From NCBI GenBank assembly GCA_017433825.1, contig JAFRGL010000022.1, positions 1 to 64,000 on the forward strand: a stretch of 64,000 bases of DNA. The letters are read 5' to 3'. This document shows, piece after piece, positions 1-64,000 of this stretch (its first letter is position 1; each line of letters begins with the position of its first letter). The translations under genes were made by a program, and so were the position numbers. The DNA comes from Eubacterium sp. Its GTDB lineage: Bacteria; Bacillota; Clostridia; Lachnospirales; Lachnospiraceae. The notes below the pieces were generated by a model. That model was not told the origin of the DNA, ran no database searches, and was given only the letters and a program-made list of their open reading frames with translations.

Positions 1-397
1 ATATCTCTGTCAGCCCGGTCAGGAAATGCTTCGTCGCCAATTCCCGCGCGCGGTCATCCCGGAACTGCTCCAGCGTCAGCACCTTGCGCGTCATGATGAT
101 CTTCTCATCATGAACGGTGATGTTGACCATCTGCATGGTCAGTTGGGTCAACGCCTCCAGCGAATCCGGCACAGGCGGAAGGTGCTCCGCCGAGCCGAAA
201 TGCTCTCCGTAATAGGCGATCATCTGATTCAGAAGCGCATTCCAGATTGCTTCCTTGCTCTCATAGTGCTTATAGACCCCGGACTTCACAAGGCCGAGCG
301 ATGCGCTCAGTTCCCGGATATTTGTCCCTGCATAACCGTTTTGTGAAAACATCTCCAATGCTGCAGCAAGTATTCTCTCTTTCATGTCGTTTGCCAT
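1..397 (-). CDS. TetR-family transcriptional repressor, C-terminus cut by the window edge
   Basis: An open frame runs from ATG at 397 to the window start with no stop, giving about 132 residues. The start MANDMKERILAAALEMF is followed by a helix-turn-helix of the TetR type: NIRELSASLGLVKSGVYKHY, with the usual SGVYKHYESKEAIW recognition helix and first core helix. The ligand-binding C-terminal half is only partly visible and gives no clue to the effector. A GGAGGTTATT stretch precedes the start. The gene lies directly behind a consensus promoter embedded in a long palindrome, which is the classic autoregulated TetR layout. The regulated partner is not in the window and may lie off its left edge. 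Confidence 0.85.
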   Translation of the reverse strand, partial: MANDMKERILAAALEMFSQNGYAGTNIRELSASLGLVKSGVYKHYESKEAIWNALLNQMIAYYGEHFGSAEHLPPVPDSLEALTQLTMQMVNITVHDEKIIMTRKVLTLEQFRDDRARELATKHFLTGLTEI

Positions 398-414
398 AAT
401 AACCTCCAACAACA

Positions 415-466
415 GACAAGTGACCTTTCGTTCACCCATTATAGTGAACGAAAGGTCACTTGTCAA
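415..466 (-). promoter_or_regulatory. TetR-gene promoter inside a 21-bp-arm palindromic operator
   Basis: On the minus strand TTGACA (466-461), a 17-bp spacer and TATAAT (443-438) form a perfect sigma-A promoter firing into the TetR gene. Inverted repeats of 21 bp, 415-435 and 444-464, match exactly around an 8-bp spacer that contains the -10 box. A repressor bound here would cover both promoter elements. That it is the binding site of the adjacent TetR protein is inference from position. Confidence 0.8.
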
Positions 467-501
467 TGTCCTGCATAATAACTAACAGTTCATTCTTACC
501 A

Positions 502-537
502 AAATGCCCCAAGCCTTATCGGCTCAGAGGCGTTTCT
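502..537. terminator. Possible terminator hairpin between the acetyltransferase and TetR genes
   Basis: AAATGCC (502-508) pairs with GGCGTTT (529-535) with one G-T wobble, and an inner AGCC/GGCT stem lies inside. A T-rich tail follows on the plus strand (TTTCTTTT) and a short TTTT on the minus strand. The stem is imperfect, so this is a weak call. The remaining bases to 685 contain no gene that can be supported. Confidence 0.3.
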
Positions 538-684
538 TTTGAATTCACTTCATCTTGAAATGCAAGAAAATTTGAACATTTTCCCCGGGATAAATATCAA
601 ATCAGTAAACAGATCGCCCTTAATCCCAGTGATTTCATTAGTATAATCCGCAAAATCAATAACATCTATCACATTTTTAATACG

Positions 685-1122
685 TCAGTCCAGACGCATA
701 TCAAATGCCTTCTTTGATTCTCCATTGAAGCCTTTGTTCTCATAAAACAGATGGGCTTCTGTTCGGCCTGTTCCGCTTTGCAGTATCACTTTGTAGCAAT
801 TATGGTCTTTCGCAAATGTTATCGCCATATCCAAAACCTGAGAGGCAAGACCACGTCTCCTGTACGCTTTGTCTGTAACAACATTCTCTATAAAGCAGAT
901 ACCCCTGTTATTGCGTGTCAGGTTTGGAATATAAACCGCATAACAAGTCGATACAACCTTGCCATCATCAACTGCCCCAAAGTACCGAATATTTGCATCT
1001 GCTTCTATTTCTTTCCAGATACTTTCACTCTGTTCCGCAGAGTACTGATTATCTGTATCAAGCTGTTTGTATAATTCCAGCAATGATCTCAGATCTTTCG
1101 ATGTTAATCTTCTGAATTCCAT
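685..1122 (-). CDS. GNAT-family N-acetyltransferase
   Basis: 145 residues, the usual size of a single-domain GNAT enzyme, which moves an acetyl group from acetyl-CoA to an amine. The N-terminus MEFRRLTSKDLRSLLELYKQL is a typical beta1-alpha1 segment. The acetyl-CoA pyrophosphate loop is visible as YRRRGLASQVLDMAI (motif A, R/Q-x-x-G-x-G/A), followed by the C-terminal beta-alpha unit ending HLFYENKGF. The substrate cannot be read from sequence. The gene starts 16 bp after the end of a truncated RhuM gene on the same strand, and its ribosome site is weak. Confidence 0.85.
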   Translation of the reverse strand: MEFRRLTSKDLRSLLELYKQLDTDNQYSAEQSESIWKEIEADANIRYFGAVDDGKVVSTCYAVYIPNLTRNNRGICFIENVVTDKAYRRRGLASQVLDMAITFAKDHNCYKVILQSGTGRTEAHLFYENKGFNGESKKAFDMRLD

Positions 1123-1138
1123 ATCTCAAAACTATCTT

Positions 1139-1519
1139 TCAAATCCCGCTTGCCCAGCGTCGGAATTCCACGCCGCGCTTTGACTTGACACGGTATCCCA
1201 CGGAAATAATCATGTCAAGATTATAGTATTCAGTGAGATGAGTCTGCGTTTTCCCTTCAATTGCACCATGTCGAGTGGTAGTCGCAAATTTTGCGACTAC
1301 CTCAGACTCCTGAAGCTCTTCTTTCAAGGCATTACCAATATGCTTACCTATGGTTTTAATGTCTCTGCCAAAAAGCTCAGCCAACTGGTTTCGATTCAAC
1401 CATACTGTATCTGCAGTTACCTGTACAGGTAGTGTAATACTTTTATCCTCAGTTTCAAATAGAATGATTTCATTTTTCAAAGTCTTCTTTCCTTCTTTCC
1501 GCAGATTGCCTTTTGGCAT
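1139..1519 (-). pseudogene. RhuM-family (virulence RhuM) gene, 3'-truncated remnant
   Basis: The 126-residue frame matches the N-terminal part of RhuM-like proteins: IILFETEDKSITLPVQ, WLNRNQLAELFGRDIKTIGKHI, and YNLDMIISVGYRVKSKRGVEFRRWA. Intact family members are roughly two to three times longer and continue beyond FRRWA; here the frame ends two codons later. The annotated ATG has no good ribosome site. A TTG at 1480 behind AAGGAAAG is an alternative start. The family is widespread in mobile or accessory DNA and its biochemical role is unknown. The truncation probably makes this a relic. Confidence 0.65.
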
Positions 1520-1522
1520 ATG

Positions 1523-2047
1523 TCAGGCCTTGTTTGCAAATATGGACAGTAGAAAGTTTACATTTTCTTCAACAGGCAGAGTTCCATCAACTCGTATTAC
1601 AGGACATTTGATTGTTTCAAGCCATAGCAGCACATAGTCTTCAGGTCGGCTGTCTACAATGCTAAACCAGATTTGCTCTTTATTGAAAAGATCTCCTCCT
1701 GGGGATATTCTTTCGCCGAATTTTTGAAAAGATCGATCTCTCACACGCAGGTTTCTTATCTTCTTCGGGACATCAATCAGAACAACAAAATCCAGTGCAT
1801 GTATCAGATTCTCTCCGTAATCACCCTTAACGGCAGCAAATACGAAATTATAATTATTCTTGATTTTCTCTTCCAATATGCGTACTGCTTCTTCTTTACT
1901 TCTCGGATTAGAGTATTCATATTTTGAATCTAATTTAGAAAAATACAGATCTTCGTTGTCAATGAATTCATATCCCATACAAGTTGCAAGAGTTCTTCCC
2001 AATGTGCTTTTGCCTGCGCCATTAAGTCCACAAATCAGAATTCCCAT
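1523..2047 (-). CDS. P-loop nucleoside/shikimate-kinase-like ATPase
   Basis: 174 residues opening with a Walker A motif close to the N-terminus (GLNGAGKST, residues 7-15), followed by an acidic NEDLYFSK segment where kinases of the shikimate/adenylate kinase fold place substrate contacts. A Walker-B-like strand FVVLIDVP follows, then an arginine-rich lid (RNLRVRDRSFQKFGERISPGGDLF). This architecture fits a small phosphotransferase that phosphorylates a metabolite or nucleotide, but the substrate is not recognisable. The start has an AAGGAAT ribosome site. The gene ends 3 bp before the RhuM remnant on the same strand. Confidence 0.7.
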   Translation of the reverse strand: MGILICGLNGAGKSTLGRTLATCMGYEFIDNEDLYFSKLDSKYEYSNPRSKEEAVRILEEKIKNNYNFVFAAVKGDYGENLIHALDFVVLIDVPKKIRNLRVRDRSFQKFGERISPGGDLFNKEQIWFSIVDSRPEDYVLLWLETIKCPVIRVDGTLPVEENVNFLLSIFANKA

Positions 2048-2080
2048 ATTCCTTGGTCCCTACATAAAACGATGTTATTC

Positions 2081-3526
2081 TCATTTCAGCATGATAAGAT
2101 CACTCATATCCTTTGGCTCATAAGGCACTGAGATGAACTCTTTCTTTTGGTGGTACAAGAGACATACAGTCTCTATATGGACGGTTTCGGGGAACATGTC
2201 CACGCAGCGGATTTCCTGCACTTCGTATCCGCCGGAAAGGAAAGCCGCAAGATCTCTTGCGAGGCTGGTGGGTTTGCAGGAAATATATACGATACGGTCC
2301 GCCTGGTATGCAATGATTTTTGAAAGCGCATCCGGGTGAATGCCGTCCCTGGGCGGATCCAGGACGAGGAAATCCGGACGGACGTCTATGTCGTCCAGTA
2401 CCTTCAGTACGTCGCCTGCAATAAACTCGCAGTTGGTGATGCCGTTGACAGAGGCATTCTTCCGTGCGGCTTCCACCGCTTCCGCAACAATTTCCACGCC
2501 GATGACCCGGCCGGCTGCTTTCGAAAGCATCTGGGCAATGGTGCCGGTGCCGGAATACAGATCAAACACTGTGGCATTGTCCACGTCCCCTATCATCCTG
2601 CCGGCTGTCTGATACAGCACTTCTGCGCCTTTTGTATTTGTCTGGAAGAAAGAAAAAGGTGTAATCTCAAAGGAAAGCCCCAGCATTTCTTCCCGGATGG
2701 TATCTCTGCCGTACAGGATTTCCGTACGCTGGCTCTGCACCACGTCCGCAACGGAATCGTTCTCCATGAAAAGGATACCGGTAACTTTCCCTTCCAGCGG
2801 GAGGCTCAGGATCAGGTTTTTAAAGCCTTCCAGGTCATATTTTTCCTGTGTAGAAGCCACCAGTGCCGCAAGAATTTCACCGGTGGAGGCAGTACGGCGC
2901 ACCAGAAGGCTTCTTAAACCTCCCGTGTGGCTCATTTTATGATAATAAGTATTGCCGGAAGCCCGGAAAAAAGACTGGACCGCTGTGACAATGACATTGA
3001 AATCCGGATGCACGATGGCGCAGTCCGTCACCGGCAGGATATTGTAATTGCTGTTCTTCTGGTGAAGGCCGAGGGTAAGCGGGCCGTCCTTTTCTGCATC
3101 GCCGAAGGAAAATTCCATCTTATTCCGGTAGCAGAATTCCGAAGGACTTCCGTCTATGCCTTTAAACAGGCTTTCCGCAGCAGCTTCCGAACCGGTTTGT
3201 GTCTTTAAAGACGGCATCAGCAGCCTTTTCACCTGTTCATATTTCATGGACAGCTGTTCTTCATAGGCCATGGTCTGGTACATGCAGCCGCCGCATTTCG
3301 GGAACAGGCTGCATGCCGGTTTCCTGGTCTCAAGAGGGGAAGGTGCAAGCACCTCCAGCAGGTTTCCCTGCCATCTGCCGTTCTTCTTTTTCTTTACCCG
3401 GAAGCTTATCTCCTGCCCCGGCATCACATTTTTCACTTCACATGCGGCACCGTTCGCTGTCAGTATCCCTTTTCCGGGATAGTCCACCCTTTCCACTGCT
3501 CCTGTACAGAGGTCATTCCGTTTCAT
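2081..3526 (-). CDS. rlmD: 23S rRNA (uracil-C5)-methyltransferase, RlmD/RumA family
   Basis: 481 residues with a TRAM RNA-binding domain at about 1-60. An Fe-S cluster cysteine set follows (Cys72, Cys78, Cys81 in CSLFPKCGGC, with a fourth Cys in PVTDCAIVH), then the SAM-binding loop VFDLYSGTGTIAQML. The catalytic motif is SCKPTSLARDL with nucleophile Cys417, and HIET lies near the C-terminus. The enzyme adds the C5 methyl group to a uridine of 23S rRNA. In Firmicutes one enzyme of this family can modify two positions, so the exact target is not certain. It begins 16 bp after the MerR gene and could be read from the MerR promoter. Confidence 0.92.
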   Translation of the reverse strand: MKRNDLCTGAVERVDYPGKGILTANGAACEVKNVMPGQEISFRVKKKKNGRWQGNLLEVLAPSPLETRKPACSLFPKCGGCMYQTMAYEEQLSMKYEQVKRLLMPSLKTQTGSEAAAESLFKGIDGSPSEFCYRNKMEFSFGDAEKDGPLTLGLHQKNSNYNILPVTDCAIVHPDFNVIVTAVQSFFRASGNTYYHKMSHTGGLRSLLVRRTASTGEILAALVASTQEKYDLEGFKNLILSLPLEGKVTGILFMENDSVADVVQSQRTEILYGRDTIREEMLGLSFEITPFSFFQTNTKGAEVLYQTAGRMIGDVDNATVFDLYSGTGTIAQMLSKAAGRVIGVEIVAEAVEAARKNASVNGITNCEFIAGDVLKVLDDIDVRPDFLVLDPPRDGIHPDALSKIIAYQADRIVYISCKPTSLARDLAAFLSGGYEVQEIRCVDMFPETVHIETVCLLYHQKKEFISVPYEPKDMSDLIMLK

Positions 3527-3542
3527 TTTATGCTTTTTCCTT

Positions 3543-4352
3543 TCAGGCTTCCGCCACCGGAACTACGATATTCAGGATAATATTGTCCGTATTGACCTCG
3601 TCATTGAACATATCCACTCCCAGACACAGCACCCAGGGTGAGCCGGCAGGCGTAAGATTCCGGTTTTTCATGGTGTTTTCCAGAATAAGGAATGCTTCCG
3701 CGATATCTTCCGTACCGCCGAACCATTTAACGCTTAAGCCCTTGAATGCCGGCCGGATACGGATATTCTCGCCTTCCACGTCGCCTCTGACAGGTACATA
3801 AGCCGAAAAAACAACTTCTTCATCCAGCCCGTTGACACCCAGCTTCACCCAGATATGTTTTTCATGAGACAGCGGAATATGGAGTTTTACCGCCTCCGCA
3901 ATGGTATCTTTTATCAGTCTTCGGCCAACGCCGCTGGCAACTAAGCTCTTTCTGGACTTGACATAACAGCGGGTTTCCGTAAAGCTGTCTATCACTGCGG
4001 ACAGCCGGTCCTTGCCTTCGATGGTGCGTTTCATCTGAGCCACCATGGCGTTAATCTCTTTCTGCTTCTGCAGAAGCTTGTCATACAGAAGGATGCGGCC
4101 CTCCGGGTTATTAAAATACATGCGTATCTCGTCATGAGTGAAACCCTGCCTCTGCAGGTTCAGCACGGAAATAATCCGCACCACATTCTGCGGGCTGTAA
4201 TACCGGTAGCCTGACTCCGGAGACTTCCAGGCCGGCGTTAAAAGGCCGTCTTTCTCCATCCGGATGATGCACATCCGGCTTACCCCCATACTCTTCGCCA
4301 CGTCACCTACGGAAATGAGTTCTACTTCTGACTCTGCTATTAATTTTTTCAT
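3543..4352 (-). CDS. MerR-family regulator with GyrI-like effector domain
   Basis: 269 residues. An N-terminal winged helix-turn-helix (about 12-80) reads ISVGDVAKSMGVSRMCIIRMEKDGLLTP and then SGYRYYSPQNVVRI, the MerR signature. A coiled-coil dimerisation helix follows around QKQKEINAMVAQMKR. The C-terminal 150 residues look like the GyrI/BmrR-type effector fold that binds drugs or lipophilic cations. Promoter DNA of the MerR type (19-bp spacer with centred dyad) lies immediately upstream, but its plus-strand reading direction leads into a terminator rather than an efflux gene. The inducer is unknown. Confidence 0.88.
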   Translation of the reverse strand: MKKLIAESEVELISVGDVAKSMGVSRMCIIRMEKDGLLTPAWKSPESGYRYYSPQNVVRIISVLNLQRQGFTHDEIRMYFNNPEGRILLYDKLLQKQKEINAMVAQMKRTIEGKDRLSAVIDSFTETRCYVKSRKSLVASGVGRRLIKDTIAEAVKLHIPLSHEKHIWVKLGVNGLDEEVVFSAYVPVRGDVEGENIRIRPAFKGLSVKWFGGTEDIAEAFLILENTMKNRNLTPAGSPWVLCLGVDMFNDEVNTDNIILNIVVPVAEA

Positions 4353-4371
4353 TTTCTACCCCAATAATGCA

Positions 4372-4427
4372 TTGACTCGAACAGTAGTGTTCGCTTTATA
4401 ATACACCCATAAGTTGACAAGGTCAAC
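4372..4427. promoter_or_regulatory. Overlapping divergent promoters with two dyads (MerR-type 19-bp spacer)
   Basis: Plus strand: TTGACT (4372-4377), a 19-bp spacer and TATAAT (4397-4402); the spacer carries the dyad CGAACAgtagTGTTCG (4378-4393). A 19-bp spacer with a centred palindrome is the known hallmark of MerR-activated promoters. Minus strand: TTGACC (4426-4421), 17 bp and TATTAT (4403-4398) reads into the MerR gene. A second dyad GTTGACaagGTCAAC (4413-4427) covers the minus -35. Use of these sites by the adjacent MerR protein is inference. Confidence 0.7.
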
Positions 4428-4500
4428 ATTTTAAGCGTAAGGAAGCCCCCCGGTTGCAGGCATTTCACAATGCAATCCCTCATGCCGGGGGGTTTTTTTT
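4409..4500 (+). ncRNA. Candidate short RNA from the MerR-type promoter
   Basis: The plus-strand promoter with the 19-bp spacer would start RNA near 4409. A strong hairpin with eight T residues ends at about 4500. Nothing in the 90 nt between encodes a convincing peptide. The product would therefore be a small structured RNA or a leader remnant of a lost target gene. This is inference from promoter and terminator placement only. Confidence 0.35.
4446..4500 (+). terminator. Rho-independent terminator
   Basis: CCCCCCGG (4446-4453) pairs with CCGGGGGG (4485-4492), extended inward by TTGCA/TGCAA, and is followed by T8 (4493-4500). The T-run is on the plus strand. On the minus strand, where the ketopantoate reductase gene ends at 4504, the tail is only CTTCCTT, so it may serve that gene weakly. 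Confidence 0.75.
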
Positions 4501-4503
4501 ATT

Positions 4504-5430
4504 TCAGACGTATTCTTTTTCGATTTCTTTCACGAGGCTTCGCAGGTATCGGTTGGCCGGGACTTCAATCCCGTGTTTTTCTGCCAGTGCTATCACTGTA
4601 CCGGCAAAAAGTTCCACCTCCGACGGTTTCCGGTTAATCCGGTCCTGGCCCATGGACGGCGTGGCATCCGGGTCCAGCGTCCGTTCCAGGTCCAGGCAGA
4701 AATTTAAATCCTTTTCATTCAAGGGAATTCCCTCCGCCTGGGCCAGCACTTCCACCTCCCGCATGGCCGCAATCAGCGTCCGGTGGGCTTCGTTGTCCTT
4801 GTCCGTCACCGCATAGGTTTCATTATAGGCCATGCAGACCTGGTTGATGCCCACATTCAGCATGAATTTAATCCACATCCGCCGGATGATGTCCTCTTCC
4901 AGAATATAAGGCATTCCGGCTCGTTCAAACAGCTGTATGACCGCATCCAGCGCCTCTTTGTCGCCGCCTTCTTTTACGCCGATATGCAGCGCACCCATTT
5001 TGGTAAATGTCAGCGTACTGCCGTACTTCTGGGCATCCATTCCCTGCGGCACTGTGTAAATAAACCGCTCATGGCTGAAATGATCCCGGATGATTTCCTC
5101 CGTGGAAATGCCGTTCATCACGGACATGACGACAGTGTGGCCGTCAATGGCATTCTTCATGGTTTCCAGAGCGCGTGAAAGGGACGGGTATTTTACTGCC
5201 ACCATCAGAAGGTCTGCCGGACGCGCTTCTTTTTCGGAAACCAGTTTAAACTTTACGGGTCTGCCGTTTACCGTATATGTTTCATCCTTATATCTGGCAA
5301 TTCTTTCTTCATCCATGACAAAGGAAACGGCGTCGAGCCCCAGGGCGTCCGCCAGCACCGAGCCGTACATCAGGCCTAATGCGCCCATTCCGACAATGGA
5401 AACATTTTCAATTCTGCTGCTCATTTCCAC
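4504..5430 (-). CDS. panE: 2-dehydropantoate 2-reductase (ketopantoate reductase family)
   Basis: 308 residues, normal family length. The N-terminal Rossmann motif IVGMGALGLMYGSVL binds NADPH. The catalytic lysine region reads RMWIKFMLNVGINQ, with asparagine and glutamate further on (AYNETYA), followed by the helical C-terminal domain with NRKPSEVELFAG. The family reduces 2-dehydropantoate to pantoate in coenzyme A synthesis, but several paralogues act on other 2-oxoacids and no other pantothenate gene is nearby, so the exact substrate is moderately sure. It follows the small membrane protein gene by 4 bp and is probably in one transcript with it and the hydrolase gene. Confidence 0.85.
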   Translation of the reverse strand: MEMSSRIENVSIVGMGALGLMYGSVLADALGLDAVSFVMDEERIARYKDETYTVNGRPVKFKLVSEKEARPADLLMVAVKYPSLSRALETMKNAIDGHTVVMSVMNGISTEEIIRDHFSHERFIYTVPQGMDAQKYGSTLTFTKMGALHIGVKEGGDKEALDAVIQLFERAGMPYILEEDIIRRMWIKFMLNVGINQVCMAYNETYAVTDKDNEAHRTLIAAMREVEVLAQAEGIPLNEKDLNFCLDLERTLDPDATPSMGQDRINRKPSEVELFAGTVIALAEKHGIEVPANRYLRSLVKEIEKEYV

Positions 5431-5434
5431 TCTC

Positions 5435-5944
5435 TTACCCCTTTGACGTAAATAAATATGTCAGCGAATCATACTGGACCATGTATGTGGCAAATTTCAT
5501 CCCGCTGCCCTTTGTCTTTTGATACTCCATATAAATGCCCGGTCTGAGTCTGTCCTCATAATACCTGGGCCAGATGGAAACCGTGCTTCCGTTTTTATAA
5601 TCGATGACAATACCGGGAGTTCCTTCGGCTGGTTCGGGATTCTCCTCATAGACTTCGGAAATGACCAGCTTTTTATATAATGTGTACAGCTCGTCCTGGG
5701 TCATTTCCCTGGGTGCTTCCCCCTCACAGGAAACAGTGGCTGTTCCGTTTCTGTTGGCAAGGGATGTATCTTTGGACAGATTGTTCATAAAATTCACATA
5801 CCGTCTGTGGTGCATCAGCGGCGCGATGATAAACGCAATCACCCCTATGGTAATCACCGCCGCGATGATGATTGTGAGGACAACCCGGGCTGTATCGCTT
5901 AACCGGCGTTTTTTTGCTTTTCCTATCGAATCATATAAGCCCAT
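5435..5944 (-). CDS. Membrane-anchored protein of unknown function
   Basis: 169 residues, not recognised. A basic N-terminus (GKAKKRRLSDTAR) precedes one hydrophobic segment (VVLTIIIAAVITIGVIAFIIAPL, about 22-44), so the remaining 125 residues probably lie outside the membrane. The outer part has a beta-rich look (GIVIDYKNGSTVSIWPRYYED, GIYMEYQKT). The start was set at ATG 5944, which sits 9 bp after AAGGAG; a TTG at 5950 is too close to it. The start overlaps the last codons of the upstream hydrolase gene, suggesting coupled translation. Confidence 0.6.
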   Translation of the reverse strand: MGLYDSIGKAKKRRLSDTARVVLTIIIAAVITIGVIAFIIAPLMHHRRYVNFMNNLSKDTSLANRNGTATVSCEGEAPREMTQDELYTLYKKLVISEVYEENPEPAEGTPGIVIDYKNGSTVSIWPRYYEDRLRPGIYMEYQKTKGSGMKFATYMVQYDSLTYLFTSKG

Positions 5945-7022
5945 TTTCAACAGCTCCTTCTATCACTTTTTTATACGCCGCATCCTGTTCGGCAAACAGC
6001 GCAGCTGCAGGCCTGCTTTCCGGTCCCAGTATTTCTGAACAGAATTCGTCCATCACCGTAAGATACGCCTTCACGTCATACATATAGGCCAGGACATGCG
6101 GTGCGCCGGGTACGCGCACCTGGTGCTTCGGCCCCTTTGTCAGGGCATACAGCTCATCTCCCATTACACAGGGCACAAAATCATCTCCCGTGCCGTGTAC
6201 AAACATAACCGGGAGTGTATTTGCTGTCATCGCCTGCCTTGCAGAGGTTTCCTCCGGGTTAAAGTGTCCGAATACCTTTGCTCCGATCTTTATGAAAGGC
6301 CAGGCAAGCGCCGGCTTCACATGATAGTCGCTGCAGACCTTGCAGATGATTTCCTTCGGGCTGGTATAGCCTGAATCGGAAATAATGCCTTTAACATTTG
6401 CCGGCAGGGACAGGCCCGCAGCCATCAGTACAGTCGCGCCGCCCATGGAAACGCCGTGAAGCAGTATATCCGTTTGCGGACCGAAATGCGTAAGAATCCA
6501 GTTTATCCAGTCCAGGCAGTCGTATCTTTCCTTTATACCGAAACTTATGACATGCCCGCCGCTTTTGTTGTGCGCCCGTTCATCCACCAGCACCACATTG
6601 TGGCCTTTTGACAGGTGAATCTGCAGGCCTGCCGCAAAGTCCCGGCAGGATATGCCGTGCCACCCATGCATCAGCAGTGCCACCGGCGCGGAAGGTGAGG
6701 TTTCATACAGCCTTGCCGCCAGTTTTATGCCGTCCCGGGAAGTGATGTATATCTGTTTAAAGGGTATTGCCAGCGTCTCGCTTACCAGCTGGTGTATCTC
6801 CCTGTCCAGGATGTCATATCTCGGGCCTTTCGGAATCCTGTGCGGGTCATCCGGCACTTTATTTGCGTTATAGAACGCAATCCTGAATACCGCATATGAT
6901 GTAACAAGGATAAAAGCCGCAATGATGCAGACAATGATTAATACCGTTATCAAATATCTTGCATATGTAAATAAAAAATTCAACCGTCTTCTCTTTTCCT
7001 GTAATGATTCATTGTGTATCAT
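5931..7022 (-). CDS. Membrane-anchored alpha/beta hydrolase
   Basis: 363 residues with one N-terminal transmembrane helix (YLITVLIIVCIIAAFILVTSY, about 22-43) and a large alpha/beta-hydrolase domain. The nucleophile elbow is GVSMGG. The oxyanion-type HGWHG motif, the DERAHNKSGGH loop, the acid in HGTGDDFVP and the final His in VPGAPHVLAY complete a Ser-Asp-His triad. This layout is shared with exported esterases and peptidases of the DUF/YhfR-like group. The substrate is unknown. It leads a run with the membrane-anchored protein and the panE-type gene. Confidence 0.75.
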   Translation of the reverse strand: MIHNESLQEKRRRLNFLFTYARYLITVLIIVCIIAAFILVTSYAVFRIAFYNANKVPDDPHRIPKGPRYDILDREIHQLVSETLAIPFKQIYITSRDGIKLAARLYETSPSAPVALLMHGWHGISCRDFAAGLQIHLSKGHNVVLVDERAHNKSGGHVISFGIKERYDCLDWINWILTHFGPQTDILLHGVSMGGATVLMAAGLSLPANVKGIISDSGYTSPKEIICKVCSDYHVKPALAWPFIKIGAKVFGHFNPEETSARQAMTANTLPVMFVHGTGDDFVPCVMGDELYALTKGPKHQVRVPGAPHVLAYMYDVKAYLTVMDEFCSEILGPESRPAAALFAEQDAAYKKVIEGAVENGLI

Positions 7023-7097
7023 ACCCTACTTTGCGGTCAGAATAAAGGATTATTTCCGAAAAAATACAGGTTCTTATTTGCCCCGCTCCGGAAAGAA

Positions 7098-7126
7098 TTG
7101 CCAAAAGGGACGGTTTCCACTATACT
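7098..7126 (+). promoter_or_regulatory. Promoter of the pseudouridine synthase gene
   Basis: TTGCCA (7098-7103), a 17-bp spacer and TATACT (7121-7126) precede the ATG at 7154 by about 20 nt of leader, with an AAGGGGTG ribosome site in between. The match to sigma-A boxes is good. Activity is not shown by sequence alone. Confidence 0.6.
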
Positions 7127-7153
7127 TTCTTATATCAGCAAAGGGGTGAAACC

Positions 7154-8062
7154 ATGGCAGAGCACGAAAAGCCGGTTCGGATTCTGGAATTTCATATCGA
7201 CGGCCGACAGGCAGGACAGACCGTCCGGGAATATTTAAATCATACGGTCAAGCTGTCAAAAAGGCAGATTTCAAGCCTCAAATACCGGGACGACGGCATT
7301 GTCTTAAACGGCGCGCCTGTCCGGGTTACCTGTATGCTTGCTGAAGGGGACGTGTTAAAAATCGGCCTGAAAACAGCCGGCAGCCTCTATCTGGATCACG
7401 GAAGCTTTGACACGCCTCTGCAGATTCTCTATGAAGATGAAGACATCCTGGCGGTAAACAAACCCGCAGGCATGGTCTGCCACCCGTCCCCGGGGCATTA
7501 TGCCGATTCCCTGGCCAACCAGGCTGCCGCCTACTGTGCGGAAAAAGGCGAAGACTGGACCATCCGTATCTTCGGACGTCTTGACAAGGACACCTCCGGA
7601 ATCGTACTTTTCGCTAAAAATTCCGAAACCGCGGCTTTGCTGGAAAAGCAGCGCAAAGCAGGGTTGTTTTCAAAGACCTATACGGCGCTGGCTGAAGGTA
7701 TTATCAGCGAAGATGTAAGCGTCGTCGACGTTCCTGTCGGACCGGATGATACCGTCCGCGGCAAAATGAAAGCGGACGCGGACGGCAAGCCTGCCTTTAC
7801 GAAGGTTACGGTTCTGGAACGAAGGAACGATTCCACGCTGGTTTCATTGCAGCTCACCTTCGGCCGCACCCACCAGATCCGAGTGCACCTGGCATATGCC
7901 GGCCATCCGCTGGTGGGCGACAGCATGTACGGAAACGGAATCAAAGGAAAAACGTACGCGCATCTTTGTGCAACGGAAGTATCCTTCGTGCAGCCTTTTT
8001 CCGGAAAGGAAATACACCTGACGGTCCCCTGTCCGTTTCAGGACGGAAATATAACACATTAA
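7154..8062 (+). CDS. RluA-family RNA pseudouridine synthase
   Basis: 302 residues. An S4-like RNA-binding segment (about 12-70, KLSKRQISSLKYRDDGIVLNG) precedes the catalytic domain. The family signature GRLDKDTSGIVLFAK holds the catalytic aspartate at residue 144. KPAGMVCHPSPGH and the later GRTHQIRVHLAYAGHPLVGDSMYG are the other conserved family motifs. The enzyme converts uridine to pseudouridine in rRNA or tRNA. Subfamily members differ in target (RluD, RluC, YjbO types) and this cannot be decided here. The start is supported by an AAGGGGTGAAACC ribosome site. The gene ends 11 bp before the next start. Confidence 0.9.
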   Translation: MAEHEKPVRILEFHIDGRQAGQTVREYLNHTVKLSKRQISSLKYRDDGIVLNGAPVRVTCMLAEGDVLKIGLKTAGSLYLDHGSFDTPLQILYEDEDILAVNKPAGMVCHPSPGHYADSLANQAAAYCAEKGEDWTIRIFGRLDKDTSGIVLFAKNSETAALLEKQRKAGLFSKTYTALAEGIISEDVSVVDVPVGPDDTVRGKMKADADGKPAFTKVTVLERRNDSTLVSLQLTFGRTHQIRVHLAYAGHPLVGDSMYGNGIKGKTYAHLCATEVSFVQPFSGKEIHLTVPCPFQDGNITH

Positions 8063-8073
8063 GGAGGAGAAAT

Positions 8074-9930
8074 ATGCTGAACTACTGGAACAGGCAGGAT
8101 AATCCTGCCACCTTTGAAACACTGGACGAAGTGAGGAAACATGCGCCGGAAGTGACAAACAGACTGGCCGGAAGCGAGAACGCTCCCCGTATCCCGAACC
8201 CTCTTCTGGAAAACTTCCCTGCCGGACTTCTGTATGTTTACCGTTCACCGAACATCTACGGAGGCGAAACCGCTGCGCGGAACAACACGACCTTCGTCGT
8301 TTTCCCGGACGGGCGTTTCGAGACAAAAGAAGCGGCAAAGGCATACCTGGAAAACCTCGGCCTGATTAAAAACATTGACGAAGCCGTAGGCACCATTCTT
8401 CTTATTCAGCCTGAAAAGGCCGCAGGTTACGGAGAATGCGACCTGCAGTATTGCTATACCCTTTTCAATGCCCTGTTCTGCGAAAAAGCTTTCGTGGAGG
8501 TGGACGGAAAACGCTGCGTATTCGCGGAGGCGGAATACTGCGGCGGTTACGGCAAAACTTATATGTTCGGCGAAGGCAAAGGCGCGACCTTTATGAATAA
8601 TTATGTGGCCGGGTCCCGGGACGAACTCATCGGCCGGGTGGCCGGGTATTTTACCTACGGCGGCGAAATGTGCGACGAAGCAAGGGTGAGCCAGTACGTC
8701 CCCGCCTTCCTGGTAAATGCCTGCGGCGTGGCCGTGCAGAAATTCCGCAGGGCAAATAAAACCAACGCCTTTGCTTTCTGTGAAGGTATTTCCCGGTTCT
8801 ACAACCAGAACATCCCCTTAAGGCAGGTGCGTACAGCAAAGGATGAAAAAGAAGGTCCCGGTTTCTGGATGGATAAAGCCTTCCGAAGCATGTTCATGTT
8901 CCTCCAGCGCACCGCCAATGTAATGACCAAATATCTGGAGCCCCGGGTCACCAACCGCTACCAGGGCTACGTGCCCGCGCCTCCCATCACCCGTTACGCG
9001 CTTTCAAAGCGGAATCCCATCCTAAACGGACGCGCGTTAGTGGGAGACCTTGAGGTTATCTTCCGGCACGACACGGAAAGATTCAGTGAATACAAAAGCC
9101 TTCCCGGAGACTTTGCCATCCCCGGCGCATACCTGGACACCTGGTACGAGGTCCTTCCGCAGAATGTGCTTAATAATACCGCCCCCGCTCACAGCGTACC
9201 CCTGCTTCTGGCGAACCACGGCGGCGGAGACGACCATCTGATGTTTCTGGATGAAACCGGCATCCTTCTCACCGCCGGTGAAAAAGGCTTTGCGGTGGTT
9301 GCCCCCATGCACAGCGGCATCACCACGGTCGCGGGAGAAGCGCACACCCGGCTCGTACAGTATATGCTTGACACCTATCCGGCCCTGGATCCGGAGCGTG
9401 TCTGGGTTACCGGCTACTCCATGGGCGGCTGGGCCTCCTACCACTGCATGGCGCAGCATCCCGAGGTGTATTCGGCGGCAATACCCATGGCCATGCCTCT
9501 CCGTCCGAAGGACCTGCCTGAGAAAACGGAAGAAATCTTCAGTAAATACGACCTTCCCAGCCTGCTCATCTCCTCCACTTATGACTTCGCAGCCTGGGAT
9601 TCGGATAACAATCACTTAAATGAAGGCGGCGAATACTTCCTGCAGAACTACAGCCGCTTCAACGGCATCGAGCCCGTAGAGGAATTTGACTACGAGGCAT
9701 ATCCGGTAATCGGCAGGCCTTACGATTCCTTCAGCCTTTCCACCGTCAACGGCGAATGGCGGAACGGCGAGTGGCTTGTCAAAAACAAAGGCGGCGTGCC
9801 CATGCTCGGCCTGAACGTGACGGAATACCTGCAGCATTCCCTGTGGCCGGGCTACGGTGATATTATCTACAACTTTGCAAAGCACTACCGCCGTTCAAAG
9901 GAAACCGGGGAAATCATTTACACGGAATGA
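8074..9930 (+). CDS. Large alpha/beta hydrolase (prolyl-oligopeptidase/esterase-like)
   Basis: 618 residues from ATG 8074, chosen because AAGGAGGAGAAAT stands just before it; an upstream in-frame start lies inside the previous gene and has no ribosome site. The C-terminal half is a hydrolase domain: LLANHGGGDDHLMF, the nucleophile elbow VWVTGYSMGGWASYHCM, then SSTYDFAAWDSDNNHLNEGG as likely acid region. This resembles the esterase/peptidase group related to polyhydroxybutyrate depolymerases. The N-terminal 300 residues are not recognised. No signal peptide is seen, so it is probably cytoplasmic. Substrate unknown. Confidence 0.7.
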   Translation: MLNYWNRQDNPATFETLDEVRKHAPEVTNRLAGSENAPRIPNPLLENFPAGLLYVYRSPNIYGGETAARNNTTFVVFPDGRFETKEAAKAYLENLGLIKNIDEAVGTILLIQPEKAAGYGECDLQYCYTLFNALFCEKAFVEVDGKRCVFAEAEYCGGYGKTYMFGEGKGATFMNNYVAGSRDELIGRVAGYFTYGGEMCDEARVSQYVPAFLVNACGVAVQKFRRANKTNAFAFCEGISRFYNQNIPLRQVRTAKDEKEGPGFWMDKAFRSMFMFLQRTANVMTKYLEPRVTNRYQGYVPAPPITRYALSKRNPILNGRALVGDLEVIFRHDTERFSEYKSLPGDFAIPGAYLDTWYEVLPQNVLNNTAPAHSVPLLLANHGGGDDHLMFLDETGILLTAGEKGFAVVAPMHSGITTVAGEAHTRLVQYMLDTYPALDPERVWVTGYSMGGWASYHCMAQHPEVYSAAIPMAMPLRPKDLPEKTEEIFSKYDLPSLLISSTYDFAAWDSDNNHLNEGGEYFLQNYSRFNGIEPVEEFDYEAYPVIGRPYDSFSLSTVNGEWRNGEWLVKNKGGVPMLGLNVTEYLQHSLWPGYGDIIYNFAKHYRRSKETGEIIYTE

Positions 9931-9959
9931 CTGCCTGCGCTTTCCATTTCCCGTAAGAT

Positions 9960-9994
9960 AAGAAGGCCGGAGCACAGCATGCTCCGGTCTTCTT
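9960..9994. terminator. Bidirectional terminator between convergent genes
   Basis: AAGAAG and CCGGAGCA pair with TGCTCCGG and CTTCTT around a short loop, with A-rich and T-rich flanks on either side. It lies between the plus-strand hydrolase gene ending at 9930 and the minus-strand flavoprotein gene ending at 10013, and can serve both. Confidence 0.8.
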
Positions 9995-10012
9995 TATTGT
10001 TCGATATACTGT

Positions 10013-11995
10013 CTAAATCCCTAACCCTGCGTTGAAGCCCGCGCGGATGGCATCTCCCAGCATCAGCGGGCGTTTCGCGTCGCCGATTACCCAAACCTCC
10101 GTCTCCGGCAGGGTATGCCTTAATGCTTCCACGGTCTTCTTCCTGGACTTCATGCCTGCCGCCATAAGGACAGTATCACAGGGATACTCTTCCGTTTTGC
10201 CGCTGTTTACATCGGTTATCAGCACGCTTTTTTCCGTTATGCGCGCGAGTCTTTTGCCGGTCAGCACGTCACCGCCGGCTTTGCGGATCATTTCGGTCAG
10301 CTGGCCGTTTCCCTGGGTAGGATTATACGGCAGTGCCGGAAGGGCTTCAAATACAGTGACTTTTCTGCCCTTCATTGCCAGGGAAGCCCCGCCCTCCAGT
10401 CCGAGGGAACCGCCCCCGATTACGGCGATATCATCACCCGTATCCACAAGGCCTCGTTCCGCGTCCGAACACCAGTGGACATGCGGCAGGTCTTTTCCGG
10501 GCACGTCCGGGAAGAAAGGATCGGCGCCTACCGCGATAACCAGCGCGTCAGGCGCGATTTCGCGCACCAATTCCGGGGTAAGTTCACAGTTAAGCCTGAT
10601 TTCAGCACCGCTTCTTTCAACCTGCCGGATGAAATAATCGCGGAATTCCTGCATGCCCGTTTTCAGGGGCATTGCAGACGCCGCAATCAGGTTTCCGCCC
10701 AGATGTCCTTCTCTCTCAGCCAGTATAACTTCATGTCCGCGTTCCAGGCATGTCAGTGCAGCCTGCATTCCCGCAGGGCCGCCGCCGGCAATAAGCACTT
10801 TCTTCTTAACGGGAGCTTCCGGCACATTGCCGCCTGCAAGCTCGAATTCCCTTCCAAGCTTCGGATTGACCGCGCAGGCCACCGTACGGGTGGTTGTTAT
10901 CCTCTTTCCGCACCAGTTGCAGCGGGTGCAGGGCCTCACCTCTTCAGGCATGTCAAAAGCGTATTTGCGCGGCATCTCAGGGTCCGCCATCAAGGCACGG
11001 GCAAACAGGCAGAAATCCGCCCAGCCGTTCGCAATGATTTCCTCCGCGTTTGCCAGCGTGTCAATACCGCCGGCTACGCTTACCCTGCTTTTCAGGAGCT
11101 TTTTGATTTCCCCGGCATAACCCACGTTCACCATTCTGCCGCGGAACATGTTGGGCGTCCAGTATTTGAAATATTCCCGGTCTGTATGCAGGCCTGCGGA
11201 TACACTGACGATATCGAACATACCGTCCAGCATCTGCAGATATCTTTTTGTCTCCTCAAAATGCATGCCGTCCGGATGTATCTCGTCTGCGGAAACCCGC
11301 ATCTCTATGACAAAATCTTCCCCGCATTTCCTGCGGATGCCCTCCAGGATTTCCATGCAGAAATGCGCGCGGTTTTCCAGCGGCCCGCCGTATTCGTCGG
11401 TTCTGCGGTTGTAAAGCGGGCTTGAGAACTGGCCGATGAGGTTGCCGTGCCCGGCATGCAGGAAGATGGAGTTCATGCCTGCCCTCTTGCAGCGGTAGGC
11501 CGCGTCAATATACTGCTGCCGCACCTTCTTAATCTGTTCCGGCGTCATTTCCATGGCTTTAACAGGTTCCCTGCCGTTAGCCGCGGCCTTCATCCTGTCC
11601 ATGGGCATAAACTGCGCGGAAGGCCCTATGGCGGGAAGATGCGTCAGGTCCCACGCCGCATCCAGTCCGGAATGGTTGACTTCCATCTGACCCACAACAC
11701 CATACTGCTCAAACATGTCAACGAGGCGCGTGAGCGAAGGAATATAGTGGTCATTGTCCAGTGCTGCCTGCCTGGGCTCGTCCTGGTAATGCTCGATATC
11801 GACGGAGCAGTTGCCCAGTGTGATTATGCCGGCGCCGCCTCTGGCAATGGGACGGAAATACTCGATATGCTCCGTAGTCATAAAGCCTTTGGGGTCGGTG
11901 AGTTTCGGCGATGTCGGTGCCATGTGGATCCTGTTTTTGTATTCCACGCCCCGGATTTCCATCGGGGAAAACACGTGTTTATAACTGCTGCCCAT
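10013..11995 (-). CDS. NADH:flavin oxidoreductase / enoate-reductase-type Fe-S flavoprotein
   Basis: 660 residues, the size of the three-domain family that includes 2,4-dienoyl-CoA reductase, enoate reductase and bile-acid BaiCD/BaiH. An N-terminal FMN-binding TIM barrel (about 1-340) has the HAGHGNLIGQFSSPLYN and RTDEYGGPLENR motifs. A 4Fe-4S site follows (CTRCNWCGKR with a later Cys in VACAVNPKLG). A two-Rossmann FAD/NAD(P) region has VLIAGGGPAGMQAA and IAVIGGGSLGLEGG. Such enzymes reduce activated C=C bonds in anaerobes. The substrate cannot be assigned; bile-acid or plant-derived enoates are possibilities only. A phosphoesterase gene lies 18 bp upstream. Confidence 0.88.
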   Translation of the reverse strand: MGSSYKHVFSPMEIRGVEYKNRIHMAPTSPKLTDPKGFMTTEHIEYFRPIARGGAGIITLGNCSVDIEHYQDEPRQAALDNDHYIPSLTRLVDMFEQYGVVGQMEVNHSGLDAAWDLTHLPAIGPSAQFMPMDRMKAAANGREPVKAMEMTPEQIKKVRQQYIDAAYRCKRAGMNSIFLHAGHGNLIGQFSSPLYNRRTDEYGGPLENRAHFCMEILEGIRRKCGEDFVIEMRVSADEIHPDGMHFEETKRYLQMLDGMFDIVSVSAGLHTDREYFKYWTPNMFRGRMVNVGYAGEIKKLLKSRVSVAGGIDTLANAEEIIANGWADFCLFARALMADPEMPRKYAFDMPEEVRPCTRCNWCGKRITTTRTVACAVNPKLGREFELAGGNVPEAPVKKKVLIAGGGPAGMQAALTCLERGHEVILAEREGHLGGNLIAASAMPLKTGMQEFRDYFIRQVERSGAEIRLNCELTPELVREIAPDALVIAVGADPFFPDVPGKDLPHVHWCSDAERGLVDTGDDIAVIGGGSLGLEGGASLAMKGRKVTVFEALPALPYNPTQGNGQLTEMIRKAGGDVLTGKRLARITEKSVLITDVNSGKTEEYPCDTVLMAAGMKSRKKTVEALRHTLPETEVWVIGDAKRPLMLGDAIRAGFNAGLGI

Positions 11996-12013
11996 ACCGG
12001 TTCTCCTTTTTTC

Positions 12014-12877
12014 TTATTTCGTAAGCACTGTTTCCAGAAACCTTTTAAGCTGCGGCACGCCATCCGAGACGCAGGCCAGGTTATGCTCTCCGAGTTTCTC
12101 CATCTTGTTCGTGCCGTGGTAGTCGCTGCCCGCGGTTACGTACAAATCATATTTGTCCGCGAAGGCCAGCTGTTCGGCAATCAGTCTCGGGGTAAAGCCG
12201 GAATAATAGGCTTCCAGCCCCTTTAAACCGAAGCCCAAAAGCTTTTTCAGCCGTTCTTCCATCTCATCCCCCAGGATAAGCTCGTCGCCGCTGCCGTAGG
12301 CAGGATGCGCAAGGACGGGGATGCCGCCGGAAGAAAGAATGCTTTCTATGGCTTCCTCCGGCCGGATGTATTCGTTCGGGAAACGCCGTTTATCAATATA
12401 ACCGGATATGGCTTCCTGGATGGTCTTCACATACCCGTGCTTAATCATCAGGTTGCCGATATGCGGTTTTCCGGGATTGTCCCGGGCCAGAAGCTCCTCT
12501 GTCTCTTCCCTGGTAAATGCAAAACCGAATTCCGAATTCAGGAAATCCAGCCTGGCTTTTGTCTTTTTCATCCGGAAGCCGTGGCCTTTTTCCACAATGG
12601 CCCGTATGGCCTCCGCTTCCGGGTCATAGCCGTACCCTAAGATATGGTATTTCCCGTCTTCATCCTTACACGAAATTTCAATCCCGTTAATAAACAGCGG
12701 GTCGTCATCCTTTCTTACCGCACGGATTTGGGCGCACCCCTTTAAGGCATCATGGTCTGTTATCGCAAAAAGGCCGATGCCCGCTTCTTTAACGCGAGTG
12801 AGAATCTCCGGCGGCGTATCGGTTCCGTCGGAGACCGTTGTATGCATATGCAAATCTATGATTTCCGGTATTGTCAT
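12014..12877 (-). CDS. PHP-domain phosphoesterase (RNase AM/TrpH-like)
   Basis: 287 residues. The N-terminus IDLHMHTTVSDGTDTPPEIL gives the HxH plus D metal-binding motif of the PHP family, ITDHDALKG supplies the next ligands, and later motifs include GIEISCKDEDGKYHILGYG, GIPVLAHPA and VTAGSDYHG. Family members hydrolyse 3',5'-nucleoside bisphosphates or trim RNA 5' ends. This length and motif order fit that branch rather than histidinol phosphatase. It sits just upstream of the flavoprotein gene and is likely cotranscribed with it, with no evident functional link. Confidence 0.85.
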   Translation of the reverse strand: MTIPEIIDLHMHTTVSDGTDTPPEILTRVKEAGIGLFAITDHDALKGCAQIRAVRKDDDPLFINGIEISCKDEDGKYHILGYGYDPEAEAIRAIVEKGHGFRMKKTKARLDFLNSEFGFAFTREETEELLARDNPGKPHIGNLMIKHGYVKTIQEAISGYIDKRRFPNEYIRPEEAIESILSSGGIPVLAHPAYGSGDELILGDEMEERLKKLLGFGLKGLEAYYSGFTPRLIAEQLAFADKYDLYVTAGSDYHGTNKMEKLGEHNLACVSDGVPQLKRFLETVLTK

Positions 12878-12989
12878 TTTTCTTTCCTGTTTTATGTGGT
12901 TTCTGCTGCTGTCTTAAAATATTATATGCTTCCTTCCCTTCATTTACAAGGCAAACGTGCCGCGGCGGGAAGGCCGTCCGGGCAGTGGC

Positions 12990-13022
12990 AAAAAAATAAA
13001 CGGCAGGGACTGTTCCCTGCCG
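12990..13022 (-). terminator. Original tRNA-Arg terminator, stranded left of the island
   Basis: CGGCAGGGA (13001-13009) pairs perfectly with TCCCTGCCG (13014-13022); on the minus strand it is followed by TTTATTTTTTT. It stands 8 bp beyond the left att repeat, on the strand of the tRNA-Arg gene. Before insertion the tRNA 3' end at the repeat would have been followed directly by this terminator. No gene now precedes it closely. Confidence 0.7.
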
Positions 13023-13030
13023 CTTTTATG

Positions 13031-13050
13031 CGTGCGTTAGAGGATTCGAA
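13031..13050 (+). repeat. Left attachment-site repeat (attL)
   Basis: CGTGCGTTAGAGGATTCGAA is a perfect 20-bp copy of the tRNA-Arg 3' end at 23919-23938, in the same orientation. Bases on both sides differ between the copies, so 20 bp is the exact shared core. It contains the T-loop and 3' acceptor strand, the usual target of tyrosine integrases. Confidence 0.9.
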
Positions 13051-13109
13051 AGTAACGTACGGTAAAACATAAAGCAAAAAAGGAGGTTTTTGGCCATGTC
13101 ATCCCTTCA

Positions 13110-13134
13110 GCCACCAGTTTTTGCCACCAAAATT
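13110..13134 (+). other. Candidate integrase arm-type sites, left end
   Basis: Two tandem motifs GCCACCAGTTTTT (13110-13122) and GCCACCAAAATT (13123-13134) lie 60 bp inside the left att repeat. A related GCCACCAATTTTT stands at 23835-23847 inside the right end. Similar short repeats at both ends of an island are typical of integrase arm sites; binding is not shown. Confidence 0.4.
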
Positions 13135-13163
13135 ATCTATTTGAGTCAGAATTTATACTCAAT

Positions 13164-13340
13164 TCAGCACTGCTTTAAAATCTCATTTGCCGTGTGTCTG
13201 GACTTAATTTTTCCGTCTACCGTGACATATATATTGGTTGCCGGATAATACCAAATATCATGGTCTCCTTTTCCGTGCCGTTCAAAAGCATATCCATGTT
13301 CTTTCAGTATTTGCCGAACCTTTTTTTCGTACTCAGCCAT
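13164..13340 (-). CDS. hicA: HicA-type toxin (mRNA interferase)
   Basis: 58 residues from ATG 13340, which overlaps the antitoxin stop as TAATG. HicA toxins are small double-stranded-RNA-binding-fold RNases that cut mRNA in a ribosome-independent way. The visible pattern KKVRQILKEHGYAFERHGKGDHDIWYY has the family glycine-x-histidine region where the catalytic histidine sits (GDHDIW), followed by the positively charged KIKSRHTANEILKQC end. An extended start further upstream lies within the antitoxin and is not needed. The pair may stabilise the island in the chromosome. Confidence 0.75.
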   Translation of the reverse strand: MAEYEKKVRQILKEHGYAFERHGKGDHDIWYYPATNIYVTVDGKIKSRHTANEILKQC

Positions 13341-13570
13341 TATACCATTGCAACCTGCCTTTTCTCTGCACGAATCATATACTCGGAACAAACGGTCTGG
13401 TTGTTTAATGCAATTAATTCAGGAACTGCTTCCTGCGCACGATACATGAGCCTGTCTAATGACCCATCTTCCAGAACCAGTCCTCTGACTTCAGGACTGG
13501 TTGCGATCCACACATCAGCTTCATCATCCCATATACAGTTTATATGAATGATCGAAATATCATTGTTCAT
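13340..13570 (-). CDS. HicB-like antitoxin (DUF1902 type)
   Basis: 76 residues from ATG 13570 (MNNDISIIHINCIW); an earlier in-frame start is possible. The core HINCIWDDEADVWIATSPEVRGLVLEDGSLDRLM matches the HicB/DUF1902 fold, a partially degraded RNase-H-like domain that masks the toxin. No separate DNA-binding domain is visible in this short form. It is translated just before the toxin with a 1-nt overlap, the common antitoxin-first order. Confidence 0.7.
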   Translation of the reverse strand: MNNDISIIHINCIWDDEADVWIATSPEVRGLVLEDGSLDRLMYRAQEAVPELIALNNQTVCSEYMIRAEKRQVAMV

Positions 13571-14087
13571 AACTGGTCTCCTCAGATTTATTCTCAAACT
13601 TAAAATTCATCTTTTCCATCTTCTTATTTTGTTTGATTCTGTGTTCTCTGTCAATAACAAACTTGTGTTTTATCAATGTCTCCGGTGATTTGATAACCGT
13701 TTCCCGGTGTTAATAAAGAGGGCAAGATACGCATTTTGTCTTACGTTGCAAAATGCCTTCTTGTTAGGGAGCGCCCTAAAAACCCCTGTTGTATCTTACT
13801 GTCATCGAAACAGCAGCACATCCGAAGAAAAAGCAGAAACACAGGAGCCTGCAAAAAAGTCCTCATCCCCGGCTGACAGGCTTCCGGTCTTCTTACTGCT
13901 ATCCGCTTCCTCCTTGTTTCTGATTCTGTTAAAACAGGACTTCATGACCTGTGCGTCCTTCAGATCATTGATATGCTCCTTCCATTCATTCAAACTTCTC
14001 CTGCGGGCATTAATTAAGGCCGCCTGCCTTATGCAAACGGCCTTGCCGATCATTCCTGTTTTCAAATCGGTTTCAAATTGTCCCTGA
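13571..14087. other. Intergenic stretch inside the island, no supported gene
   Basis: About 520 bp between the HicAB pair and the end of the surface-protein gene. A minus-strand frame of 87 codons (13802-14065) has an amphipathic, basic look (IRQAALINARRRSLNEWKEHINDL) but no clear ribosome site and no recognised family, so it may be a relic. The rest is AT-rich and shows no RNA gene or strong hairpin. Confidence 0.5.
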
Positions 14088-17000
14088 CTACTTTATCATC
14101 TTTCTTCTCAATGCAAATACCAGGATCAGGCTTCCTAACGATCCGGCAAGAAGCAGCATCCAAAGTCCTGCCGGATTATTGTCGCCGGTATTTGTCGGCG
14201 CGGGTGTCGGAGTGTTTGTCGGCGTGGCAGCTGCCTGTACTTCAAACTCTGTCCCGCAGGAACCGTCCGTATACAGGAACTCTATGGTATGTCTGCCGAC
14301 ATCCAGCTTATCGATCAGTGTCGATTTCAGCGTTACGACGGTGCTGCCGGATTTGGAATCGTACATGGAGGAAACAACCTCTTTGCTGTCGATTTTGATT
14401 CCGGTGAACTTGCCGTAATCGCCGTCAGTCTTAAAGGTCAGTCCTTTGCCGCTTCCCTTCTGCACTTTCCCGTCCGCGCCTTCGATCACCTTGTAGACGG
14501 GCTTCTTCGCGTAGGTGTAGGTGTAGGCCGGGTTGTCTTTGATTTCTGTTTCCGTACTCGGTGTAACGTCCCAGCTGCCTGCCATGTAACCTTCCGCCGG
14601 TTTGTTCCCCACTGCCGGAACCTGTTCTGCGGAAAGCTTCAGGGTATCGCCTTCGTAGCCGTTCAGGGTAACAACGACATCCTCTGTCTTCCCATCGTCC
14701 CAGGCGCCGTTCACGACTTTAAAGGTAACGGTCTGACTGATCTTTTCTTCCCCGGCAAATTTTGCCGTGTAGGTCGCCTCCCCGGTCACCGATACGACCT
14801 CCGGCGTCCAGCCGTCGAATATATAACGGAACTGTGCAGTCTCCTCCTTGACAGGCTTTTCACCTTTATATTCAGGCTTCTTGCCGTAATCAACCGCACT
14901 GCTCTGCAGTTCGGTACCGTCCTCGTTGACGAACTTGATTGTGTAGCTCTTCGTCTTCTCGGCAAATTTAGCCGTGTAGGTTGCTTCACCGGTTACCTCT
15001 ACGATTTCCGGAGTCCAACCGTCAAATACATAACGGAACTGTGCAGTCTCCTCCTTGGTAGGCGTCGTGCCCGCATATGTAGGCTTCGTGCCATACGCAA
15101 CCTTGGTGCTCTGCAGCTCTTTGCCGTCTTCGTTCACAAACTTGATTGTAAACTCTTTGAGAACCGCCTTATACTTCGCCGTATAATTGGCATCGCCCGT
15201 CACCTCGGACAGTTCCGGATCCCAACCTTCAAACTCGTAAGTATACTTTTCGTCGTCCTTTTTCGTAGGTGTCTTCTCAGGCGTCTTGATATCCCCAGGC
15301 TTGGTACCATAGTTGTAAGGTGCTGCCTCAAGCAGAACGGTCTTGCCGTCTTCATCGTAGAAAGTAACCTCGTACTGCTTTGTCTCGACGATATACGCTG
15401 CCGTGAATGTAATCGGCCCCGTCATGTCCTCAGTAATGGTCGGCAAATCGTCAGAAGCATACGTGGCTTCCCCGTAGGACCAACCGTCAAACGTATACTT
15501 CTCAGCATCGGTGTCCTGCATAGTCGGCTCTTCTCCCGTATACTTCGGAGCCTTGCCGACAAATCCCTTCGTGGTAGCAAGCACCGTCTGGTCTTCGTCA
15601 GCGTTTACAAACTGAACTTCGATGTAAGGTTCGATGACTACTACCGATGCAGCAACATCAGGGGAAGTAGGATCGACGATGGTGTAGAAGTCAGAATACA
15701 TAGCATCGTCTGCCGTATCCGCAATCACCTTAACCTCGCCGTCCTCAGGAGTCGAAATGCCATATCCATCCGGGATAACAATGTCATTTTCTCCAATGCA
15801 TGGCGTATAAATGGCTATTCCGTCATTCGTGCTGATCTCCGTACGAGCCTCAGGCAACGTGATGGTGCCGGCAGCGCAGATACCGTAACCGCTGCCGCCC
15901 ATCGTAATGGACACCTCTCTACCGAGAGCAACATCACCATTTCCGCTCGATCCGTTAACTGCATACAAGCCGTAATCGACGGATTCTGCGCAAATCAACT
16001 TTAATGTACCGCCAACCCTAATATCACCGTCGAAGCTGTACAGCAGACATCCGCCGATACCCTGATCTTCACTCAAGGATACATCGCCGGTAACATCAAT
16101 GCTTTTTGCGTATATTCCGTTACCTTTCGATCCCAGTAAAGCATCACCGTTAACAGTAATCGACGAATCCTTGCAATATATATCATTGAGTGTTTGTTCG
16201 CCTGCTCCTTCGCCTGTCAACGTGATGTCCACATCGCCTGTGATCGTAAGGTCATACGAAGACTCGTTCAAAATACCGGTAGATACGGTAGAACTGCTGA
16301 GGATAAGCCCGCTGTCCGCACGGATCTCAAGCGGTTTTTCCGCAGCATCGGAGACGTAAATCAGAGCCTCGGGAATATCCCAAGTGCTGTCGTACCTGAG
16401 CGAAATCTCATCGCCTGTTAAAATTGTAAGGACATATTTATCCGTTTTTTCCTCGAAGGAGATCCTCTCGCTGCCTGCCGCATCGCCGAGAACATTGCCC
16501 TGATTCACGGTCGTGATCTGTGTGCCGCCAACCCAGACAGGGAAGTGTTTCAGGACCTCGAACGCCGCCTTACCGGATCCGTCCGTATACAGGAACTCTA
16601 TCATATGGCTGCCGGCTTCCAGCTGGTCGATGTATTCAGCTTTAAGCTCCACGATCGTGCTGCCGGATTTTGCATCATACAAGGACGCAGCAACGTCTTT
16701 ATCATCGATGCGAATGCCGGTAAACTTCGCGAAATCTCCGTCCGTCCTGAAGGTCAGACCTTCTCCGCTGCCTTTCGTCACTATACCGTCCGCGCCTTCG
16801 ATCACGTTGTATGAATGCTTCGGTGCATAGGTGTATTTGTATGTGGTATCCGTTGTGATCTCCGTACCTGCGACCGGCTCCGCATCCCAGCTGCCGGCCA
16901 TGTAATCATCTGCCGGTTCGTTTCCGACCGCAGGAATGTCATCGCCGCTCAGCTTAAGAATCTTATTTTCATCCTCGTAGCGTGAGAGTTCAACGACCTT

Positions 17001-18602
17001 GTCTTTGGTCGTTTTGTCGTCCCAGGAGCCGTTCGTGACTATGAAAGTCACTTGGTAAGAGATCACATTTCTTGTGATGGTAAATGCTGCGGAGGCGGTT
17101 TTCTCTCCCCAGGTGATCTGCGCCACATAATTACCGGCATCCTTCGGCGCGCCGGCAAGCGCGTCCCCGTCCGGTTCTGTGCTGCCGGATCCCGTGGATT
17201 TATAGTAAACAATGTTCGGTTTATCGGCAAGCTTCGGTACAGCCGAATCAGGATACCCGCTGATCGCTGCTTCTTTTGCCGTTCCGTCATAAGCAAGGTC
17301 TTCCGGGGCGTTCAGCGTAACGGAAATGCCGTTATCATGATAACCGGAGGGGCAGTTCTCCGCAGCGCAAGTGGCCGTTATTGTGGTCTGGTCTTCTGAC
17401 AATGCGTATGTGAAGGAATGGCCGTTGGGCTCGCCTTCAGTCGCACCGCAGATGGTACAAGTCTTCGGTTCCGTACAGGTGGCTTCCTGCCAGACATGAC
17501 CGGCCGGCGGCAGCGTGATCTTCTTCAGTTCGGAGGCATAGTCCGTCACGTTATTACCGTTGTCCTGCTCGCAAAATACGAACAGTATGTCGCCGGCAAC
17601 CCTATCCATCTTTCCCGCGGTATTGATCGTCACTTCGCCCGCGGCTCCGGATACGGAAGCGATCTTGCCGTATTTCTTTATGGTCTGTCCTGTGGAATCC
17701 GTGACGATCGCGGAGATATAATTGCCATCGGCACCGCTGTATTTGACGGTTATTGCCCCGCTGTCATACGTGCCCGGGCAATAGCTGACGTCAAAATCCG
17801 GCGCAAGGCCTTTCAGCGTTACTTTCCATTCGTTGCCCGCACTGGTACCGATATCGGTCAAAGCGTCGGCGCCGCCGGCGCCGGAGGATTTGCCGCCTGC
17901 GGCGGCAGATGTGAAGAGGACAGATGACAGATTTAAATAAAAAGCGGGACGCACCCCGAACTCATTATTGCGGACAAAGAGTCCATCGTCGTAGACACTG
18001 CCGGTGCCGTGGACAAAAGCCGATAAGTCATCATCGTCGCCGGGCGACCGCAGCCACCAGAAGCTGGACAGCCAGCTGGGATTGGCCGGATCCGCCTTAC
18101 GCAGCTCGCTGTTCACATTGTTAGCTTCAGCGACTGAAAGCGGCCAGAGAAGGGCGTTCACGGAATCTCCGCTGATATCATTATCGTTGTGTCCCTCTGC
18201 GCCGTAATTGGGATTTCCACCGGTCAGGGTACGGGATGAGACAGCCGCCTGCTCCTGAGATGTAAATCCTTCGGCGATTGCATCAATCTTTGTTTTCAGC
18301 GTACTTGTCCCATAAGCATTGCTGCTCGTATTTGGATCATACTGTGTAAGTCCCAGGTTTTCCTTCGCGAGTAATGTTGAGCTGCTGCCGTCATGTGCGA
18401 TCACATACCAGCTCTGCCCGCCGTACTTAAGGACCTGCGCGCCGATCGTGTTGGCATTCTTTGCAAGCGCTGCCGCTCCCATCTGCACCGCCGGATCCCC
18501 GCTGTCCGCATAAGCCGTCACCGCGGCTTTCGGCACGCAAAGAAGCGTTGCCGCCGCCAGCAGCACCGCAGCTGCCAGGCTCAAAAATCTTCTTCCCTTC
18601 AT
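14088..18602 (-). CDS. Giant secreted surface protein with DUF6273 and InlB-type repeats
   Basis: 1504 residues. ATG 18602 follows AGGAGGA and opens a signal peptide (KGRRFLSLAAAVLLAAATLLCVPKA). Next comes a DUF6273-type domain (WWLRSPGDDDDLSAF ... GVRPAFYLNLSS), a CxxC-rich linker (CTEPKTCTICGATEG), and a carbohydrate/adhesin-like beta region. Four or five tandem InlB-like repeats of about 68 residues follow (YTIKFVNEDGTELQSS ... FDGWTPEVVSVTGEATYTAKF). A 150-residue module occurs twice (around the middle and at the C-terminus; IEGADGxVxKGSGxGLTF, IEFLYTDGSG). The tail has TPTPAPTNTGDNNPAGLW, a hydrophobic helix and RRKMIK, a sortase-like anchor of unusual form. Likely adhesion cargo. Confidence 0.85.
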   Translation of the reverse strand: MKGRRFLSLAAAVLLAAATLLCVPKAAVTAYADSGDPAVQMGAAALAKNANTIGAQVLKYGGQSWYVIAHDGSSSTLLAKENLGLTQYDPNTSSNAYGTSTLKTKIDAIAEGFTSQEQAAVSSRTLTGGNPNYGAEGHNDNDISGDSVNALLWPLSVAEANNVNSELRKADPANPSWLSSFWWLRSPGDDDDLSAFVHGTGSVYDDGLFVRNNEFGVRPAFYLNLSSVLFTSAAAGGKSSGAGGADALTDIGTSAGNEWKVTLKGLAPDFDVSYCPGTYDSGAITVKYSGADGNYISAIVTDSTGQTIKKYGKIASVSGAAGEVTINTAGKMDRVAGDILFVFCEQDNGNNVTDYASELKKITLPPAGHVWQEATCTEPKTCTICGATEGEPNGHSFTYALSEDQTTITATCAAENCPSGYHDNGISVTLNAPEDLAYDGTAKEAAISGYPDSAVPKLADKPNIVYYKSTGSGSTEPDGDALAGAPKDAGNYVAQITWGEKTASAAFTITRNVISYQVTFIVTNGSWDDKTTKDKVVELSRYEDENKILKLSGDDIPAVGNEPADDYMAGSWDAEPVAGTEITTDTTYKYTYAPKHSYNVIEGADGIVTKGSGEGLTFRTDGDFAKFTGIRIDDKDVAASLYDAKSGSTIVELKAEYIDQLEAGSHMIEFLYTDGSGKAAFEVLKHFPVWVGGTQITTVNQGNVLGDAAGSERISFEEKTDKYVLTILTGDEISLRYDSTWDIPEALIYVSDAAEKPLEIRADSGLILSSSTVSTGILNESSYDLTITGDVDITLTGEGAGEQTLNDIYCKDSSITVNGDALLGSKGNGIYAKSIDVTGDVSLSEDQGIGGCLLYSFDGDIRVGGTLKLICAESVDYGLYAVNGSSGNGDVALGREVSITMGGSGYGICAAGTITLPEARTEISTNDGIAIYTPCIGENDIVIPDGYGISTPEDGEVKVIADTADDAMYSDFYTIVDPTSPDVAASVVVIEPYIEVQFVNADEDQTVLATTKGFVGKAPKYTGEEPTMQDTDAEKYTFDGWSYGEATYASDDLPTITEDMTGPITFTAAYIVETKQYEVTFYDEDGKTVLLEAAPYNYGTKPGDIKTPEKTPTKKDDEKYTYEFEGWDPELSEVTGDANYTAKYKAVLKEFTIKFVNEDGKELQSTKVAYGTKPTYAGTTPTKEETAQFRYVFDGWTPEIVEVTGEATYTAKFAEKTKSYTIKFVNEDGTELQSSAVDYGKKPEYKGEKPVKEETAQFRYIFDGWTPEVVSVTGEATYTAKFAGEEKISQTVTFKVVNGAWDDGKTEDVVVTLNGYEGDTLKLSAEQVPAVGNKPAEGYMAGSWDVTPSTETEIKDNPAYTYTYAKKPVYKVIEGADGKVQKGSGKGLTFKTDGDYGKFTGIKIDSKEVVSSMYDSKSGSTVVTLKSTLIDKLDVGRHTIEFLYTDGSCGTEFEVQAAATPTNTPTPAPTNTGDNNPAGLWMLLLAGSLGSLILVFALRRKMIK

Positions 18603-18753
18603 GGTTTTTTGTCCTCCTCCTGTCTTCACATATGATCGTATCACTATTATACTTCTTCCTGCGCTTTCAGGTGTTCAATATCTGTTTTTATGGTACGCAA
18701 ACAGAACAGAAGCTCCTTTATTTCCTGCGAGTAAGGTCCTGTCCTTTTATTTT

Positions 18754-18782
18754 ATTGTAAATTGGCGGCATCGGTCAGTCAA
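18754..18782 (-). promoter_or_regulatory. Promoter of the giant surface-protein gene
   Basis: On the minus strand TTGACT (18782-18777), a 17-bp spacer and TACAAT (18759-18754) precede the ATG at 18602. The predicted leader RNA is about 145 nt long and contains no second gene. The interval 18603-18860 otherwise holds nothing recognisable. Confidence 0.6.
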
Positions 18783-18860
18783 GTTCTTTGATTGGTATAT
18801 ATGAATTACACATTTATGATTACTGTTCACCCTCGGTATAATCTGTTGTATCTTACTTTT

Positions 18861-19174
18861 TCAACGAAATGGCAGCTCATCACAGATCCCATCAGGAATG
18901 TTCATAAAATCATCCTCTTCTGACTGTCTTTCGGTATTCCTTCTGCTATTCGCCGCTGAAAAATCACCGGCCGATTTACTTCCCGCAAACACCTGTTCTT
19001 CAACAATTACGTCTGTTGTGCTGACTTTATTCCCTTCCCGGTTGATATAGCTTCCGGTCTGGATCCGTCCAATCACCGCAATCCTTAATCCCTGGCGGAA
19101 ATACTTTTCTCGCCTTTGGTATATCTGATCTCCGGATCCTTTGTCAGTCTTCCCATTAAAATCACTTTATTCAT
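18861..19174 (-). pseudogene. ssb: Single-stranded DNA-binding protein gene with internal deletion and frameshift
   Basis: Translation from ATG 19174, behind GGGAGG, begins MNKVILMGRLTKDPEIRYTKGEK, the universal SSB N-terminus, then runs out of frame and stops at ISARD. The adjoining frame resumes with YFRQGLRIAVIGRIQTGSYI, the last strands of the OB fold, and ends in an acidic-type tip DDFMNIPDGICDELPF. About 45 codons of the OB-fold centre are missing at the junction and the frame changes there. Intact relatives are common in mobile elements of Firmicutes. The product cannot be functional, so replication of the element would need host or helper SSB. Confidence 0.75.
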
Positions 19175-19236
19175 TTTTCATCCTCCCGTATGTGTCTGTT
19201 ATCAGTAAAACCACTTTTCATTTTGCTGAAACCGAA

Positions 19237-19816
19237 TCATTGCCAGACCTGCTTCTGAATCTCTTTCAGCGTATACTGGCATGGCAGCACATCCACATGG
19301 CTGCTGTGTGTTGAATTCGCAGGCTCGTAAAGCACTGTAACAAGGCTGCCCGCTTCATCATTGAACTGCATATATACCTCGACCCTTTCGGAAAGGAATC
19401 CGATATAAATAATCCAGCATTGTGCACTCTGAAGCATTTATATCATTATGTGCCGCATAAGTGTTCAGATAACTTTTCACGGTGTCGATACTTACGCCGA
19501 CTACTCCTTCAAGCTCCTCCTGATTCGTGACCTTGACATTTACTCGCGTAAACACATCCTGCGCTCCAAGCTCCGTGTAACGCTCTTTACCACGACCGTA
19601 ACCATCACGTTCTGTGTTCCTGGTCTCTGGTTTTGTTCCTTTCGTACTTTTTGGATCGGCGCTTTCATCTGCCTGCGGCTTCTGCTTCGGTTCTTCTATT
19701 TTCGGTTTTTCTTCTGAGGTACTGCTGCTTTCTATAACCGAAACAGAGGACGATACCGCTTCCGGTTCCGTCTTCGGATTCCGTATGGCAAGTATTCCGA
19801 CCAGGGCAAGTTCCAC
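19237..19816 (-). pseudogene. Unrecognised island gene, apparently frameshifted
   Basis: Two overlapping frames share 80 bp. The first (19816-19358) has a low-complexity acidic/proline linker (SSSTSEEKPKIEEPKQKPQ) then a helical part ending NDINASECTMLDYLYRIPF. The second (19437-19237) continues naturally as RVEVYMQFNDEAGSLVTVLYEP and ends QYTLKEIQKQVWQ. A single-base change near the run CCTTTCCGAAAGG (about 19385-19400) would join them into one protein. The first frame is open upstream to about 19903 without ATG, next to the repressor gene. No family recognised; programmed frameshifting cannot be excluded. Confidence 0.45.
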
Positions 19817-19904
19817 TCCCCGCCGCCGCTTTGCTTCTTTTCCGCGTTCTCCTTCCGGGGAGTAGTGTCCTTGTTGGGGAGTGCCTTCCCCAATCCCTGC
19901 GTTT

Positions 19905-20720
19905 TTATTTCCTTCGTTTTTTTCCTCTTCGATTGCCTGAGGGTTTTAATAAACTGGACTTTTTCAATATTTGAATTAAGTAAAAAAACTCTTCTTCCGA
20001 CAGCGCGTCATATTTGATTCCCAGCGCTCCCAGATACGTCCGAGCCAACTTCTCTTCCTGACTTCCTTTAATTCTGGATATTTCATCAGTATAATTAAGA
20101 AAATCTTCCGCTATTGTAGTTTCAGGTTGTGCTCCGATATCCATTTTATGGTTTTCCTGAATATCCTCTATAATTACATCCAAGTCCCGGTGGATGATGT
20201 TTTCCAGATAAATCTTCTCATCGATCTGCGCCACTTCCAGTGTCCGATAGGTCAATTCGTTTTCTTCCGGATTGAATTCCTGAGTAATTTTTTTCCTTGC
20301 TGCAACCACCATTGCGTTCAAATCCCGGATACGTGCGCTGACAACCCGGTCTGCGAATATCTCAATGTCTGCGAGCAATCTGGCAAATTCTTTATGAACC
20401 GCAATTTCACAAAGCAATCGGTTGTTGATGGCTCCGCTCTTTAAAAGTGTAATCATCTCATCACTTATGTGGAGCTCTTCTACTTCCGTCTCCGGACGTT
20501 TCTTTTGCTCCGTCAGCCCCAACAGATAATCAACAGATACGCCATAGTATTTTGCCAGCGTGGTAAGATTAAACGGGCTGATATCCTTGAATTCTTCATT
20601 TTCGTATTTCCCCAGGGACGATGTGGATATACCTGTCTTTTCTGCAAGCTCACTTAATGTCAGATTATGTTCTACCCGCAGGTCTTTAATTCTTTCCTGT
20701 ATTGTTAATTTCGCTTCCAT
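19905..20720 (-). CDS. XRE/Cro-CI-family transcriptional regulator
   Basis: 271 residues. The N-terminal helix-turn-helix (about 7-65) reads ERIKDLRVEHNLTLSELAEKTGISTSSLGKYEN, then ISPFNLTTLAKYYGVSVDYLLGLT, the standard HTH_3 fold. The C-terminal 200 residues are helical, charged and unlike the LexA-type peptidase domain, so this repressor is not obviously self-cleaving. It is divergent from the VapE gene and probably controls lysogeny-like silence of the island. A short poly-basic end (GNRRGKKRRK) is notable. Divergent promoter DNA with a 9-bp-arm palindrome lies immediately upstream. Confidence 0.85.
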   Translation of the reverse strand: MEAKLTIQERIKDLRVEHNLTLSELAEKTGISTSSLGKYENEEFKDISPFNLTTLAKYYGVSVDYLLGLTEQKKRPETEVEELHISDEMITLLKSGAINNRLLCEIAVHKEFARLLADIEIFADRVVSARIRDLNAMVVAARKKITQEFNPEENELTYRTLEVAQIDEKIYLENIIHRDLDVIIEDIQENHKMDIGAQPETTIAEDFLNYTDEISRIKGSQEEKLARTYLGALGIKYDALSEEEFFYLIQILKKSSLLKPSGNRRGKKRRK

Positions 20721-20764
20721 AAATCCCCATAAATCAATATATGCTGTTTATTTGCCTTGTGCTA

Positions 20765-20821
20765 ATAGTAAGTATATCACAGTTCATTTCTCAAAGCGCG
20801 GAAAAACAGAACTTTTCCGCG
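20765..20821. promoter_or_regulatory. Repressor promoter and palindromic candidate operator
   Basis: On the minus strand TTGAGA (20794-20789), an 18-bp spacer and TACTAT (20770-20765) read into the XRE gene. Directly upstream a perfect inverted repeat CGCGGAAAA/TTTTCCGCG (20797-20805 and 20813-20821) encloses ACAGAAC and is followed by T-rich DNA on the plus strand. It may be the repressor operator or a plus-strand terminator; sequence alone cannot separate the two. Confidence 0.5.
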
Positions 20822-20906
20822 TTTTTCCTTTTTTTCGGATATACGGTATCACGCCTTCTTTTTCTGTAGAATATTCCTGAAGGATTATGTCTTATCCAGA
20901 ATATAA

Positions 20907-22214
20907 ATGAGAGGAGGTGAAAACCTGAACGAAGAATTACAAATCCAACTGGAATATACAAAAAACGGAACGATAAAACAGAGCATCAGCAACTGTGTTG
21001 CCATCCTTGAAAACGATCCTTTCCTGGCCGGCGCTATCCGTTTCAATGAACTTACGGAAAGAATAGATATCGTCAGGAATCCAGGCTGGAACCGGTTCGG
21101 TACAACTTTAACCGATACAGACATGTCCTATATCATGATGTATCTGGACGATGCCTACGGCCTTACTTCCGAAAAACGCATCCGCAATGCCGTCACGATT
21201 GCTGCCAATAACAACAAATACCATCCGGTACGGGACTGTCTGAACACCCTCGTCTGGGATGGACATCCCCGCATCCGTTATGCCCTGCACCATTTCCTCG
21301 GGGCGGATACTTCCGACCTCACTTACGAATCCTTAAAGCTTTTCATGCTTGGCGCCATATGCCGTGTTTTTGACCCCGGCTGCAAATTTGATATCATGCT
21401 TTGCCTTGTCGGAGACCAGGGGGCCGGTAAATCGACATTCTTCCGTTTTCTTGCCTTGAAGGATGAGTGGTTTTCCGATGACATCCGCAGACTGGATGAC
21501 GATAACATTTACCGAAAGCTGCAGGGGCACTGGATTATCGAAATGTCGGAAATGCTGGCAACGGCAAATGCGAAAAGCTTTGAGGAAATCAAATCCTTTA
21601 TAAGCCGGCAGAAAGAGGTTTACAAAATCCCCTACGAAACACACCCGGCGGACCGGCACCGGCAATGCGTTTTCGGCGGCACTACAAACAAAAAATACTT
21701 TCTCCCGGCGGACCGCTCCGGAAGCCGCAGATTCCTTCCTGTGGAAGGGAACGCTTCAGAGGCGGAAACACATATCCTCGCTGATGAAACCGCTTCCAGG
21801 GCTTATATCCGTCAGATGTGGGCAGAAGCTATGGAACTGTACAGAAACGGGAACTATTCCCTGTCCTTTTCCCCGGAGATGGCAGAACACATGAAAAACT
21901 ACCAGGCATCCTTTGTACCAGAAGATTCCGACAAGGACGCCATTCTCGGATTTCTTGAAGAATGCAGCTATGACTTTGTCTGTTCAAAACTGCTTTATTA
22001 TGAAGCCCTGCAGCATACGGAAAGGGATACTCCAGCCCGGTGGGATTTAAACGCCATAAACGAAATCCTGCGTCTGTACGCAAAAGACTGGAAGGAAGGT
22101 CCGACACACCGGTTTTCTGTATACGGAACCCAGCGTTCCTGGATTCGCAAGGCGCCGAAGGATGAATTTGTCGACCTCAGTGACCTGGACGAATCGCTCC
22201 TGCCCTTCCGCTGA
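20907..22214 (+). CDS. VapE/VirE-family P-loop ATPase (phage-type replication helicase)
   Basis: 435 residues from ATG 20907, or 429 from a CTG at 20925 that sits 5 nt after a perfect AGGAGGTG. The family (virulence-associated E) is common in islands and satellites and acts as a helicase/primase-associated ATPase. The Walker A is LVGDQGAGKSTFFR, Walker B is HWIIEMSEM, then sensor and arginine-finger region GGTTNKKYFLPADRSGSRRFLPV. The preceding DCLNTLVWDGHPRIRYALHHFLGA block is also typical. The protein is short, lacking an N-terminal primase domain. It is the only replication gene in the island and is read divergently from the repressor. Confidence 0.88.
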   Translation: MRGGENLNEELQIQLEYTKNGTIKQSISNCVAILENDPFLAGAIRFNELTERIDIVRNPGWNRFGTTLTDTDMSYIMMYLDDAYGLTSEKRIRNAVTIAANNNKYHPVRDCLNTLVWDGHPRIRYALHHFLGADTSDLTYESLKLFMLGAICRVFDPGCKFDIMLCLVGDQGAGKSTFFRFLALKDEWFSDDIRRLDDDNIYRKLQGHWIIEMSEMLATANAKSFEEIKSFISRQKEVYKIPYETHPADRHRQCVFGGTTNKKYFLPADRSGSRRFLPVEGNASEAETHILADETASRAYIRQMWAEAMELYRNGNYSLSFSPEMAEHMKNYQASFVPEDSDKDAILGFLEECSYDFVCSKLLYYEALQHTERDTPARWDLNAINEILRLYAKDWKEGPTHRFSVYGTQRSWIRKAPKDEFVDLSDLDESLLPFR

Positions 22215-22256
22215 TGCAGCGTAAAAGCAGGGCACACCAGATATAATCCGCCTTTC

Positions 22257-22440
22257 CTGTAAACGGACGTTTACAGGCGGCGGAGCCGTTTTTTACTGTA
22301 TTTCCTTTGTTACTTTATGTTTTTTTATCTATGTAAACGTGTAAACAGGAATAAAAAAAGGTGACAACAAGCACTCCGCCTGCGTGCTGAAAAGAATTCA
22401 AGGTTTTTCAAAATGCCCGTTTACCGTTTGCACCGTTTAC
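22257..22440 (+). repeat. Cluster of GTAAACG/CGTTTAC repeats (iterons or arm sites)
   Basis: Six copies of a 7-8-bp motif: the dyad CTGTAAACggacGTTTACAG (22257-22276), tandem TGTAAACG and TGTAAACA (22332-22347), and CGTTTAC at 22418-22424 and 22434-22440. They occupy the 300-bp gap between the ATPase and integrase genes, which otherwise has no gene. The first dyad with the GCGGAGCCG stretch and T6 (22289-22294) could also end the ATPase transcript. Function (origin, Xis or Int binding) is inference. Confidence 0.55.
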
Positions 22441-22514
22441 ATTTTTCATTACCAAAGAAAGGAGGCAGCATCTATAACAGCCATTTTGCTAATGCCTGTG
22501 AAGGGATTACTTCG

Positions 22515-23804
22515 ATGATTGATTCCGAAACATTGAAAAGCCTGTATAAAAGTGATATCCTTTACGACGATGACATGGCCAATCTGGCTGTAATGATATC
22601 ACGAAAAAAAATTGAAAAGGAGCACACCAAAAAATACAAAATCTATAAGCGCAAGGGTTCCAAAGAAGGTTACGTGACAGTTCTTCCCGGCAGCAACGGA
22701 AAGAAGATCGAACGAAAAACCAAAGAAGCACTCCTGGACGCTTTGCTCGAATACTATATTGACCCCAGGAGCAAGGAAATAAAGGAAATGTCTTTGTATA
22801 ACCTTTATCACAAAGAATGGATTCGTTATAAGGCTTCCATCACAGACAGCCCCAATACCATTGAAACCCATAACAAACATTTCCGGAAATATTTCTCTGA
22901 GGAAGGAATCTTCCATAAGCCTATGGCTAAAATCACCACAGAGGAATTGACTGTATGGGCGAACCAGCTGATAAAGAAGCACCGTTTGTCCTCCAGACAG
23001 TGGCAGACAATTAAAACCATTCCGAAACAGATGTTTGAATATGCCTTTCTCCACGGATATATTCAGTACAATCCATTTGCTGATGTGAAGGTCACCGTTC
23101 GGTTCAGGCAGGTTTCCAAAAAGTCCGGATTCAGTGAAACCTTTAATACGGACGAATATGAACTGATTCTTCAGGACCTCTGGAATTCTTATTATCAGAA
23201 AAAGGATATTCGTTTTCTTGCCGTAATTTTTAATTTCTATCTGGGCTTAAGAGTCGGCGAACTGACCGGACTGAAATGGGAAGACCTCGAAAACGGTTTT
23301 CTGCATGTAAGGCGGGAACTTACACTGGAAAATGCGGAACAGGTTAATTCCGGGCTTTATGAAGACTACTTCCGTTCCGGTGAATTCACGGTTATGCCTG
23401 ACCAGAAAGGACACAAATGGATGTACGTTCTGGTAGACCATACCAAAACTAACTCAGAGCGTATCGTACCGGTAATTCCGAAGGCACAGGCAGTATTGGA
23501 CACAATCATCCATGATTTTCCAAAAGAGGTACTTGGCGAATATATTTTTGCTGAAAGGGGTTCGTTTCTTTCTACCCGCAGCGTCAACAGTGTTCTGGAA
23601 TATGCATGCAAGCATATCGGAATAAGCATCAAGCGGAGCCACAAGATCCGTAAAACCTGGGCAAGCAGGGCAAATATCGCAGGGATACCGTTGGATGCCA
23701 TCCGTGAACATCTGGGCCACGCCAGTCTGAATACGACCCTGGGCTACATCTACAACTGCCTTCCCAGCAGGGAAATCATCGAAAAAATGGACAGTGCATT
23801 TTAA
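22515..23804 (+). CDS. int: Tyrosine site-specific integrase
   Basis: 429 residues from ATG 22515, chosen because AAGGGA lies 8 bp before it; longer in-frame starts run into the repeat cluster. The N-terminus carries an AP2-like arm-binding segment (YKIYKRKGSKEGYVTVLPG), then a SAM-like core-binding domain (LYHKEWIRYKASITDSPNTIETHNKHF), then the catalytic domain. Visible catalytic residues are Arg in LGLRVGELTGLKWEDL, His and Arg in SHKIRKTWAS, His in REHLGHASLNTTLGYIY and the terminal Tyr. It would recombine the att core in tRNA-Arg. No excisionase gene was found nearby. Confidence 0.93.
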   Translation: MIDSETLKSLYKSDILYDDDMANLAVMISRKKIEKEHTKKYKIYKRKGSKEGYVTVLPGSNGKKIERKTKEALLDALLEYYIDPRSKEIKEMSLYNLYHKEWIRYKASITDSPNTIETHNKHFRKYFSEEGIFHKPMAKITTEELTVWANQLIKKHRLSSRQWQTIKTIPKQMFEYAFLHGYIQYNPFADVKVTVRFRQVSKKSGFSETFNTDEYELILQDLWNSYYQKKDIRFLAVIFNFYLGLRVGELTGLKWEDLENGFLHVRRELTLENAEQVNSGLYEDYFRSGEFTVMPDQKGHKWMYVLVDHTKTNSERIVPVIPKAQAVLDTIIHDFPKEVLGEYIFAERGSFLSTRSVNSVLEYACKHIGISIKRSHKIRKTWASRANIAGIPLDAIREHLGHASLNTTLGYIYNCLPSREIIEKMDSAF

Positions 23805-23866
23805 CCGGAAAAAGGCACTTTACGCCACTAAAGCGCCACCAATTTTTAACGAAAACTTTTTGGCAT

Positions 23867-23906
23867 AAAAAACATCCGGAAGCCTTGTAAAATAAGGACT
23901 TCCGGA
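23867..23906 (-). terminator. Replacement tRNA terminator carried by the island
   Basis: TCCGGAAG (23875-23882) pairs with CTTCCGGA (23899-23906), with an inner CCTT/AAGG stem; on the minus strand T6 follows (23872-23867). It lies 13 bp after the 3' end of the reconstituted tRNA-Arg and just inside the island, and would also end read-through from it. It faces the integrase gene end. Confidence 0.8.
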
Positions 23907-23918
23907 CACTCTCACACC

Positions 23919-23938
23919 CGTGCGTTAGAGGATTCGAA
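23919..23938 (+). repeat. Right attachment-site repeat (attR), overlapping the tRNA 3' end
   Basis: The same 20 bp as at 13031-13050, here forming the T-loop, 3' T-stem and acceptor strand of tRNA-Arg. The integrase gene ends 115 bp away. Together the two copies define the island limits. Confidence 0.9.
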
Positions 23939-23992
23939 CCCCCGGCCTTTTGGTCCGTAGCCAAACGCTCTATCCAGCTGAGCTAAACGCAC
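23919..23992 (-). tRNA. tRNA-Arg (anticodon ACG)
   Basis: 74 nt. Acceptor GTGCGTT pairs with AACGCAC, discriminator G, no encoded CCA. D-arm GCTCAGCTGGATAGAGC; anticodon stem TTTGG/CCAAA with loop CTACGGA, anticodon ACG. The T-arm is GGGGG-TTCGAAT-CCTCT, which needs two G-U pairs. The 3' part is the att core, so the gene was rebuilt on integration; the mildly mispaired T-stem may reflect exchange of the 3' half. Expression would come from a consensus promoter upstream. Confidence 0.93.
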
Positions 23993-24013
23993 GTGCTTTT
24001 TTCAGCAAATGAA

Positions 24014-24042
24014 ATATTACAACAACCGTCCGGGTTTGTCAA
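24014..24042 (-). promoter_or_regulatory. tRNA-Arg promoter
   Basis: On the minus strand TTGACA (24042-24037), a 17-bp spacer and TAATAT (24019-24014) end about 22 bp before the tRNA 5' end. The -35 box overlaps the stop codon of the M20 hydrolase gene. It lies outside the island and therefore survived the insertion. Confidence 0.75.
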
Positions 24043-25394
24043 CGGTTATTTTCCGGATTTTCGAAGCTGAAGGCTTCTGTACCATCCTGCAGCCCCATCA
24101 GATCCGCCGCCAGGCCGCAGAACACCTTTACGGCAGTGGCCAGGGAATCCTCGGAAAAGTTAAATGTCGGACTGTGTCCCGGGCCTGCCATCTGCGAAAT
24201 GGTATTGAAAAACAGGCTTTTTCCGCCGTGTTCCCGCACCCGGTCCGCCATGTAGGCATAATCCTCACTTCCGCCGTTTCTTGCTTCCGGACTGCGGCAT
24301 GGGATGCCAAGCTTCTCATTGCAGACGTTAAAGCAGATATCATTCATTTCATTATCGCTGGTCAGGGAAGGGGAAGCCCCCACCACCCGGATTTCAAAAG
24401 AACAGCCGTGCATTTCAGCCGCAGAACGTATGATGCGCCGGGCGTAATTTTCCATATATTCATTGGCCTTTGAGGTACTGCCCCGGACTTCGATTTCCAT
24501 CTTTGCCCGGTCACAGATGACGTTCCTTCCGGAACCCGCATGGAGGGTTCCCACGTTGATCCGGGTGGCGCCTTCGGCATACCGGGGAATTCCGCTTAAG
24601 TTCAGCACGGCCGTTGCAGCCGCCAGCATCGCATTATCGCCTTCGCTTGGCGCGCCGGCATGACATGCCTTGCCATGGAAATACACGTCCAGCTTTGTAG
24701 TTGCCAGGGTGCCGCTGTTGGATAAGGCGACCAGATGCTCCGGATAATCCCCGCCGGAAAGATGGTTGCCCAGCATATAGTCCACATCGTCAAGAAGTCC
24801 GCCCATGGCCACCGCCCTGGCGCCGCGCACCCCTTCCTCCGCCGGCTGGAACACCAGTTTTACGGTGCCGCGCAGCCGGTCTTTAAGCGACATCAGTACC
24901 GACGCCACACCCAGGCCGATGGCCGCATGTCCGTCATGTCCGCAGGCATGCATGCATCCTTCGTTCACCGAACGGAAGCCTTCCTTTGCCGGAAGGTGGG
25001 ATTCATCCTCCGACTCGAAAACACCCAGCGCGTCGATGTCAAACCGCATGCCGATAACCGGACCTTCCCCGCAGCGCAGGATTCCCACGACGCAGGTGTT
25101 TGCGTCCTTAACCATATCCGCAAAGGGAAGAACCGCACCCTGCGCAACTGCCCGTTCATAGGCTGCGTCAAGCACTGCCTGATCCGGGATGCCCATTTTT
25201 TCCTCTTCATTTAACACCTGACTGCCGATGAGCACTTCATAGCCCAGCTTCGTCAGCCGGTCCGCGATAATGGAAGCCGTCCGGATTTCCAGCCAGCCCG
25301 TTTCCGCGAACCTGTGAATGCTTCTGCGGCAGCTTATCATTTCCGGCAGGAGCTCATCCGCCTTGTCTTTAATAACCTGATAAATATCTTCCAT
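24039..25394 (-). CDS. M20-family amidohydrolase (AbgA-like p-aminobenzoyl-glutamate hydrolase)
   Basis: 451 residues. The zinc-binding pattern of the M20 family is visible: GMRFDIDALGV, HACGHDGHAAIGLGVA, the general-base segment LVFQPAEEGVRGARAVAMGG and NHLSGGDYPEH. A lid domain (TKLDVYFHGKACHAGAPSEGDNAM) is inserted. The insert before the active site (DMVKDANTCVVGIL) is also found in AbgA subunits that cleave p-aminobenzoyl-glutamate. Other amide substrates are possible because only one subunit-type gene is present. The start has CAGGAGAG. The stop overlaps the tRNA promoter. Confidence 0.85.
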   Translation of the reverse strand: MEDIYQVIKDKADELLPEMISCRRSIHRFAETGWLEIRTASIIADRLTKLGYEVLIGSQVLNEEEKMGIPDQAVLDAAYERAVAQGAVLPFADMVKDANTCVVGILRCGEGPVIGMRFDIDALGVFESEDESHLPAKEGFRSVNEGCMHACGHDGHAAIGLGVASVLMSLKDRLRGTVKLVFQPAEEGVRGARAVAMGGLLDDVDYMLGNHLSGGDYPEHLVALSNSGTLATTKLDVYFHGKACHAGAPSEGDNAMLAAATAVLNLSGIPRYAEGATRINVGTLHAGSGRNVICDRAKMEIEVRGSTSKANEYMENYARRIIRSAAEMHGCSFEIRVVGASPSLTSDNEMNDICFNVCNEKLGIPCRSPEARNGGSEDYAYMADRVREHGGKSLFFNTISQMAGPGHSPTFNFSEDSLATAVKVFCGLAADLMGLQDGTEAFSFENPENNR

Positions 25395-25567
25395 GAAAAC
25401 TCTCCTGTTGTAAGCAATCTTTCATTTCAGTTTTCAGCATCAGCATACACCGTTTCCGCCGGAAAATGCAACAGTCTTGCGGAAACGCTTGCGAACTCAT
25501 CAAAAATCCGTTACTTTTAAACTGTATGAATCAGTAATGCCTGACTATATAAGGAGACCAGACCGAC

Positions 25568-27106
25568 ATGAAAGACATTCTTTATGAAACCTGCGAAAAA
25601 TGGGACGTTTTTGAACTCGCGTTTACCGGTAAAACCTCCGGCAACCCTTTTACCGATTATACGATACAGGCGGTATTTACGCACAAATGCGGCCGCACGG
25701 CCGTGGACGGTTTCTACGACGGGGACGGCGTCTATAAAGTCCGCTTCATGCCTTCCTTTACAGGCATCTATCATTACGAAGTAAAGGGCACGTTTTCCGA
25801 CAGGGAATATACCGGAACCTTTGCGGCTGAAGAGCCTTCCGCTTCCAACCACGGCCCGGTGAGGGTGGCCGGCCAGCATCATTTTGCCTATGAAGACGGT
25901 ACGCCATTCTATCCCATCGGCACCACCTGCTACGTCTGGGAACTGCAGTCCGACGCGCTTATCGAAGAAACCTTCAAATCCCTGAAACAAAGCGCCTTCA
26001 ACAAAATCCGTTTCTGCATTTTCCCGAAGCATTACGTCTACAATTTCGGCGAGCCCCGCTCCTACCCCTACGAAGGCACGCCCATGGATTCCTCCGTCCT
26101 GACGGAAGAAAATTTCCAGCAGTTCTCAATGCATCCGCAGGGAAATCATTTTGATTTCACCAGGTTTAACCCGGCGCATTTCCGGCACATCGAAACCTGC
26201 ATCAAGCGTCTGGGGGAAATGGGCATTGAGGCGGACATCATTGTCATGCACCCTTACGACCGCTGGGGTTTCTCCCATATGACGCAGGAGCAGGACGACC
26301 TCTACTGGAAATACGTCATTGCCCGTTTTGCGGCTTTCAGGAATGTATGGTGGGCATTCGCCAATGAATACGACCTGCTTTCGGACAAAACCGTTTCCGA
26401 CTGGGAGCGCTACGCAAAAATTGTCTGCAAAAAGGATCCCTACAACCATCTGAGGTCCATCCATAACTGCATGCAGATGTACGACCACACCAGGCCCTGG
26501 ATCACCCACTGCAGCATCCAGCGGCAGGATATCTACAAAACAGCGGAACTGACCAACGAATGGCGCATCCGCTTCGGCAAGCCGGTGGTTCTGGACGAAA
26601 TCGCCTACGAGGGAAATATCCAGCATGGCTGGGGCAATATCTCCGGTGAGGAAATGGTGCGCCGCTTCTGGGAAGGGGCTCTGCGCGGCGGCTATCCGGG
26701 CCACGGTGAGACGTACCTTTCCGAGGACAACATCCTCTGGTGGAGCCACGGCGGCACCTTAAAGGGAGAAAGCTGGAAAAGGTTCGGCTTCCTCCTGGAT
26801 GTTTTAAAGGAAACACCCGGGTACGGTCTGAAGCTTTCAGACAGCTGCGGCTGGGACGAGGTCTGCGCGGTTCCGGACATCACCACGGAAGCCTTTGCCC
26901 CTGTCAAAAGCTATTATCTGTACTATTACAGCTTTATGCGTCCTTCATGGAGGGAGTTTTATTTTGACGACAATACCCGCTTCCAGGTTTATGTCCTCGA
27001 CACCTGGAACATGACGAAAGAAGACGCGGGCATCCACTGCGGCAAATTCCGCATATCTCTTCCCGGAAGGCCGTATATGGCCATTCAGCTTCGGAAGGCT
27101 GACTGA
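25568..27106 (+). CDS. Glycoside hydrolase with DUF5060/DUF4038/DUF5605 domains
   Basis: 512 residues. An N-terminal beta-sandwich (DUF5060-like, about 3-90) precedes a TIM-barrel of the DUF4038 apiosidase-related clan, followed by a C-terminal DUF5605-type domain (about 430-512). Catalytic glutamates are likely Glu267 (WWAFANEYD) and Glu344 (VVLDEIAYEG). No signal peptide is seen, so it acts on imported oligosaccharides. The exact sugar is unknown. The ATG follows AAGGAGACC. A GPH-type sugar transporter gene lies 15 kb further on and could supply substrate, but linkage is not shown. Confidence 0.8.
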   Translation: MKDILYETCEKWDVFELAFTGKTSGNPFTDYTIQAVFTHKCGRTAVDGFYDGDGVYKVRFMPSFTGIYHYEVKGTFSDREYTGTFAAEEPSASNHGPVRVAGQHHFAYEDGTPFYPIGTTCYVWELQSDALIEETFKSLKQSAFNKIRFCIFPKHYVYNFGEPRSYPYEGTPMDSSVLTEENFQQFSMHPQGNHFDFTRFNPAHFRHIETCIKRLGEMGIEADIIVMHPYDRWGFSHMTQEQDDLYWKYVIARFAAFRNVWWAFANEYDLLSDKTVSDWERYAKIVCKKDPYNHLRSIHNCMQMYDHTRPWITHCSIQRQDIYKTAELTNEWRIRFGKPVVLDEIAYEGNIQHGWGNISGEEMVRRFWEGALRGGYPGHGETYLSEDNILWWSHGGTLKGESWKRFGFLLDVLKETPGYGLKLSDSCGWDEVCAVPDITTEAFAPVKSYYLYYYSFMRPSWREFYFDDNTRFQVYVLDTWNMTKEDAGIHCGKFRISLPGRPYMAIQLRKAD

Positions 27107-27126
27107 ATTCTTTCGGCTAAGCTATG

Positions 27127-27154
27127 AAAAGGGCGGCTGTACGGCCGCCCTTTT
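27127..27154. terminator. Bidirectional terminator between the hydrolase and DUF169 genes
   Basis: GGGCGGC (27131-27137) pairs with GCCGCCC (27144-27150), flanked by AAAA and TTTT so it can act on both strands. It serves the convergent genes ending at 27106 and 27180. Confidence 0.85.
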
Positions 27155-27179
27155 ACTGTACTGTATAACTTTTATTTGT

Positions 27180-27884
27180 TTACCGGTTATCCATAACCTC
27201 CGTAATGCTTTCCCCGGCCACTTCCCAGGGCATCGCCTCCATGGCGTCCGTGATTTCGCGGATTTTCTGGAAGGGGATGGAAATGATGTGCATTCCCTCC
27301 GGGAAGGGTTTGAGCATCTTCTGCCCGAAGGCCATGCCGGCAATCATGTGATTGATTTTGCCGGAAATGAAGGGATATACCAGCTCCCAGGCGCAGGACA
27401 TGACCACATTGCCCTTGGACTCCCACAGGTCTCCGGAGAAATAGGTGTTCGCCCGCATGATTTTATCCGCCTGGTGCATGTCGCAGACCACAACAATCAC
27501 ATCCGGGTCAAATTCACACTTTGACAGGGGGCAGAATACCACGCAACGGTGGCATCCGAGCTCCAGCCTGGGCACCAGGTGATACAGACGTCCGTTGGCT
27601 GAGCAGTCATAAAAGGCACCGAGCTTTACACCTAAAGCGCCGCTTCCTTCTGCGGGGGGAATCGGCTCAAAACCCAGGAAGGCTTTGCCCACACAGCTGT
27701 CGTTTTCCGCTGTCACGCAGATACATTTATCTTCTTTCACAGCTTCGCTCATATACATGCAAAGGCTTTGCACCTTGTCCGTCCGTTCCGCCCATTCCGG
27801 GGGATCCAGGAGGAATTTTACTGCTACAGGCTGAATGTCAAGATTCAGTTTATCCAAAACGGCCCTTGTTCTGTCTGATAACAT
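27180..27884 (-). CDS. DUF169 domain protein
   Basis: 234 residues matching the DUF169 family in length and pattern: QPVAVKFLLDPPEW near the start, the cysteine-containing KCICVTAENDSCVGKAFLGF, and CHRCVVFCPLSKCEFDPDVIVVVCD. Several cysteines (CxxC-like RCVVFCPLSKC) suggest metal or flavin binding, but no biochemical role is established. AAGGAGATAAT precedes the start. It lies downstream of the first glycyl radical enzyme gene on the same strand without a terminator between, so it may be coexpressed with that enzyme. Confidence 0.85.
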   Translation of the reverse strand: MLSDRTRAVLDKLNLDIQPVAVKFLLDPPEWAERTDKVQSLCMYMSEAVKEDKCICVTAENDSCVGKAFLGFEPIPPAEGSGALGVKLGAFYDCSANGRLYHLVPRLELGCHRCVVFCPLSKCEFDPDVIVVVCDMHQADKIMRANTYFSGDLWESKGNVVMSCAWELVYPFISGKINHMIAGMAFGQKMLKPFPEGMHIISIPFQKIREITDAMEAMPWEVAGESITEVMDNR

Positions 27885-27944
27885 ATCGATTATCTCCTTT
27901 TTAGTTATCCTGAAAATATGTCAATGGAGCATATACTGTTTAAG

Positions 27945-28113
27945 TGTATAAATCCGCATCGCTTCGTGCTGCGCACTCCCGCGCTACTGACATGAATTCG
28001 GACTTTACTCCTGCTTCGCAGGATCGTCCTCATTCATGTTATCGTCTCTAAAGCATAGCCTGATTTGCTTGCGAGCAATCAATCAGTCTCTGCTTTGAGA
28101 CTGGATTTATACA
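27945..28113 (-). repeat. Structured 3' repeat element downstream of GRE1
   Basis: TGTATAAATCC (27945-27955) is inverted exactly as GGATTTATACA (28103-28113), the second arm covering the GRE1 stop codon. In between are several hairpins, such as GATCCTGC/GCAGGA and CAGTCTCAAAGCAGAGACTG on the RNA strand. The distal 95 bp (27945-28038) are closely similar to 30738-30845, which follows GRE2. It looks like a dispersed repeat or a shared 3' UTR structure. Confidence 0.6.
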
Positions 28114-30563
28114 GAATGCTCAGCCCTTCGGATGATATCGTTCTGCATGGTTTCGGTCATATCCACGAAATACGCGGAAAAGCCGGCGATACGCACCACC
28201 AGGTTGTGGTAATCATCCGGGTTGGCCTGGGCTTTCCGGAGGGTTTCGCCGTCAACCACGTTATACTGCACTTCCACACCGCCGCCGTCGAAATAAGCCT
28301 TTGTCATGTCACGCAGTTTTTCTATGCCGCCTTCTTTGGCAAGGGCAGTCGGATGAATCTTCATATTCAGGGCGATGCCGTCCATAAACCGGCTGTTGTC
28401 CCAGTAAAGCGTGGAGTTGAATACGGCTGTGGGGCCGTTCACGTCCCTGCCCTGGGCAGGAGAAGTCGCATCTGCCAATGGATCCCCTGTCTTACGTCCG
28501 TCGGGAGTGGCCCAGGTCTTTGCGCCTTGCGGAATATGGTCAGCCGCGCCGAACATGCCGCATTTGTACACCTTGCAGAACTTTGTGGTAAAGTCTCTGG
28601 AGCAGTTGTAATACCAGTCGAAGACGTATTTCATTTCCTCGTCCGCGTAAGGATCCGCATTGCCGTAATGCGGGCACTCATGCATAATCTTCTGGCGGAG
28701 GGCTTCATTTTCCGCGCCTTCCCAGTTGGCCAGCAAAGCATCCAGCAGCTGTTTGCCGGTACAGATCTTCTTGTCATAGACAGCCCACTTGATGGCGGTT
28801 AAGGAATCACCCACGGTGGCGAGGCCTGTGGCTGTTCCGCCGTAGGAATTGTATTTCGCGCCGCCCTCGGAAACGTCCTTGCCGCTTTCCAGACAGCCTT
28901 CGGTGGAAATGGAAAGGTTCGGGAACGGGAAAAGCCTGTACTGTTCATGCTCTGCGTAGTTGTTCATGGAGGAAGACCAGGTCATCAGCCATTTGGTCAG
29001 CTTCTCAAAAGCCCTCTTCACGTCCTCGTAGGTTTCCATCTCGTAGAGATAGCCGGAGCGGTATTCCGGCGGCGCCTGCTGGTTCACGAAGGGATTGATG
29101 CCGTTGTTGATGGCGGTTACCAGGCATGCCGACCACCACAGGCCGTTGTGGCCCATGGGGATGCCGTTCGGGCAGGGATAGTCATTGCCGGAACCGGTGA
29201 TCTCCTGACAGCCGATGAAGGCAAAGTCACGGGCATCCTCCAGCGTAAAGCCTACCTCCCTCATGATAGCGGGGATAATCACCTCGTCATTCTGGATAAG
29301 GGGCAGGCCGCCCACGCGTCTGGAAGTCTCCAGCGCGCATTCCCACAGCTTGTCCGGTGTATTCTTGTTGATACGGATGGATACGGTGGGCTCATGCAGC
29401 TGCAGGCGCGCGATGCCCTCTAAAACCATGTAGGTAACCGGGTTGGAAGCGTCTTCACCGGTCTCCGGCACTACGCCGCCGATGGTGGTATGCTGATAGG
29501 CGTTTCCGATGCCGCCGGTCTTTGAAGTCTCGCCGAAAATGCCATGCCAGAAAATATTCATTTTCAAAAGATAGCCGTCAATGAGCTCCTGGGCTTTCTC
29601 CAGGGTCATGGTGCCCTCTTCCAGTTCTTTCTTCAGATACGGCCATACGCGGAAATCCAGCCGGCCCATGGAGGTAACGCCGGGGCCGTTGTCAATTCGC
29701 AGGAAGAAATGATACAGCATGTACTGCTGCAGGGCTTCCCAGAAGGTGCGGGCGGGCTTGTCAATAATCCAGGTCAGGCCTTCCGCCATCTTTGCGAACT
29801 CTTCCTTCTTTTCCGGCCTGGTCTCCTCTTCCGCAAGCTTTGCGGCAAGCTCGGCATAGCGGCGGGTCAATGTCATGGCGCCGTCGCAGGCCACGGTGCA
29901 TGCATGGTAGAACAGGTATTTGCCTGCTTCGTCTCCCATGATATTGCCTTTGTGGTCATCCAGCCAGTCCTGGGCGCGTTTGCGGATGGCGCCGTAACCC
30001 TGACGGAGGATGTGCTGATAGCCGGGGGTAAGATGTCCGGGCGGGAGAAGCACGGCCCAGCCTTCCGGACGGCCATAGGTTTCCACCTGCAGCTTAAGCA
30101 TTTCATCGATGCCTAAAGGATAATAGGTAAGGGGCCGTACATTGTGGAACGTATGGTTGGCTTCAGCGGTTATTTCCCGCAGCTCCTTTAAATCTTCCGG
30201 GGAAATGGCCAGCTTCTGGTGGGAATACTCCGGGTCATCGTCCGGCGCATGGTGCAGGCCGTCTTCACCGATGGGCCAGGTATTCTCAATGTCTGCCCGA
30301 AGCCATCTGTCGGCATCGGCGCCGCCCCAGCCTTTGTTGCCGAAATCGCCGAAGAAGTATTCGTCCTCCATGATGTGGATGGGCATTCTTTCAATCAGGT
30401 AGAGGGTTTCCATGGGTTTGGCCATGATGGGCGGGAAGTTTTTATACAGCGCTCTGGCTTCAAAACGGAGTCTTGATTTCACGGCATCGCCGACCATCAT
30501 CCTGTCCCTGGTTTTGGCGCGCAGTCTCTGTATCCTTTCTGCTATCGGTCTGAATTCATACAT
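28107..30563 (-). CDS. Glycyl radical enzyme, paralogue 1 of 3 (substrate unknown)
   Basis: 818 residues from ATG 30563, chosen because AAGGAG lies 9 bp before it and because the paralogues start MYEFRP at the same site. It has the pyruvate-formate-lyase-type barrel: GRLDFRVWPYLKKELEEG, active-site loop GCQE with Cys452 and Glu454, and radical motif RIAGF with Gly794 near the C-terminus. Known dehydratase/lyase branches have GCVE at the Cys; the Gln here is unusual. The enzyme must be activated by a radical-SAM activase, not present in the window. It is about 80% similar to paralogues 2 and 3. The DUF169 gene follows. Confidence 0.93.
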   Translation of the reverse strand: MYEFRPIAERIQRLRAKTRDRMMVGDAVKSRLRFEARALYKNFPPIMAKPMETLYLIERMPIHIMEDEYFFGDFGNKGWGGADADRWLRADIENTWPIGEDGLHHAPDDDPEYSHQKLAISPEDLKELREITAEANHTFHNVRPLTYYPLGIDEMLKLQVETYGRPEGWAVLLPPGHLTPGYQHILRQGYGAIRKRAQDWLDDHKGNIMGDEAGKYLFYHACTVACDGAMTLTRRYAELAAKLAEEETRPEKKEEFAKMAEGLTWIIDKPARTFWEALQQYMLYHFFLRIDNGPGVTSMGRLDFRVWPYLKKELEEGTMTLEKAQELIDGYLLKMNIFWHGIFGETSKTGGIGNAYQHTTIGGVVPETGEDASNPVTYMVLEGIARLQLHEPTVSIRINKNTPDKLWECALETSRRVGGLPLIQNDEVIIPAIMREVGFTLEDARDFAFIGCQEITGSGNDYPCPNGIPMGHNGLWWSACLVTAINNGINPFVNQQAPPEYRSGYLYEMETYEDVKRAFEKLTKWLMTWSSSMNNYAEHEQYRLFPFPNLSISTEGCLESGKDVSEGGAKYNSYGGTATGLATVGDSLTAIKWAVYDKKICTGKQLLDALLANWEGAENEALRQKIMHECPHYGNADPYADEEMKYVFDWYYNCSRDFTTKFCKVYKCGMFGAADHIPQGAKTWATPDGRKTGDPLADATSPAQGRDVNGPTAVFNSTLYWDNSRFMDGIALNMKIHPTALAKEGGIEKLRDMTKAYFDGGGVEVQYNVVDGETLRKAQANPDDYHNLVVRIAGFSAYFVDMTETMQNDIIRRAEHSV

Positions 30564-30626
30564 TTCATTCTTCTCCTTTTCCATGTATTCTTAATCGTCA
30601 GACTGTTTATGTATTTTACTGGTTTT

Positions 30627-30655
30627 ATTGTATATTTTTCCTTCACAGGAGTCAA
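30627..30655 (-). promoter_or_regulatory. GRE1 promoter
   Basis: TTGACT (30655-30650), a 17-bp spacer and TACAAT (30632-30627) on the minus strand, about 60 nt before the ATG at 30563. The layout equals those before GRE2 and GRE3, all with TACAAT. It shows that GRE1 can be expressed alone. Confidence 0.7.
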
Positions 30656-30688
30656 TGAGGACAGCGGGTTTAATGCTATTTTTCACAC

Positions 30689-30718
30689 AAAAAAGGAGGC
30701 TGCTTAAAGCAGCCTCCT
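30689..30718 (-). terminator. Terminator after GRE2 and its 3' repeat
   Basis: AGGAGGCTGC (30694-30703) pairs with GCAGCCTCCT (30709-30718) around TTAAA. On the minus strand T6 follows. It closes the GRE2 transcript before the GRE1 promoter. Confidence 0.85.
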
Positions 30719-30737
30719 GTTAAAGTTTTTAAACAGC

Positions 30738-30845
30738 TGTATAAATCCGCACCGCTTCGTGCTGCGCACTCCCGCGCTGCCAACAGAAACTCGGATTTTA
30801 CGTCTGCTTTGCTTACGCTTGCAGACTCATCCTCATTCCTGTTGT
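30738..30845 (-). repeat. Structured 3' repeat element downstream of GRE2
   Basis: Second copy of the element after GRE1. The first 40 bp (from 30738: TGTATAAATCCGC, CGCTTCGTGCTGCGCACTCC) differ from copy one at a single base, and the rest aligns with several changes. Only a 7-bp inverted arm remains at 30910-30916. The spacer from 30846 to 30909 shows no gene. Confidence 0.6.
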
Positions 30846-30909
30846 GCCGCCAATTGTCCATCCAGCCCGGTATGCAAGCATCCGGCCTGTCTGCCCAATT
30901 GTCAGCGAC

Positions 30910-33366
30910 TTATACAGAATGCTCCGCACGGCGGATGATATCATCCTGCATGGTCTCGGTCATATCTACGAAGTATGCGGAGAAGCCGGCGATACGGACT
31001 ACCAGGTTGTGGTAATCATCCGGATTGTTCTGCGCGTCTCTGAGCATCTTCGCGTCAACAACGTTGTACTGGACCTCAACGCCGCCCTGATCGAAGTAAG
31101 CCTTGGTCATATCGGCAAGCTTCTTGATGCCGCCTTCCTTGGCAAGGGCAGTCGGATGAATCTTCATGTTCAGGGCAATACCGTCCATGAAACGGCTGTT
31201 GTCCCAGGAAAGCATGGAGTTGAATACGCCGGTAGGTCCGTTCACATCACGGCCCTGAGCGGGTGAAGTAGCATCTGCCAGCGGTTCGCCGGTCTTACGT
31301 CCGTCCGGGGTAGCCCATGTGCAGGCGCCCTGCGGAACGTGGTCGGCAGCACCGAACATACCGCACTTGTAAACCTTGCAGTACTTGGTGGTGAAGCCTC
31401 TGGTGCTCTCATAGTAGTAGTCGAACAGGTACTTCTGCGCTTCGTCAGCGTACGGATCGCCGTTGCCGTAGTGCGGGCACTCATGAAGGATTCTCTGACG
31501 GAGAGCTTCATTCTCAGCGCCTTCCCAGTTGGATACTACAGCGTCAAGCAGCTGCTTGGCGGTGCAGATCTTCTTGTCGAATACTGCCCACTTGATAGCG
31601 GTTAAGCTGTCTGCAGCAGTGGCAACGCCTGTAGCGGTTCCGCCGTAGGAGTTGTACTTCGCGCCGCCTTCGGATACGTCCTTGCCGCTTTCCATACAGC
31701 CTTCGGTGGAGATGGAAAGGTTCGGGAACGGGAACAGTCTGTACTGCTCATGCTCTGCGTAGTTGTTCATGGAGGAGGACCATCTGAACATCCAGCCGGC
31801 CAGTTTCTCAAAGGCCTTCTTGACGTCTTCATAGGACTCCATCTCATACAGGTAACCGGAACGGTACTCTTCAGGAGCCTGCTGGCCGCTCATCGGGTTG
31901 ATGCCGTTGTTGATGGCGGTTACCAGGGTTGCAGCCCACCAGATGCCGTTATGGCCCATCGGGATGCCGTTCGGGCACGGATAGTCGTTGCCGGAACCGG
32001 TGATTTCCTGACATCCGATGAAGGCAAAGTCACGGGCGTCTTCGATGGTGAAGCCGAGCTCTCTTACGATAGAGGGAACGATAACTTCGTCGTTCTGGAT
32101 AAGCGGCAGGCCGCCTACTCTTCTGGAGGTCTCCAGTGCGCACTCCCACAGCTCATCCGGGGTATCCTTGGTGATACGGATGGAAACGGTGGGCTCATGC
32201 AGCTGCAGTCTGGCGATACTTTCCAGAACCATGTAGGTAATGGGGTTGGAAGCATCTTCGCCGGTCTCCGGAACCATGCCGCCGATGGTGGTATGCTGGT
32301 AAGCATTGCCGATACCGGTGGTCTTTGCGGTCTCGCCGAAGTTGCCGCCGTAGAACAGGTTCAGTTTCAGGATGTAGCCGTCGATATATTCCTGAGCCTT
32401 CTCAAGGGTCATGGTGCCTTCGTCAAGCTCTTTCTTCAGATACGGCCACAGACGGTAGTCAAGACGTCCCATGGATTCAACGCCGGGGCCGTTGTCTACG
32501 CGCAGGAATACATGATACAGAAGGTACTGCTGAGCAGCTTCCCAGAAGGTTCTGGCCGGCTTGTCGATAATCCAGTCAAGGCCTTCCGCCATCTTTTCGA
32601 GTTCAGCCTTGCGCTCGGGATCTTCACAGGCAGCGGCTTTCTCTTTGCAGAGGTCTCTGTAACGGCGGGTAAGGGTCATGGCGCCGTCGCAGGCACCGGT
32701 AGCAGCATGATAGAACAGGTACGGACCTACTTCATCGCCCATGATGTTACCCTTATGCGCATCCAGCCAGTCCTGAGCCTGTTTGCGGATCGCGCCGTAG
32801 CCCTTGTGGATGATGTGCTGATGGCCGGGGGTAAGATGTCCGGGAGGAAGAAGGGGCGGGAAACCGCCGATACGGCCGTAGGTTTCCAGCTGCAGCTTCA
32901 TCATATCCTCAATGCCCTGGGGATAGTAAATCAGCGGGCGGATATTGTGGAAGGTATGCATGGCTTCCATGGTCATCTCACGGAGGGCTTTCACATCTTC
33001 GGGAGAAATGGCCAGCTTCTGATGGGAATAATCGGGGTTGTCGTCCGGAGCATGATGAAGTCCGTCTTCGCCGATGGGCCAGGTGTTCTCAATGTCGGCT
33101 CTCAGCCACATCTGACCATTGGCAGCACCCCAATGCTTGTTGCCCATATCGCCTACGAAATACTCGTCGTCTTCCAGGCCGATAGGCATATTGGAAATAA
33201 CGTACAGGGACTCGCTGGGTTTCGCCATGATGGGCGGGAAGTTCTTGTACATAGCCTGGGCTTCGAGTTTCAGACGGGCCTTCTCAGCGTCGGCAATCAT
33301 CATTCTGTCACGGGTTTTGTCACGGAGTCTCTGGATTCTCTCCGCAACAGGTCTGAATTCATACAT
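30910..33366 (-). CDS. Glycyl radical enzyme, paralogue 2 of 3 (substrate unknown)
   Basis: 818 residues from ATG 33366 behind AAAGGAGA. Domain order is the pyruvate-formate-lyase barrel then the glycyl radical domain. Key residues are Cys452 and Glu454 in GCQEITGSGNDY, and Gly794 in RIAGFSAYFVDM. QLHEPTVSIRI and GRLDYRLWPYLKK are typical family motifs. The loop after the active Cys has Cys464 (YPCPNG), shared with paralogue 1 but Ser in paralogue 3. The protein is cytosolic and oxygen-sensitive by family. A reaction (lyase, dehydratase or decarboxylase) cannot be assigned. The serine-hydrolase gene lies upstream. Confidence 0.93.
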   Translation of the reverse strand: MYEFRPVAERIQRLRDKTRDRMMIADAEKARLKLEAQAMYKNFPPIMAKPSESLYVISNMPIGLEDDEYFVGDMGNKHWGAANGQMWLRADIENTWPIGEDGLHHAPDDNPDYSHQKLAISPEDVKALREMTMEAMHTFHNIRPLIYYPQGIEDMMKLQLETYGRIGGFPPLLPPGHLTPGHQHIIHKGYGAIRKQAQDWLDAHKGNIMGDEVGPYLFYHAATGACDGAMTLTRRYRDLCKEKAAACEDPERKAELEKMAEGLDWIIDKPARTFWEAAQQYLLYHVFLRVDNGPGVESMGRLDYRLWPYLKKELDEGTMTLEKAQEYIDGYILKLNLFYGGNFGETAKTTGIGNAYQHTTIGGMVPETGEDASNPITYMVLESIARLQLHEPTVSIRITKDTPDELWECALETSRRVGGLPLIQNDEVIVPSIVRELGFTIEDARDFAFIGCQEITGSGNDYPCPNGIPMGHNGIWWAATLVTAINNGINPMSGQQAPEEYRSGYLYEMESYEDVKKAFEKLAGWMFRWSSSMNNYAEHEQYRLFPFPNLSISTEGCMESGKDVSEGGAKYNSYGGTATGVATAADSLTAIKWAVFDKKICTAKQLLDAVVSNWEGAENEALRQRILHECPHYGNGDPYADEAQKYLFDYYYESTRGFTTKYCKVYKCGMFGAADHVPQGACTWATPDGRKTGEPLADATSPAQGRDVNGPTGVFNSMLSWDNSRFMDGIALNMKIHPTALAKEGGIKKLADMTKAYFDQGGVEVQYNVVDAKMLRDAQNNPDDYHNLVVRIAGFSAYFVDMTETMQDDIIRRAEHSV

Positions 33367-33420
33367 AATGTTGCTTCTCCTTTTTAAAAAGTTTCTGATG
33401 AGACATTTTTTTACACGTTA

Positions 33421-33449
33421 ATTGTAAACGATTATAAGTAAAACGTCAA
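33421..33449 (-). promoter_or_regulatory. GRE2 promoter
   Basis: TTGACG (33449-33444), a 17-bp spacer and TACAAT (33426-33421) on the minus strand; the leader to the ATG at 33366 is about 50 nt. A match of both boxes with GRE3 and a near match with GRE1 suggests a common ancestor of all three control regions. Confidence 0.7.
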
Positions 33450-33524
33450 TAAATATCGGCAAAAAAAGGGAGTGCCGAAAGGCAGGCGCACAGGCCGGTT
33501 TTTTTCCGCTTTCAAACGGTATTC

Positions 33525-34898
33525 CTACAGCTTTCTGCAGGAAAAACCGCTGTATGTGACACAGCCGTCCCCGAATTTCAGTTCCAGCATTCCGCCTTTG
33601 CGGCCGAACTCTTCTTCCCCGATGGGATACAGACGGAAAGTCATTTCATCCCCGTCTTCGTCTATGGCCCCGGCATAAAGTTCCCCGTCTTTTATGAAAA
33701 CTTCATCGAGGATGAGATCTGTGTCCTCCGGATGCTCATATTTCCCGCAGAAGCTCTCCCACTTCGACCTGTCGGGATTCTTAACCTCGATATCCTCGAT
33801 GGTAACGACAGGTTCGGGTTTTCTGTCCCTTGCAATTGCTTCCATGCCGTCCCAGAAGCTCAAATACGCTCTGACGTCCCTGTAATCCCGGCTGGCGAGT
33901 ATCACAAGAACCCTGTCTGCATCGATAAAGCGCTCGAACCAGGTAGCAACTCCCGGCATGCCGCCGCTGTGGCTGACGACAAGCCCGAGATTTTCGTCAC
34001 GGCCGACGGCCCAGCCGAATCCGTAGCCCAGCCCGTCGTCCTCATCGTAAACGGCATCCCCGCCGTTATTCAGCTTCCCGGGGGTGTACATGATATTCTG
34101 CTCTTCAGGAGTAAGCACCTTTCCTTCCCGCAGTGCCGAATCCCAGCGGAGCATGTCGAAAATGGTGGAATACACGTAATCATCGCCGTTCAGGCCGTCA
34201 AAAGCGGTCACAACACCGTATTTTTCAGAGTCGATGTCGGCCACCCATCTTCCGTCTTCGAATACCGCTGCCCGGGCATAGTTTTCAAACGGAACGCCGT
34301 CCCTGCGGATATGGCAGCAGCGGGTAGAGGTCATCCCTGCAGGTTCAAAGATGTTCTTTTGGAGGAACTCTTCATAGGGGATGCCGGAGAGCCGTTCCAC
34401 CAGCAGCGCCAGTAGGTTGTAGCCGGTGTTGGAGTATTCCAGGCCTTCCCCGGGGGCAAAATACGGTTTTGCTTCGGTTTCACGGAGAAACCGCAGGATT
34501 TCGTCATTGCCGGGGACCCGTTTTTCTTCCTTCCAGATCCTGATAAACCATTCATCATCGTCAAAGTAATCGGGAATGCCGCTTGTGTGGTTCAAAAGGT
34601 GCCGGACCGTTACACCCGGGTACGGGATTTCCGGGAAAAACTTCGTAATTTCATCCTCCGGGCAAAGAAGCCCCTGCCGCACAAGCAGCATGACAGCCGC
34701 CGACGTGAAAGTCTTGCTGACGGAAGCCAGCTGAAAAACAGTATCTTCCGTGACAGGCAGCGTATCCTCGGGATCCCGGAAGCCGGAAACGCCTTTGGAC
34801 ACAACTTCTCCCTTTTCCGCATAGAGCCATGCCCCGTTGAAGAGGTCCTTTTCATTCAGCGTACGGACCAGTTCCTGCATCATTGCATGCTTATCCAT
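33525..34898 (-). CDS. Serine hydrolase of the beta-lactamase/PBP4* family
   Basis: 457 residues. The class-C-beta-lactamase-type active site is complete: SxxK in QLASVSKTFTS (Ser59, Lys62), the YxN motif YSNTGYN, and the third motif HSGGMPG. A C-terminal beta-rich extension (about 370-457) follows. Such proteins are esterases, D-aminopeptidases or penicillin-binding-like enzymes rather than resistance enzymes in most cases. No signal peptide is visible. It is inserted between GRE2 and GRE3, reading the same way, but a functional link is not evident. AGGGGGAATC precedes the start. Upstream, TTGAAT-N17-TATCAT may be the promoter. Confidence 0.85.
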   Translation of the reverse strand: MDKHAMMQELVRTLNEKDLFNGAWLYAEKGEVVSKGVSGFRDPEDTLPVTEDTVFQLASVSKTFTSAAVMLLVRQGLLCPEDEITKFFPEIPYPGVTVRHLLNHTSGIPDYFDDDEWFIRIWKEEKRVPGNDEILRFLRETEAKPYFAPGEGLEYSNTGYNLLALLVERLSGIPYEEFLQKNIFEPAGMTSTRCCHIRRDGVPFENYARAAVFEDGRWVADIDSEKYGVVTAFDGLNGDDYVYSTIFDMLRWDSALREGKVLTPEEQNIMYTPGKLNNGGDAVYDEDDGLGYGFGWAVGRDENLGLVVSHSGGMPGVATWFERFIDADRVLVILASRDYRDVRAYLSFWDGMEAIARDRKPEPVVTIEDIEVKNPDRSKWESFCGKYEHPEDTDLILDEVFIKDGELYAGAIDEDGDEMTFRLYPIGEEEFGRKGGMLELKFGDGCVTYSGFSCRKL

Positions 34899-35051
34899 TC
34901 GTATGATTCCCCCTGCTGTTTTTATTGTAGTACCGGATTATGATACTATACAATAAGGCCGGATTCAACCTCATGCGTTATATTAGGGCGGAATCTTTCG
35001 CCGAACCGGCCCGGCCTTTTCGTAATTTGCCGCAGGTATTGCTGCTGTTTT

Positions 35052-35092
35052 GAAAAAAGAAAAACAGCATGACCCGCAGATCATGCCGTTTT
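35052..35092 (-). terminator. GRE3 terminator
   Basis: AAAACAGCATGA (35061-35072) pairs with TCATGCCGTTTT (35081-35092) with one mismatch; the minus-strand tail is CTTTTTTC. It lies 70 bp after the GRE3 stop. The remaining 34899-35163 gap holds only the hydrolase promoter and no gene. Confidence 0.75.
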
Positions 35093-35163
35093 TCAAATAA
35101 TAAAACTTCCTGACAGGGGAGGCCTTAAGGCACTCCCCTTTAAATTTTATGACAGGTAAGGGA

Positions 35164-37626
35164 TTATACCTGATGCTCCGCACGGCGGATGATGTCTTCC
35201 TGCATGTTCTCGGACATATCCACGAAGTATGCGGAGAAGCCTGCAATACGGACTACCAGGTTGTGGTACTCATCCGGATTCTGCTGTGCGGCACGTAAGG
35301 TCTTGCCGTCTACGACGTTGTACTGAACCTCAACGCCGCCCTGATCGAAGTAAGCCTTGGTCATGTCACGCAACTTCTCGATGCCACCTTCCTTGGCAAG
35401 GGCTGACGGATGAATCTTCATGTTAAGGGCAATACCGTCCATGAAACGGCTGTTGTCCCAGGAAAGCATGGAGTTGAACACGCCGGTGGGGCCGTTCACG
35501 TCACGTCCCTGTACGGGAGAGGTAGCGTCGGCAATGGGCTCGCCTGCCTTACGTCCGTCCGGGGTAGCCCAGGTGGTGGCACCCTGCGGAACGTGGTCGG
35601 CGCCGCCGAACATACCGCACTTGTAAACCTTACAGAACTTGGTGGTGAAGCCTCTGGTGCAGTTATAGTACCAGTCGAATACATACTTCATCTCCTGGTC
35701 AGCATAGTCATCGCCGTTGCCGTAATGCGGGCATTCATTGATGATTCTCTGACGGAGGGCTTCATTTTCCGGGCCTTCCCAGTTGGCCAGAACAGCATCC
35801 AGCAACTGCTTGCCGGTGCAGATCTTCTTGTCATATACAGCCCACTTGATAGCGGTTAAGGAATCGCCTACGGTAGCAAGACCGGTAGCGGTTCCGCCGT
35901 AGGAGTTGTACTTCGCGCCGCCTTCGGAAACGTCCTTGCCCTGTTCCATGCAGCCGACGGTGGAGATGGAAAGGTTCGGGTACGGGAACAGCCTGTACTG
36001 CTCATGCTCGGCGTAGTTGTTCATGGAGGAGGACCATCTGAGCATCCAGTAGGAAAGCTTCTCAAACGCACGTTTTACGTCCTCATAGGATTCCATCTCA
36101 TACAGGTAGCCGGAACGGTACTCTTCGGGAGCCTGCTGGTCGGGCGTCCTGGGGTTGATTCCGTTGTTGATGGCAGCCACCAGGGTTGCGGACCACCAGA
36201 TGCCGTTATGGCCCATGGGGATACCGTTGGGTGACGGATAGTCATTGCCGGAACCGGTGATCTCCTGACAGCCGATGAAGGCGAAGTCACGGGCATCTTC
36301 CAGTTCGAAGCCAAGCTCTCTTACAATGGAGGGAACGATAACTTCATCGTTCTGGATAAGCGGCAGGCCGCCTACTCTCCTGGAGGTCTCAAGAGCGCAC
36401 TCCCACAGCTTGTCGGGGGTGTCCTTGTTGATACGGATGGATACGGTGGGCTCATGCAGCTGCAGACGCGCGATGCCTTCCAGTACCATGTAGGTTACGG
36501 GGTTGGAAGCATCCTCGCCGGTCTCCGGAACAACGCCGCCGATGGTGGTATGCTGGTAAGCATTGCCGATACCAACGGTCTTTGCGGTCTCGCCGAAGTT
36601 GCCGCCGTACATAAGGTTCAGTTTCAGGAGCATGCCGTCTACCAGTTCCTGGGCATATTCCAGGGTCATGGTGCCTTCATCCAGCTCTTTCTTCAGATAC
36701 GGCCATACACGGTAGTCGAAACGTCCCATGGAGGTAACGCCCGGGCTGTTGTCGATTCGAAGGAAGATATGGTACAGGAGGTACTGCTGTACAGCCTCCC
36801 AGAAGGTTCTGGCCGGATTCTCAACGATCCAGTCAAGGCCTTCGGCCATCTTCAGAAGCTCAGCCTTCTTCTCATCCGTTACGCCTTCTGCCGCAGCTTT
36901 CTCTCTGCACAGGTCCGCATAACGGCGGGTCAGGGTCATGGCGCCTTCGCAGGCAACGGTGGCGGCATGGTAGAACAGGTACTTGCCGACTTCATCGCCC
37001 ATGATGTTGCCCTTATGTGCATCCAGCCAGTCCTGGGCCTGTTTGCGGATTGCGCCGTAGCCCTTGTGGATGATGTGCTGGTTGCCGGGGGTAAGATGTC
37101 CGGGAGGAAGCAGAACTGCCCAGCCGCCGGGACGTCCGTAGGTTTCAAGCTGAAGCTTGGTCATTTCCTCAATACCCTGCGGATAGTAGGTCAGCGGGCG
37201 GATATTGTGGAAGGTGTGCATCGCTTCCTTCATGATATCGCGGAGTTCTTTTAAGTCTTCCGGAGAAATGCAAAGCTTCTGGTGGGAATAATCGGGATCG
37301 TCATCGGGACAATGATGAAGTCCGTCCTCGCCGATGGGCCAGGTGTTCTCGATGTCGGCTCTCAGCCAGCCTTCACCGGAAGCTGCGCCCCAGTGCTTGT
37401 TGCCCAGGCCGCCGACGAAATACTCGTCTTCTTCCAGGTCGATGGGCATCTTGGAAATAACGTAAAGGGACTCGCAGGGTTTCGCCATGATGGGCGGGAA
37501 GTTCTTGTACATGGCAATCGCTTCCTGTTTCAGACGGGGTTTAACCGCATCCGCAATCATCATTCTGTCACGGGTTTTGTCACGTAATCTCTGGACTCTC
37601 TCCGTAACCGGTCTGAATTCATACAT
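35164..37626 (-). CDS. Glycyl radical enzyme, paralogue 3 of 3 (substrate unknown)
   Basis: 820 residues from ATG 37626 behind GAAGGAGAA. Same architecture as the other two, with Cys453 and Glu455 in GCQEITGSGNDY and Gly796 in RIAGFSAYFVDM. Two one-residue insertions (near 240 and 490) account for its length. It differs from its sisters in some cavity-side positions, for instance YPSPNG in place of YPCPNG and NECPHYGNGDDY in place of HECPHYGNGDPY, which may reflect a different substrate. It has its own promoter and terminator, so it is a single-gene unit. No activase gene is adjacent. Confidence 0.93.
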   Translation of the reverse strand: MYEFRPVTERVQRLRDKTRDRMMIADAVKPRLKQEAIAMYKNFPPIMAKPCESLYVISKMPIDLEEDEYFVGGLGNKHWGAASGEGWLRADIENTWPIGEDGLHHCPDDDPDYSHQKLCISPEDLKELRDIMKEAMHTFHNIRPLTYYPQGIEEMTKLQLETYGRPGGWAVLLPPGHLTPGNQHIIHKGYGAIRKQAQDWLDAHKGNIMGDEVGKYLFYHAATVACEGAMTLTRRYADLCREKAAAEGVTDEKKAELLKMAEGLDWIVENPARTFWEAVQQYLLYHIFLRIDNSPGVTSMGRFDYRVWPYLKKELDEGTMTLEYAQELVDGMLLKLNLMYGGNFGETAKTVGIGNAYQHTTIGGVVPETGEDASNPVTYMVLEGIARLQLHEPTVSIRINKDTPDKLWECALETSRRVGGLPLIQNDEVIVPSIVRELGFELEDARDFAFIGCQEITGSGNDYPSPNGIPMGHNGIWWSATLVAAINNGINPRTPDQQAPEEYRSGYLYEMESYEDVKRAFEKLSYWMLRWSSSMNNYAEHEQYRLFPYPNLSISTVGCMEQGKDVSEGGAKYNSYGGTATGLATVGDSLTAIKWAVYDKKICTGKQLLDAVLANWEGPENEALRQRIINECPHYGNGDDYADQEMKYVFDWYYNCTRGFTTKFCKVYKCGMFGGADHVPQGATTWATPDGRKAGEPIADATSPVQGRDVNGPTGVFNSMLSWDNSRFMDGIALNMKIHPSALAKEGGIEKLRDMTKAYFDQGGVEVQYNVVDGKTLRAAQQNPDEYHNLVVRIAGFSAYFVDMSENMQEDIIRRAEHQV

Positions 37627-37716
37627 AACAGTGATTCTCCTTCTCTTTAGTGTATTTTACTCAACTGTGCCGGCTCTTCCGGCATATGCCGGCAAGGCCG
37701 TTTTTACCTGATAATG

Positions 37717-37745
37717 ATTGTACCTTATTTTCCCCGTTTCGTCAA
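37717..37745 (-). promoter_or_regulatory. GRE3 promoter
   Basis: TTGACG (37745-37740), a 17-bp spacer and TACAAT (37722-37717) on the minus strand. The leader of about 85 nt to ATG 37626 contains the palindrome CCGGCATATGCCGG (about 37678-37691) within a larger GGCCTTGCCGGC/GCCGGC stem, which may fold in the RNA. Confidence 0.7.
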
Positions 37746-37751
37746 CTGAAA

Positions 37752-40526
37752 TTAATAATCTTTACTGTTTTTTCTTCTTTTATTTTTCTTTAAAATGACA
37801 ACCGCGGCTGCGGCTGCCGCAGCCGGAATAAAAAGCAGAAGTTTTCCCGGACCGGCATGATTTACTGCCGGACCTTCCGCCGGCAGATCCGGCCTTGCAG
37901 GTGTTTTTTCCGCCTGCCCTTTTCTTCCGGAGGGCGTTTCCTGCGTCTGAATACCGGTTTCATGCGCGGTTTCTTTTTCCGGCATCATATCCGGACCGGA
38001 TGCAGCGGTCTCCTCTTGTTTTTCTTCCGATTTCTCCTCACTGGGAACGTTCTGTGCATTTCCCCTGTAAACCAGAATATCCGGCAGAGAGAAAGAGGCC
38101 GTATTCCCTGCCGCATCTTCCGCCGTAAACACGAAGCTTCTGCGTGCGGCTTCGGAAAACAGCACAAAATGTATCCTTCCGTTTTCACAAAGCAGACTTT
38201 CCGCCGGATTCTCCGCATTGACAAATGCGCCGTCCCCGTTCAGGTAAACCTTCTTCGCTTTTCCTTCCTCCTCAACCGTAAGCCTGACGACACCGCTGCT
38301 GTCCGACAGCTGCAGGCAGAATTCCGCGTAATCCGCCTTCACTTCCGTCCCGCCGGTTAGTCCGGAGACAGAGACGGAAGGGGGCACGGTATCATAAGTA
38401 AACCGTACCGGTGCGGATATGACACTGCCGGATACATTGCCGGCCGCGTCCACGGAAACTACGTTGACGCTGTACCTGCCGTCCCGGCTGAAAAGTGCGG
38501 TATCAATCCGGCTTGTGACGGTGATATATCCGTCCTCTTCCGTTATGGTTTCAATGTAGTCAGACCCTTCCTCCAGCACATGGACCGTGCCGTTTACGGA
38601 GTATGAGATTTCCCTCACCTGCAGAGGGCTTAAGTTCCTCTCCGTAATCACAATCTCCTCCGGCAGCCTGTTCAGAAACGTCCCGGAGACAACATCCGGG
38701 TCCTGCAGCGCGAAGGCCGACCCCTGCCTGTTCAGGGTGAAATCAAAGCTTCCGATACCGGTATTGCCTGCCATGTCGGAGGCGGAGGCTGTCAGAATAT
38801 AACGCGCATCCGGCAGGCTGTCCAGCCCTGTAAGGGGTAAGAAAGCCTCCCCGCCGTCTGTTTCAACGGAAACAAGGCCGGAAATATCCACGCTTTCCCC
38901 ATTCACATCCGTCAGGCCGACCGCTGCGGAATATCCCACCAGATACCGGTCTCTGATCCGCGCAAGAGCGGAGGCCAGGCTGTGAAAATCCCTGCCCTCG
39001 TCAGGAGGGAAGAATTCCACCAGGGGCGGGGCGGTATCGATGATAAAGCTGTCCGTCTGCACAGGTTCGGACATATTGCCCGCCATATCGGTGCAGGAAA
39101 CCTTCAAATCGTAAGCACCGTCTTTTTCAAACAACACCTTCCTGATATATGCGCCGCCGGAAAAAGTCCAGTCCGATACAACAGGCGCTTCCCCCTCCGG
39201 GAAAATGATGTCCGTAAGCTCCGGACTGAAATTTGCTTCCGAAACGGTGATAACCGCGCACCTGCTGCTGTTGAAAAACAGCACATTTGCCCCAGGCACA
39301 TCTTCAAAGCCGATATGCACTGCCGGGGGTGTTGTGTCAATGACAAAAGAGCCCGAAGATATCGGATGAGATACATTTCCGGCAAGGTCTTTTCCGGTCA
39401 CTGTCAGGCTGTAAACCCCGTCAGACACAAAATGCACAGCGGCCGCCCACCCGGCTCCGGTCCGGTACCAGCCGGTGCTTTCGTACCCCGCGCCTGTTGA
39501 GGAACTGACCGATATTTCCGAAGAGGGATCGAAATGACTGTCCGTATATTCCAGGTACAGCGTTTTCCCCGTTCTGAAATAAATCCCGTTTTCTGCGCCG
39601 CTTTTATCAAAAGCCAGGCTTCCGGAAGGCGCGGAAGTATCCAGAGAGACCGTAATCTGCGCGAAACCGGTATTGCCCGCGTAATCCGCTGCAGAGACGG
39701 TAAGGATAATGCCGTCTCCGTTAAACCCGGCTTTATCAGGTTCGATTCGTCTGTTTACGGAAAACACGCCTTTCTCCTTAAGGAAGCTTTCCCGCAGCAG
39801 CTCTTCCGTTCTTCCGTCTGCCGGATTATAAATACTGACCGACAGTTCCCGGATGGGGGCAAGGCCGCCCTCTTTTCCCGCTGAAACGGTGAAGGCAAAA
39901 GAATCCCCGCTGCCGTAAATGCCGGACGGCGAAGCCGGGGCAGCATCTGCGGCCAGTGCAGGCTTCGGGCCTTCCGTATCGATGGCAAAACGCAGCGTCA
40001 GCCTGTCTTCCCCGCCCATATCCTCCGTCATATACACGGCAGACACTTCATACGCGCCGTCATACTCCGGCGCGCCGCCGAACACCAGGGTTACCTGAGA
40101 CCGGTCCTCATTTATCTCTGCCTTCGCAAGGCCTGTTTCATCCATTTCCTCCGGTGTCTTTGAAAGCAGTTCCTCCGCTGAATAAACGCGGTTCTCCCCG
40201 CCGTCTTTCGCAACGGAAAACACAAGCCTGTCTGCCTGCAGGGGTTCTTCCGCCTCCGTCTGCCATCTTAAAACAGTTTTCCCGTAATAATAACCGTCTC
40301 CCGAATATCCTTCGTCCGGTATGATTTCAAAGGAATAAATGCTGTCCTCCTCTTCTTCCGGCTCATCTGCCGGATCCGGCAGCATTTCTCCGGTTTCCGG
40401 TTCATCTGCAGAAACGGTTTCTTCCTCTGCCTGAGCCGGCACGTCAGCAAAGCGGGCGGCAAGCAGCACAAACGCCAGCAGTCCCGCGGCAGTCCGCAAG
40501 GGTTTCCGTGTCTTTTTTCTGTTCAT
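37752..40526 (-). CDS. Large surface protein with bacterial Ig-like repeats
   Basis: 924 residues from ATG 40526, which shares ATGA with the kinase stop. A signal peptide (KTRKPLRTAAGLLAFVLLAARFADVPA) is followed by an acidic linker. At least five Ig-like repeats follow, recognisable by IDTTPPAVHI/IDTAPPLVEF-type joints and AADYAGNTGF/CTDMAGNMSEP turns. A proline/glutamate-rich stalk, one transmembrane helix (LLLFIPAAAAAAAVVIL) and KKNKRRKNSKDY end the protein. It is therefore membrane-anchored without a sortase motif. The tight coupling to the kinase gene suggests a common function at the cell surface. Ligand unknown. Confidence 0.8.
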   Translation of the reverse strand: MNRKKTRKPLRTAAGLLAFVLLAARFADVPAQAEEETVSADEPETGEMLPDPADEPEEEEDSIYSFEIIPDEGYSGDGYYYGKTVLRWQTEAEEPLQADRLVFSVAKDGGENRVYSAEELLSKTPEEMDETGLAKAEINEDRSQVTLVFGGAPEYDGAYEVSAVYMTEDMGGEDRLTLRFAIDTEGPKPALAADAAPASPSGIYGSGDSFAFTVSAGKEGGLAPIRELSVSIYNPADGRTEELLRESFLKEKGVFSVNRRIEPDKAGFNGDGIILTVSAADYAGNTGFAQITVSLDTSAPSGSLAFDKSGAENGIYFRTGKTLYLEYTDSHFDPSSEISVSSSTGAGYESTGWYRTGAGWAAAVHFVSDGVYSLTVTGKDLAGNVSHPISSGSFVIDTTPPAVHIGFEDVPGANVLFFNSSRCAVITVSEANFSPELTDIIFPEGEAPVVSDWTFSGGAYIRKVLFEKDGAYDLKVSCTDMAGNMSEPVQTDSFIIDTAPPLVEFFPPDEGRDFHSLASALARIRDRYLVGYSAAVGLTDVNGESVDISGLVSVETDGGEAFLPLTGLDSLPDARYILTASASDMAGNTGIGSFDFTLNRQGSAFALQDPDVVSGTFLNRLPEEIVITERNLSPLQVREISYSVNGTVHVLEEGSDYIETITEEDGYITVTSRIDTALFSRDGRYSVNVVSVDAAGNVSGSVISAPVRFTYDTVPPSVSVSGLTGGTEVKADYAEFCLQLSDSSGVVRLTVEEEGKAKKVYLNGDGAFVNAENPAESLLCENGRIHFVLFSEAARRSFVFTAEDAAGNTASFSLPDILVYRGNAQNVPSEEKSEEKQEETAASGPDMMPEKETAHETGIQTQETPSGRKGQAEKTPARPDLPAEGPAVNHAGPGKLLLFIPAAAAAAAVVILKKNKRRKNSKDY

Positions 40527-41740
40527 CTCTTCTGTCCTTTCTGCCATGCGTAAACCGCACGCACCATGTTTTCAGCCGTGGAAAGCGCTGCTGTCAGGCT
40601 CTCCTCCCGTTCATGCCCCGAAGCCGTCTTTGCTGCCTTGTCAAGCCGGGCCAGCAGCTCCTCCTCCGGTATTCCCGCCGCGGCATAGTCAGCACAGTTT
40701 TCATAAATGTCCGCTGCCGCCGACATCCCGATATAAAAACCTCCGTCCGTCCCGGCAGGCGCAAGGCTTTGCGCCGCAGGATTATCAAACCGCTCTCCCG
40801 TTTCCGCCGCACAGTACGCATCCGGCACCGCTTCCGTCCCGGCACCGGCGGAAAGTCCGGAAGAAAATACGGCCGCGGCTGCCAGAACAGGCACCAGAGC
40901 AGCCGCCCTTTTCAGGGCTTTTGCAGGCCTGTGCTTTTCATCCGCCTGTTCCGCGGCAGAAAGCAAGGAAAGCAGCATCCGGCAGTCTTCCGGACGTTTC
41001 TCCGGGTTAACCTCCGTACAGGCCCTGACGATTCTCAGCAGGCGGCACGCGCGCCCTTCTTCCTCCCTGCCGTATATTTTCCTTAAATACGGTCGGAAAA
41101 AACAGCCCTTCTTCAGTCCGAGCATGGCTTTTGCCGTCATCCCGGCCGCATAGATATCCGTACGGGGAGAAAGATGTCCGTAACCGCCGTAAAGCTCCGG
41201 CGCGGCAAAAGGAGGCGTTGCAGGCATGCCCCTGTCGGAAAGCGGCTCCGATAACAGCCTGCAGCTGCCAAAATCAATAAGCAGTATCCTCCCGTCTTCC
41301 GCTGCAAGCACATTGCCGGGTTTGATATCCAGATGAAGGATTCCTGCCGTATGCAGCGCTTCCGCTGCTTCAGCCAGTTCCCGCATTACGGTAAAAACGG
41401 CAGTAAGCGGAAAAGGCCTGCCCGGCCGCCGCTTTATCAGTTCCTCCAGCGTAAAACCTTCTGCGAATTCCATGGCTTCCCAGACAGCGCCTTCTTCCGC
41501 GTATACGGAATAAACCGAAGGCAGGTTTGCCGTCGGAAGCTTTGCGATGGTTTCTATCATGTTCATATAGTTTTCCGGGGATATGCCGGCCGATTTGAAA
41601 AATGAAAAGCCGGTTCTTCGAAGTGCCGCGATATGATGTTCTTCTGTGTCAAAGACTTTATAAATACAGCTGGTTCCGCCGCGGATCGCAGGCGCAAGGA
41701 CAAGATATCTACCGGAAATCATCTCATTCGGTAAATACAT
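40523..41740 (-). CDS. Serine/threonine-kinase-like membrane protein
   Basis: 405 residues. The kinase domain (about 8-270) has a glycine-rich start (AIRGGTSCIYKVFD), catalytic loop ILHLDIKPGNVLAAEDG and DFG motif (LLIDFGSCR). GMPATPPFAAPELYGG is an activation-segment end, and DIYAAGMTAKAML and PEKRPEDCRML are further family motifs. The beta3 lysine of VAIK is not obvious: the aligned stretch is HIAALRR. A hydrophobic span (AAALVPVLAAAAVFSSGLSA, about 285-305) leads to a 95-residue outer part without PASTA repeats. It could be an atypical or weak kinase. It is coupled to the Ig-like protein by an ATGA overlap. Confidence 0.82.
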   Translation of the reverse strand: MYLPNEMISGRYLVLAPAIRGGTSCIYKVFDTEEHHIAALRRTGFSFFKSAGISPENYMNMIETIAKLPTANLPSVYSVYAEEGAVWEAMEFAEGFTLEELIKRRPGRPFPLTAVFTVMRELAEAAEALHTAGILHLDIKPGNVLAAEDGRILLIDFGSCRLLSEPLSDRGMPATPPFAAPELYGGYGHLSPRTDIYAAGMTAKAMLGLKKGCFFRPYLRKIYGREEEGRACRLLRIVRACTEVNPEKRPEDCRMLLSLLSAAEQADEKHRPAKALKRAAALVPVLAAAAVFSSGLSAGAGTEAVPDAYCAAETGERFDNPAAQSLAPAGTDGGFYIGMSAAADIYENCADYAAAGIPEEELLARLDKAAKTASGHEREESLTAALSTAENMVRAVYAWQKGQKR

Positions 41741-41778
41741 AAGATATTCCTTTTGAATTATATATGAATTGCATATGT

Positions 41779-41831
41779 ATTATATCTCTTACCTGTTCCG
41801 GTGTCAACCGCTGAAATGAAACGTTTCATTT
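41779..41831 (-). promoter_or_regulatory. Promoter of the kinase operon with upstream 18-bp palindrome
   Basis: TTGACA (41807-41802), a 17-bp spacer and TATAAT (41784-41779) on the minus strand give a consensus promoter. The palindrome AAATGAAACGTTTCATTT (41814-41831) lies 7 bp upstream of the -35. Its centre TGAAACGTTTCA resembles LacI-family or cre-type operators. The rest of the 41741-42047 gap is AT-rich with a TATAAT at 41967-41972 that could serve the transporter gene. Confidence 0.65.
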
Positions 41832-42047
41832 TCGAAGCGCAAGTTCTTCTTTTAAATTATAATTCTTAAGCGCATATTCCAAATATTAATTTCCATTTTG
41901 TTTAAATTTTTTAATTTTTAATTTATATTTATAAATATATACAATGAATTCACCGCGTTAAAGCCCTATAATAAAAAATGTGTTATCCGTCAAGCAAGAC
42001 ATTTTAAAAAAAGAACAAAAGCAAGAAAAAAAAGAAAGGAAGAAGAA

Positions 42048-43472
42048 ATGAACACCGAGGTCAAAAAACTGATTAACCCGGGCAGAACATACGTACTGTA
42101 TTATATAGCAAAGTTCTGCTTCACCATTCTTACCTGTATGGAAACATACTACATTGCTTCCTACACCACAGATGCGGCTCTCATCCCGGTCGTACTGGTA
42201 TTCATCCCCTTAACGATTCCCACCATCGTGGACTTCATCATGTCCTTCCTGAACGGTATTATTTTGGAGAAAATGCCCCATCCGATGGGCAAATATACGT
42301 TCTGGATGGCTATTGGACCGATCGTCGCATCCATCGCCTATGCCATCGTTTACGTCAGATTTGATGACGACAAGGTCTGTGCCATTATCATGTGCATCAT
42401 GATTATCATCGCGCACCTCTTCTGGAACATCGCCGAGATTACGCATACATCCGTTCCTTCCGTATTTACGGATGATGCTAAACAGCGTTCCACCCTGTCC
42501 ATGCTGCAGAGCTCAGGCTCCAGCGTAGCCACCTTCGTATTCGGCCTTGTTGCACTGCCCATTATCAATGCGGTTAACGAAAAAACCGGCACCATTACCC
42601 GGGGTTATTTCGCGCTTACCGTAATCTGCGGCGTTCTGTACATCATCGGCTATATCCTTCTTGCCTTCACCATCCGCGGCATGGAGAAACGTGAGGAGGA
42701 ACTGGTTGCCGCCGCAGGTGCCCGAAAAGCCGCCGAAGCGCATAATGAAAAAGCAGCCAAGCTTTCCGGCAAGGAAATGCTTCAGTCCTTCTTCGGAAAC
42801 GGACCGCTGGTAGCTTTGACACTGATGCAGCTGTTTACCTGGCTGTGCGGTTTCGTACCCATGGGCTTTACCGTTTACTTCTTCAGGTGCTCGCTTGGTG
42901 CGATGGCAATGATGTCGCTGTTCGTATCCGGCAGGTCGCTGGCAGGCATGTTCGCTATGTTCCTGTTCCCGGTATATCAGAAGCTATTCAAAGGAAACAA
43001 GAAACGGATGCTGCTGACATGTAACCTCATCAGCATCGCATGGTACTTTATCTTCTATTTCCTGCGCTGCAATGTAATGGCTTACATTGTAGTATCCATC
43101 ATTGTCCGTCTGTTTGCAGGCCCCGGCGCTATGAACACCCTTGCATTCTATGCTGACGCCGCTACCTACGCACAGTGGAAGACCGGTGCAGACTCTCGTG
43201 CTTTCGTTATGTCGCTTTACACCATCCCGCTGAAGCTGGCCCTTCTGATTCGAGGCATTTTAACTTCCGCCATTCTGGTAGCGCTGAACTACGACCCGGG
43301 TCTGGAACCCTCCACCTACAAGGAGCCGTTCTTCTTCGTATACGTACTGCTGTCCGGTATCTTCTCTCTTATCGCATGGCTCATCATGCTCTTCGGCTAT
43401 CACTTAAGTGAAGCCAAAGTAACACAGATGGCGCTGGAGATCCAGCAGAGATCCTCTAATTCCTCGACCTGA
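42048..43472 (+). CDS. GPH-type sugar:cation symporter (MFS superfamily)
   Basis: 474 residues with about 12 hydrophobic segments, the size of the glycoside-pentoside-hexuronide family that takes up oligosaccharides with Na+ or H+. Family-like features are the long first half (NTEVKKLINPGRTYVLYYIAKFCFTIL) and a charged central loop (GARKAAEAHNEKAAKLSGKEML) between helices 6 and 7. The TM10-11 segment AFYADAATYAQWKTGADSRAFVMSLYTIPLKLA is very like the conserved GPH signature. The start has AAGGAAGAAGAA. A palindrome of the LacI-operator kind in the upstream region suggests sugar-dependent control. Confidence 0.85.
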   Translation: MNTEVKKLINPGRTYVLYYIAKFCFTILTCMETYYIASYTTDAALIPVVLVFIPLTIPTIVDFIMSFLNGIILEKMPHPMGKYTFWMAIGPIVASIAYAIVYVRFDDDKVCAIIMCIMIIIAHLFWNIAEITHTSVPSVFTDDAKQRSTLSMLQSSGSSVATFVFGLVALPIINAVNEKTGTITRGYFALTVICGVLYIIGYILLAFTIRGMEKREEELVAAAGARKAAEAHNEKAAKLSGKEMLQSFFGNGPLVALTLMQLFTWLCGFVPMGFTVYFFRCSLGAMAMMSLFVSGRSLAGMFAMFLFPVYQKLFKGNKKRMLLTCNLISIAWYFIFYFLRCNVMAYIVVSIIVRLFAGPGAMNTLAFYADAATYAQWKTGADSRAFVMSLYTIPLKLALLIRGILTSAILVALNYDPGLEPSTYKEPFFFVYVLLSGIFSLIAWLIMLFGYHLSEAKVTQMALEIQQRSSNSST

Positions 43473-43529
43473 TAAATGGCAGCCTTTAAAGGATGTAATA
43501 CTCTTTATCTTTAACGGATGACACATCCA

Positions 43530-43564
43530 AAAGGCCCGCGCTTACCTGCGCGGGCCTTTTTATT
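43530..43564 (+). terminator. Transporter-gene terminator
   Basis: AAAGGCCCGCG (43530-43540) pairs with CGCGGGCCTTT (43549-43559) followed by T-rich DNA. A strong plus-strand stop. Confidence 0.88.
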
Positions 43565-43578
43565 CTGTAAAATGCAAC

Positions 43579-43610
43579 AAAACAAATCCCGGGCAGGAAT
43601 GCCCGGGATT
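43579..43610 (-). terminator. SH3-protein-gene terminator
   Basis: AATCCCGGGC (43585-43594) pairs with GCCCGGGATT (43601-43610); the minus-strand tail is TTTGTTTTGTT. It ends transcripts of the SH3-domain gene whose stop is at 43619. Confidence 0.8.
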
Positions 43611-43618
43611 ATGCTTTC

Positions 43619-44569
43619 TTATCTTCTTCTGTTGTTTTTATTCTTTGCGTGAAGCAGTACACCGGTAAGCACCAGGACTACCACAATCGCGATAACCAGG
43701 ATAATCAGGAACTTCATGTTCAGCATAAGTCCCAGGATTCTGCCGATTACGCCGCCCCTGTGTTCAATTTCCGGAACCGGTGTTGGGTAAGGGGTGGATG
43801 TCGGCGCCGGAGTTGACGGCTGCTGCGTCGGCGCGGACGCGTTCGGTGTAGGTGTCGGCGTGGTCACGTTCGGCGTGGGCGTCGGTGTTGCGGTTGCCGT
43901 CGGCTTCGGTGTTGCGGTCGGTGAAGGTGTTGCCGTCGGCGTGGGTGTGCCGTGCCTTGCGTTGTAATCGGCCGCGTCAGACACATGCTTTAAGGACACC
44001 CAGCCGTCCTGGCCGTTGTAGTTCGTCCTGCCCCACTGGAACCCGCCGCCCGGGTCTGTTGCCTTCTCCGTAATGTGCAGCGGCGTACCGTTGTAAAGAT
44101 TCATGATAATTTTATAATCCATGCTGGGGCCGGAACGCAGGTACAGGTAATCCGTACCGTCCGTTGCCTCCACCACCACATCCCAGTCGGCCGCTTCATG
44201 GCCGCCGGAGCTTCCGGAAGAACCGCTGCTGCCTGCCGGGTCTGTATGCTTTAAGGAAATCCAGCCGTAGCGGTCGTTGTATTGGCAGTATCCCCAGTAG
44301 AAACCACCGCCTTCATCCAGTGTCCTCTCCGTGATGTGCAGATTGGTGCCGTCATAGATATTGCAGATAATGCCGTAGTCCATGCTGGGGCCGTAGCGCA
44401 GATACAGGTAATCGGTGCCGTCCTTGGCGCTTACCACCACGTTCATATCCACACTTTCCACCGGATTGGGGAAAACCATGGCATCCGCCTTTGCCATCAC
44501 ACCCGTGCCGAAAAGCAGGAACACGGCGGCAAACAAAAGGAGCATTTTCTTGAATCGGTTTTTCATCAT
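43619..44569 (-). CDS. Secreted, membrane-anchored protein with two bacterial SH3 domains
   Basis: 316 residues from ATG 44569 (AAGGAG 9 bp before). A signal peptide (KNRFKKMLLLFAAVFLLFGTGVMAKA) precedes two SH3b repeats of about 70 residues, each DGTDYLYLRxGPSMDYxIIxNxYxGTxLHITE ... GGFxWGxxxYNxxxGWxSLKH. A serine/glycine linker lies between them. A TPTPTATPSPTATPKPTA-rich stalk follows, then one transmembrane helix (FLIILVIAIVVVLVLTGVLL) and basic tail. SH3b domains bind cell-wall peptides, so the protein is likely a wall-facing sensor or scaffold; no catalytic domain is present. Confidence 0.85.
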   Translation of the reverse strand: MMKNRFKKMLLLFAAVFLLFGTGVMAKADAMVFPNPVESVDMNVVVSAKDGTDYLYLRYGPSMDYGIICNIYDGTNLHITERTLDEGGGFYWGYCQYNDRYGWISLKHTDPAGSSGSSGSSGGHEAADWDVVVEATDGTDYLYLRSGPSMDYKIIMNLYNGTPLHITEKATDPGGGFQWGRTNYNGQDGWVSLKHVSDAADYNARHGTPTPTATPSPTATPKPTATATPTPTPNVTTPTPTPNASAPTQQPSTPAPTSTPYPTPVPEIEHRGGVIGRILGLMLNMKFLIILVIAIVVVLVLTGVLLHAKNKNNRRR

Positions 44570-44592
44570 AACATGCGTCTCCTTGTCGTTGT

Positions 44593-44940
44593 TCAGATAA
44601 TAAGTGACACCAGGCATCCCGCTGCGAAGGAAGCGGCATTTGCCGCAAGGGAAAACAGCAGGGGGTGCCGGGTATTGTCCAGGAAGCGCCTGTACAGCAC
44701 GGCTTCCGCAAATACGATTATTACTTCAAAAGCAAAAATAAGTATATTGACTGTCTTATAATAAACATACAGCCTTAAGGCAAATACCGCAAGATTCAAT
44801 ATCACATTTGTCAGGATATTTACCAGCACAATCACCCGGAACTGCCGGCCGGTGCGGTATCCCGCGATAAGTCCTGCAGCCGTTTCTGCAGCCAGGGTAA
44901 TGATAAGGGGAAGGATAATGACCAGGTACAGCATCTTCAT
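44593..44940 (-). CDS. Small multi-spanning membrane protein
   Basis: 115 residues from ATG 44940, which overlaps the transporter stop as ATGA. About four hydrophobic helices are seen (LYLVIILPLIITLAAETAAGLI, VIVLVNILTNVILNLAVFAL, NILIFAFEVIIVFAEAVLY, PLLFSLAANAASFAAGCLVSL). No recognised family. It ends a three-gene run with a major-facilitator-type transporter and a DUF1638 gene, so it may assist one of them. Confidence 0.65.
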   Translation of the reverse strand: MKMLYLVIILPLIITLAAETAAGLIAGYRTGRQFRVIVLVNILTNVILNLAVFALRLYVYYKTVNILIFAFEVIIVFAEAVLYRRFLDNTRHPLLFSLAANAASFAAGCLVSLII

Positions 44941-45980
44941 TGTACATCTCTCTTCCCTTCTGCTGCAAGAAGGAGCCCCAGCGATACCAGGCTTAAAATA
45001 CATAAGCCGTATACCGGAAGGCTTACACCGCCCGTGACAAGAAGCGCCGGGATAATGCCGATGAACAGTGCCAGCATCAGGATGCCGAAGGCAAAGCCCG
45101 GAAGGTTCTTCCATTTTGCCGTCAGAAGCGCCAGGGTTAACGGCATGGTCATGTTGAACAGCAGGATGGACAGAAAGCCAAAAGCCGGAATCCGGGCGGA
45201 AAACAGTACGGTTACTGCCGCGCCGCCTAAGGAAATCACGGATGCTGCCCTGACGCCGATTTTATCCGCGGCAATTCCTCCCAGCGCCTTGCCGGCCGCG
45301 ATGCAGACGGTAAAGAAAAGGCCCATTGCGAAGGTATTGTTCCAGCTGTATTTCACGGCAGTGCCGTAATAGGAACGCAAGACCACCACCGCAAGGAGCA
45401 GGAAAACCGGCAGAGTAAAAAGCTTTACCCGGTTTTGAACGGGACCTTCCGCCTGTTCTTCTTTCCTTACCGTCCTTCCTTCTTTTATCCTGAAAGCAAA
45501 AAGCACGGCCGCTGCGGCAAACATGGCCGCGGTCAGGATCCAGTCAAAAGGCATGACCATGGTGCGTCCGAAGGAAGTGCCTAAGAACACGCCGAAAGCG
45601 CCGGAGCAGATGAAGATACCGGAATCCGCATATCTTCCCTCCGCAAATGTCAGTACCCGCCGTCCCGCGCCTACATGGAAAAGGCCGTTCCCCACGCCGG
45701 CAAGAAGCGTTACGGCAAGAGGCGCGCTCCAGGCAAAACGGGAAAGCCCCGCCAGAAGGCAGCCTGTCCCGGCCACCAGGAAGTCGGAATCCAGCACGTC
45801 CGAAAGCAGCCCTAAAAAGGCCGGCAGCGCAAAAGCGCAGAAATTGTACACGATCATCAGCACCAGCCAGTCATTCCCTCCCGGGGCCTGAGGCAGCACC
45901 GTGGCGATCATCCTGAAAATGGTGGCAAAATCCACCGCAAAGTGCATTACGGTAAATACGGCAAGTCTCTTCTTCATCAC
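44937..45980 (-). CDS. Major facilitator superfamily transporter
   Basis: 347 residues with about 11-12 hydrophobic spans, slightly short for the family. Features are an initial MKKRLAVFTVMHFAVDFATIF, a central basic loop (RIKEGRTVRKEEQAEGPVQNRVK), and a GKALGGIAADKIG motif similar to the MFS loop 2/8 signature. The start is GTG 45980 or ATG 45977, both overlapping the DUF1638 stop (GTGATG). Substrate unknown. The tight stop/start overlaps on both sides point to translation as one operon with the DUF1638 and small membrane protein genes. Confidence 0.8.
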   Translation of the reverse strand: MMKKRLAVFTVMHFAVDFATIFRMIATVLPQAPGGNDWLVLMIVYNFCAFALPAFLGLLSDVLDSDFLVAGTGCLLAGLSRFAWSAPLAVTLLAGVGNGLFHVGAGRRVLTFAEGRYADSGIFICSGAFGVFLGTSFGRTMVMPFDWILTAAMFAAAAVLFAFRIKEGRTVRKEEQAEGPVQNRVKLFTLPVFLLLAVVVLRSYYGTAVKYSWNNTFAMGLFFTVCIAAGKALGGIAADKIGVRAASVISLGGAAVTVLFSARIPAFGFLSILLFNMTMPLTLALLTAKWKNLPGFAFGILMLALFIGIIPALLVTGGVSLPVYGLCILSLVSLGLLLAAEGKRDVQ

Positions 45981-46735
45981 TCCGCCTTGATTATCAGTTC
46001 GTCATAAGAGGGTTTTACGGTCTGGCCGGGCTGCACGATAAGGAATTTTTCCGGATCCCAGTCCCCGTTCAGCATTTCCTGCACCAGGCTGCTGTTGCCG
46101 TCGAACCTTTTGTATTCCCAGCCATGCTCCTTCGCGATTTCCATCGCCTGCTGCAGAAGCTCCGGGTCCGGCAGTTCCGGCCAGTAAATGCAGGTTAAGG
46201 CTTCGTAATTGCCCATGGTCATCGCTTCCATTTCCAGAAGGAATTCCACGGCCTCCTCGTCCTGGTATTTCTCCATGTAAATGGCCCGCAGCTGCTCCAG
46301 GTTGCGTTCGGCAAAGTTCTGCCCGTTGTCAAGCCAGCCCCTGGTTAAAAAGCTGGTGCCCTTCACCGCGTCAAAATACTCCCGGTAGGCTTCCTTGCTG
46401 CCCATCATCAGCGTGGTGCAGTCATGGCATCTGGGAATTACCAGCGGCACCTTGGAGGAATGAAGCCCGACAAGGGCGTTGGAGCACAGGCCGTAGCCGA
46501 TAATGATGGCATCCAGGGTCTTCATCCTCTGCTCGTTTCCGTAGTCCGAAGAATGCAGGTCATGCCCGGATTCCACGATATCGATTTCCTTCTGCAGGGC
46601 TTCCCGCAGCTTTTCCGGTGTTTCATGCAGTTCCTGCCGGAGAAATGTCAGGTCGATGTAGTTGTTCGTTTTCACCATGCACCAGGCAATTTCCCGCTGC
46701 AGCACCTTGCAGCAAATCAGTTTGTAGCGTTTCAT
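45977..46735 (-). CDS. DUF1638 domain protein
   Basis: 252 residues matching the DUF1638 pattern: KLICCKVLQREIAWCM at the start, SGHDLHSSDYGNEQRMKTLDAIIIGYGLCSNALVGL, PLVIPRCHDCTTLMMGS, and MEAMTMGNYEALTCIYWPELP. Conserved histidine and cysteine residues (RCHDC) suggest metal binding. The family is often found next to corrinoid methyltransferase systems, but no such gene is in the window and its role is undefined. Start supported by AAAAGGAGATT. It is first in the operon with the transporter. Confidence 0.85.
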   Translation of the reverse strand: MKRYKLICCKVLQREIAWCMVKTNNYIDLTFLRQELHETPEKLREALQKEIDIVESGHDLHSSDYGNEQRMKTLDAIIIGYGLCSNALVGLHSSKVPLVIPRCHDCTTLMMGSKEAYREYFDAVKGTSFLTRGWLDNGQNFAERNLEQLRAIYMEKYQDEEAVEFLLEMEAMTMGNYEALTCIYWPELPDPELLQQAMEIAKEHGWEYKRFDGNSSLVQEMLNGDWDPEKFLIVQPGQTVKPSYDELIIKAE

Positions 46736-46768
46736 ACAATCTCCTTTTTGTTGCTTATGCCTTTACAC

Positions 46769-49123
46769 TTAAGGCAGCTGCTTCCGGCTTTCCCAGAAGC
46801 GGCTTATCTCCGTTTTCGCGTTCTGAACGTCCGTATATATCACATCATCCCATTCCCTGGGAAAAAGCGCTTTATAGGTTTCCGAGGAAAAGCGGTCATC
46901 CAGAAGGAGGATGACGCCCGTGTCGGAAAGCGTGCGGATTACCCGGCCCGCAGCCTGCTGCACCTTGTTCATGCCGGGATACCGGTAGGCGTAGTCGAAA
47001 CCGTTCCTGCCGTCTTTCTCATAAAAATCCATGAGCAGGTCCCTCTCCGCGGAGATTCCCGGGATGCCCGTGCCGATAACCGCGGCGCCGATAAGCCGGT
47101 CGCCGGTAAGGTCGATTCCTTCGGCGAATATCCCGCCGGTAACGCAAAAGCCCAAAAGCCAGGTGTCTGACGAAAAAGCCGAAAGGAAGTCCTCCCTTTC
47201 ATTTTCTGTCATATCCGGATTCTGGTAGACACAATCCAGGCCGAAGGGCAACATTTCCTCAAAAGCGTCCGCCACATTCCGCAGCATTTCATAGGAGGGG
47301 AAAAAGGCCAGGTACCTGCCCTTCCTGCCGCAGACCATGGCAAGAAGATAACGGGCAAATTTCGTATATTCCGCCGCGTTTCTTCTTTTGTACAGGCTGG
47401 AGACGTCCGTCGCCGCCAGAATCAGTCTTCTTTGTTTGTCGAAGGGAGATTCCACGTAAACGGCGTAATCGTCCGTCCTGACGCTTAAGAGCTTCCTGTA
47501 ATAGGAAACCGGAAGCAGCGTTGCGGAGAAAAAGACAGCCGCCCTGCCTCCTGAAAGGGTCTGCGCCAGGTTTTCCGCCGGGTTCATGCATTTAAGCTTC
47601 ACGTAAAACTCGCCGCTTTCCTCCAGCACGGAAATAACCACGTAATTGTTATCCATCAGTTCCGCGGCATTTAAGAAGCTTCTCAGGGAAAAATACAGTT
47701 CCAAAGCCGGCGTTCGTACTTCAGGCCGCTCTTCTTCCGAAAGGAGTTCCTCCAGCACCGCGGAAAGGTTCATGGCGGAAAACACCAGGTCTTCCGGAAG
47801 CGTCCTGGTAACCAGTCCCGGCCTTTCATGGACGTCCGCCAGCTCCTCCATACGCGAAATGCAGCTTTTAAGCGCGTTTGCCATCCTCCTTCCGGTGCCT
47901 TTGAGGGCTTCCTTTGCCGTAAAAAGCGCGGACAGGTAAAGGCTTTCGCTGTACATGTCCCGGGCCCGTTCCACCAGGTTATGAGCCTCGTCAATCAGGA
48001 AAATCAGCCGTCCTGAGCTGCCTTCGTCGGCAACAAAACGTTTAAGCCGGACCGCCGGGTCAAAGGCGTAATTGTAATCCCCGATTACCGCGTCGCAGAA
48101 ATCCGTAAGATCCGACTGCAGCTCATAGGGGCAGACGTTGTATTTTTCTGCCGTGTTTTCGATTTTCTCCCTGGTAAACGCGTCTTCCGTGCTTAAAAGC
48201 TCATACAGGGCTTCGTTAACCCGGTCAAAATGGCCTTTCGCCCTGGGGCAGACAGAAGCGTCGCAGTCCACCTCATCGCAGACGCACAGCTTGCTTTTGG
48301 CGGTAAGGAACAGGCTTTTCAGCTTCAGGCCCTGTCCGGCCAGTATGTCCACGGCTTCCCGCGCCACCTGCGCGGCCACCGTTTTGGCGGTCATGTAAAA
48401 GATGCCGGAAGCCTCCGTCCGCCCCAGTGCCTGGATGGAGGGATACAGAACGGACATGGTTTTCCCGACGCCGGTGGGCGCCTGGACGAACAGCTGTCTT
48501 CCCGCGGTAATGGCAGCGTAAACGGATTTCACCAGGGTGAGCTGGCCCGGCCGGTATTCAAAGGGGAAGGTAAGCTTCTGGATGGATTCGTCCCGGATAT
48601 CCTCCCACCCGGCCAGATGCCTGGCCCACCGGTAATATTCGGAAAGCATTGCGTCAAACCACTTCGCAAGAACGGTCTGCGGTGCGTCCTTGACAAAGCT
48701 GCGCACCTCGTCCGTTTCCATGTTGCAGTAGCGAATCTGCAGCCGTATCGTTTCATCCGTATGATCCAGGCCGTACATAAACGCATAGCAGGCAGCCTGT
48801 GCCAGATGGACCGGCACAGGCTCCTGCATTTCATTCACGTCCCTGTAGACGCCTTTTATTTCATCGATAAATGTCACGCCGTCTTTACTGAAGATACCGT
48901 CGGCCCGGCCTTCCACCGTCAGAATAAAGCCTTCATATTCCCTGGTGTATTTTAAGGAAACCTCGGCCCGGTAGCCTTCTCCGGCACTTTTCTGGAGCTT
49001 TTTATGGACCCTCGTGCCCTCCAGCATGGCATTTTTGTTCAGGAAGCCGCCAGAATAGGTCAGATCCCCTCTTCGCAGGATGAACTCCACCAGCCCCCTG
49101 ACGGAAATATGAACATCCTTCAT
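46769..49123 (-). CDS. XPD/DinG-type DNA helicase fused to a PD-(D/E)XK nuclease domain
   Basis: 784 residues. The N-terminal ~160 residues carry a nuclease-like core (GRADGIFSKDGVTFIDEIKGVYRD: D, DEIK) as in Cas4/RecB domains. The helicase follows with P-loop APTGVGKTM, an Fe-S cysteine set (CVCDEVDCDASVCPRA ... NVCPYEL) and the DEAH box LIDEAHN. C-terminal motif VI is GRVIRTLSDTGVI. Such Rad3-related 5'-3' helicases unwind damaged or recombining DNA. The fusion suggests combined unwinding and cleavage. It starts 13 bp after the DUF1846 stop and is probably cotranscribed. Confidence 0.88.
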   Translation of the reverse strand: MKDVHISVRGLVEFILRRGDLTYSGGFLNKNAMLEGTRVHKKLQKSAGEGYRAEVSLKYTREYEGFILTVEGRADGIFSKDGVTFIDEIKGVYRDVNEMQEPVPVHLAQAACYAFMYGLDHTDETIRLQIRYCNMETDEVRSFVKDAPQTVLAKWFDAMLSEYYRWARHLAGWEDIRDESIQKLTFPFEYRPGQLTLVKSVYAAITAGRQLFVQAPTGVGKTMSVLYPSIQALGRTEASGIFYMTAKTVAAQVAREAVDILAGQGLKLKSLFLTAKSKLCVCDEVDCDASVCPRAKGHFDRVNEALYELLSTEDAFTREKIENTAEKYNVCPYELQSDLTDFCDAVIGDYNYAFDPAVRLKRFVADEGSSGRLIFLIDEAHNLVERARDMYSESLYLSALFTAKEALKGTGRRMANALKSCISRMEELADVHERPGLVTRTLPEDLVFSAMNLSAVLEELLSEEERPEVRTPALELYFSLRSFLNAAELMDNNYVVISVLEESGEFYVKLKCMNPAENLAQTLSGGRAAVFFSATLLPVSYYRKLLSVRTDDYAVYVESPFDKQRRLILAATDVSSLYKRRNAAEYTKFARYLLAMVCGRKGRYLAFFPSYEMLRNVADAFEEMLPFGLDCVYQNPDMTENEREDFLSAFSSDTWLLGFCVTGGIFAEGIDLTGDRLIGAAVIGTGIPGISAERDLLMDFYEKDGRNGFDYAYRYPGMNKVQQAAGRVIRTLSDTGVILLLDDRFSSETYKALFPREWDDVIYTDVQNAKTEISRFWESRKQLP

Positions 49124-49136
49124 GTCAGTTCCTTAA

Positions 49137-50621
49137 TTATACGTGGTACAGCTTTTCTTCCTGATATTTCGGTTCGCTGGTCAGATGCACGCCGAGCCTG
49201 CGGAAGGTTTTCTCATCCGCCTCGGAAAGGATGACCGTGGTGTGCACCTCGCAGTCCTTCAGCTTGTTTACCTGGGCCAGGGCCTTCTCGGCATTTTCGT
49301 CCGTCAGTGCGCAGATGGACAGGGCAATCAGCACTTCATCCGTATGCAGCCTGGGATTCTTGCTGCCCAGGGCCTGGGTTTTCAGGTACTGTATGGGTTC
49401 GATAATTTTTCTGGAAATCAAATCAATCCGGTCGTCGATGCCGCCCATGGTTTTCAGCGCGTTTAAGACAACCGCGGCGCACGGGCCCATCTGCTCGGTG
49501 GTCTTGCCCGTGACAATCCGTCCGTCAGGCAGTTCCAGCGCGGCGGAGGGACCGGCGGATACTTCCGCCTTGATAAGCGCGGGCGTTACCACCTTCCTGT
49601 CCGTGGTGGAAACACCGGCCTTCTTCATCAAAAGCTCAAGCTTGTAAATGATGCTGTCGCAGTCCTTGCCCTTGCGGCCGTCGCACAAAGCCTGGTAATA
49701 GCGCCTGATAATCTCCTGCTTTGCGGCCTCCCGGACCACTTCGTCGTCAATAATGCAGTTTCCGGCCATGTTGACGCCCATGTCCGTGGGGGATTTATAC
49801 GGGCAGACGCCCATAATCCTCTCCATCATGGAGGAAAGCACCGGGAAGATTTCCACGTCGCGGTTGTAGTTGACCGTGGTCTCGCCGTAGGCTTCCAGAT
49901 GGAAGGGGTCGATCATGTTCACATCGTCCAAATCCGCAGTGGCTGCCTCATAGGCCAGGTTCACCGGGTGGTTTAAGGCCAGGTTCCAGATGGGGAAGGT
50001 CTCGAATTTGGCGTAGCCGGCCCTGATGCCCCTCTTGTGCTCATGGTACAGCTGGGAAAGGCAGGTGGCCATTTTGCCGCTGCCCGGGCCGGGTGCGGTC
50101 ACCACCACCAGTTCACGGGAGGTCTCGATATAATCGTTCTTTCCGTAGCCGGCGTCGCTTACGATGAGGGACAGGTTCGAGGGATAGCCGTCTATCGGGT
50201 AATGCTTGTATACCTTGATCCCTAAGCTCTGCAGGCGTTTGATAAAGCTGTCCGCCTGCTGCTCGCCCCTGTACATGGTGATAACCACGCTTCCCACATA
50301 CAGGCCAATGTTCCGGAATTCGTCCATCAGCCGCAGCACGTCGGATTCATAGGTGATCCCCAGATCGCCGCGGACTTTGTTTTTCACGATATCGGAGGAA
50401 CGGATGGCGATCACAACCTCCACGTTATCCTTAATCTGCAGAAGCATCTTCAGTTTGGAGTCCGGCTGGAACCCGGGAAGCACCCGGGATGCATGGAAAT
50501 CGTCAAAAAGCTTGCCGCCGAATTCCAGATAGAGCTTGCCGCCGAACTGGTTTATCCTGTCTTTAATCTTCGCGGACTGTGTCTGCAGATACTTGTCATT
50601 GTCAAATCCAATTTTCTTCAT
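49137..50621 (-). CDS. DUF1846 family protein
   Basis: 494 residues, the typical length of DUF1846, a family nearly restricted to Firmicutes. The N-terminus MKKIGFDNDKYLQTQSAKIKDRI and the middle VVVTAPGPGSGKMATCLSQLYHEH with a Walker-A-like GPGSGKMAT are family hallmarks; later AALELPDGRIVTGKTTEQMGPCAAVVLNALK is also conserved. A nucleotide-binding role is likely, but the reaction is unknown. The gene sits between a PTS IIC gene and the helicase-nuclease gene. Confidence 0.9.
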   Translation of the reverse strand: MKKIGFDNDKYLQTQSAKIKDRINQFGGKLYLEFGGKLFDDFHASRVLPGFQPDSKLKMLLQIKDNVEVVIAIRSSDIVKNKVRGDLGITYESDVLRLMDEFRNIGLYVGSVVITMYRGEQQADSFIKRLQSLGIKVYKHYPIDGYPSNLSLIVSDAGYGKNDYIETSRELVVVTAPGPGSGKMATCLSQLYHEHKRGIRAGYAKFETFPIWNLALNHPVNLAYEAATADLDDVNMIDPFHLEAYGETTVNYNRDVEIFPVLSSMMERIMGVCPYKSPTDMGVNMAGNCIIDDEVVREAAKQEIIRRYYQALCDGRKGKDCDSIIYKLELLMKKAGVSTTDRKVVTPALIKAEVSAGPSAALELPDGRIVTGKTTEQMGPCAAVVLNALKTMGGIDDRIDLISRKIIEPIQYLKTQALGSKNPRLHTDEVLIALSICALTDENAEKALAQVNKLKDCEVHTTVILSEADEKTFRRLGVHLTSEPKYQEEKLYHV

Positions 50622-50670
50622 GTGTTCCTCCGGATAAGTGCCGTATATCTTATTGTCCTATCATACACCA

Positions 50671-51750
50671 TTACAGATCCAGCTTCAAATCATTTTCGCC
50701 GATGGCGCCTGATTTTCTCATGGGCGCTGCCACCAGCAGGGTAATCACCGCCGGCAGGATGAAGCAGATGAGGATCATCCCCAGCCAGTCCATACCGGTA
50801 ATCGCAGCCTTAATTCCCGCATTCACGTCATTTACCCAGCCGGTGTAGACACCGATCTGGCCCACCAGGCCGCAGGTGCCCATGCCGGAAGCAACGGCCG
50901 CGCCGTTCATCTGCAGCTTGAACACGCAGGTGGCAATGGGTCCGGTAATGGCGGATGCCACGATGGGCGGGATCCAGATTTTCGGGTTGCGCACAATATT
51001 GCCCATCTGCAGCATGGAAGTACCGATGCCCTGGGCAAAAAGGCCGCCGACCTTGTTTTCGCGGAAGCTCATAACCGCAAAGCCTATCATCTGGGCGCAG
51101 CAGCCTGCCACGGCAGCACCGCCCGCAAGGCCGGTAAGCCCCAAAGCCGCGCAGATGGCCGCGCTGGAAATGGGAAGTGTGAGGGCAATGCCCACGATAA
51201 CCGAAACGATAATGCCCATCAGGAAGGGCTGCAGCTCAGTAGCCCACATAATGGCCTGGCCCAGGGCTGAAGCCGCACGTCCGATGCCGGGGGCCCACCA
51301 CATGGACAAAAGCACGCCGGCGCAGATGGTAACGGCCGGGGTGACGATGATGTCAATCTTGGTTTCCTTGGAGACCAGCTTTCCCAGCTCGCTGGCGATG
51401 ATGGCGATAACCAGGACCGCAAGGGGGCCGCCCGCACCGCCTAAGGAATTGGCCGCGCCGCCCACCGCTATCATGGAAAAAAGCACCAGAGGCGGGGATT
51501 TTAAGGCATAGGCAATTGCTGCCGCCATGGCCGGTCCGGCCGCGGCTTTGGCATAACCGCCGATGGTCACCAGGATTTCGATATGCGCCTGTTCGCCGAT
51601 GGTGGCGATGATGGTGCCGATAAGCAGGGAAGCGAAAAGCCCCTGGGCCATGGCGCCTAAAGCGTCGATACCGTATCGTTTCGCGGAAAACTCGATATCT
51701 TTCTTCTTAAGGAATTCTTTGAATGTCAGTTTCTTTTTTTCTTCAGTCAT
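50671..51750 (-). CDS. PTS sugar transporter subunit IIC (PTS_EIIC_2 type)
   Basis: 359 residues with about 8-10 membrane spans and an N-terminal cytoplasmic segment (TFKEFLKKKDIEFSAKRYGIDALGAMAQGLFASLLIGTI) typical of the EIIC_2 family, which has no IIA/IIB domains attached. A companion IIA/IIB is not in the window and the sugar is unknown; some members are regulatory or transport C4-type compounds. The start overlaps the rarA stop as ATGA, so it is translated right after rarA. Confidence 0.8.
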   Translation of the reverse strand: MTEEKKKLTFKEFLKKKDIEFSAKRYGIDALGAMAQGLFASLLIGTIIATIGEQAHIEILVTIGGYAKAAAGPAMAAAIAYALKSPPLVLFSMIAVGGAANSLGGAGGPLAVLVIAIIASELGKLVSKETKIDIIVTPAVTICAGVLLSMWWAPGIGRAASALGQAIMWATELQPFLMGIIVSVIVGIALTLPISSAAICAALGLTGLAGGAAVAGCCAQMIGFAVMSFRENKVGGLFAQGIGTSMLQMGNIVRNPKIWIPPIVASAITGPIATCVFKLQMNGAAVASGMGTCGLVGQIGVYTGWVNDVNAGIKAAITGMDWLGMILICFILPAVITLLVAAPMRKSGAIGENDLKLDL

Positions 51751-53075
51751 TCCTGCTCCTTTCTGCCGCGCAGGCGGGCAAGCCTTTCGGAAATCTGCTT
51801 TTCATAACCGATATCCGTCGGTTCGTAGAACACCTCGTTTTCTATTTCAGACGGGAGGTACTGCTGCTTAACATAGTGCTCCGGGAAATCATGGGCGTAT
51901 TTGTAGCCGATTCCCCGTCCCAGGTCGGAATGGCCCTGGTAATGGGCGTCCTGCAGATGGGGAGGCACCGTGGTTTTCACGTACCGCACGCTTTCGGCGG
52001 CTTTTTCCACCGCCATATAGGAAGCGTTGCTTTTCGGCGCGCAGGCCACATAGACAGCCGCCTGGGCTAACGGGATTCTGGCTTCGGGAAGCCCTACCCG
52101 CTCCACCACCAGGGCTGCCGCTGCAGCCACCTGCACGGCCTGCGGGTCCGCATTGCCCACGTCTTCGCTGGCGCAGATCATGATGCGCCTTGCGATAAAC
52201 TTGATATCCTCGCCGGCTTCCAGCATTTTGGCCAGGTAGTAAACCGCCGCGTCCGGATCGGAACCCCGCATGCTTTTGATAAAGGCGGAAATCACGTCGT
52301 AATGCTCGTCCCCGTCCTTGTCATACAGCACGGCCCTTCTCTGGATGCATTCCTGCGCCACGTCCAGCGTGATGTGTATGCAGCCGTCCTCAGATAACGG
52401 CGTGGTCAGGATGCCAAGCTCCAGGCCGTTTAAGGCATTTCTCGCGTCGCCACCGGCCATGTCCGCAAGGAATGCGGCCGCATCTTCGGAAAGGACCGGA
52501 TGATACGCTGCCATTCCCCGCTCTTCGTCCGTCACAGCCCTTTTTAAAAGGGTAATGATATCTTCCCTGCTTAATGCCTTAAGCTCATAGATCTGGGACC
52601 TGGAAAGGAGCGCCTTATTTACTTCGAAATAGGGATTCTCCGTCGTCGCGCCGATTAGGATAACCGTACCGTCCTCCACAAAGGGAAGCAGGTAATCCTG
52701 CTGGGCCTTGTTGAAGCGGTGAATCTCGTCGATGAACAGGATGGTGCGCCGGCTGTACATGCCCAGCGTCTGCTTCGCTTCCGCCACCACGTCTTCCATA
52801 TCCTTCTTGCCCGCGGACGTGGCATTGATCTGCCGGAACGCGGAGCTTGTGGTATTCGCGATAACCCTTGCCAGCGTGGTTTTCCCGGTGCCGGGCGGGC
52901 CGTAAAAAATAACGGAATTCAGCCGGTCGGCCCTGATGGCCCTGGAAAGCATTCTGCCTTCGCCGATGATGTGCTCCTGCCCCACCACCTCGTCCAGGGT
53001 CCGGGGCCGCATCCTAGCCGCCAGCGGCGCTGCCGTTTCCAGCTGTTTCTCCTTCATGTAATCAAATAAATCCAT
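51747..53075 (-). CDS. rarA: Replication-associated recombination protein A (AAA ATPase)
   Basis: 442 residues. Walker A GPPGTGKTTLARVIA, Walker B ILFIDEIHRFNKAQQD, sensor 1 IGATTENPYFEVNKALLSR, sensor 2 GDARNALNGLE and the C-terminal tetramerisation domain identify the RarA/MgsA/WRNIP1 family. It acts at stalled replication forks with SSB. The QEE/EMI-type N-terminus (LAARMRPRTLDEVVGQEHIIG) is also conserved. RarA is followed by the PTS IIC gene with a 4-bp overlap. It starts 15 bp after the DUF2298 gene end. Confidence 0.93.
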   Translation of the reverse strand: MDLFDYMKEKQLETAAPLAARMRPRTLDEVVGQEHIIGEGRMLSRAIRADRLNSVIFYGPPGTGKTTLARVIANTTSSAFRQINATSAGKKDMEDVVAEAKQTLGMYSRRTILFIDEIHRFNKAQQDYLLPFVEDGTVILIGATTENPYFEVNKALLSRSQIYELKALSREDIITLLKRAVTDEERGMAAYHPVLSEDAAAFLADMAGGDARNALNGLELGILTTPLSEDGCIHITLDVAQECIQRRAVLYDKDGDEHYDVISAFIKSMRGSDPDAAVYYLAKMLEAGEDIKFIARRIMICASEDVGNADPQAVQVAAAAALVVERVGLPEARIPLAQAAVYVACAPKSNASYMAVEKAAESVRYVKTTVPPHLQDAHYQGHSDLGRGIGYKYAHDFPEHYVKQQYLPSEIENEVFYEPTDIGYEKQISERLARLRGRKEQE

Positions 53076-53090
53076 CTTTTTATGACCTTT

Positions 53091-55328
53091 TTAATAATGG
53101 GCTACTTCCAGTATATACGTACCTTCCGGGGTTTGGGAACCGGAAAATGCGGTAAACCCTAAGCTTTTCAGCAGTTCTTCATTGATATCCGGGAACGTCT
53201 GCCTTTCGCAGGAACCCACGAAAATATACTCCACGCTGTATTTCTTTAAAAGCCTCCGGACTTCATTTTCGTCCGTCGACGTATAAATCGTCTTCACATC
53301 CTCCGCCCGTTCCCGGACAGCATCCACATCAGACCGCCACAGCCATTCATGCACGTACCAGCCCAGCACCGTGGGAAGGCCTGTCATGGCGGAAACCCGG
53401 CAGTTATTCGAATAGCTGTCGCCGTTTGCTTCCAGCACCATCGGGCTTCCTTTTACATTTTCCTCCAGCCACCGTATTGCGGCGGCATCGTCCGGGTAGG
53501 TAGTCTCCAGGAACGCTTCCGCGTCGAGGCCTCGGAAACCCGCCTTGTCCGTCACGTTGCCGGCCCAGCATTTCACCGAATAGGGGAAATACCCCAGCGT
53601 CAGGATGAACAGGATGAGGATGACCGTGCCAAGAGCCATGACCGCTTTCTTTTTCGCCGCCGTAATCAGCCTGAATACCACGTAGATCATGCTCATGCCG
53701 AACATGACATAGGCCTGGTAGGTAAGCTTGAACATGGTATTGCTTCTGGCATAGCCTGCCTCGTAAATATCACGGACATAGATAAGCTCAGGGATCAGGA
53801 TGAGGCCTATGGCGCAGAAGCCGAACAGCAGCATAATCATATCGGCCGGCGCAAGATGCCGGATGTATTTGCCGACTGAAGCTTTCTCGTATTTTACGGC
53901 ATGGCTTCTCACAACCGTAAAGACAAAAAGCAGGACGACAGAGACGGCCGGCAGGGCCCACAGCACCGCAAGCTGGTACAAAGGCGTCCGGTTCACCACT
54001 TTTCCGAAGCCTGACATCATGGTCTTAAAATGCAGGGTGAAGGGAAGCGCCGCAAGGCAGGAAATAAGATAAACCCAGGCCGTGCGGATAACAAAGCCTG
54101 CCAGGCTTTCAGGTGCCCTGCCCCTGCCGTGCCGGATGGCCAAAAGCGCCAGTCCCAGCACGATAACCGTCAGATAAATCACATAGTCCCAGTAATTCGT
54201 AAACCGGAAAAGCCCGGCGAAAAAGCCGAACAGCCATACATGGGGCTCCAAAAGACAGCGCACAAGCCGCACGTATACCGGGCTTTCCATATCCGGCTTT
54301 TCTTCCTCCTTTGCCAGCACGAAAGCCGCAAGAAGGCCGAGAAGACATAGCACGAACAACAGGTTGACCATATGGGCATGCAGATCCCCCAGCACAAAGG
54401 AGTAGGAAGGAAATTCATGTATGCACTGGTCGTTCGTTAATGGGTTGTGTCCGATATACCGGGTGGACGACGGGAACCAGTAGGTTTCGTAGCCGGAGGG
54501 CTTCAGCACTTTGCCGAAAAGCCCGTATATTACATAGTGCATATTGCCGGCAAGGCCGACAGACGCGCCGGCAAAAAGGCCGGCCGGATAAGTGACATTC
54601 CTGCCATGCCCCAGTCTGCAGAACAGGTTCCACAGGATGGAAAACGGCATGCAGAAGGTGAAGGCCGCCACCAGGGTCCGGGCAAGGTTATACCCGGTGT
54701 TTATGGTTGTGCCGGACAGCCGGGTAAGAAATACCGCGTAATACTGCCCGCCGTAATAGTAATTCAGCTTTTCCGGGCCGAACCACATGTCCACGGCCGG
54801 CAAACCTCCGTCCCTGTACAGTGTGGCCATATACCCGTAATCCATGAATTTTTCCGTGCCGATTGCTTCCGGCCGGAAGCCTGCTATATAGGTCCAGGCA
54901 AGAAAAACAGCCAGAAACAGAAGCTCTTCAAAAAGGATGAGGAAAATGTCTTCTTTCTCCCTCTCCTTAAGAACAGCCTTCTTTCCGGCTATCACAAAAA
55001 CCGCCCATACAGCCGCCGCGCAGACAACAGTACAGCCGTATACGGAATGATTGTCAAACTTAAAAGCGCCTGCGGAAACGAAAGCCCAGCATACAAAGCC
55101 GGCCAGTGCTATCCCCAAGGCTTTCGAAAAAAGCCAGCCGCCGTCTTTAAAAGCGGAAAAAAGCCGCCGTGAAAGGGGATAAAAAGCAAGGCCTGCCGCT
55201 GCCGCTGCCAGTGCCCACTTCCAGAAAGGCGCTGCATCGCCTTCCAGCAGGACAACAGACATTACGACAGCTGCGGCAAAACCGGCTATCAGAATCCAGT
55301 ACTTTACGGAAACGGCTTTCTTCGTCAA
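53091..55328 (-). CDS. DUF2298 (YYY-type) large membrane protein
   Basis: 745 residues from TTG 55328, which has AAAGGAG 12 bp before; the ATG at 55415 lies in the upstream gene without a ribosome site. Around 12-14 membrane spans are seen. The signature LNYYYGGQYYAVFLTRLSG and KFMDYGYMATLYRDGGLPAVDMWF mark the DUF2298 family of multi-pass glycosyltransferase-like proteins. The C-terminal 130 residues (ETTYPDDAAAIRWLEENVKGSP ... YTSTDENEVRRLLKKYSVEYIFVG) lie outside the membrane. A role in surface glycan assembly is inference. A sugar nucleotidyltransferase gene precedes it. Confidence 0.8.
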   Translation of the reverse strand: MTKKAVSVKYWILIAGFAAAVVMSVVLLEGDAAPFWKWALAAAAAGLAFYPLSRRLFSAFKDGGWLFSKALGIALAGFVCWAFVSAGAFKFDNHSVYGCTVVCAAAVWAVFVIAGKKAVLKEREKEDIFLILFEELLFLAVFLAWTYIAGFRPEAIGTEKFMDYGYMATLYRDGGLPAVDMWFGPEKLNYYYGGQYYAVFLTRLSGTTINTGYNLARTLVAAFTFCMPFSILWNLFCRLGHGRNVTYPAGLFAGASVGLAGNMHYVIYGLFGKVLKPSGYETYWFPSSTRYIGHNPLTNDQCIHEFPSYSFVLGDLHAHMVNLLFVLCLLGLLAAFVLAKEEEKPDMESPVYVRLVRCLLEPHVWLFGFFAGLFRFTNYWDYVIYLTVIVLGLALLAIRHGRGRAPESLAGFVIRTAWVYLISCLAALPFTLHFKTMMSGFGKVVNRTPLYQLAVLWALPAVSVVLLFVFTVVRSHAVKYEKASVGKYIRHLAPADMIMLLFGFCAIGLILIPELIYVRDIYEAGYARSNTMFKLTYQAYVMFGMSMIYVVFRLITAAKKKAVMALGTVILILFILTLGYFPYSVKCWAGNVTDKAGFRGLDAEAFLETTYPDDAAAIRWLEENVKGSPMVLEANGDSYSNNCRVSAMTGLPTVLGWYVHEWLWRSDVDAVRERAEDVKTIYTSTDENEVRRLLKKYSVEYIFVGSCERQTFPDINEELLKSLGFTAFSGSQTPEGTYILEVAHY

Positions 55329-55362
55329 CTTTTTGTTACGCTCCTTTTGCTGCGTCCTGGTT

Positions 55363-56289
55363 TTATGCTTCCCAGCCGGGATACCGGCCTTCTTTGCGAA
55401 GCATTTCAAGCGCATTCACCACGGTTTCCTTGTCTTCCTTGTAGGTTACACCGTACCATTTATCATCCGTGGACAGCACCGCAACATCCGCCAGGCCCTC
55501 ATCCATCAGAAGCTCCACCACGGAAGGAAGGAAATACTCGCATTTTAAAGGATCAACATCCGGATTGTCCAGATTGTCGGACAGGAATTTCTCAAACCTG
55601 CGGTCCGCTTCTTCCATAAAAACGGGGGTAAAGCCCCAGAAATTCATGGATACCAGGGTATCGTCCGCCAGAACGTTCCAGCTTTCCCCGCCGTCTTCCG
55701 TATAAGCGATGCCGCCGGGACGTTTTTCGATGCGGGTACGCTCCGTAATCTCCTTTAAAAATCCGTTCTCATCCGCAGCGCACACGCCCCTGGCCACGTA
55801 GCCGTTCTCGGTAACGGTGTTCTCCAGATAGAAGCCGGCCATGGCAAAATGCGCCCTGCCTCCTGTCTGCTCCTTTTCCAGGAAATCATACAGGATCTTA
55901 AAGCCGTTTGTGCCGTAATAGTCATCGGCATTGATGACGGCAAAATTCCTTCCCTTTATCAGATGCCTGGCGGCGCGCACCGCGTGGGCGGTACCCCAGG
56001 GCTTCGTCCGCCCTGCGGGCACCGAAAAGCCCTCCGGGATATCCGACAGCTCCTGGTAGGCAAACGCGTATTTGACCTTCCCGTCCAGCCGGTCGGTAAT
56101 GACTTTCCGGAAATCCGCCTCATTTTCCTTGCGGATAATGAAGATAACCTCTTCAAAGCCGGCCCGTACCGCGTCATAAATTGAGTAATGCAGGATGGCA
56201 TGTCCCATGCCGTCCACCGGGTCCATCTGTTTCAGACCGCCGTACCGGCTGCCCATGCCGGCCGCCATAATCACCAGAACCGGTTTCAT
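55363..56289 (-). CDS. Sugar-phosphate nucleotidyltransferase
   Basis: 308 residues from ATG 56289. The N-terminal signature VLVIMAAGMGSRYGGLKQM is the NTP-binding GxGxR loop of the sugar-nucleotidyltransferase fold; INADDYYG is the metal-binding aspartate motif and TRKPWGTAHAV-type (RTKPWGTAHAVRAARHL) lies between. The family makes NDP-sugars for surface polymers, but the sugar is not readable. TTG codons closer to AAAAGGAG (56298-56301) could be the start instead. The DUF2298 and LTA-like genes nearby suggest a cell-envelope role. Confidence 0.85.
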   Translation of the reverse strand: MKPVLVIMAAGMGSRYGGLKQMDPVDGMGHAILHYSIYDAVRAGFEEVIFIIRKENEADFRKVITDRLDGKVKYAFAYQELSDIPEGFSVPAGRTKPWGTAHAVRAARHLIKGRNFAVINADDYYGTNGFKILYDFLEKEQTGGRAHFAMAGFYLENTVTENGYVARGVCAADENGFLKEITERTRIEKRPGGIAYTEDGGESWNVLADDTLVSMNFWGFTPVFMEEADRRFEKFLSDNLDNPDVDPLKCEYFLPSVVELLMDEGLADVAVLSTDDKWYGVTYKEDKETVVNALEMLRKEGRYPGWEA

Positions 56290-56312
56290 ATGCTTCAACA
56301 ATCTCCTTTTAA

Positions 56313-57953
56313 TCAGTTATCTTCCTCATCGGACTCGGTCAGGGTGTAAACCTGGCGCTTCCTGGCCGCCTCGTCCGCGGCAAGGTATTCGTCGTAGGTG
56401 GTAATCTTGTCAATCAGCTGCCCGTCATGGGTAAACTCCATGATGCGGTTCGCCGTGGTCTGGACGAACTGATGGTCATGGCAGGTGAAAAGCTCCACAC
56501 CCGGGAACTTGATAAGCCCGTTGTTCAAGGCCGTAATGGATTCCATGTCCAGGTGGTTGGTGGGCTCGTCCAGAATCAGCACGTTCGCGCCGGAAATCAT
56601 CATTTTGGACAGCATGCACCGCACGCGTTCGCCGCCGGAAAGCACCCGTACCTTCTTAACGCCGTCCTCGCCGGCGAAAAGCATCCTGCCTAAGAATCCG
56701 CGGACATAGGTGACATCCTTGTTCTCGGAATACTGGGTCAGCCACTCCGCTATATTCAGGTCAGAGGCAAACTCACTGGTATTGTCCTTCGGGAAATAGG
56801 CCTGGCTGGTGGTAACGCCCCACTTGTAGTAGCCTTCATCCGGCTCGATTTCCCCGGTAATAATCTTAAAGAATAAGGTGACGGCCTGCTCGTTGCCGCC
56901 TACGAAGGCAACCTTGTCTTCCCTTCTTAAGGTAAAGCTGATATTGTCAATCACCTTCACGCCGTCCACGGACTTGGACAGGTTTTCCACCATCAGCACC
57001 TCATTGCCGATGGAACGGTTGGGCCTGAAATCGATGTAGGGGTATTTACGGCTGGAAGGCTTGATTTCTTCCAGCTGGATCTTTTCCAGGGCACGCTTCC
57101 TGGAGGTGGCCTGCTTGGATTTGGAAGCGTTGGCGGAGAACCTGGAGATGAACTCCTGCAGTTCCTTAATCTTCTCTTCCTTCTTCTTGTTGGCCTCCTT
57201 CATCTGCTTGACGATGAGCTGGCTGGATTCGAACCAGAAATCGTAGTTGCCGGCGTACAGCTGGATTTTGCCGTAGTCGATATCCGCAATCTGGGTGCAG
57301 ACCTTGTTCAGGAAATAACGGTCGTGGCTGACCACGATAACCGTATTCTCAAAGTTGATGAGGAACTCTTCCAGCCAGGCGATGGCGTCCAGGTCCAGGT
57401 GGTTGGTGGGCTCGTCCAGACGCAGGATGTCCGGGTTTCCGAAAAGCGCCCTGGCCAGCAGCACCTTTACCTTCTGGGAACCGGTCAGGTCCCCCATTAA
57501 GGAGTAGTGGAATTCACTTTCGATACCCAGGCCGTTCAGCAGGGTTTCCGCGTCGGATTCCGCTTCCCAGCCGTTCATTTCCGCGAATTCCGCCTCCAGC
57601 TCACTGGCACGTATCCCGTCCTCATCGGTGAAATCCTCCTTCATGTAGAGGGCGTCCTTTTCATTGCGCACCTCATACAGTCTCGGATTTCCCATGATAA
57701 CCGTGTCCATGACCGTCAGGTCGTCGTATTTGAAATGGTCCTGCTCCAGGAAGGAAAGCCTGTCGCCGGGGGTAATAATCACCTCGCCGCCTGTAGGCTC
57801 CAGCTGCCCGGAAAGGATTCGGAGGAAAGTGGATTTGCCTGCGCCGTTGGCGCCGATAACGCCGTAGCAGTTTCCTTCCGAAAATTTGATATTCACGTCC
57901 TCAAACAGGGCTTTTTTGCCCACCCGCAGGGAAATATTGCTTGCAGCGATCAT
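56313..57953 (-). CDS. ABC-F-type ATP-binding protein (duplicated ABC domains)
   Basis: 546 residues with two ABC domains and a charged linker, no membrane part. Domain one has Walker A GANGAGKST and signature LTGSQKVKVLLARAL before LDEPTNHLD. The linker KQMKEANKKKEEKIKELQEFISRF is the P-site tRNA interaction motif region of ABC-F proteins. Domain two has LSGGERVRCMLSKMMI and LDEPTNHLD but a changed Walker A (VGGNEQAVTLF) without lysine. ABC-F proteins act on ribosomes, some in antibiotic protection; this YkpA/YbiT-like branch is mostly housekeeping. AAGGAGGAAAA precedes the start. Confidence 0.9.
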   Translation of the reverse strand: MIAASNISLRVGKKALFEDVNIKFSEGNCYGVIGANGAGKSTFLRILSGQLEPTGGEVIITPGDRLSFLEQDHFKYDDLTVMDTVIMGNPRLYEVRNEKDALYMKEDFTDEDGIRASELEAEFAEMNGWEAESDAETLLNGLGIESEFHYSLMGDLTGSQKVKVLLARALFGNPDILRLDEPTNHLDLDAIAWLEEFLINFENTVIVVSHDRYFLNKVCTQIADIDYGKIQLYAGNYDFWFESSQLIVKQMKEANKKKEEKIKELQEFISRFSANASKSKQATSRKRALEKIQLEEIKPSSRKYPYIDFRPNRSIGNEVLMVENLSKSVDGVKVIDNISFTLRREDKVAFVGGNEQAVTLFFKIITGEIEPDEGYYKWGVTTSQAYFPKDNTSEFASDLNIAEWLTQYSENKDVTYVRGFLGRMLFAGEDGVKKVRVLSGGERVRCMLSKMMISGANVLILDEPTNHLDMESITALNNGLIKFPGVELFTCHDHQFVQTTANRIMEFTHDGQLIDKITTYDEYLAADEAARKRQVYTLTESDEEDN

Positions 57954-57978
57954 GTGTTTTCCTCCTTTAAAGGCTTCG

Positions 57979-60042
57979 TTATTGTTTCAGGGCAAAGAAC
58001 CAGTCAATCCGCCGGTGCTTTTCCACCAGGTTGTTGTGCTGGATGCATTCATACTGCCGGATGGTTTCCCTGATGTCCGCGTCCGCATTCTTCCAGAGCG
58101 TAACAGTACCGTCAGGAAGAATATAACATTTACTGTTGATGGCCGCAATCTTCTCATGCAGCATCTGGAGATAATGCTGGTAATCCGTAAGCTTCACCCC
58201 GCTGAGCTCCAGGGTGGTCACGCCCAGGAAATTCAGGCTGGTAACCACGTCCTTTTCTTCCGGGATGTCGTAATTGGCCCAGATGAAAAACGGCGTCGCG
58301 TAGAGCTTCTGCTGCTCTTCCACAGGCATCTCATCCACGGGCATGCCGGCCACGAAGGTTTCAAACTCCTCGTCCATGGTGGGGAAATGATCCCCGAACA
58401 TCACGATGAGGGTGGGCTCTTCGCACTTTTTAAAATACTCTATCAGGTACTGCAGGGCCTTGTCTGTAATACGGAGCAGCGACAGATACCGGTCCGCGGT
58501 ATCGTTGTCAATGCCGATGACGTCCACTTCCTTGCGGAAGCTGTCGGAATAGTATCCGCCGTGGTTCTGCATGGTCACGTCGAACAAAAACAGCGGGTCG
58601 TCCGGGTTCTCCTTGCCCTCCACCACCTCGATGATCTTCTCGTAATTGGCCTTGTCGGAAATATGCCCGCGGATCTTTTCCGCGTCCTCGCCGAAGTCCG
58701 TAATGGTATAGAATTCATCAAAGCCGTAGAAGCCGTAGGCCGCGTTCCGGTTCCAGTTGGTGCCCTTGTTCGGGTGCATGGCCACCGTATAATAGCCCTG
58801 GGCCTCCAGGGTGCTTACCATGGAATACTGGTCATGGGTGAAATAGCTGACGTAAGGCACCATGCCGGCGTACTGCTTCACCGAGTTGCCGGTTAAGAAT
58901 TCGTACTCGGATTTGGAGGTGCCGCCGCCCTTGATGCTCACCAGGGTATGTCCCTTGATGGTATCCTCCTCCATGGAATCATAGTATTCCATATAGGGGT
59001 TTGTGGTCTCGAAATCGCCCACGTACCGGTAGTCCGCCCAGGTTTCGTTCATGATGCAGATGATGTTGACAGGCTTCTTCTCTCCGGTTAAGGGTTCGTA
59101 GGTCTGCGACCAGGTTTCGTAATCCTTTACGCTTTCTTTCGCGATTTCCTCGGTTGCCGCAGCGGAATAACCTTCCGGCGGCTTCCTCTTCATGAACTTG
59201 GTCACGCAGAAAAAGCCCACGGTGGTGCCGGAGGATTTATAGGTCTTAATCGGCGCCCACAGGTCGGTGGTGATGCCCAAGGCCGTATTCCAGCCGGTAT
59301 TGAAAAGCACGAAATAGCCGATAACCATTAAGGCAACAGCAGCACCGCGCAGGATAAGCTTCGGGCCTTTCTTAAAGCACAGCTGCCAGTCCGGCACATG
59401 CAGGTAAATACCCATGAGGGCAAGCGCCGCTGTCAGCATGTCCACCACCTGCCAGGTTACGGGGAAGGTGTAGTCCTTCGCCATCCGGACCGCGGTGCCG
59501 AAGCTGTAAATGTCAATCAGCTGGAAGGGCTCGCCCCTGCAGGAATAAACGAAGCAGAAGATCAGGCTCATGACCACGAAAAACACGGTGATGGTATAAA
59601 CCGATTTCCGCCAGCTGTTGTAGAACAGCATCAGGATGACGGTCATGATGGAAATACCCGTAATATTTGCCAGCATCAGGTAAATCTTCATCTGCCACAA
59701 ATCCGGGTTGTTGATCATTTCCATCACCAGGAAGCAGAAGCAGGAATTTAAAATAATCCAGATAATCTGGGCAAATCCCAGACGCTTCCGCACTTCCTTG
59801 CCCCCGTAGGGCTTCCGGATGATGTGGCTCCACCGCCAGTAGCACAGAATGATGGCAAACGGCAGGAATGCGGAGACAGCGATGCCGAAGGGCAGCTGCA
59901 GCGCGCTTCCTTCCTCCACCGGCGTATAAACGGTTTTTAAGTTTTTCAGAAAGAATATAACCGTTCCTCCCCAGTAGATAATCCACCAGACGGTGTATAT
60001 CCACCCCTTCGGTTTGGAAAGCTTATATTTAACAACTTCCAT
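57979..60042 (-). CDS. LTA-synthase-like sulfatase family membrane protein (phosphoglycerol transferase)
   Basis: 687 residues. About five transmembrane helices in the first 260 residues lead to an extracellular sulfatase/phosphatase-fold domain. The core holds NIICIMNETWADY (metal-binding Glu), the nucleophile region SIKGGGTSKSEYEFLTG with the catalytic Thr, and MFGDHFP with the D/H metal ligands, as in LtaS. It would transfer glycerol-phosphate to a lipid or glycan at the outer membrane face. Exact polymer (lipoteichoic acid or other) is unknown. Ribosome site is weak (AGAGATT). Terminator-like hairpin at 60123-60176 separates it from serA. Confidence 0.88.
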   Translation of the reverse strand: MEVVKYKLSKPKGWIYTVWWIIYWGGTVIFFLKNLKTVYTPVEEGSALQLPFGIAVSAFLPFAIILCYWRWSHIIRKPYGGKEVRKRLGFAQIIWIILNSCFCFLVMEMINNPDLWQMKIYLMLANITGISIMTVILMLFYNSWRKSVYTITVFFVVMSLIFCFVYSCRGEPFQLIDIYSFGTAVRMAKDYTFPVTWQVVDMLTAALALMGIYLHVPDWQLCFKKGPKLILRGAAVALMVIGYFVLFNTGWNTALGITTDLWAPIKTYKSSGTTVGFFCVTKFMKRKPPEGYSAAATEEIAKESVKDYETWSQTYEPLTGEKKPVNIICIMNETWADYRYVGDFETTNPYMEYYDSMEEDTIKGHTLVSIKGGGTSKSEYEFLTGNSVKQYAGMVPYVSYFTHDQYSMVSTLEAQGYYTVAMHPNKGTNWNRNAAYGFYGFDEFYTITDFGEDAEKIRGHISDKANYEKIIEVVEGKENPDDPLFLFDVTMQNHGGYYSDSFRKEVDVIGIDNDTADRYLSLLRITDKALQYLIEYFKKCEEPTLIVMFGDHFPTMDEEFETFVAGMPVDEMPVEEQQKLYATPFFIWANYDIPEEKDVVTSLNFLGVTTLELSGVKLTDYQHYLQMLHEKIAAINSKCYILPDGTVTLWKNADADIRETIRQYECIQHNNLVEKHRRIDWFFALKQ

Positions 60043-60122
60043 GTGTATAATCTCTCGATTTATCAGTTTTTTTATCGGAACAGGCGGAAAAGCCTGTATT
60101 TTTCAAGTTTATTTAAACGCTC

Positions 60123-60176
60123 AAATAGATTCATACGCCCAAAAGCCTGAAGGCTTCAAGGCGGATGAATCTATTT
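60123..60176. terminator. Long hairpin between the LTA-like gene and serA
   Basis: AAATAGATTCATACGCC (60123-60139) pairs with its complement at 60160-60176 with one mismatch, and AAGCCT/AGGCTT pairs inside. The tail is T-rich on the plus strand (TTTTAAA). It lies 20 bp after the serA stop and 80 bp before the start of the next gene, so it probably ends the serC-serA transcript. Confidence 0.6.
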
Positions 60177-60196
60177 TAAAAAGCATATATAACGGT

Positions 60197-61360
60197 TTAT
60201 TTTACCACACGCACGCGGATAATGCCTTCCACGGACGCAAGTTTTTCAATAATGCTGTCCGTCACCGGGCTTTCCAGGTCAATCAGCGTGTAGGCGTAAT
60301 CGCCCCGGCTTTTATTCGTCATGTTGGCGATATTCACGTTCTCGCCGGCAATCACGGCGGTGAACTGGCCGATCATGTTCACCACGTTCTTATGCAGGAT
60401 GGCAATACGGCTTTCGGCTGTGCACACACCCAAATCGCATGCCGGATAGTTAACGGAATTGCGGATGTTGCCGTTTTCCAGGTAATCCATAATCTCGTTT
60501 ACGGCCATCACCGCGCAGTTGTCCTCGGATTCCTCCGTGGACGCACCCAGGTGCGGCGTAATCAGGGTGTTCGGTGCGTTTGCCACCGTCGGGTTGGCAA
60601 AATCCGTCACGTATTTGGCCACCTTGCCGTGCCTTAAGGCCTGTACCATGGCTTCTTCATCCACTAAGAGATCCCTTGCGAGGTTTAAAAATACCACGCC
60701 GGTTTTCATCTTCGCGATGGCGGCTGCGTCCACCATTTTCTGTGTCTTATCCGTCAGGGGCACATGGATGGTGATAAAATCGCACTCCCTGTAAATATCG
60801 TCCAGGTTCTGGATGTGTTTGATGGACCGGGAAAGGTTCCAGGCCGCGTCTACGGAAATAAAGGGGTCGTAGCCGTATACTTCCATGCCCAGGTGGGTGG
60901 CGCAGTTGGCAACCATCTGTCCGATATAGCCAAGGCCGATAATGCCCAGCTTCTTGCCGCTGATTTCACGTCCGGCAAACTGCTTTTTGGCGGATTCCGC
61001 GCTCTTGTCGATATCCGGATCCTTCGCGTTTTCCTTTACCCAGCCGATGCCGCCCACGATGTCGCGGCTGGCCAGCAGCATGCCCGCAATCACCAGCTCC
61101 TTGACGCCGTTGGCGTTTGCGCCGGGCGTATTGAAGACCACGATGCCCTTTTCGGCACACTCCTCAAGGGGGATATTGTTGACGCCTGCGCCTGCCCGGG
61201 CAATCGCCAGCAGTTTATCGGAAAACTGCATGCCGTGCATCTTCGCGGAACGGACCAGGATGGCCTCCGCTTCACCCGCGTCCGGCGTAAAGGCATATCC
61301 ATCGGTAAAATTCTTCAGACCGATACCCGCAATGGGGTTCAAACAGCTGTATTTGTACAT
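60197..61360 (-). CDS. serA: D-3-phosphoglycerate dehydrogenase
   Basis: 387 residues. The NAD-binding Rossmann motif is LGIIGLGYIGQMVA. Catalytic residues are visible in the NLARDLLVDEEAM segment (Arg) and LITPHLGASTEES (His), with the middle Glu in the FANP region. A C-terminal ACT domain (about 315-387, AVIAGENVNIANMTNKSRGDYAYTLIDLESP) may bind serine for feedback. It oxidises 3-phosphoglycerate, the first step of serine synthesis. ATG 61360 overlaps the serC stop as TGATG, so the two are coupled. This is the short form of the family, without the extra intervening domain. Confidence 0.94.
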   Translation of the reverse strand: MYKYSCLNPIAGIGLKNFTDGYAFTPDAGEAEAILVRSAKMHGMQFSDKLLAIARAGAGVNNIPLEECAEKGIVVFNTPGANANGVKELVIAGMLLASRDIVGGIGWVKENAKDPDIDKSAESAKKQFAGREISGKKLGIIGLGYIGQMVANCATHLGMEVYGYDPFISVDAAWNLSRSIKHIQNLDDIYRECDFITIHVPLTDKTQKMVDAAAIAKMKTGVVFLNLARDLLVDEEAMVQALRHGKVAKYVTDFANPTVANAPNTLITPHLGASTEESEDNCAVMAVNEIMDYLENGNIRNSVNYPACDLGVCTAESRIAILHKNVVNMIGQFTAVIAGENVNIANMTNKSRGDYAYTLIDLESPVTDSIIEKLASVEGIIRVRVVK

Positions 61361-62442
61361 CAGGCGTTCTCCTTTTCAAACTCCTTCATGAAATTCACCA
61401 GGGCTTCCACGCCTTCGTAAGGCATCGCGTTGTAAATGCTGGCGCGCATGCCGCCCACGGTCCTGTGGCCTTTGATGTTCTCGAAACCTGCCGCCGTGGC
61501 AGCCTTGACAAACTTCGCGTCCATGTCGGCATCACCGGTTACGAAAGGAACGTTCATCAGGGAACGGTCTTCCTTCACAACGGTGCCGTGGAACAGCTTT
61601 GAGGAATCCAGGTAATCGTACAGCAGCTTCGCTTTCTTCTCGTTCCTCTCCTTCATTACGGAAAGGCCGCCCATCTTCTTCAGCCACTTGAACACCTTGC
61701 CGCAGATGTAGATGCAGTAGCAGTTGGGGGTGTTGTACATGGAACCGTTGTCCGCCTGGGTTTTGTACTTCATCATGGTGGGTGTGCCGGGCAGGCAGTC
61801 GTCGGTGATAAGGTCTTTCCTGACTACCGCAATCACCATGCCCGCGGGGCCGATGTTCTTCTGCACGCCGCCGTATAAAATGCCGTAATTATTGATATCG
61901 AAGGGCTCGGACAGGAAGCAGGAGGACACGTCTGCAACCAGAAGCTTGCCCTTGGTGTTTGGCAGCTTCCAGTATTTGGTGCCGTAAATGGTATTGTTTT
62001 CACAGATGTATACGTAGTCCGCATCTTCGGAAACAGGAAGATCGGAACAGTCCGGGATATAGGAGAAGGTTTTGTCCTCGGAAGACGCGATTTTATTGGC
62101 CTTGCCGAAAAGAGCCGCCTCCTGCCAGGCCTTCTTGGCCCACTGTCCGGTGACAATGTAATCCGCAACCCGGTTCTTCATCAGGTTCATGGGAACGGCC
62201 GCAAACTGCAGGGAAGCACCGCCCTGCAGGAAAAGCACTGCATAATCATCGGAAATATTCGCAAGTTCCCTGAAATCAGCTTCCGCTTCCTCAATGATCG
62301 TGTCGAACATCTTCGAACGGTGGCTCATTTCCATCACAGACATGCCGCAGCCGCGGTAATCCATCATTTCCTCCTGTGCTTCCAGAAGGACTTCTTCAGG
62401 CAGAACGGCGGGACCCGCTGAAAAATTGTATACTCTGCTCAT
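61360..62442 (-). CDS. serC: Phosphoserine aminotransferase
   Basis: 360 residues. The start YNFSAGPAVLPEEVLLEAQ is the SerC signature. PLP-binding lysine lies in LYGGVQKNIGPAGM, and the substrate residues in SHRSKMFDTIIEEAE and GNTIYGTKY-type NNTIYGTKYW segments. It moves an amino group from glutamate to 3-phosphohydroxypyruvate, giving phosphoserine, the second step of serine synthesis. A consensus promoter lies upstream and serA follows with a 1-nt overlap. No serB phosphatase is present in the window. Confidence 0.94.
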   Translation of the reverse strand: MSRVYNFSAGPAVLPEEVLLEAQEEMMDYRGCGMSVMEMSHRSKMFDTIIEEAEADFRELANISDDYAVLFLQGGASLQFAAVPMNLMKNRVADYIVTGQWAKKAWQEAALFGKANKIASSEDKTFSYIPDCSDLPVSEDADYVYICENNTIYGTKYWKLPNTKGKLLVADVSSCFLSEPFDINNYGILYGGVQKNIGPAGMVIAVVRKDLITDDCLPGTPTMMKYKTQADNGSMYNTPNCYCIYICGKVFKWLKKMGGLSVMKERNEKKAKLLYDYLDSSKLFHGTVVKEDRSLMNVPFVTGDADMDAKFVKAATAAGFENIKGHRTVGGMRASIYNAMPYEGVEALVNFMKEFEKENA

Positions 62443-62485
62443 CTTTTGTTTCTCCTTATACTGCTTTTGGCATTATGCGGGATAC

Positions 62486-62514
62486 GGCATGCACATCACG
62501 GTAATATGCATGCC
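62486..62514 (-). promoter_or_regulatory. Leader hairpin of the serC-serA transcript
   Basis: GGCATGCA (62486-62493) and TGCATGCC (62507-62514) pair perfectly around a 13-nt loop in the ~88-nt leader RNA of serC. There is no following T-run, so it is not a simple terminator. A regulatory or stabilising role is possible. Confidence 0.4.
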
Positions 62515-62536
62515 CCCTGAATGTATTTTAGTCTGT

Positions 62537-62566
62537 ATAATACTCTCATCCCCTGCAGAATGTCAA
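62537..62566 (-). promoter_or_regulatory. serC-serA promoter
   Basis: TTGACA (62566-62561), an 18-bp spacer and TATTAT (62542-62537) on the minus strand. The predicted start lies about 88 nt before the serC ATG. The site sits in the gap after the ilvB stop at 62584. Confidence 0.65.
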
Positions 62567-62583
62567 TAATTATTCACAAAAAT

Positions 62584-64000
62584 TCACTGTTTCTGCGCCA
62601 GGTCGGAAGCGTCGAATACCGTCAGGTTGGCCTTGCCTGCCGGAACCATCGGGAATACCTTGTCATCGAAATCCACGCAGGCATCGATGAACACCGGTCC
62701 GTCGGCCGCCAGCGCTTTTGCCAGGGCATCGGTAAACTCCGCCCTGTTTTTCGCGCGGTATGCGGTGCATCCCAGGCCTTCCGCCACTTTCACAAAATCA
62801 ATGTTGTCGGAGAACACGGTCTGGGAATAACGCTCGCCGTAAAACAGCTCCTGCCACTGGTGCACCATGCCCAGTACGCTGTTGTTGATGACGATCTCGA
62901 TGATATGCGTATGGTTCCTGGATGCGGTGGCCAGCTCGTTCATGTTCATACGGAAGCAGCCGTCACCAGCGATATTGATAACGGTCTTGTCCGGGCGGCC
63001 GAACTTCGCGCCGATGGCAGCGCCAAGGCCGTAGCCCATTGTTCCCAGTCCGCCGGAGGAAAGCAGTGTCCTGGGCTGTGTATATTTATAAAACTGCGCA
63101 GCCCACATCTGATGCTGTCCCACGTCCGTGCAGATGATGGCGTCACCCTTCGTCTGACGGTAAATCTCTTCCACCACGAAGGGACCTGAAAGCTTCTCTT
63201 CCGGGACCACAAGGGGGGATTTCTCCATAATATCCATCATGGTCTTATCCCATTCCGGATTGGGATCATGCTGCTTCAAGAGGGGAAGAAGCTGCTTTAG
63301 GGCTTCCTTCACGTCGCCGATGACAGCGCAGTCCACCTGTACGTTTTTGTTGATTTCCGCCTCGTCGATATCGATCTGCAGAATCTTCGCCTGGTTGGCG
63401 AAATGCTCCACGTCGCCTACGCAGCGGTCGGAAAACCTGCTGCCCAAAACAATGAGCAGGTCGCATTTGTACATGCCCAGGTTGGAGGCTTTGGTGCCGT
63501 GCATGCCCAGCATGCCGGTATAATGATCGTCCGTGCCGGGATAAGCGCCCTTGCCCTGAAGCGAATCGCACACAAAGGCGCCGGTAAGCTTCTGGAGCTT
63601 CCTGACTTCTTCAGAGGCATCTGAGCAGATGCAGCCGCCGCCCACAAACATGAAGGGCTTCTTGCTCTTATTGATAAGCTCCGCCGCTTCCTTCAGGTCG
63701 TCGGCGCAGATGGTGTCGGTAACGGGAAGGATTTCTTCCGGGGCTTCATAGGTATATTCGCATTCCGCAGCGGTAACGTCCTTGGTTATATCCACAAGCA
63801 CGGGGCCTTTCCTGCCGGACATCGCGATTTTAAACGCCCTTCTTAAGGTAGGCGCGAGATCCTTGACGTTCTTGACGATGGTGCTGTACTTGGTGATGGG
63901 CATGGTCACGCCCACGATATCAAGCTCCTGGAAGCCGTCTTTTCCCAGGGCCGTGCTGCCCACATTCGCGGTAATCGCGACAACGGGGACGGAATCCATG
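62584..64000 (-). CDS. ilvB: Acetolactate synthase large subunit, N-terminus cut by the window edge
   Basis: About 472 residues of an enzyme normally near 560; the N-terminal FAD/TPP part is missing. Visible motifs include the central KDGFQELDIVGVTMPITKYS and GRKGPVLVDITKDV blocks. The TPP-binding end GDGCFRMNMNELATASRNHTHIIEIVINNSVLGMV has its GDG...NN metal motif. It condenses two pyruvates (or pyruvate and 2-oxobutyrate) to acetolactate for branched-chain amino acid synthesis. The regulatory subunit gene is not in view. The gene is upstream of serC but has a separate promoter between them. Confidence 0.92.
   Translation of the reverse strand, partial: MDSVPVVAITANVGSTALGKDGFQELDIVGVTMPITKYSTIVKNVKDLAPTLRRAFKIAMSGRKGPVLVDITKDVTAAECEYTYEAPEEILPVTDTICADDLKEAAELINKSKKPFMFVGGGCICSDASEEVRKLQKLTGAFVCDSLQGKGAYPGTDDHYTGMLGMHGTKASNLGMYKCDLLIVLGSRFSDRCVGDVEHFANQAKILQIDIDEAEINKNVQVDCAVIGDVKEALKQLLPLLKQHDPNPEWDKTMMDIMEKSPLVVPEEKLSGPFVVEEIYRQTKGDAIICTDVGQHQMWAAQFYKYTQPRTLLSSGGLGTMGYGLGAAIGAKFGRPDKTVINIAGDGCFRMNMNELATASRNHTHIIEIVINNSVLGMVHQWQELFYGERYSQTVFSDNIDFVKVAEGLGCTAYRAKNRAEFTDALAKALAADGPVFIDACVDFDDKVFPMVPAGKANLTVFDASDLAQKQ

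Follow-up and report, generated by a model that had tools for sequence, protein, structure and literature searches.

Three neighbouring genes of a Eubacterium sp., a relative of rumen bacteria, encode closely related glycyl radical enzymes (GREs), and we consider it likely that these are functional GRE eliminases, each probably forming its own transcription unit, which would be activated in trans by a radical-SAM activase encoded elsewhere in the genome. GREs need radical-SAM activation, and they are usually assigned, expressed and assayed together with an adjacent activase. The surprising part of the finding is its scale: the genome encodes 28 GREs in 2.6 Mb, all 28 of which keep the radical Gly and the Cys, and five activases. 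The unusually large GRE set and the handful of activators indicate that a single activator probably serves many of these enzymes.

The GRE1–3 locus

The window, that is, the whole 64,000-nucleotide stretch analysed here, comprises positions 1–64000 of contig C22 of G000, a 2.6-Mb MAG of 25 contigs that is 92.7% complete. The locus contains the following features:

25568–27106, plus strand: putative glycoside hydrolase (apiosidase-like PF13204, DUF5060 and DUF5605)
27180–27884, minus strand: DUF169 protein (PF02596), coming after GRE1
27949–28109, minus strand: Clostridiales-1 RNA (RF01699), 99.7 bits, starting at the GRE1 stop codon
28107–30584, minus strand: GRE1, 825 aa, with GCQE and RIAGFSAYF, of the CXE eliminase type
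30627–30655, minus strand: promoter-like TTGACT-17-TACAAT before GRE1, consensus match only
30694–30718, minus strand: terminator-like hairpin of 11 pairs with a T run, following GRE2 and its RNA, consensus match only
30740–30914, minus strand: Clostridiales-1 RNA (RF01699), 78.7 bits, starting 2 nt before the GRE2 stop codon
30910–33366, minus strand: GRE2, 818 aa, the reference for residue numbering and the subject of the AlphaFold2 model
33421–33449, minus strand: promoter-like TTGACG-17-TACAAT before GRE2, consensus match only
33525–34898, minus strand: serine beta-lactamase-fold hydrolase (PF00144, penicillin-binding-protein-like), separating GRE2 and GRE3
35059–35094, minus strand: terminator-like hairpin of 16 pairs with a T run, following GRE3, consensus match only
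35164–37626, minus strand: GRE3, 820 aa
37717–37745, minus strand: promoter-like TTGACG-17-TACAAT before GRE3, consensus match only
42048–43472, plus strand: MFS_2 (sugar symporter type) transporter

The three GREs (the trio) are uninterrupted open reading frames on the minus strand. All three proteins contain the two domains of the GRE superfamily, the PFL-like barrel (PF02901, 404–429 bits) and the Gly-radical domain (PF01228, 97–100 bits), each above its cut-off, and also its catalytic Cys and its radical Gly in an RVxG[YF]-type loop. The first-pass annotation had described a tandem array of close paralogues of 818–820 residues with characteristic radical motifs. GCQE and RIAGFSAYF are indeed present in every member, and pairwise identities of 82–86% bear out the relationship; the stated size holds for GRE2 and GRE3 and fails for the longer GRE1, while the array consists of three neighbouring minus-strand GREs with the PF00144 gene intervening between the second and the third. 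Since each GRE has its own TTGAC(G/T)-17-TACAAT site, and terminator-like hairpins follow GRE3 and GRE2, these consensus matches suggest three separate transcription units. A protein-kinase-domain gene at 40523–41740 (minus strand) has a perfect promoter consensus in front of it; such kinase genes lie near GREs on two contigs, the other being at C16:74001–76088 of G000.

Both Clostridiales-1 RNAs exceed the Rfam gathering score of 48 bits. Four of the five G000 copies above this score begin no more than 6 nt from where a GRE gene ends, and a start within 10 nt of a GRE end was observed for 3 of 6 copies in G001, 1 of 2 in G005 and 0 of 4 in G003. Together, 8 of 17 copies above the gathering score in these four genomes start at GRE stop codons, a count in which the copies are not independent and may have been duplicated along with the GREs. 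The RNA is not GRE-specific, giving 14–44 matches in GRE-poor congeners, and at E≤1e-9 it occurs in 13 of 391 genomes of the class, including G000. This orphan RNA family generally abuts stop codons. We examined 61 copies above the gathering score, out of 148 listed; in 42 of them an open frame of 80 codons or more terminates no further than 15 nt from the RNA 5' end, against 17 of 463 controls whose position was shifted by 300–900 nt. In 30 of these 42 copies the stop codon shares nucleotides with the best outer stem identified, and outward pairing past the Rfam ends reaches at least 3 in 24 of the 61 copies, against 8% of 233 slid controls. In a 2010 table, Clostridiales-1 is listed as probably an RNA and probably not cis-regulatory (PMC2864571, the part of the paper available to us).

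Active sites and divergence of the three paralogues

The CXE motif is described as a hallmark of eliminases (PMC7077986, PMC8473560), and His160 and Glu436 of the eliminase HypD as essential (PMC7077986), in the accessible portions of these papers. All three trio proteins contain CXE, as CQE at residues 452–454, together with His177. By mapping HypD and glycerol dehydratase (GD) residues by hand onto GRE2 numbering from alignments, we placed HypD His160 at His177 and Glu436 at Glu454. Gly794 is present throughout the trio, in place of the Ala, Ser or Thr of aminoacyl radical enzymes.

The remaining pocket differs from those of known GRE eliminases. Specifically, HypD Asp278, Asp339, Ser334, Tyr450 and Thr645 correspond to Gly295, Ala355, Thr350, His472 and Ala673 of GRE2, and the Cys loop differs by an insertion of 4 residues relative to HypD and of 7 relative to GD. 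Overall identity to glycerol dehydratase (1R8W), propanediol dehydratase (5I2A), HypD (6VXC) and CutC (5FAU) is 25–29%. Assignment of the trio to HypD was rejected on scores of 398–405 against 1100 bits and on G, A and G/T/V at the sites of Asp278, Asp339 and Ser334. CutC, HpsG, HpfG, IAD, HPAD and PFL were likewise rejected, all scores being far under the NCBIfam curated cut-offs. A B12-independent glycerol/propanediol dehydratase was rejected on the Asn473, Val296 and Gly295 that occupy the positions of GD Asp447, Ser282 and His281; GD Phe333 aligns to residue 350. As judged by the NCBIfam equivalog cut-offs given here, no trio member is a confident match to a GRE subfamily of defined substrate. 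The trio appears to comprise GRE eliminases of an uncharacterised 'GCQE' subfamily, the reaction type being read from the aligned residues. The AlphaFold2 model of GRE2 (pLDDT 78.6, pTM 0.84; low confidence in loops 349–351 and 459–472) gives full-length matches to GRE structures, and no eliminase is prominent in the structure search.

Across 13 trio-clade GREs, residues 177, 295, 296, 358, 452–454, 472 and 794 are invariant, while residues 355, 356, 473 and 673 vary. Within the trio, 15 sites have three states, two of them constant across species. One of the 15 is residue 350, aligned to a substrate contact, which is Gly, Thr and Val in GRE1, GRE2 and GRE3, respectively, and Ala in the eight other members outside the trio orthologues. 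It is unchanged in the orthologues of GRE1 and GRE3 in RUG14126 (G001), a separate MAG of the same genus; the partial GRE2 orthologue ends earlier.

RUG14126, labelled uncultured Lachnospiraceae, is with three MAGs labelled Oscillospiraceae the closest named kin of the trio; two of the latter three originate from the rumen and omasum of water buffalo. Each of the three GREs has an orthologue in RUG14126, at 98.2% identity for GRE1 (dN/dS 0.02), 95.1% over 344 codons for the partial GRE2 (dN/dS 0.08) and 94.6% for GRE3 (dN/dS 0.07). The trio is under purifying selection. The orthologues are nearer to each other than the paralogues are, and the duplications seem older than the species split, in agreement with a dS of about 1.0 between GRE1 and the other two copies. 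GRE2 and GRE3 differ by a dS of 0.47, not above the orthologue range of 0.40–0.63, so this pair, with a dN/dS of 0.20, either arose recently or was homogenised.

These data bear on two readings of the trio. That the copies are redundant, serving dosage or differential expression of one activity on one substrate from separate promoters, is a real possibility: the catalytic residues of GRE1–3 are identical, the proteins are 82–86% identical, each has its own promoter-like site, and GRE2 and GRE3 are no more diverged at synonymous sites than orthologues are. However, all three copies are retained in RUG14126 with orthologues closer than paralogues, the GRE2–GRE3 dN/dS exceeds that of the orthologues (0.02–0.08), and one of the 15 three-state sites lies at the aligned substrate contact. 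Separate substrates for the trio members are plausible on this pattern. The earlier proposal of three substrate specificities thus gains a suggestive sign from residue 350 and none from the catalytic residues.

The neighbouring genes offer hints to the substrate. The putative glycoside hydrolase has one PDB match, 4N0R, and in RUG14126 the GRE3 orthologue has an 80% identical counterpart of it as a neighbour. The GRE1–DUF169 pair is retained there too (DUF169 98.7% identical), and a second DUF169 gene adjoins GRE C19_112581 in G000. A paralogue of the MFS_2 transporter is located between the two GREs of contig C6. Near other GREs of the genome we found FMN/FAD enoate-reductase-like enzymes, URO-D-like proteins (one of four profile-scanned, the group defined by BLAST), an arabinofuranosidase C-terminal domain and POR subunits. 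These neighbours hint weakly that the trio substrate might be a small hydroxylated compound, perhaps from plant material.

Activases and the GRE expansion

No activase had been noted anywhere in the window, and this is borne out: none of the five TIGR02494 activases above cut-off in G000, and none of its 25 PF04055 radical-SAM matches, is on contig C22. Four of the five activases, at C19:55169, C11:131034, C17:25526 and C17:76823, adjoin other GREs, and the fifth, at C19:135795, has no GRE nearby. In the family, first-look counts among the matches listed for 120 genomes of at least 90% completeness (G000 included) gave 28 GRE candidates for G000, against a median of 2 and a maximum of 17 for the other 119, 109 of which have at most five. 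GRE matches are uneven within the genus, numbering 22, 15 and 23 in G001, G003 and G005 (some being fragments) and 0, 1 and 1 in G002, G004 and G006; the three Oscillospiraceae-labelled MAGs have 10–12 each, fragments counted. TIGR02494 activases above cut-off number 5, 8 and 6 in G001, G003 and G005, and 4, 6 and 5 in G041–G043, plus one weaker match apiece. The GRE-rich family member G021 has 15 activases for 15 listed GREs, two of which lie on one contig with the same scores, perhaps as an assembly duplicate. An activase lies within 3 kb of 4 of the 28 GREs in G000, against 13 of the 15 listed in G021 (Fisher p 5e-6).

Scored singly, one of the 28 GREs passes the cut-off of a named NCBIfam GRE subfamily. 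This is C17_77834, as HpfG ((2S)-3-sulfopropanediol dehydratase; 1016.9 against 1000 bits), for which the runner-up C17_23024 scores 935.4 bits and the trio 371–379 bits; in the part of the scoring that covers matches at E≤1e-150, none reaches a cut-off among the matches listed. The gene at C17:77834–80365 probably encodes an HpfG sulfopropanediol dehydratase and is accompanied by an activase of its own, which points to sulfonate use. Additionally, eight more GREs, seven from one clade, occupy 41 kb at C19:74250–115028, with flavin enoate-reductase-like and SPASM radical-SAM genes nearby and no TIGR02494 activase in between.

An activase may be missing from the assembly, given that the MAG is 92.7% complete and in 25 contigs. 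It is nevertheless unlikely that every trio member once had its own activase, now lying in the unassembled part of the genome. Scaled to completeness, the expected number of missing activases is below one; RUG14126 shows the same pattern of few activases and many GRE matches; activases are also outnumbered by GRE matches in G003, G005 and G041–G043; and the trio is internal to its contig, flanked by over 20 kb of sequence in each direction.

We therefore compared the phylogenies of the two protein families. From G000, G001, G003, G005 and G041–G043 we collected 114 GRE and 46 activase open reading frames, duplicates and fragments included; the trees cover 37 activases and the 94 GREs that reach 600 aa. 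The distance matrices of adjacent activase–GRE pairs agree (n=29, Mantel r 0.86, p 1e-4), also for non-redundant pairs with less than 70% identity in both proteins (n=17, Mantel r 0.66, p 1e-4). The activase phylogeny largely follows the GRE clades. The trio sits in a 58-row GRE clade ('clade III', with GCQE and GCVE groups), to which an activase clade of 21 rows corresponds (support 100/99). In G000, 18 clade III GREs face two activases of the matching clade. Within clade III the activases are not sorted by GCQE and GCVE, as the GCQE-adjacent activase of G003 clusters with GCVE-adjacent ones.

The search of the genome for an orphan activase yielded C19:135795–136823, one of the two clade-matched enzymes, which has no GRE within 6 kb in G000 or, at 96% identity, in RUG14126. 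The other, C19:55169–56140, lies 94 bp from GRE C19_52592, a GCQE-clade member 48% identical to the trio. A polytomy in the activase tree leaves both as possible trio partners, and CxxxCxxC is retained in both and in all 18 activases compared from G000, G001 and G003. The same activase clade includes an enzyme of the congener G003, 67% identical to the orphan, whose gene is divergently oriented to that of a GRE with 66% identity to GRE2, 268 bp away. Of the 13 trio-clade rows that reach 600 aa, this is the single case in which a GRE adjoins an activase; none was found beside the trio orthologues in RUG14126, where contigs are short, or beside three trio homologues in the Oscillospiraceae-labelled MAGs. 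An activase does stand beside a relative of the paralogues, once, an arrangement that the first-pass annotation had named as contrary to its reading.

Two observations run the other way. Under sharing, the radical domain might be expected to stay constant, but its conservation excess, 13.3 points for clade III pairs of G000 versus 12.9 for clade III GREs with their own activase, shows no such extra conservation. Clade matching also does not explain every GRE, since C7_35398 and C19_106387 have no clade-matched activase in G000. Taken together, the prediction of a shared distant activase for the trio, as the first-pass annotation had supposed, is well supported by the comparison of five activases with 28 GREs and by the activase tree.

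It is very unlikely that a non-TIGR02494 radical-SAM protein, such as the SPASM enzyme C19:115236–116315 close to the GRE cluster of C19, serves as the activator of the orphan GREs. Some of the 25 radical-SAM matches do lie close to GREs, but none is on the trio contig, and the two GRE-near proteins scanned, a SPASM enzyme and a protein with a Radical_SAM_N2 domain, are of types that to our knowledge do not act as GRE activases. That the trio copies are decaying or inactive is hardly credible, as only the missing local activase speaks for it, against the low dN/dS of the orthologues and the retained catalytic residues.

Proposed activation in trans and its implications

In the trans-activation model that we favour, C19:135795–136823, C19:55169–56140 or both would install the glycyl radical of the trio, with the candidate partners chosen by clade membership and their action on all three enzymes presumed. 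The standard GRE cycle would then be expected, in which the Gly794 radical generates a Cys452 thiyl radical and this a substrate radical, which may undergo 1,2-elimination aided by Glu454 and His177.

Activases that serve more than one radical enzyme have been described. E. coli PflA reportedly serves both PflB and TdcE. Threonyl radical enzymes likewise occur as two per activase (PMC11528403, the part accessible to us). Unlike these systems, G000 has a broad clade of 18 GREs, mostly not adjacent to an activase, for two activases. Separately, three GRE homologues of G003 (C34:25662–28079, C34:35803–38181 and C31:2412–4793) carry Thr in place of the radical Gly (RVSTW, RVATY) and in this resemble the threonyl radical enzymes described in the accessible part of PMC11528403; for two of the three, an activase lies no more than 90 bp away.

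A wider reading of this rumen lineage, which we put forward tentatively, is that its GREs form a large, divergent catabolic repertoire, 27 of the 28 lying outside any named NCBIfam subfamily, in which clade-level 'hub' activases allow GREs to be gained by duplication without activase gain; the trio may be a recent radiation of three substrate pockets under the same activase. If one activase serves the whole clade, many apparently orphan GREs of MAGs could be tested with a single partner, and a large group of anaerobic bond-cleaving enzymes, as yet unassigned, would be added to those of the rumen. The trio would then offer a natural test of the pocket residues that set substrate choice behind constant activation.
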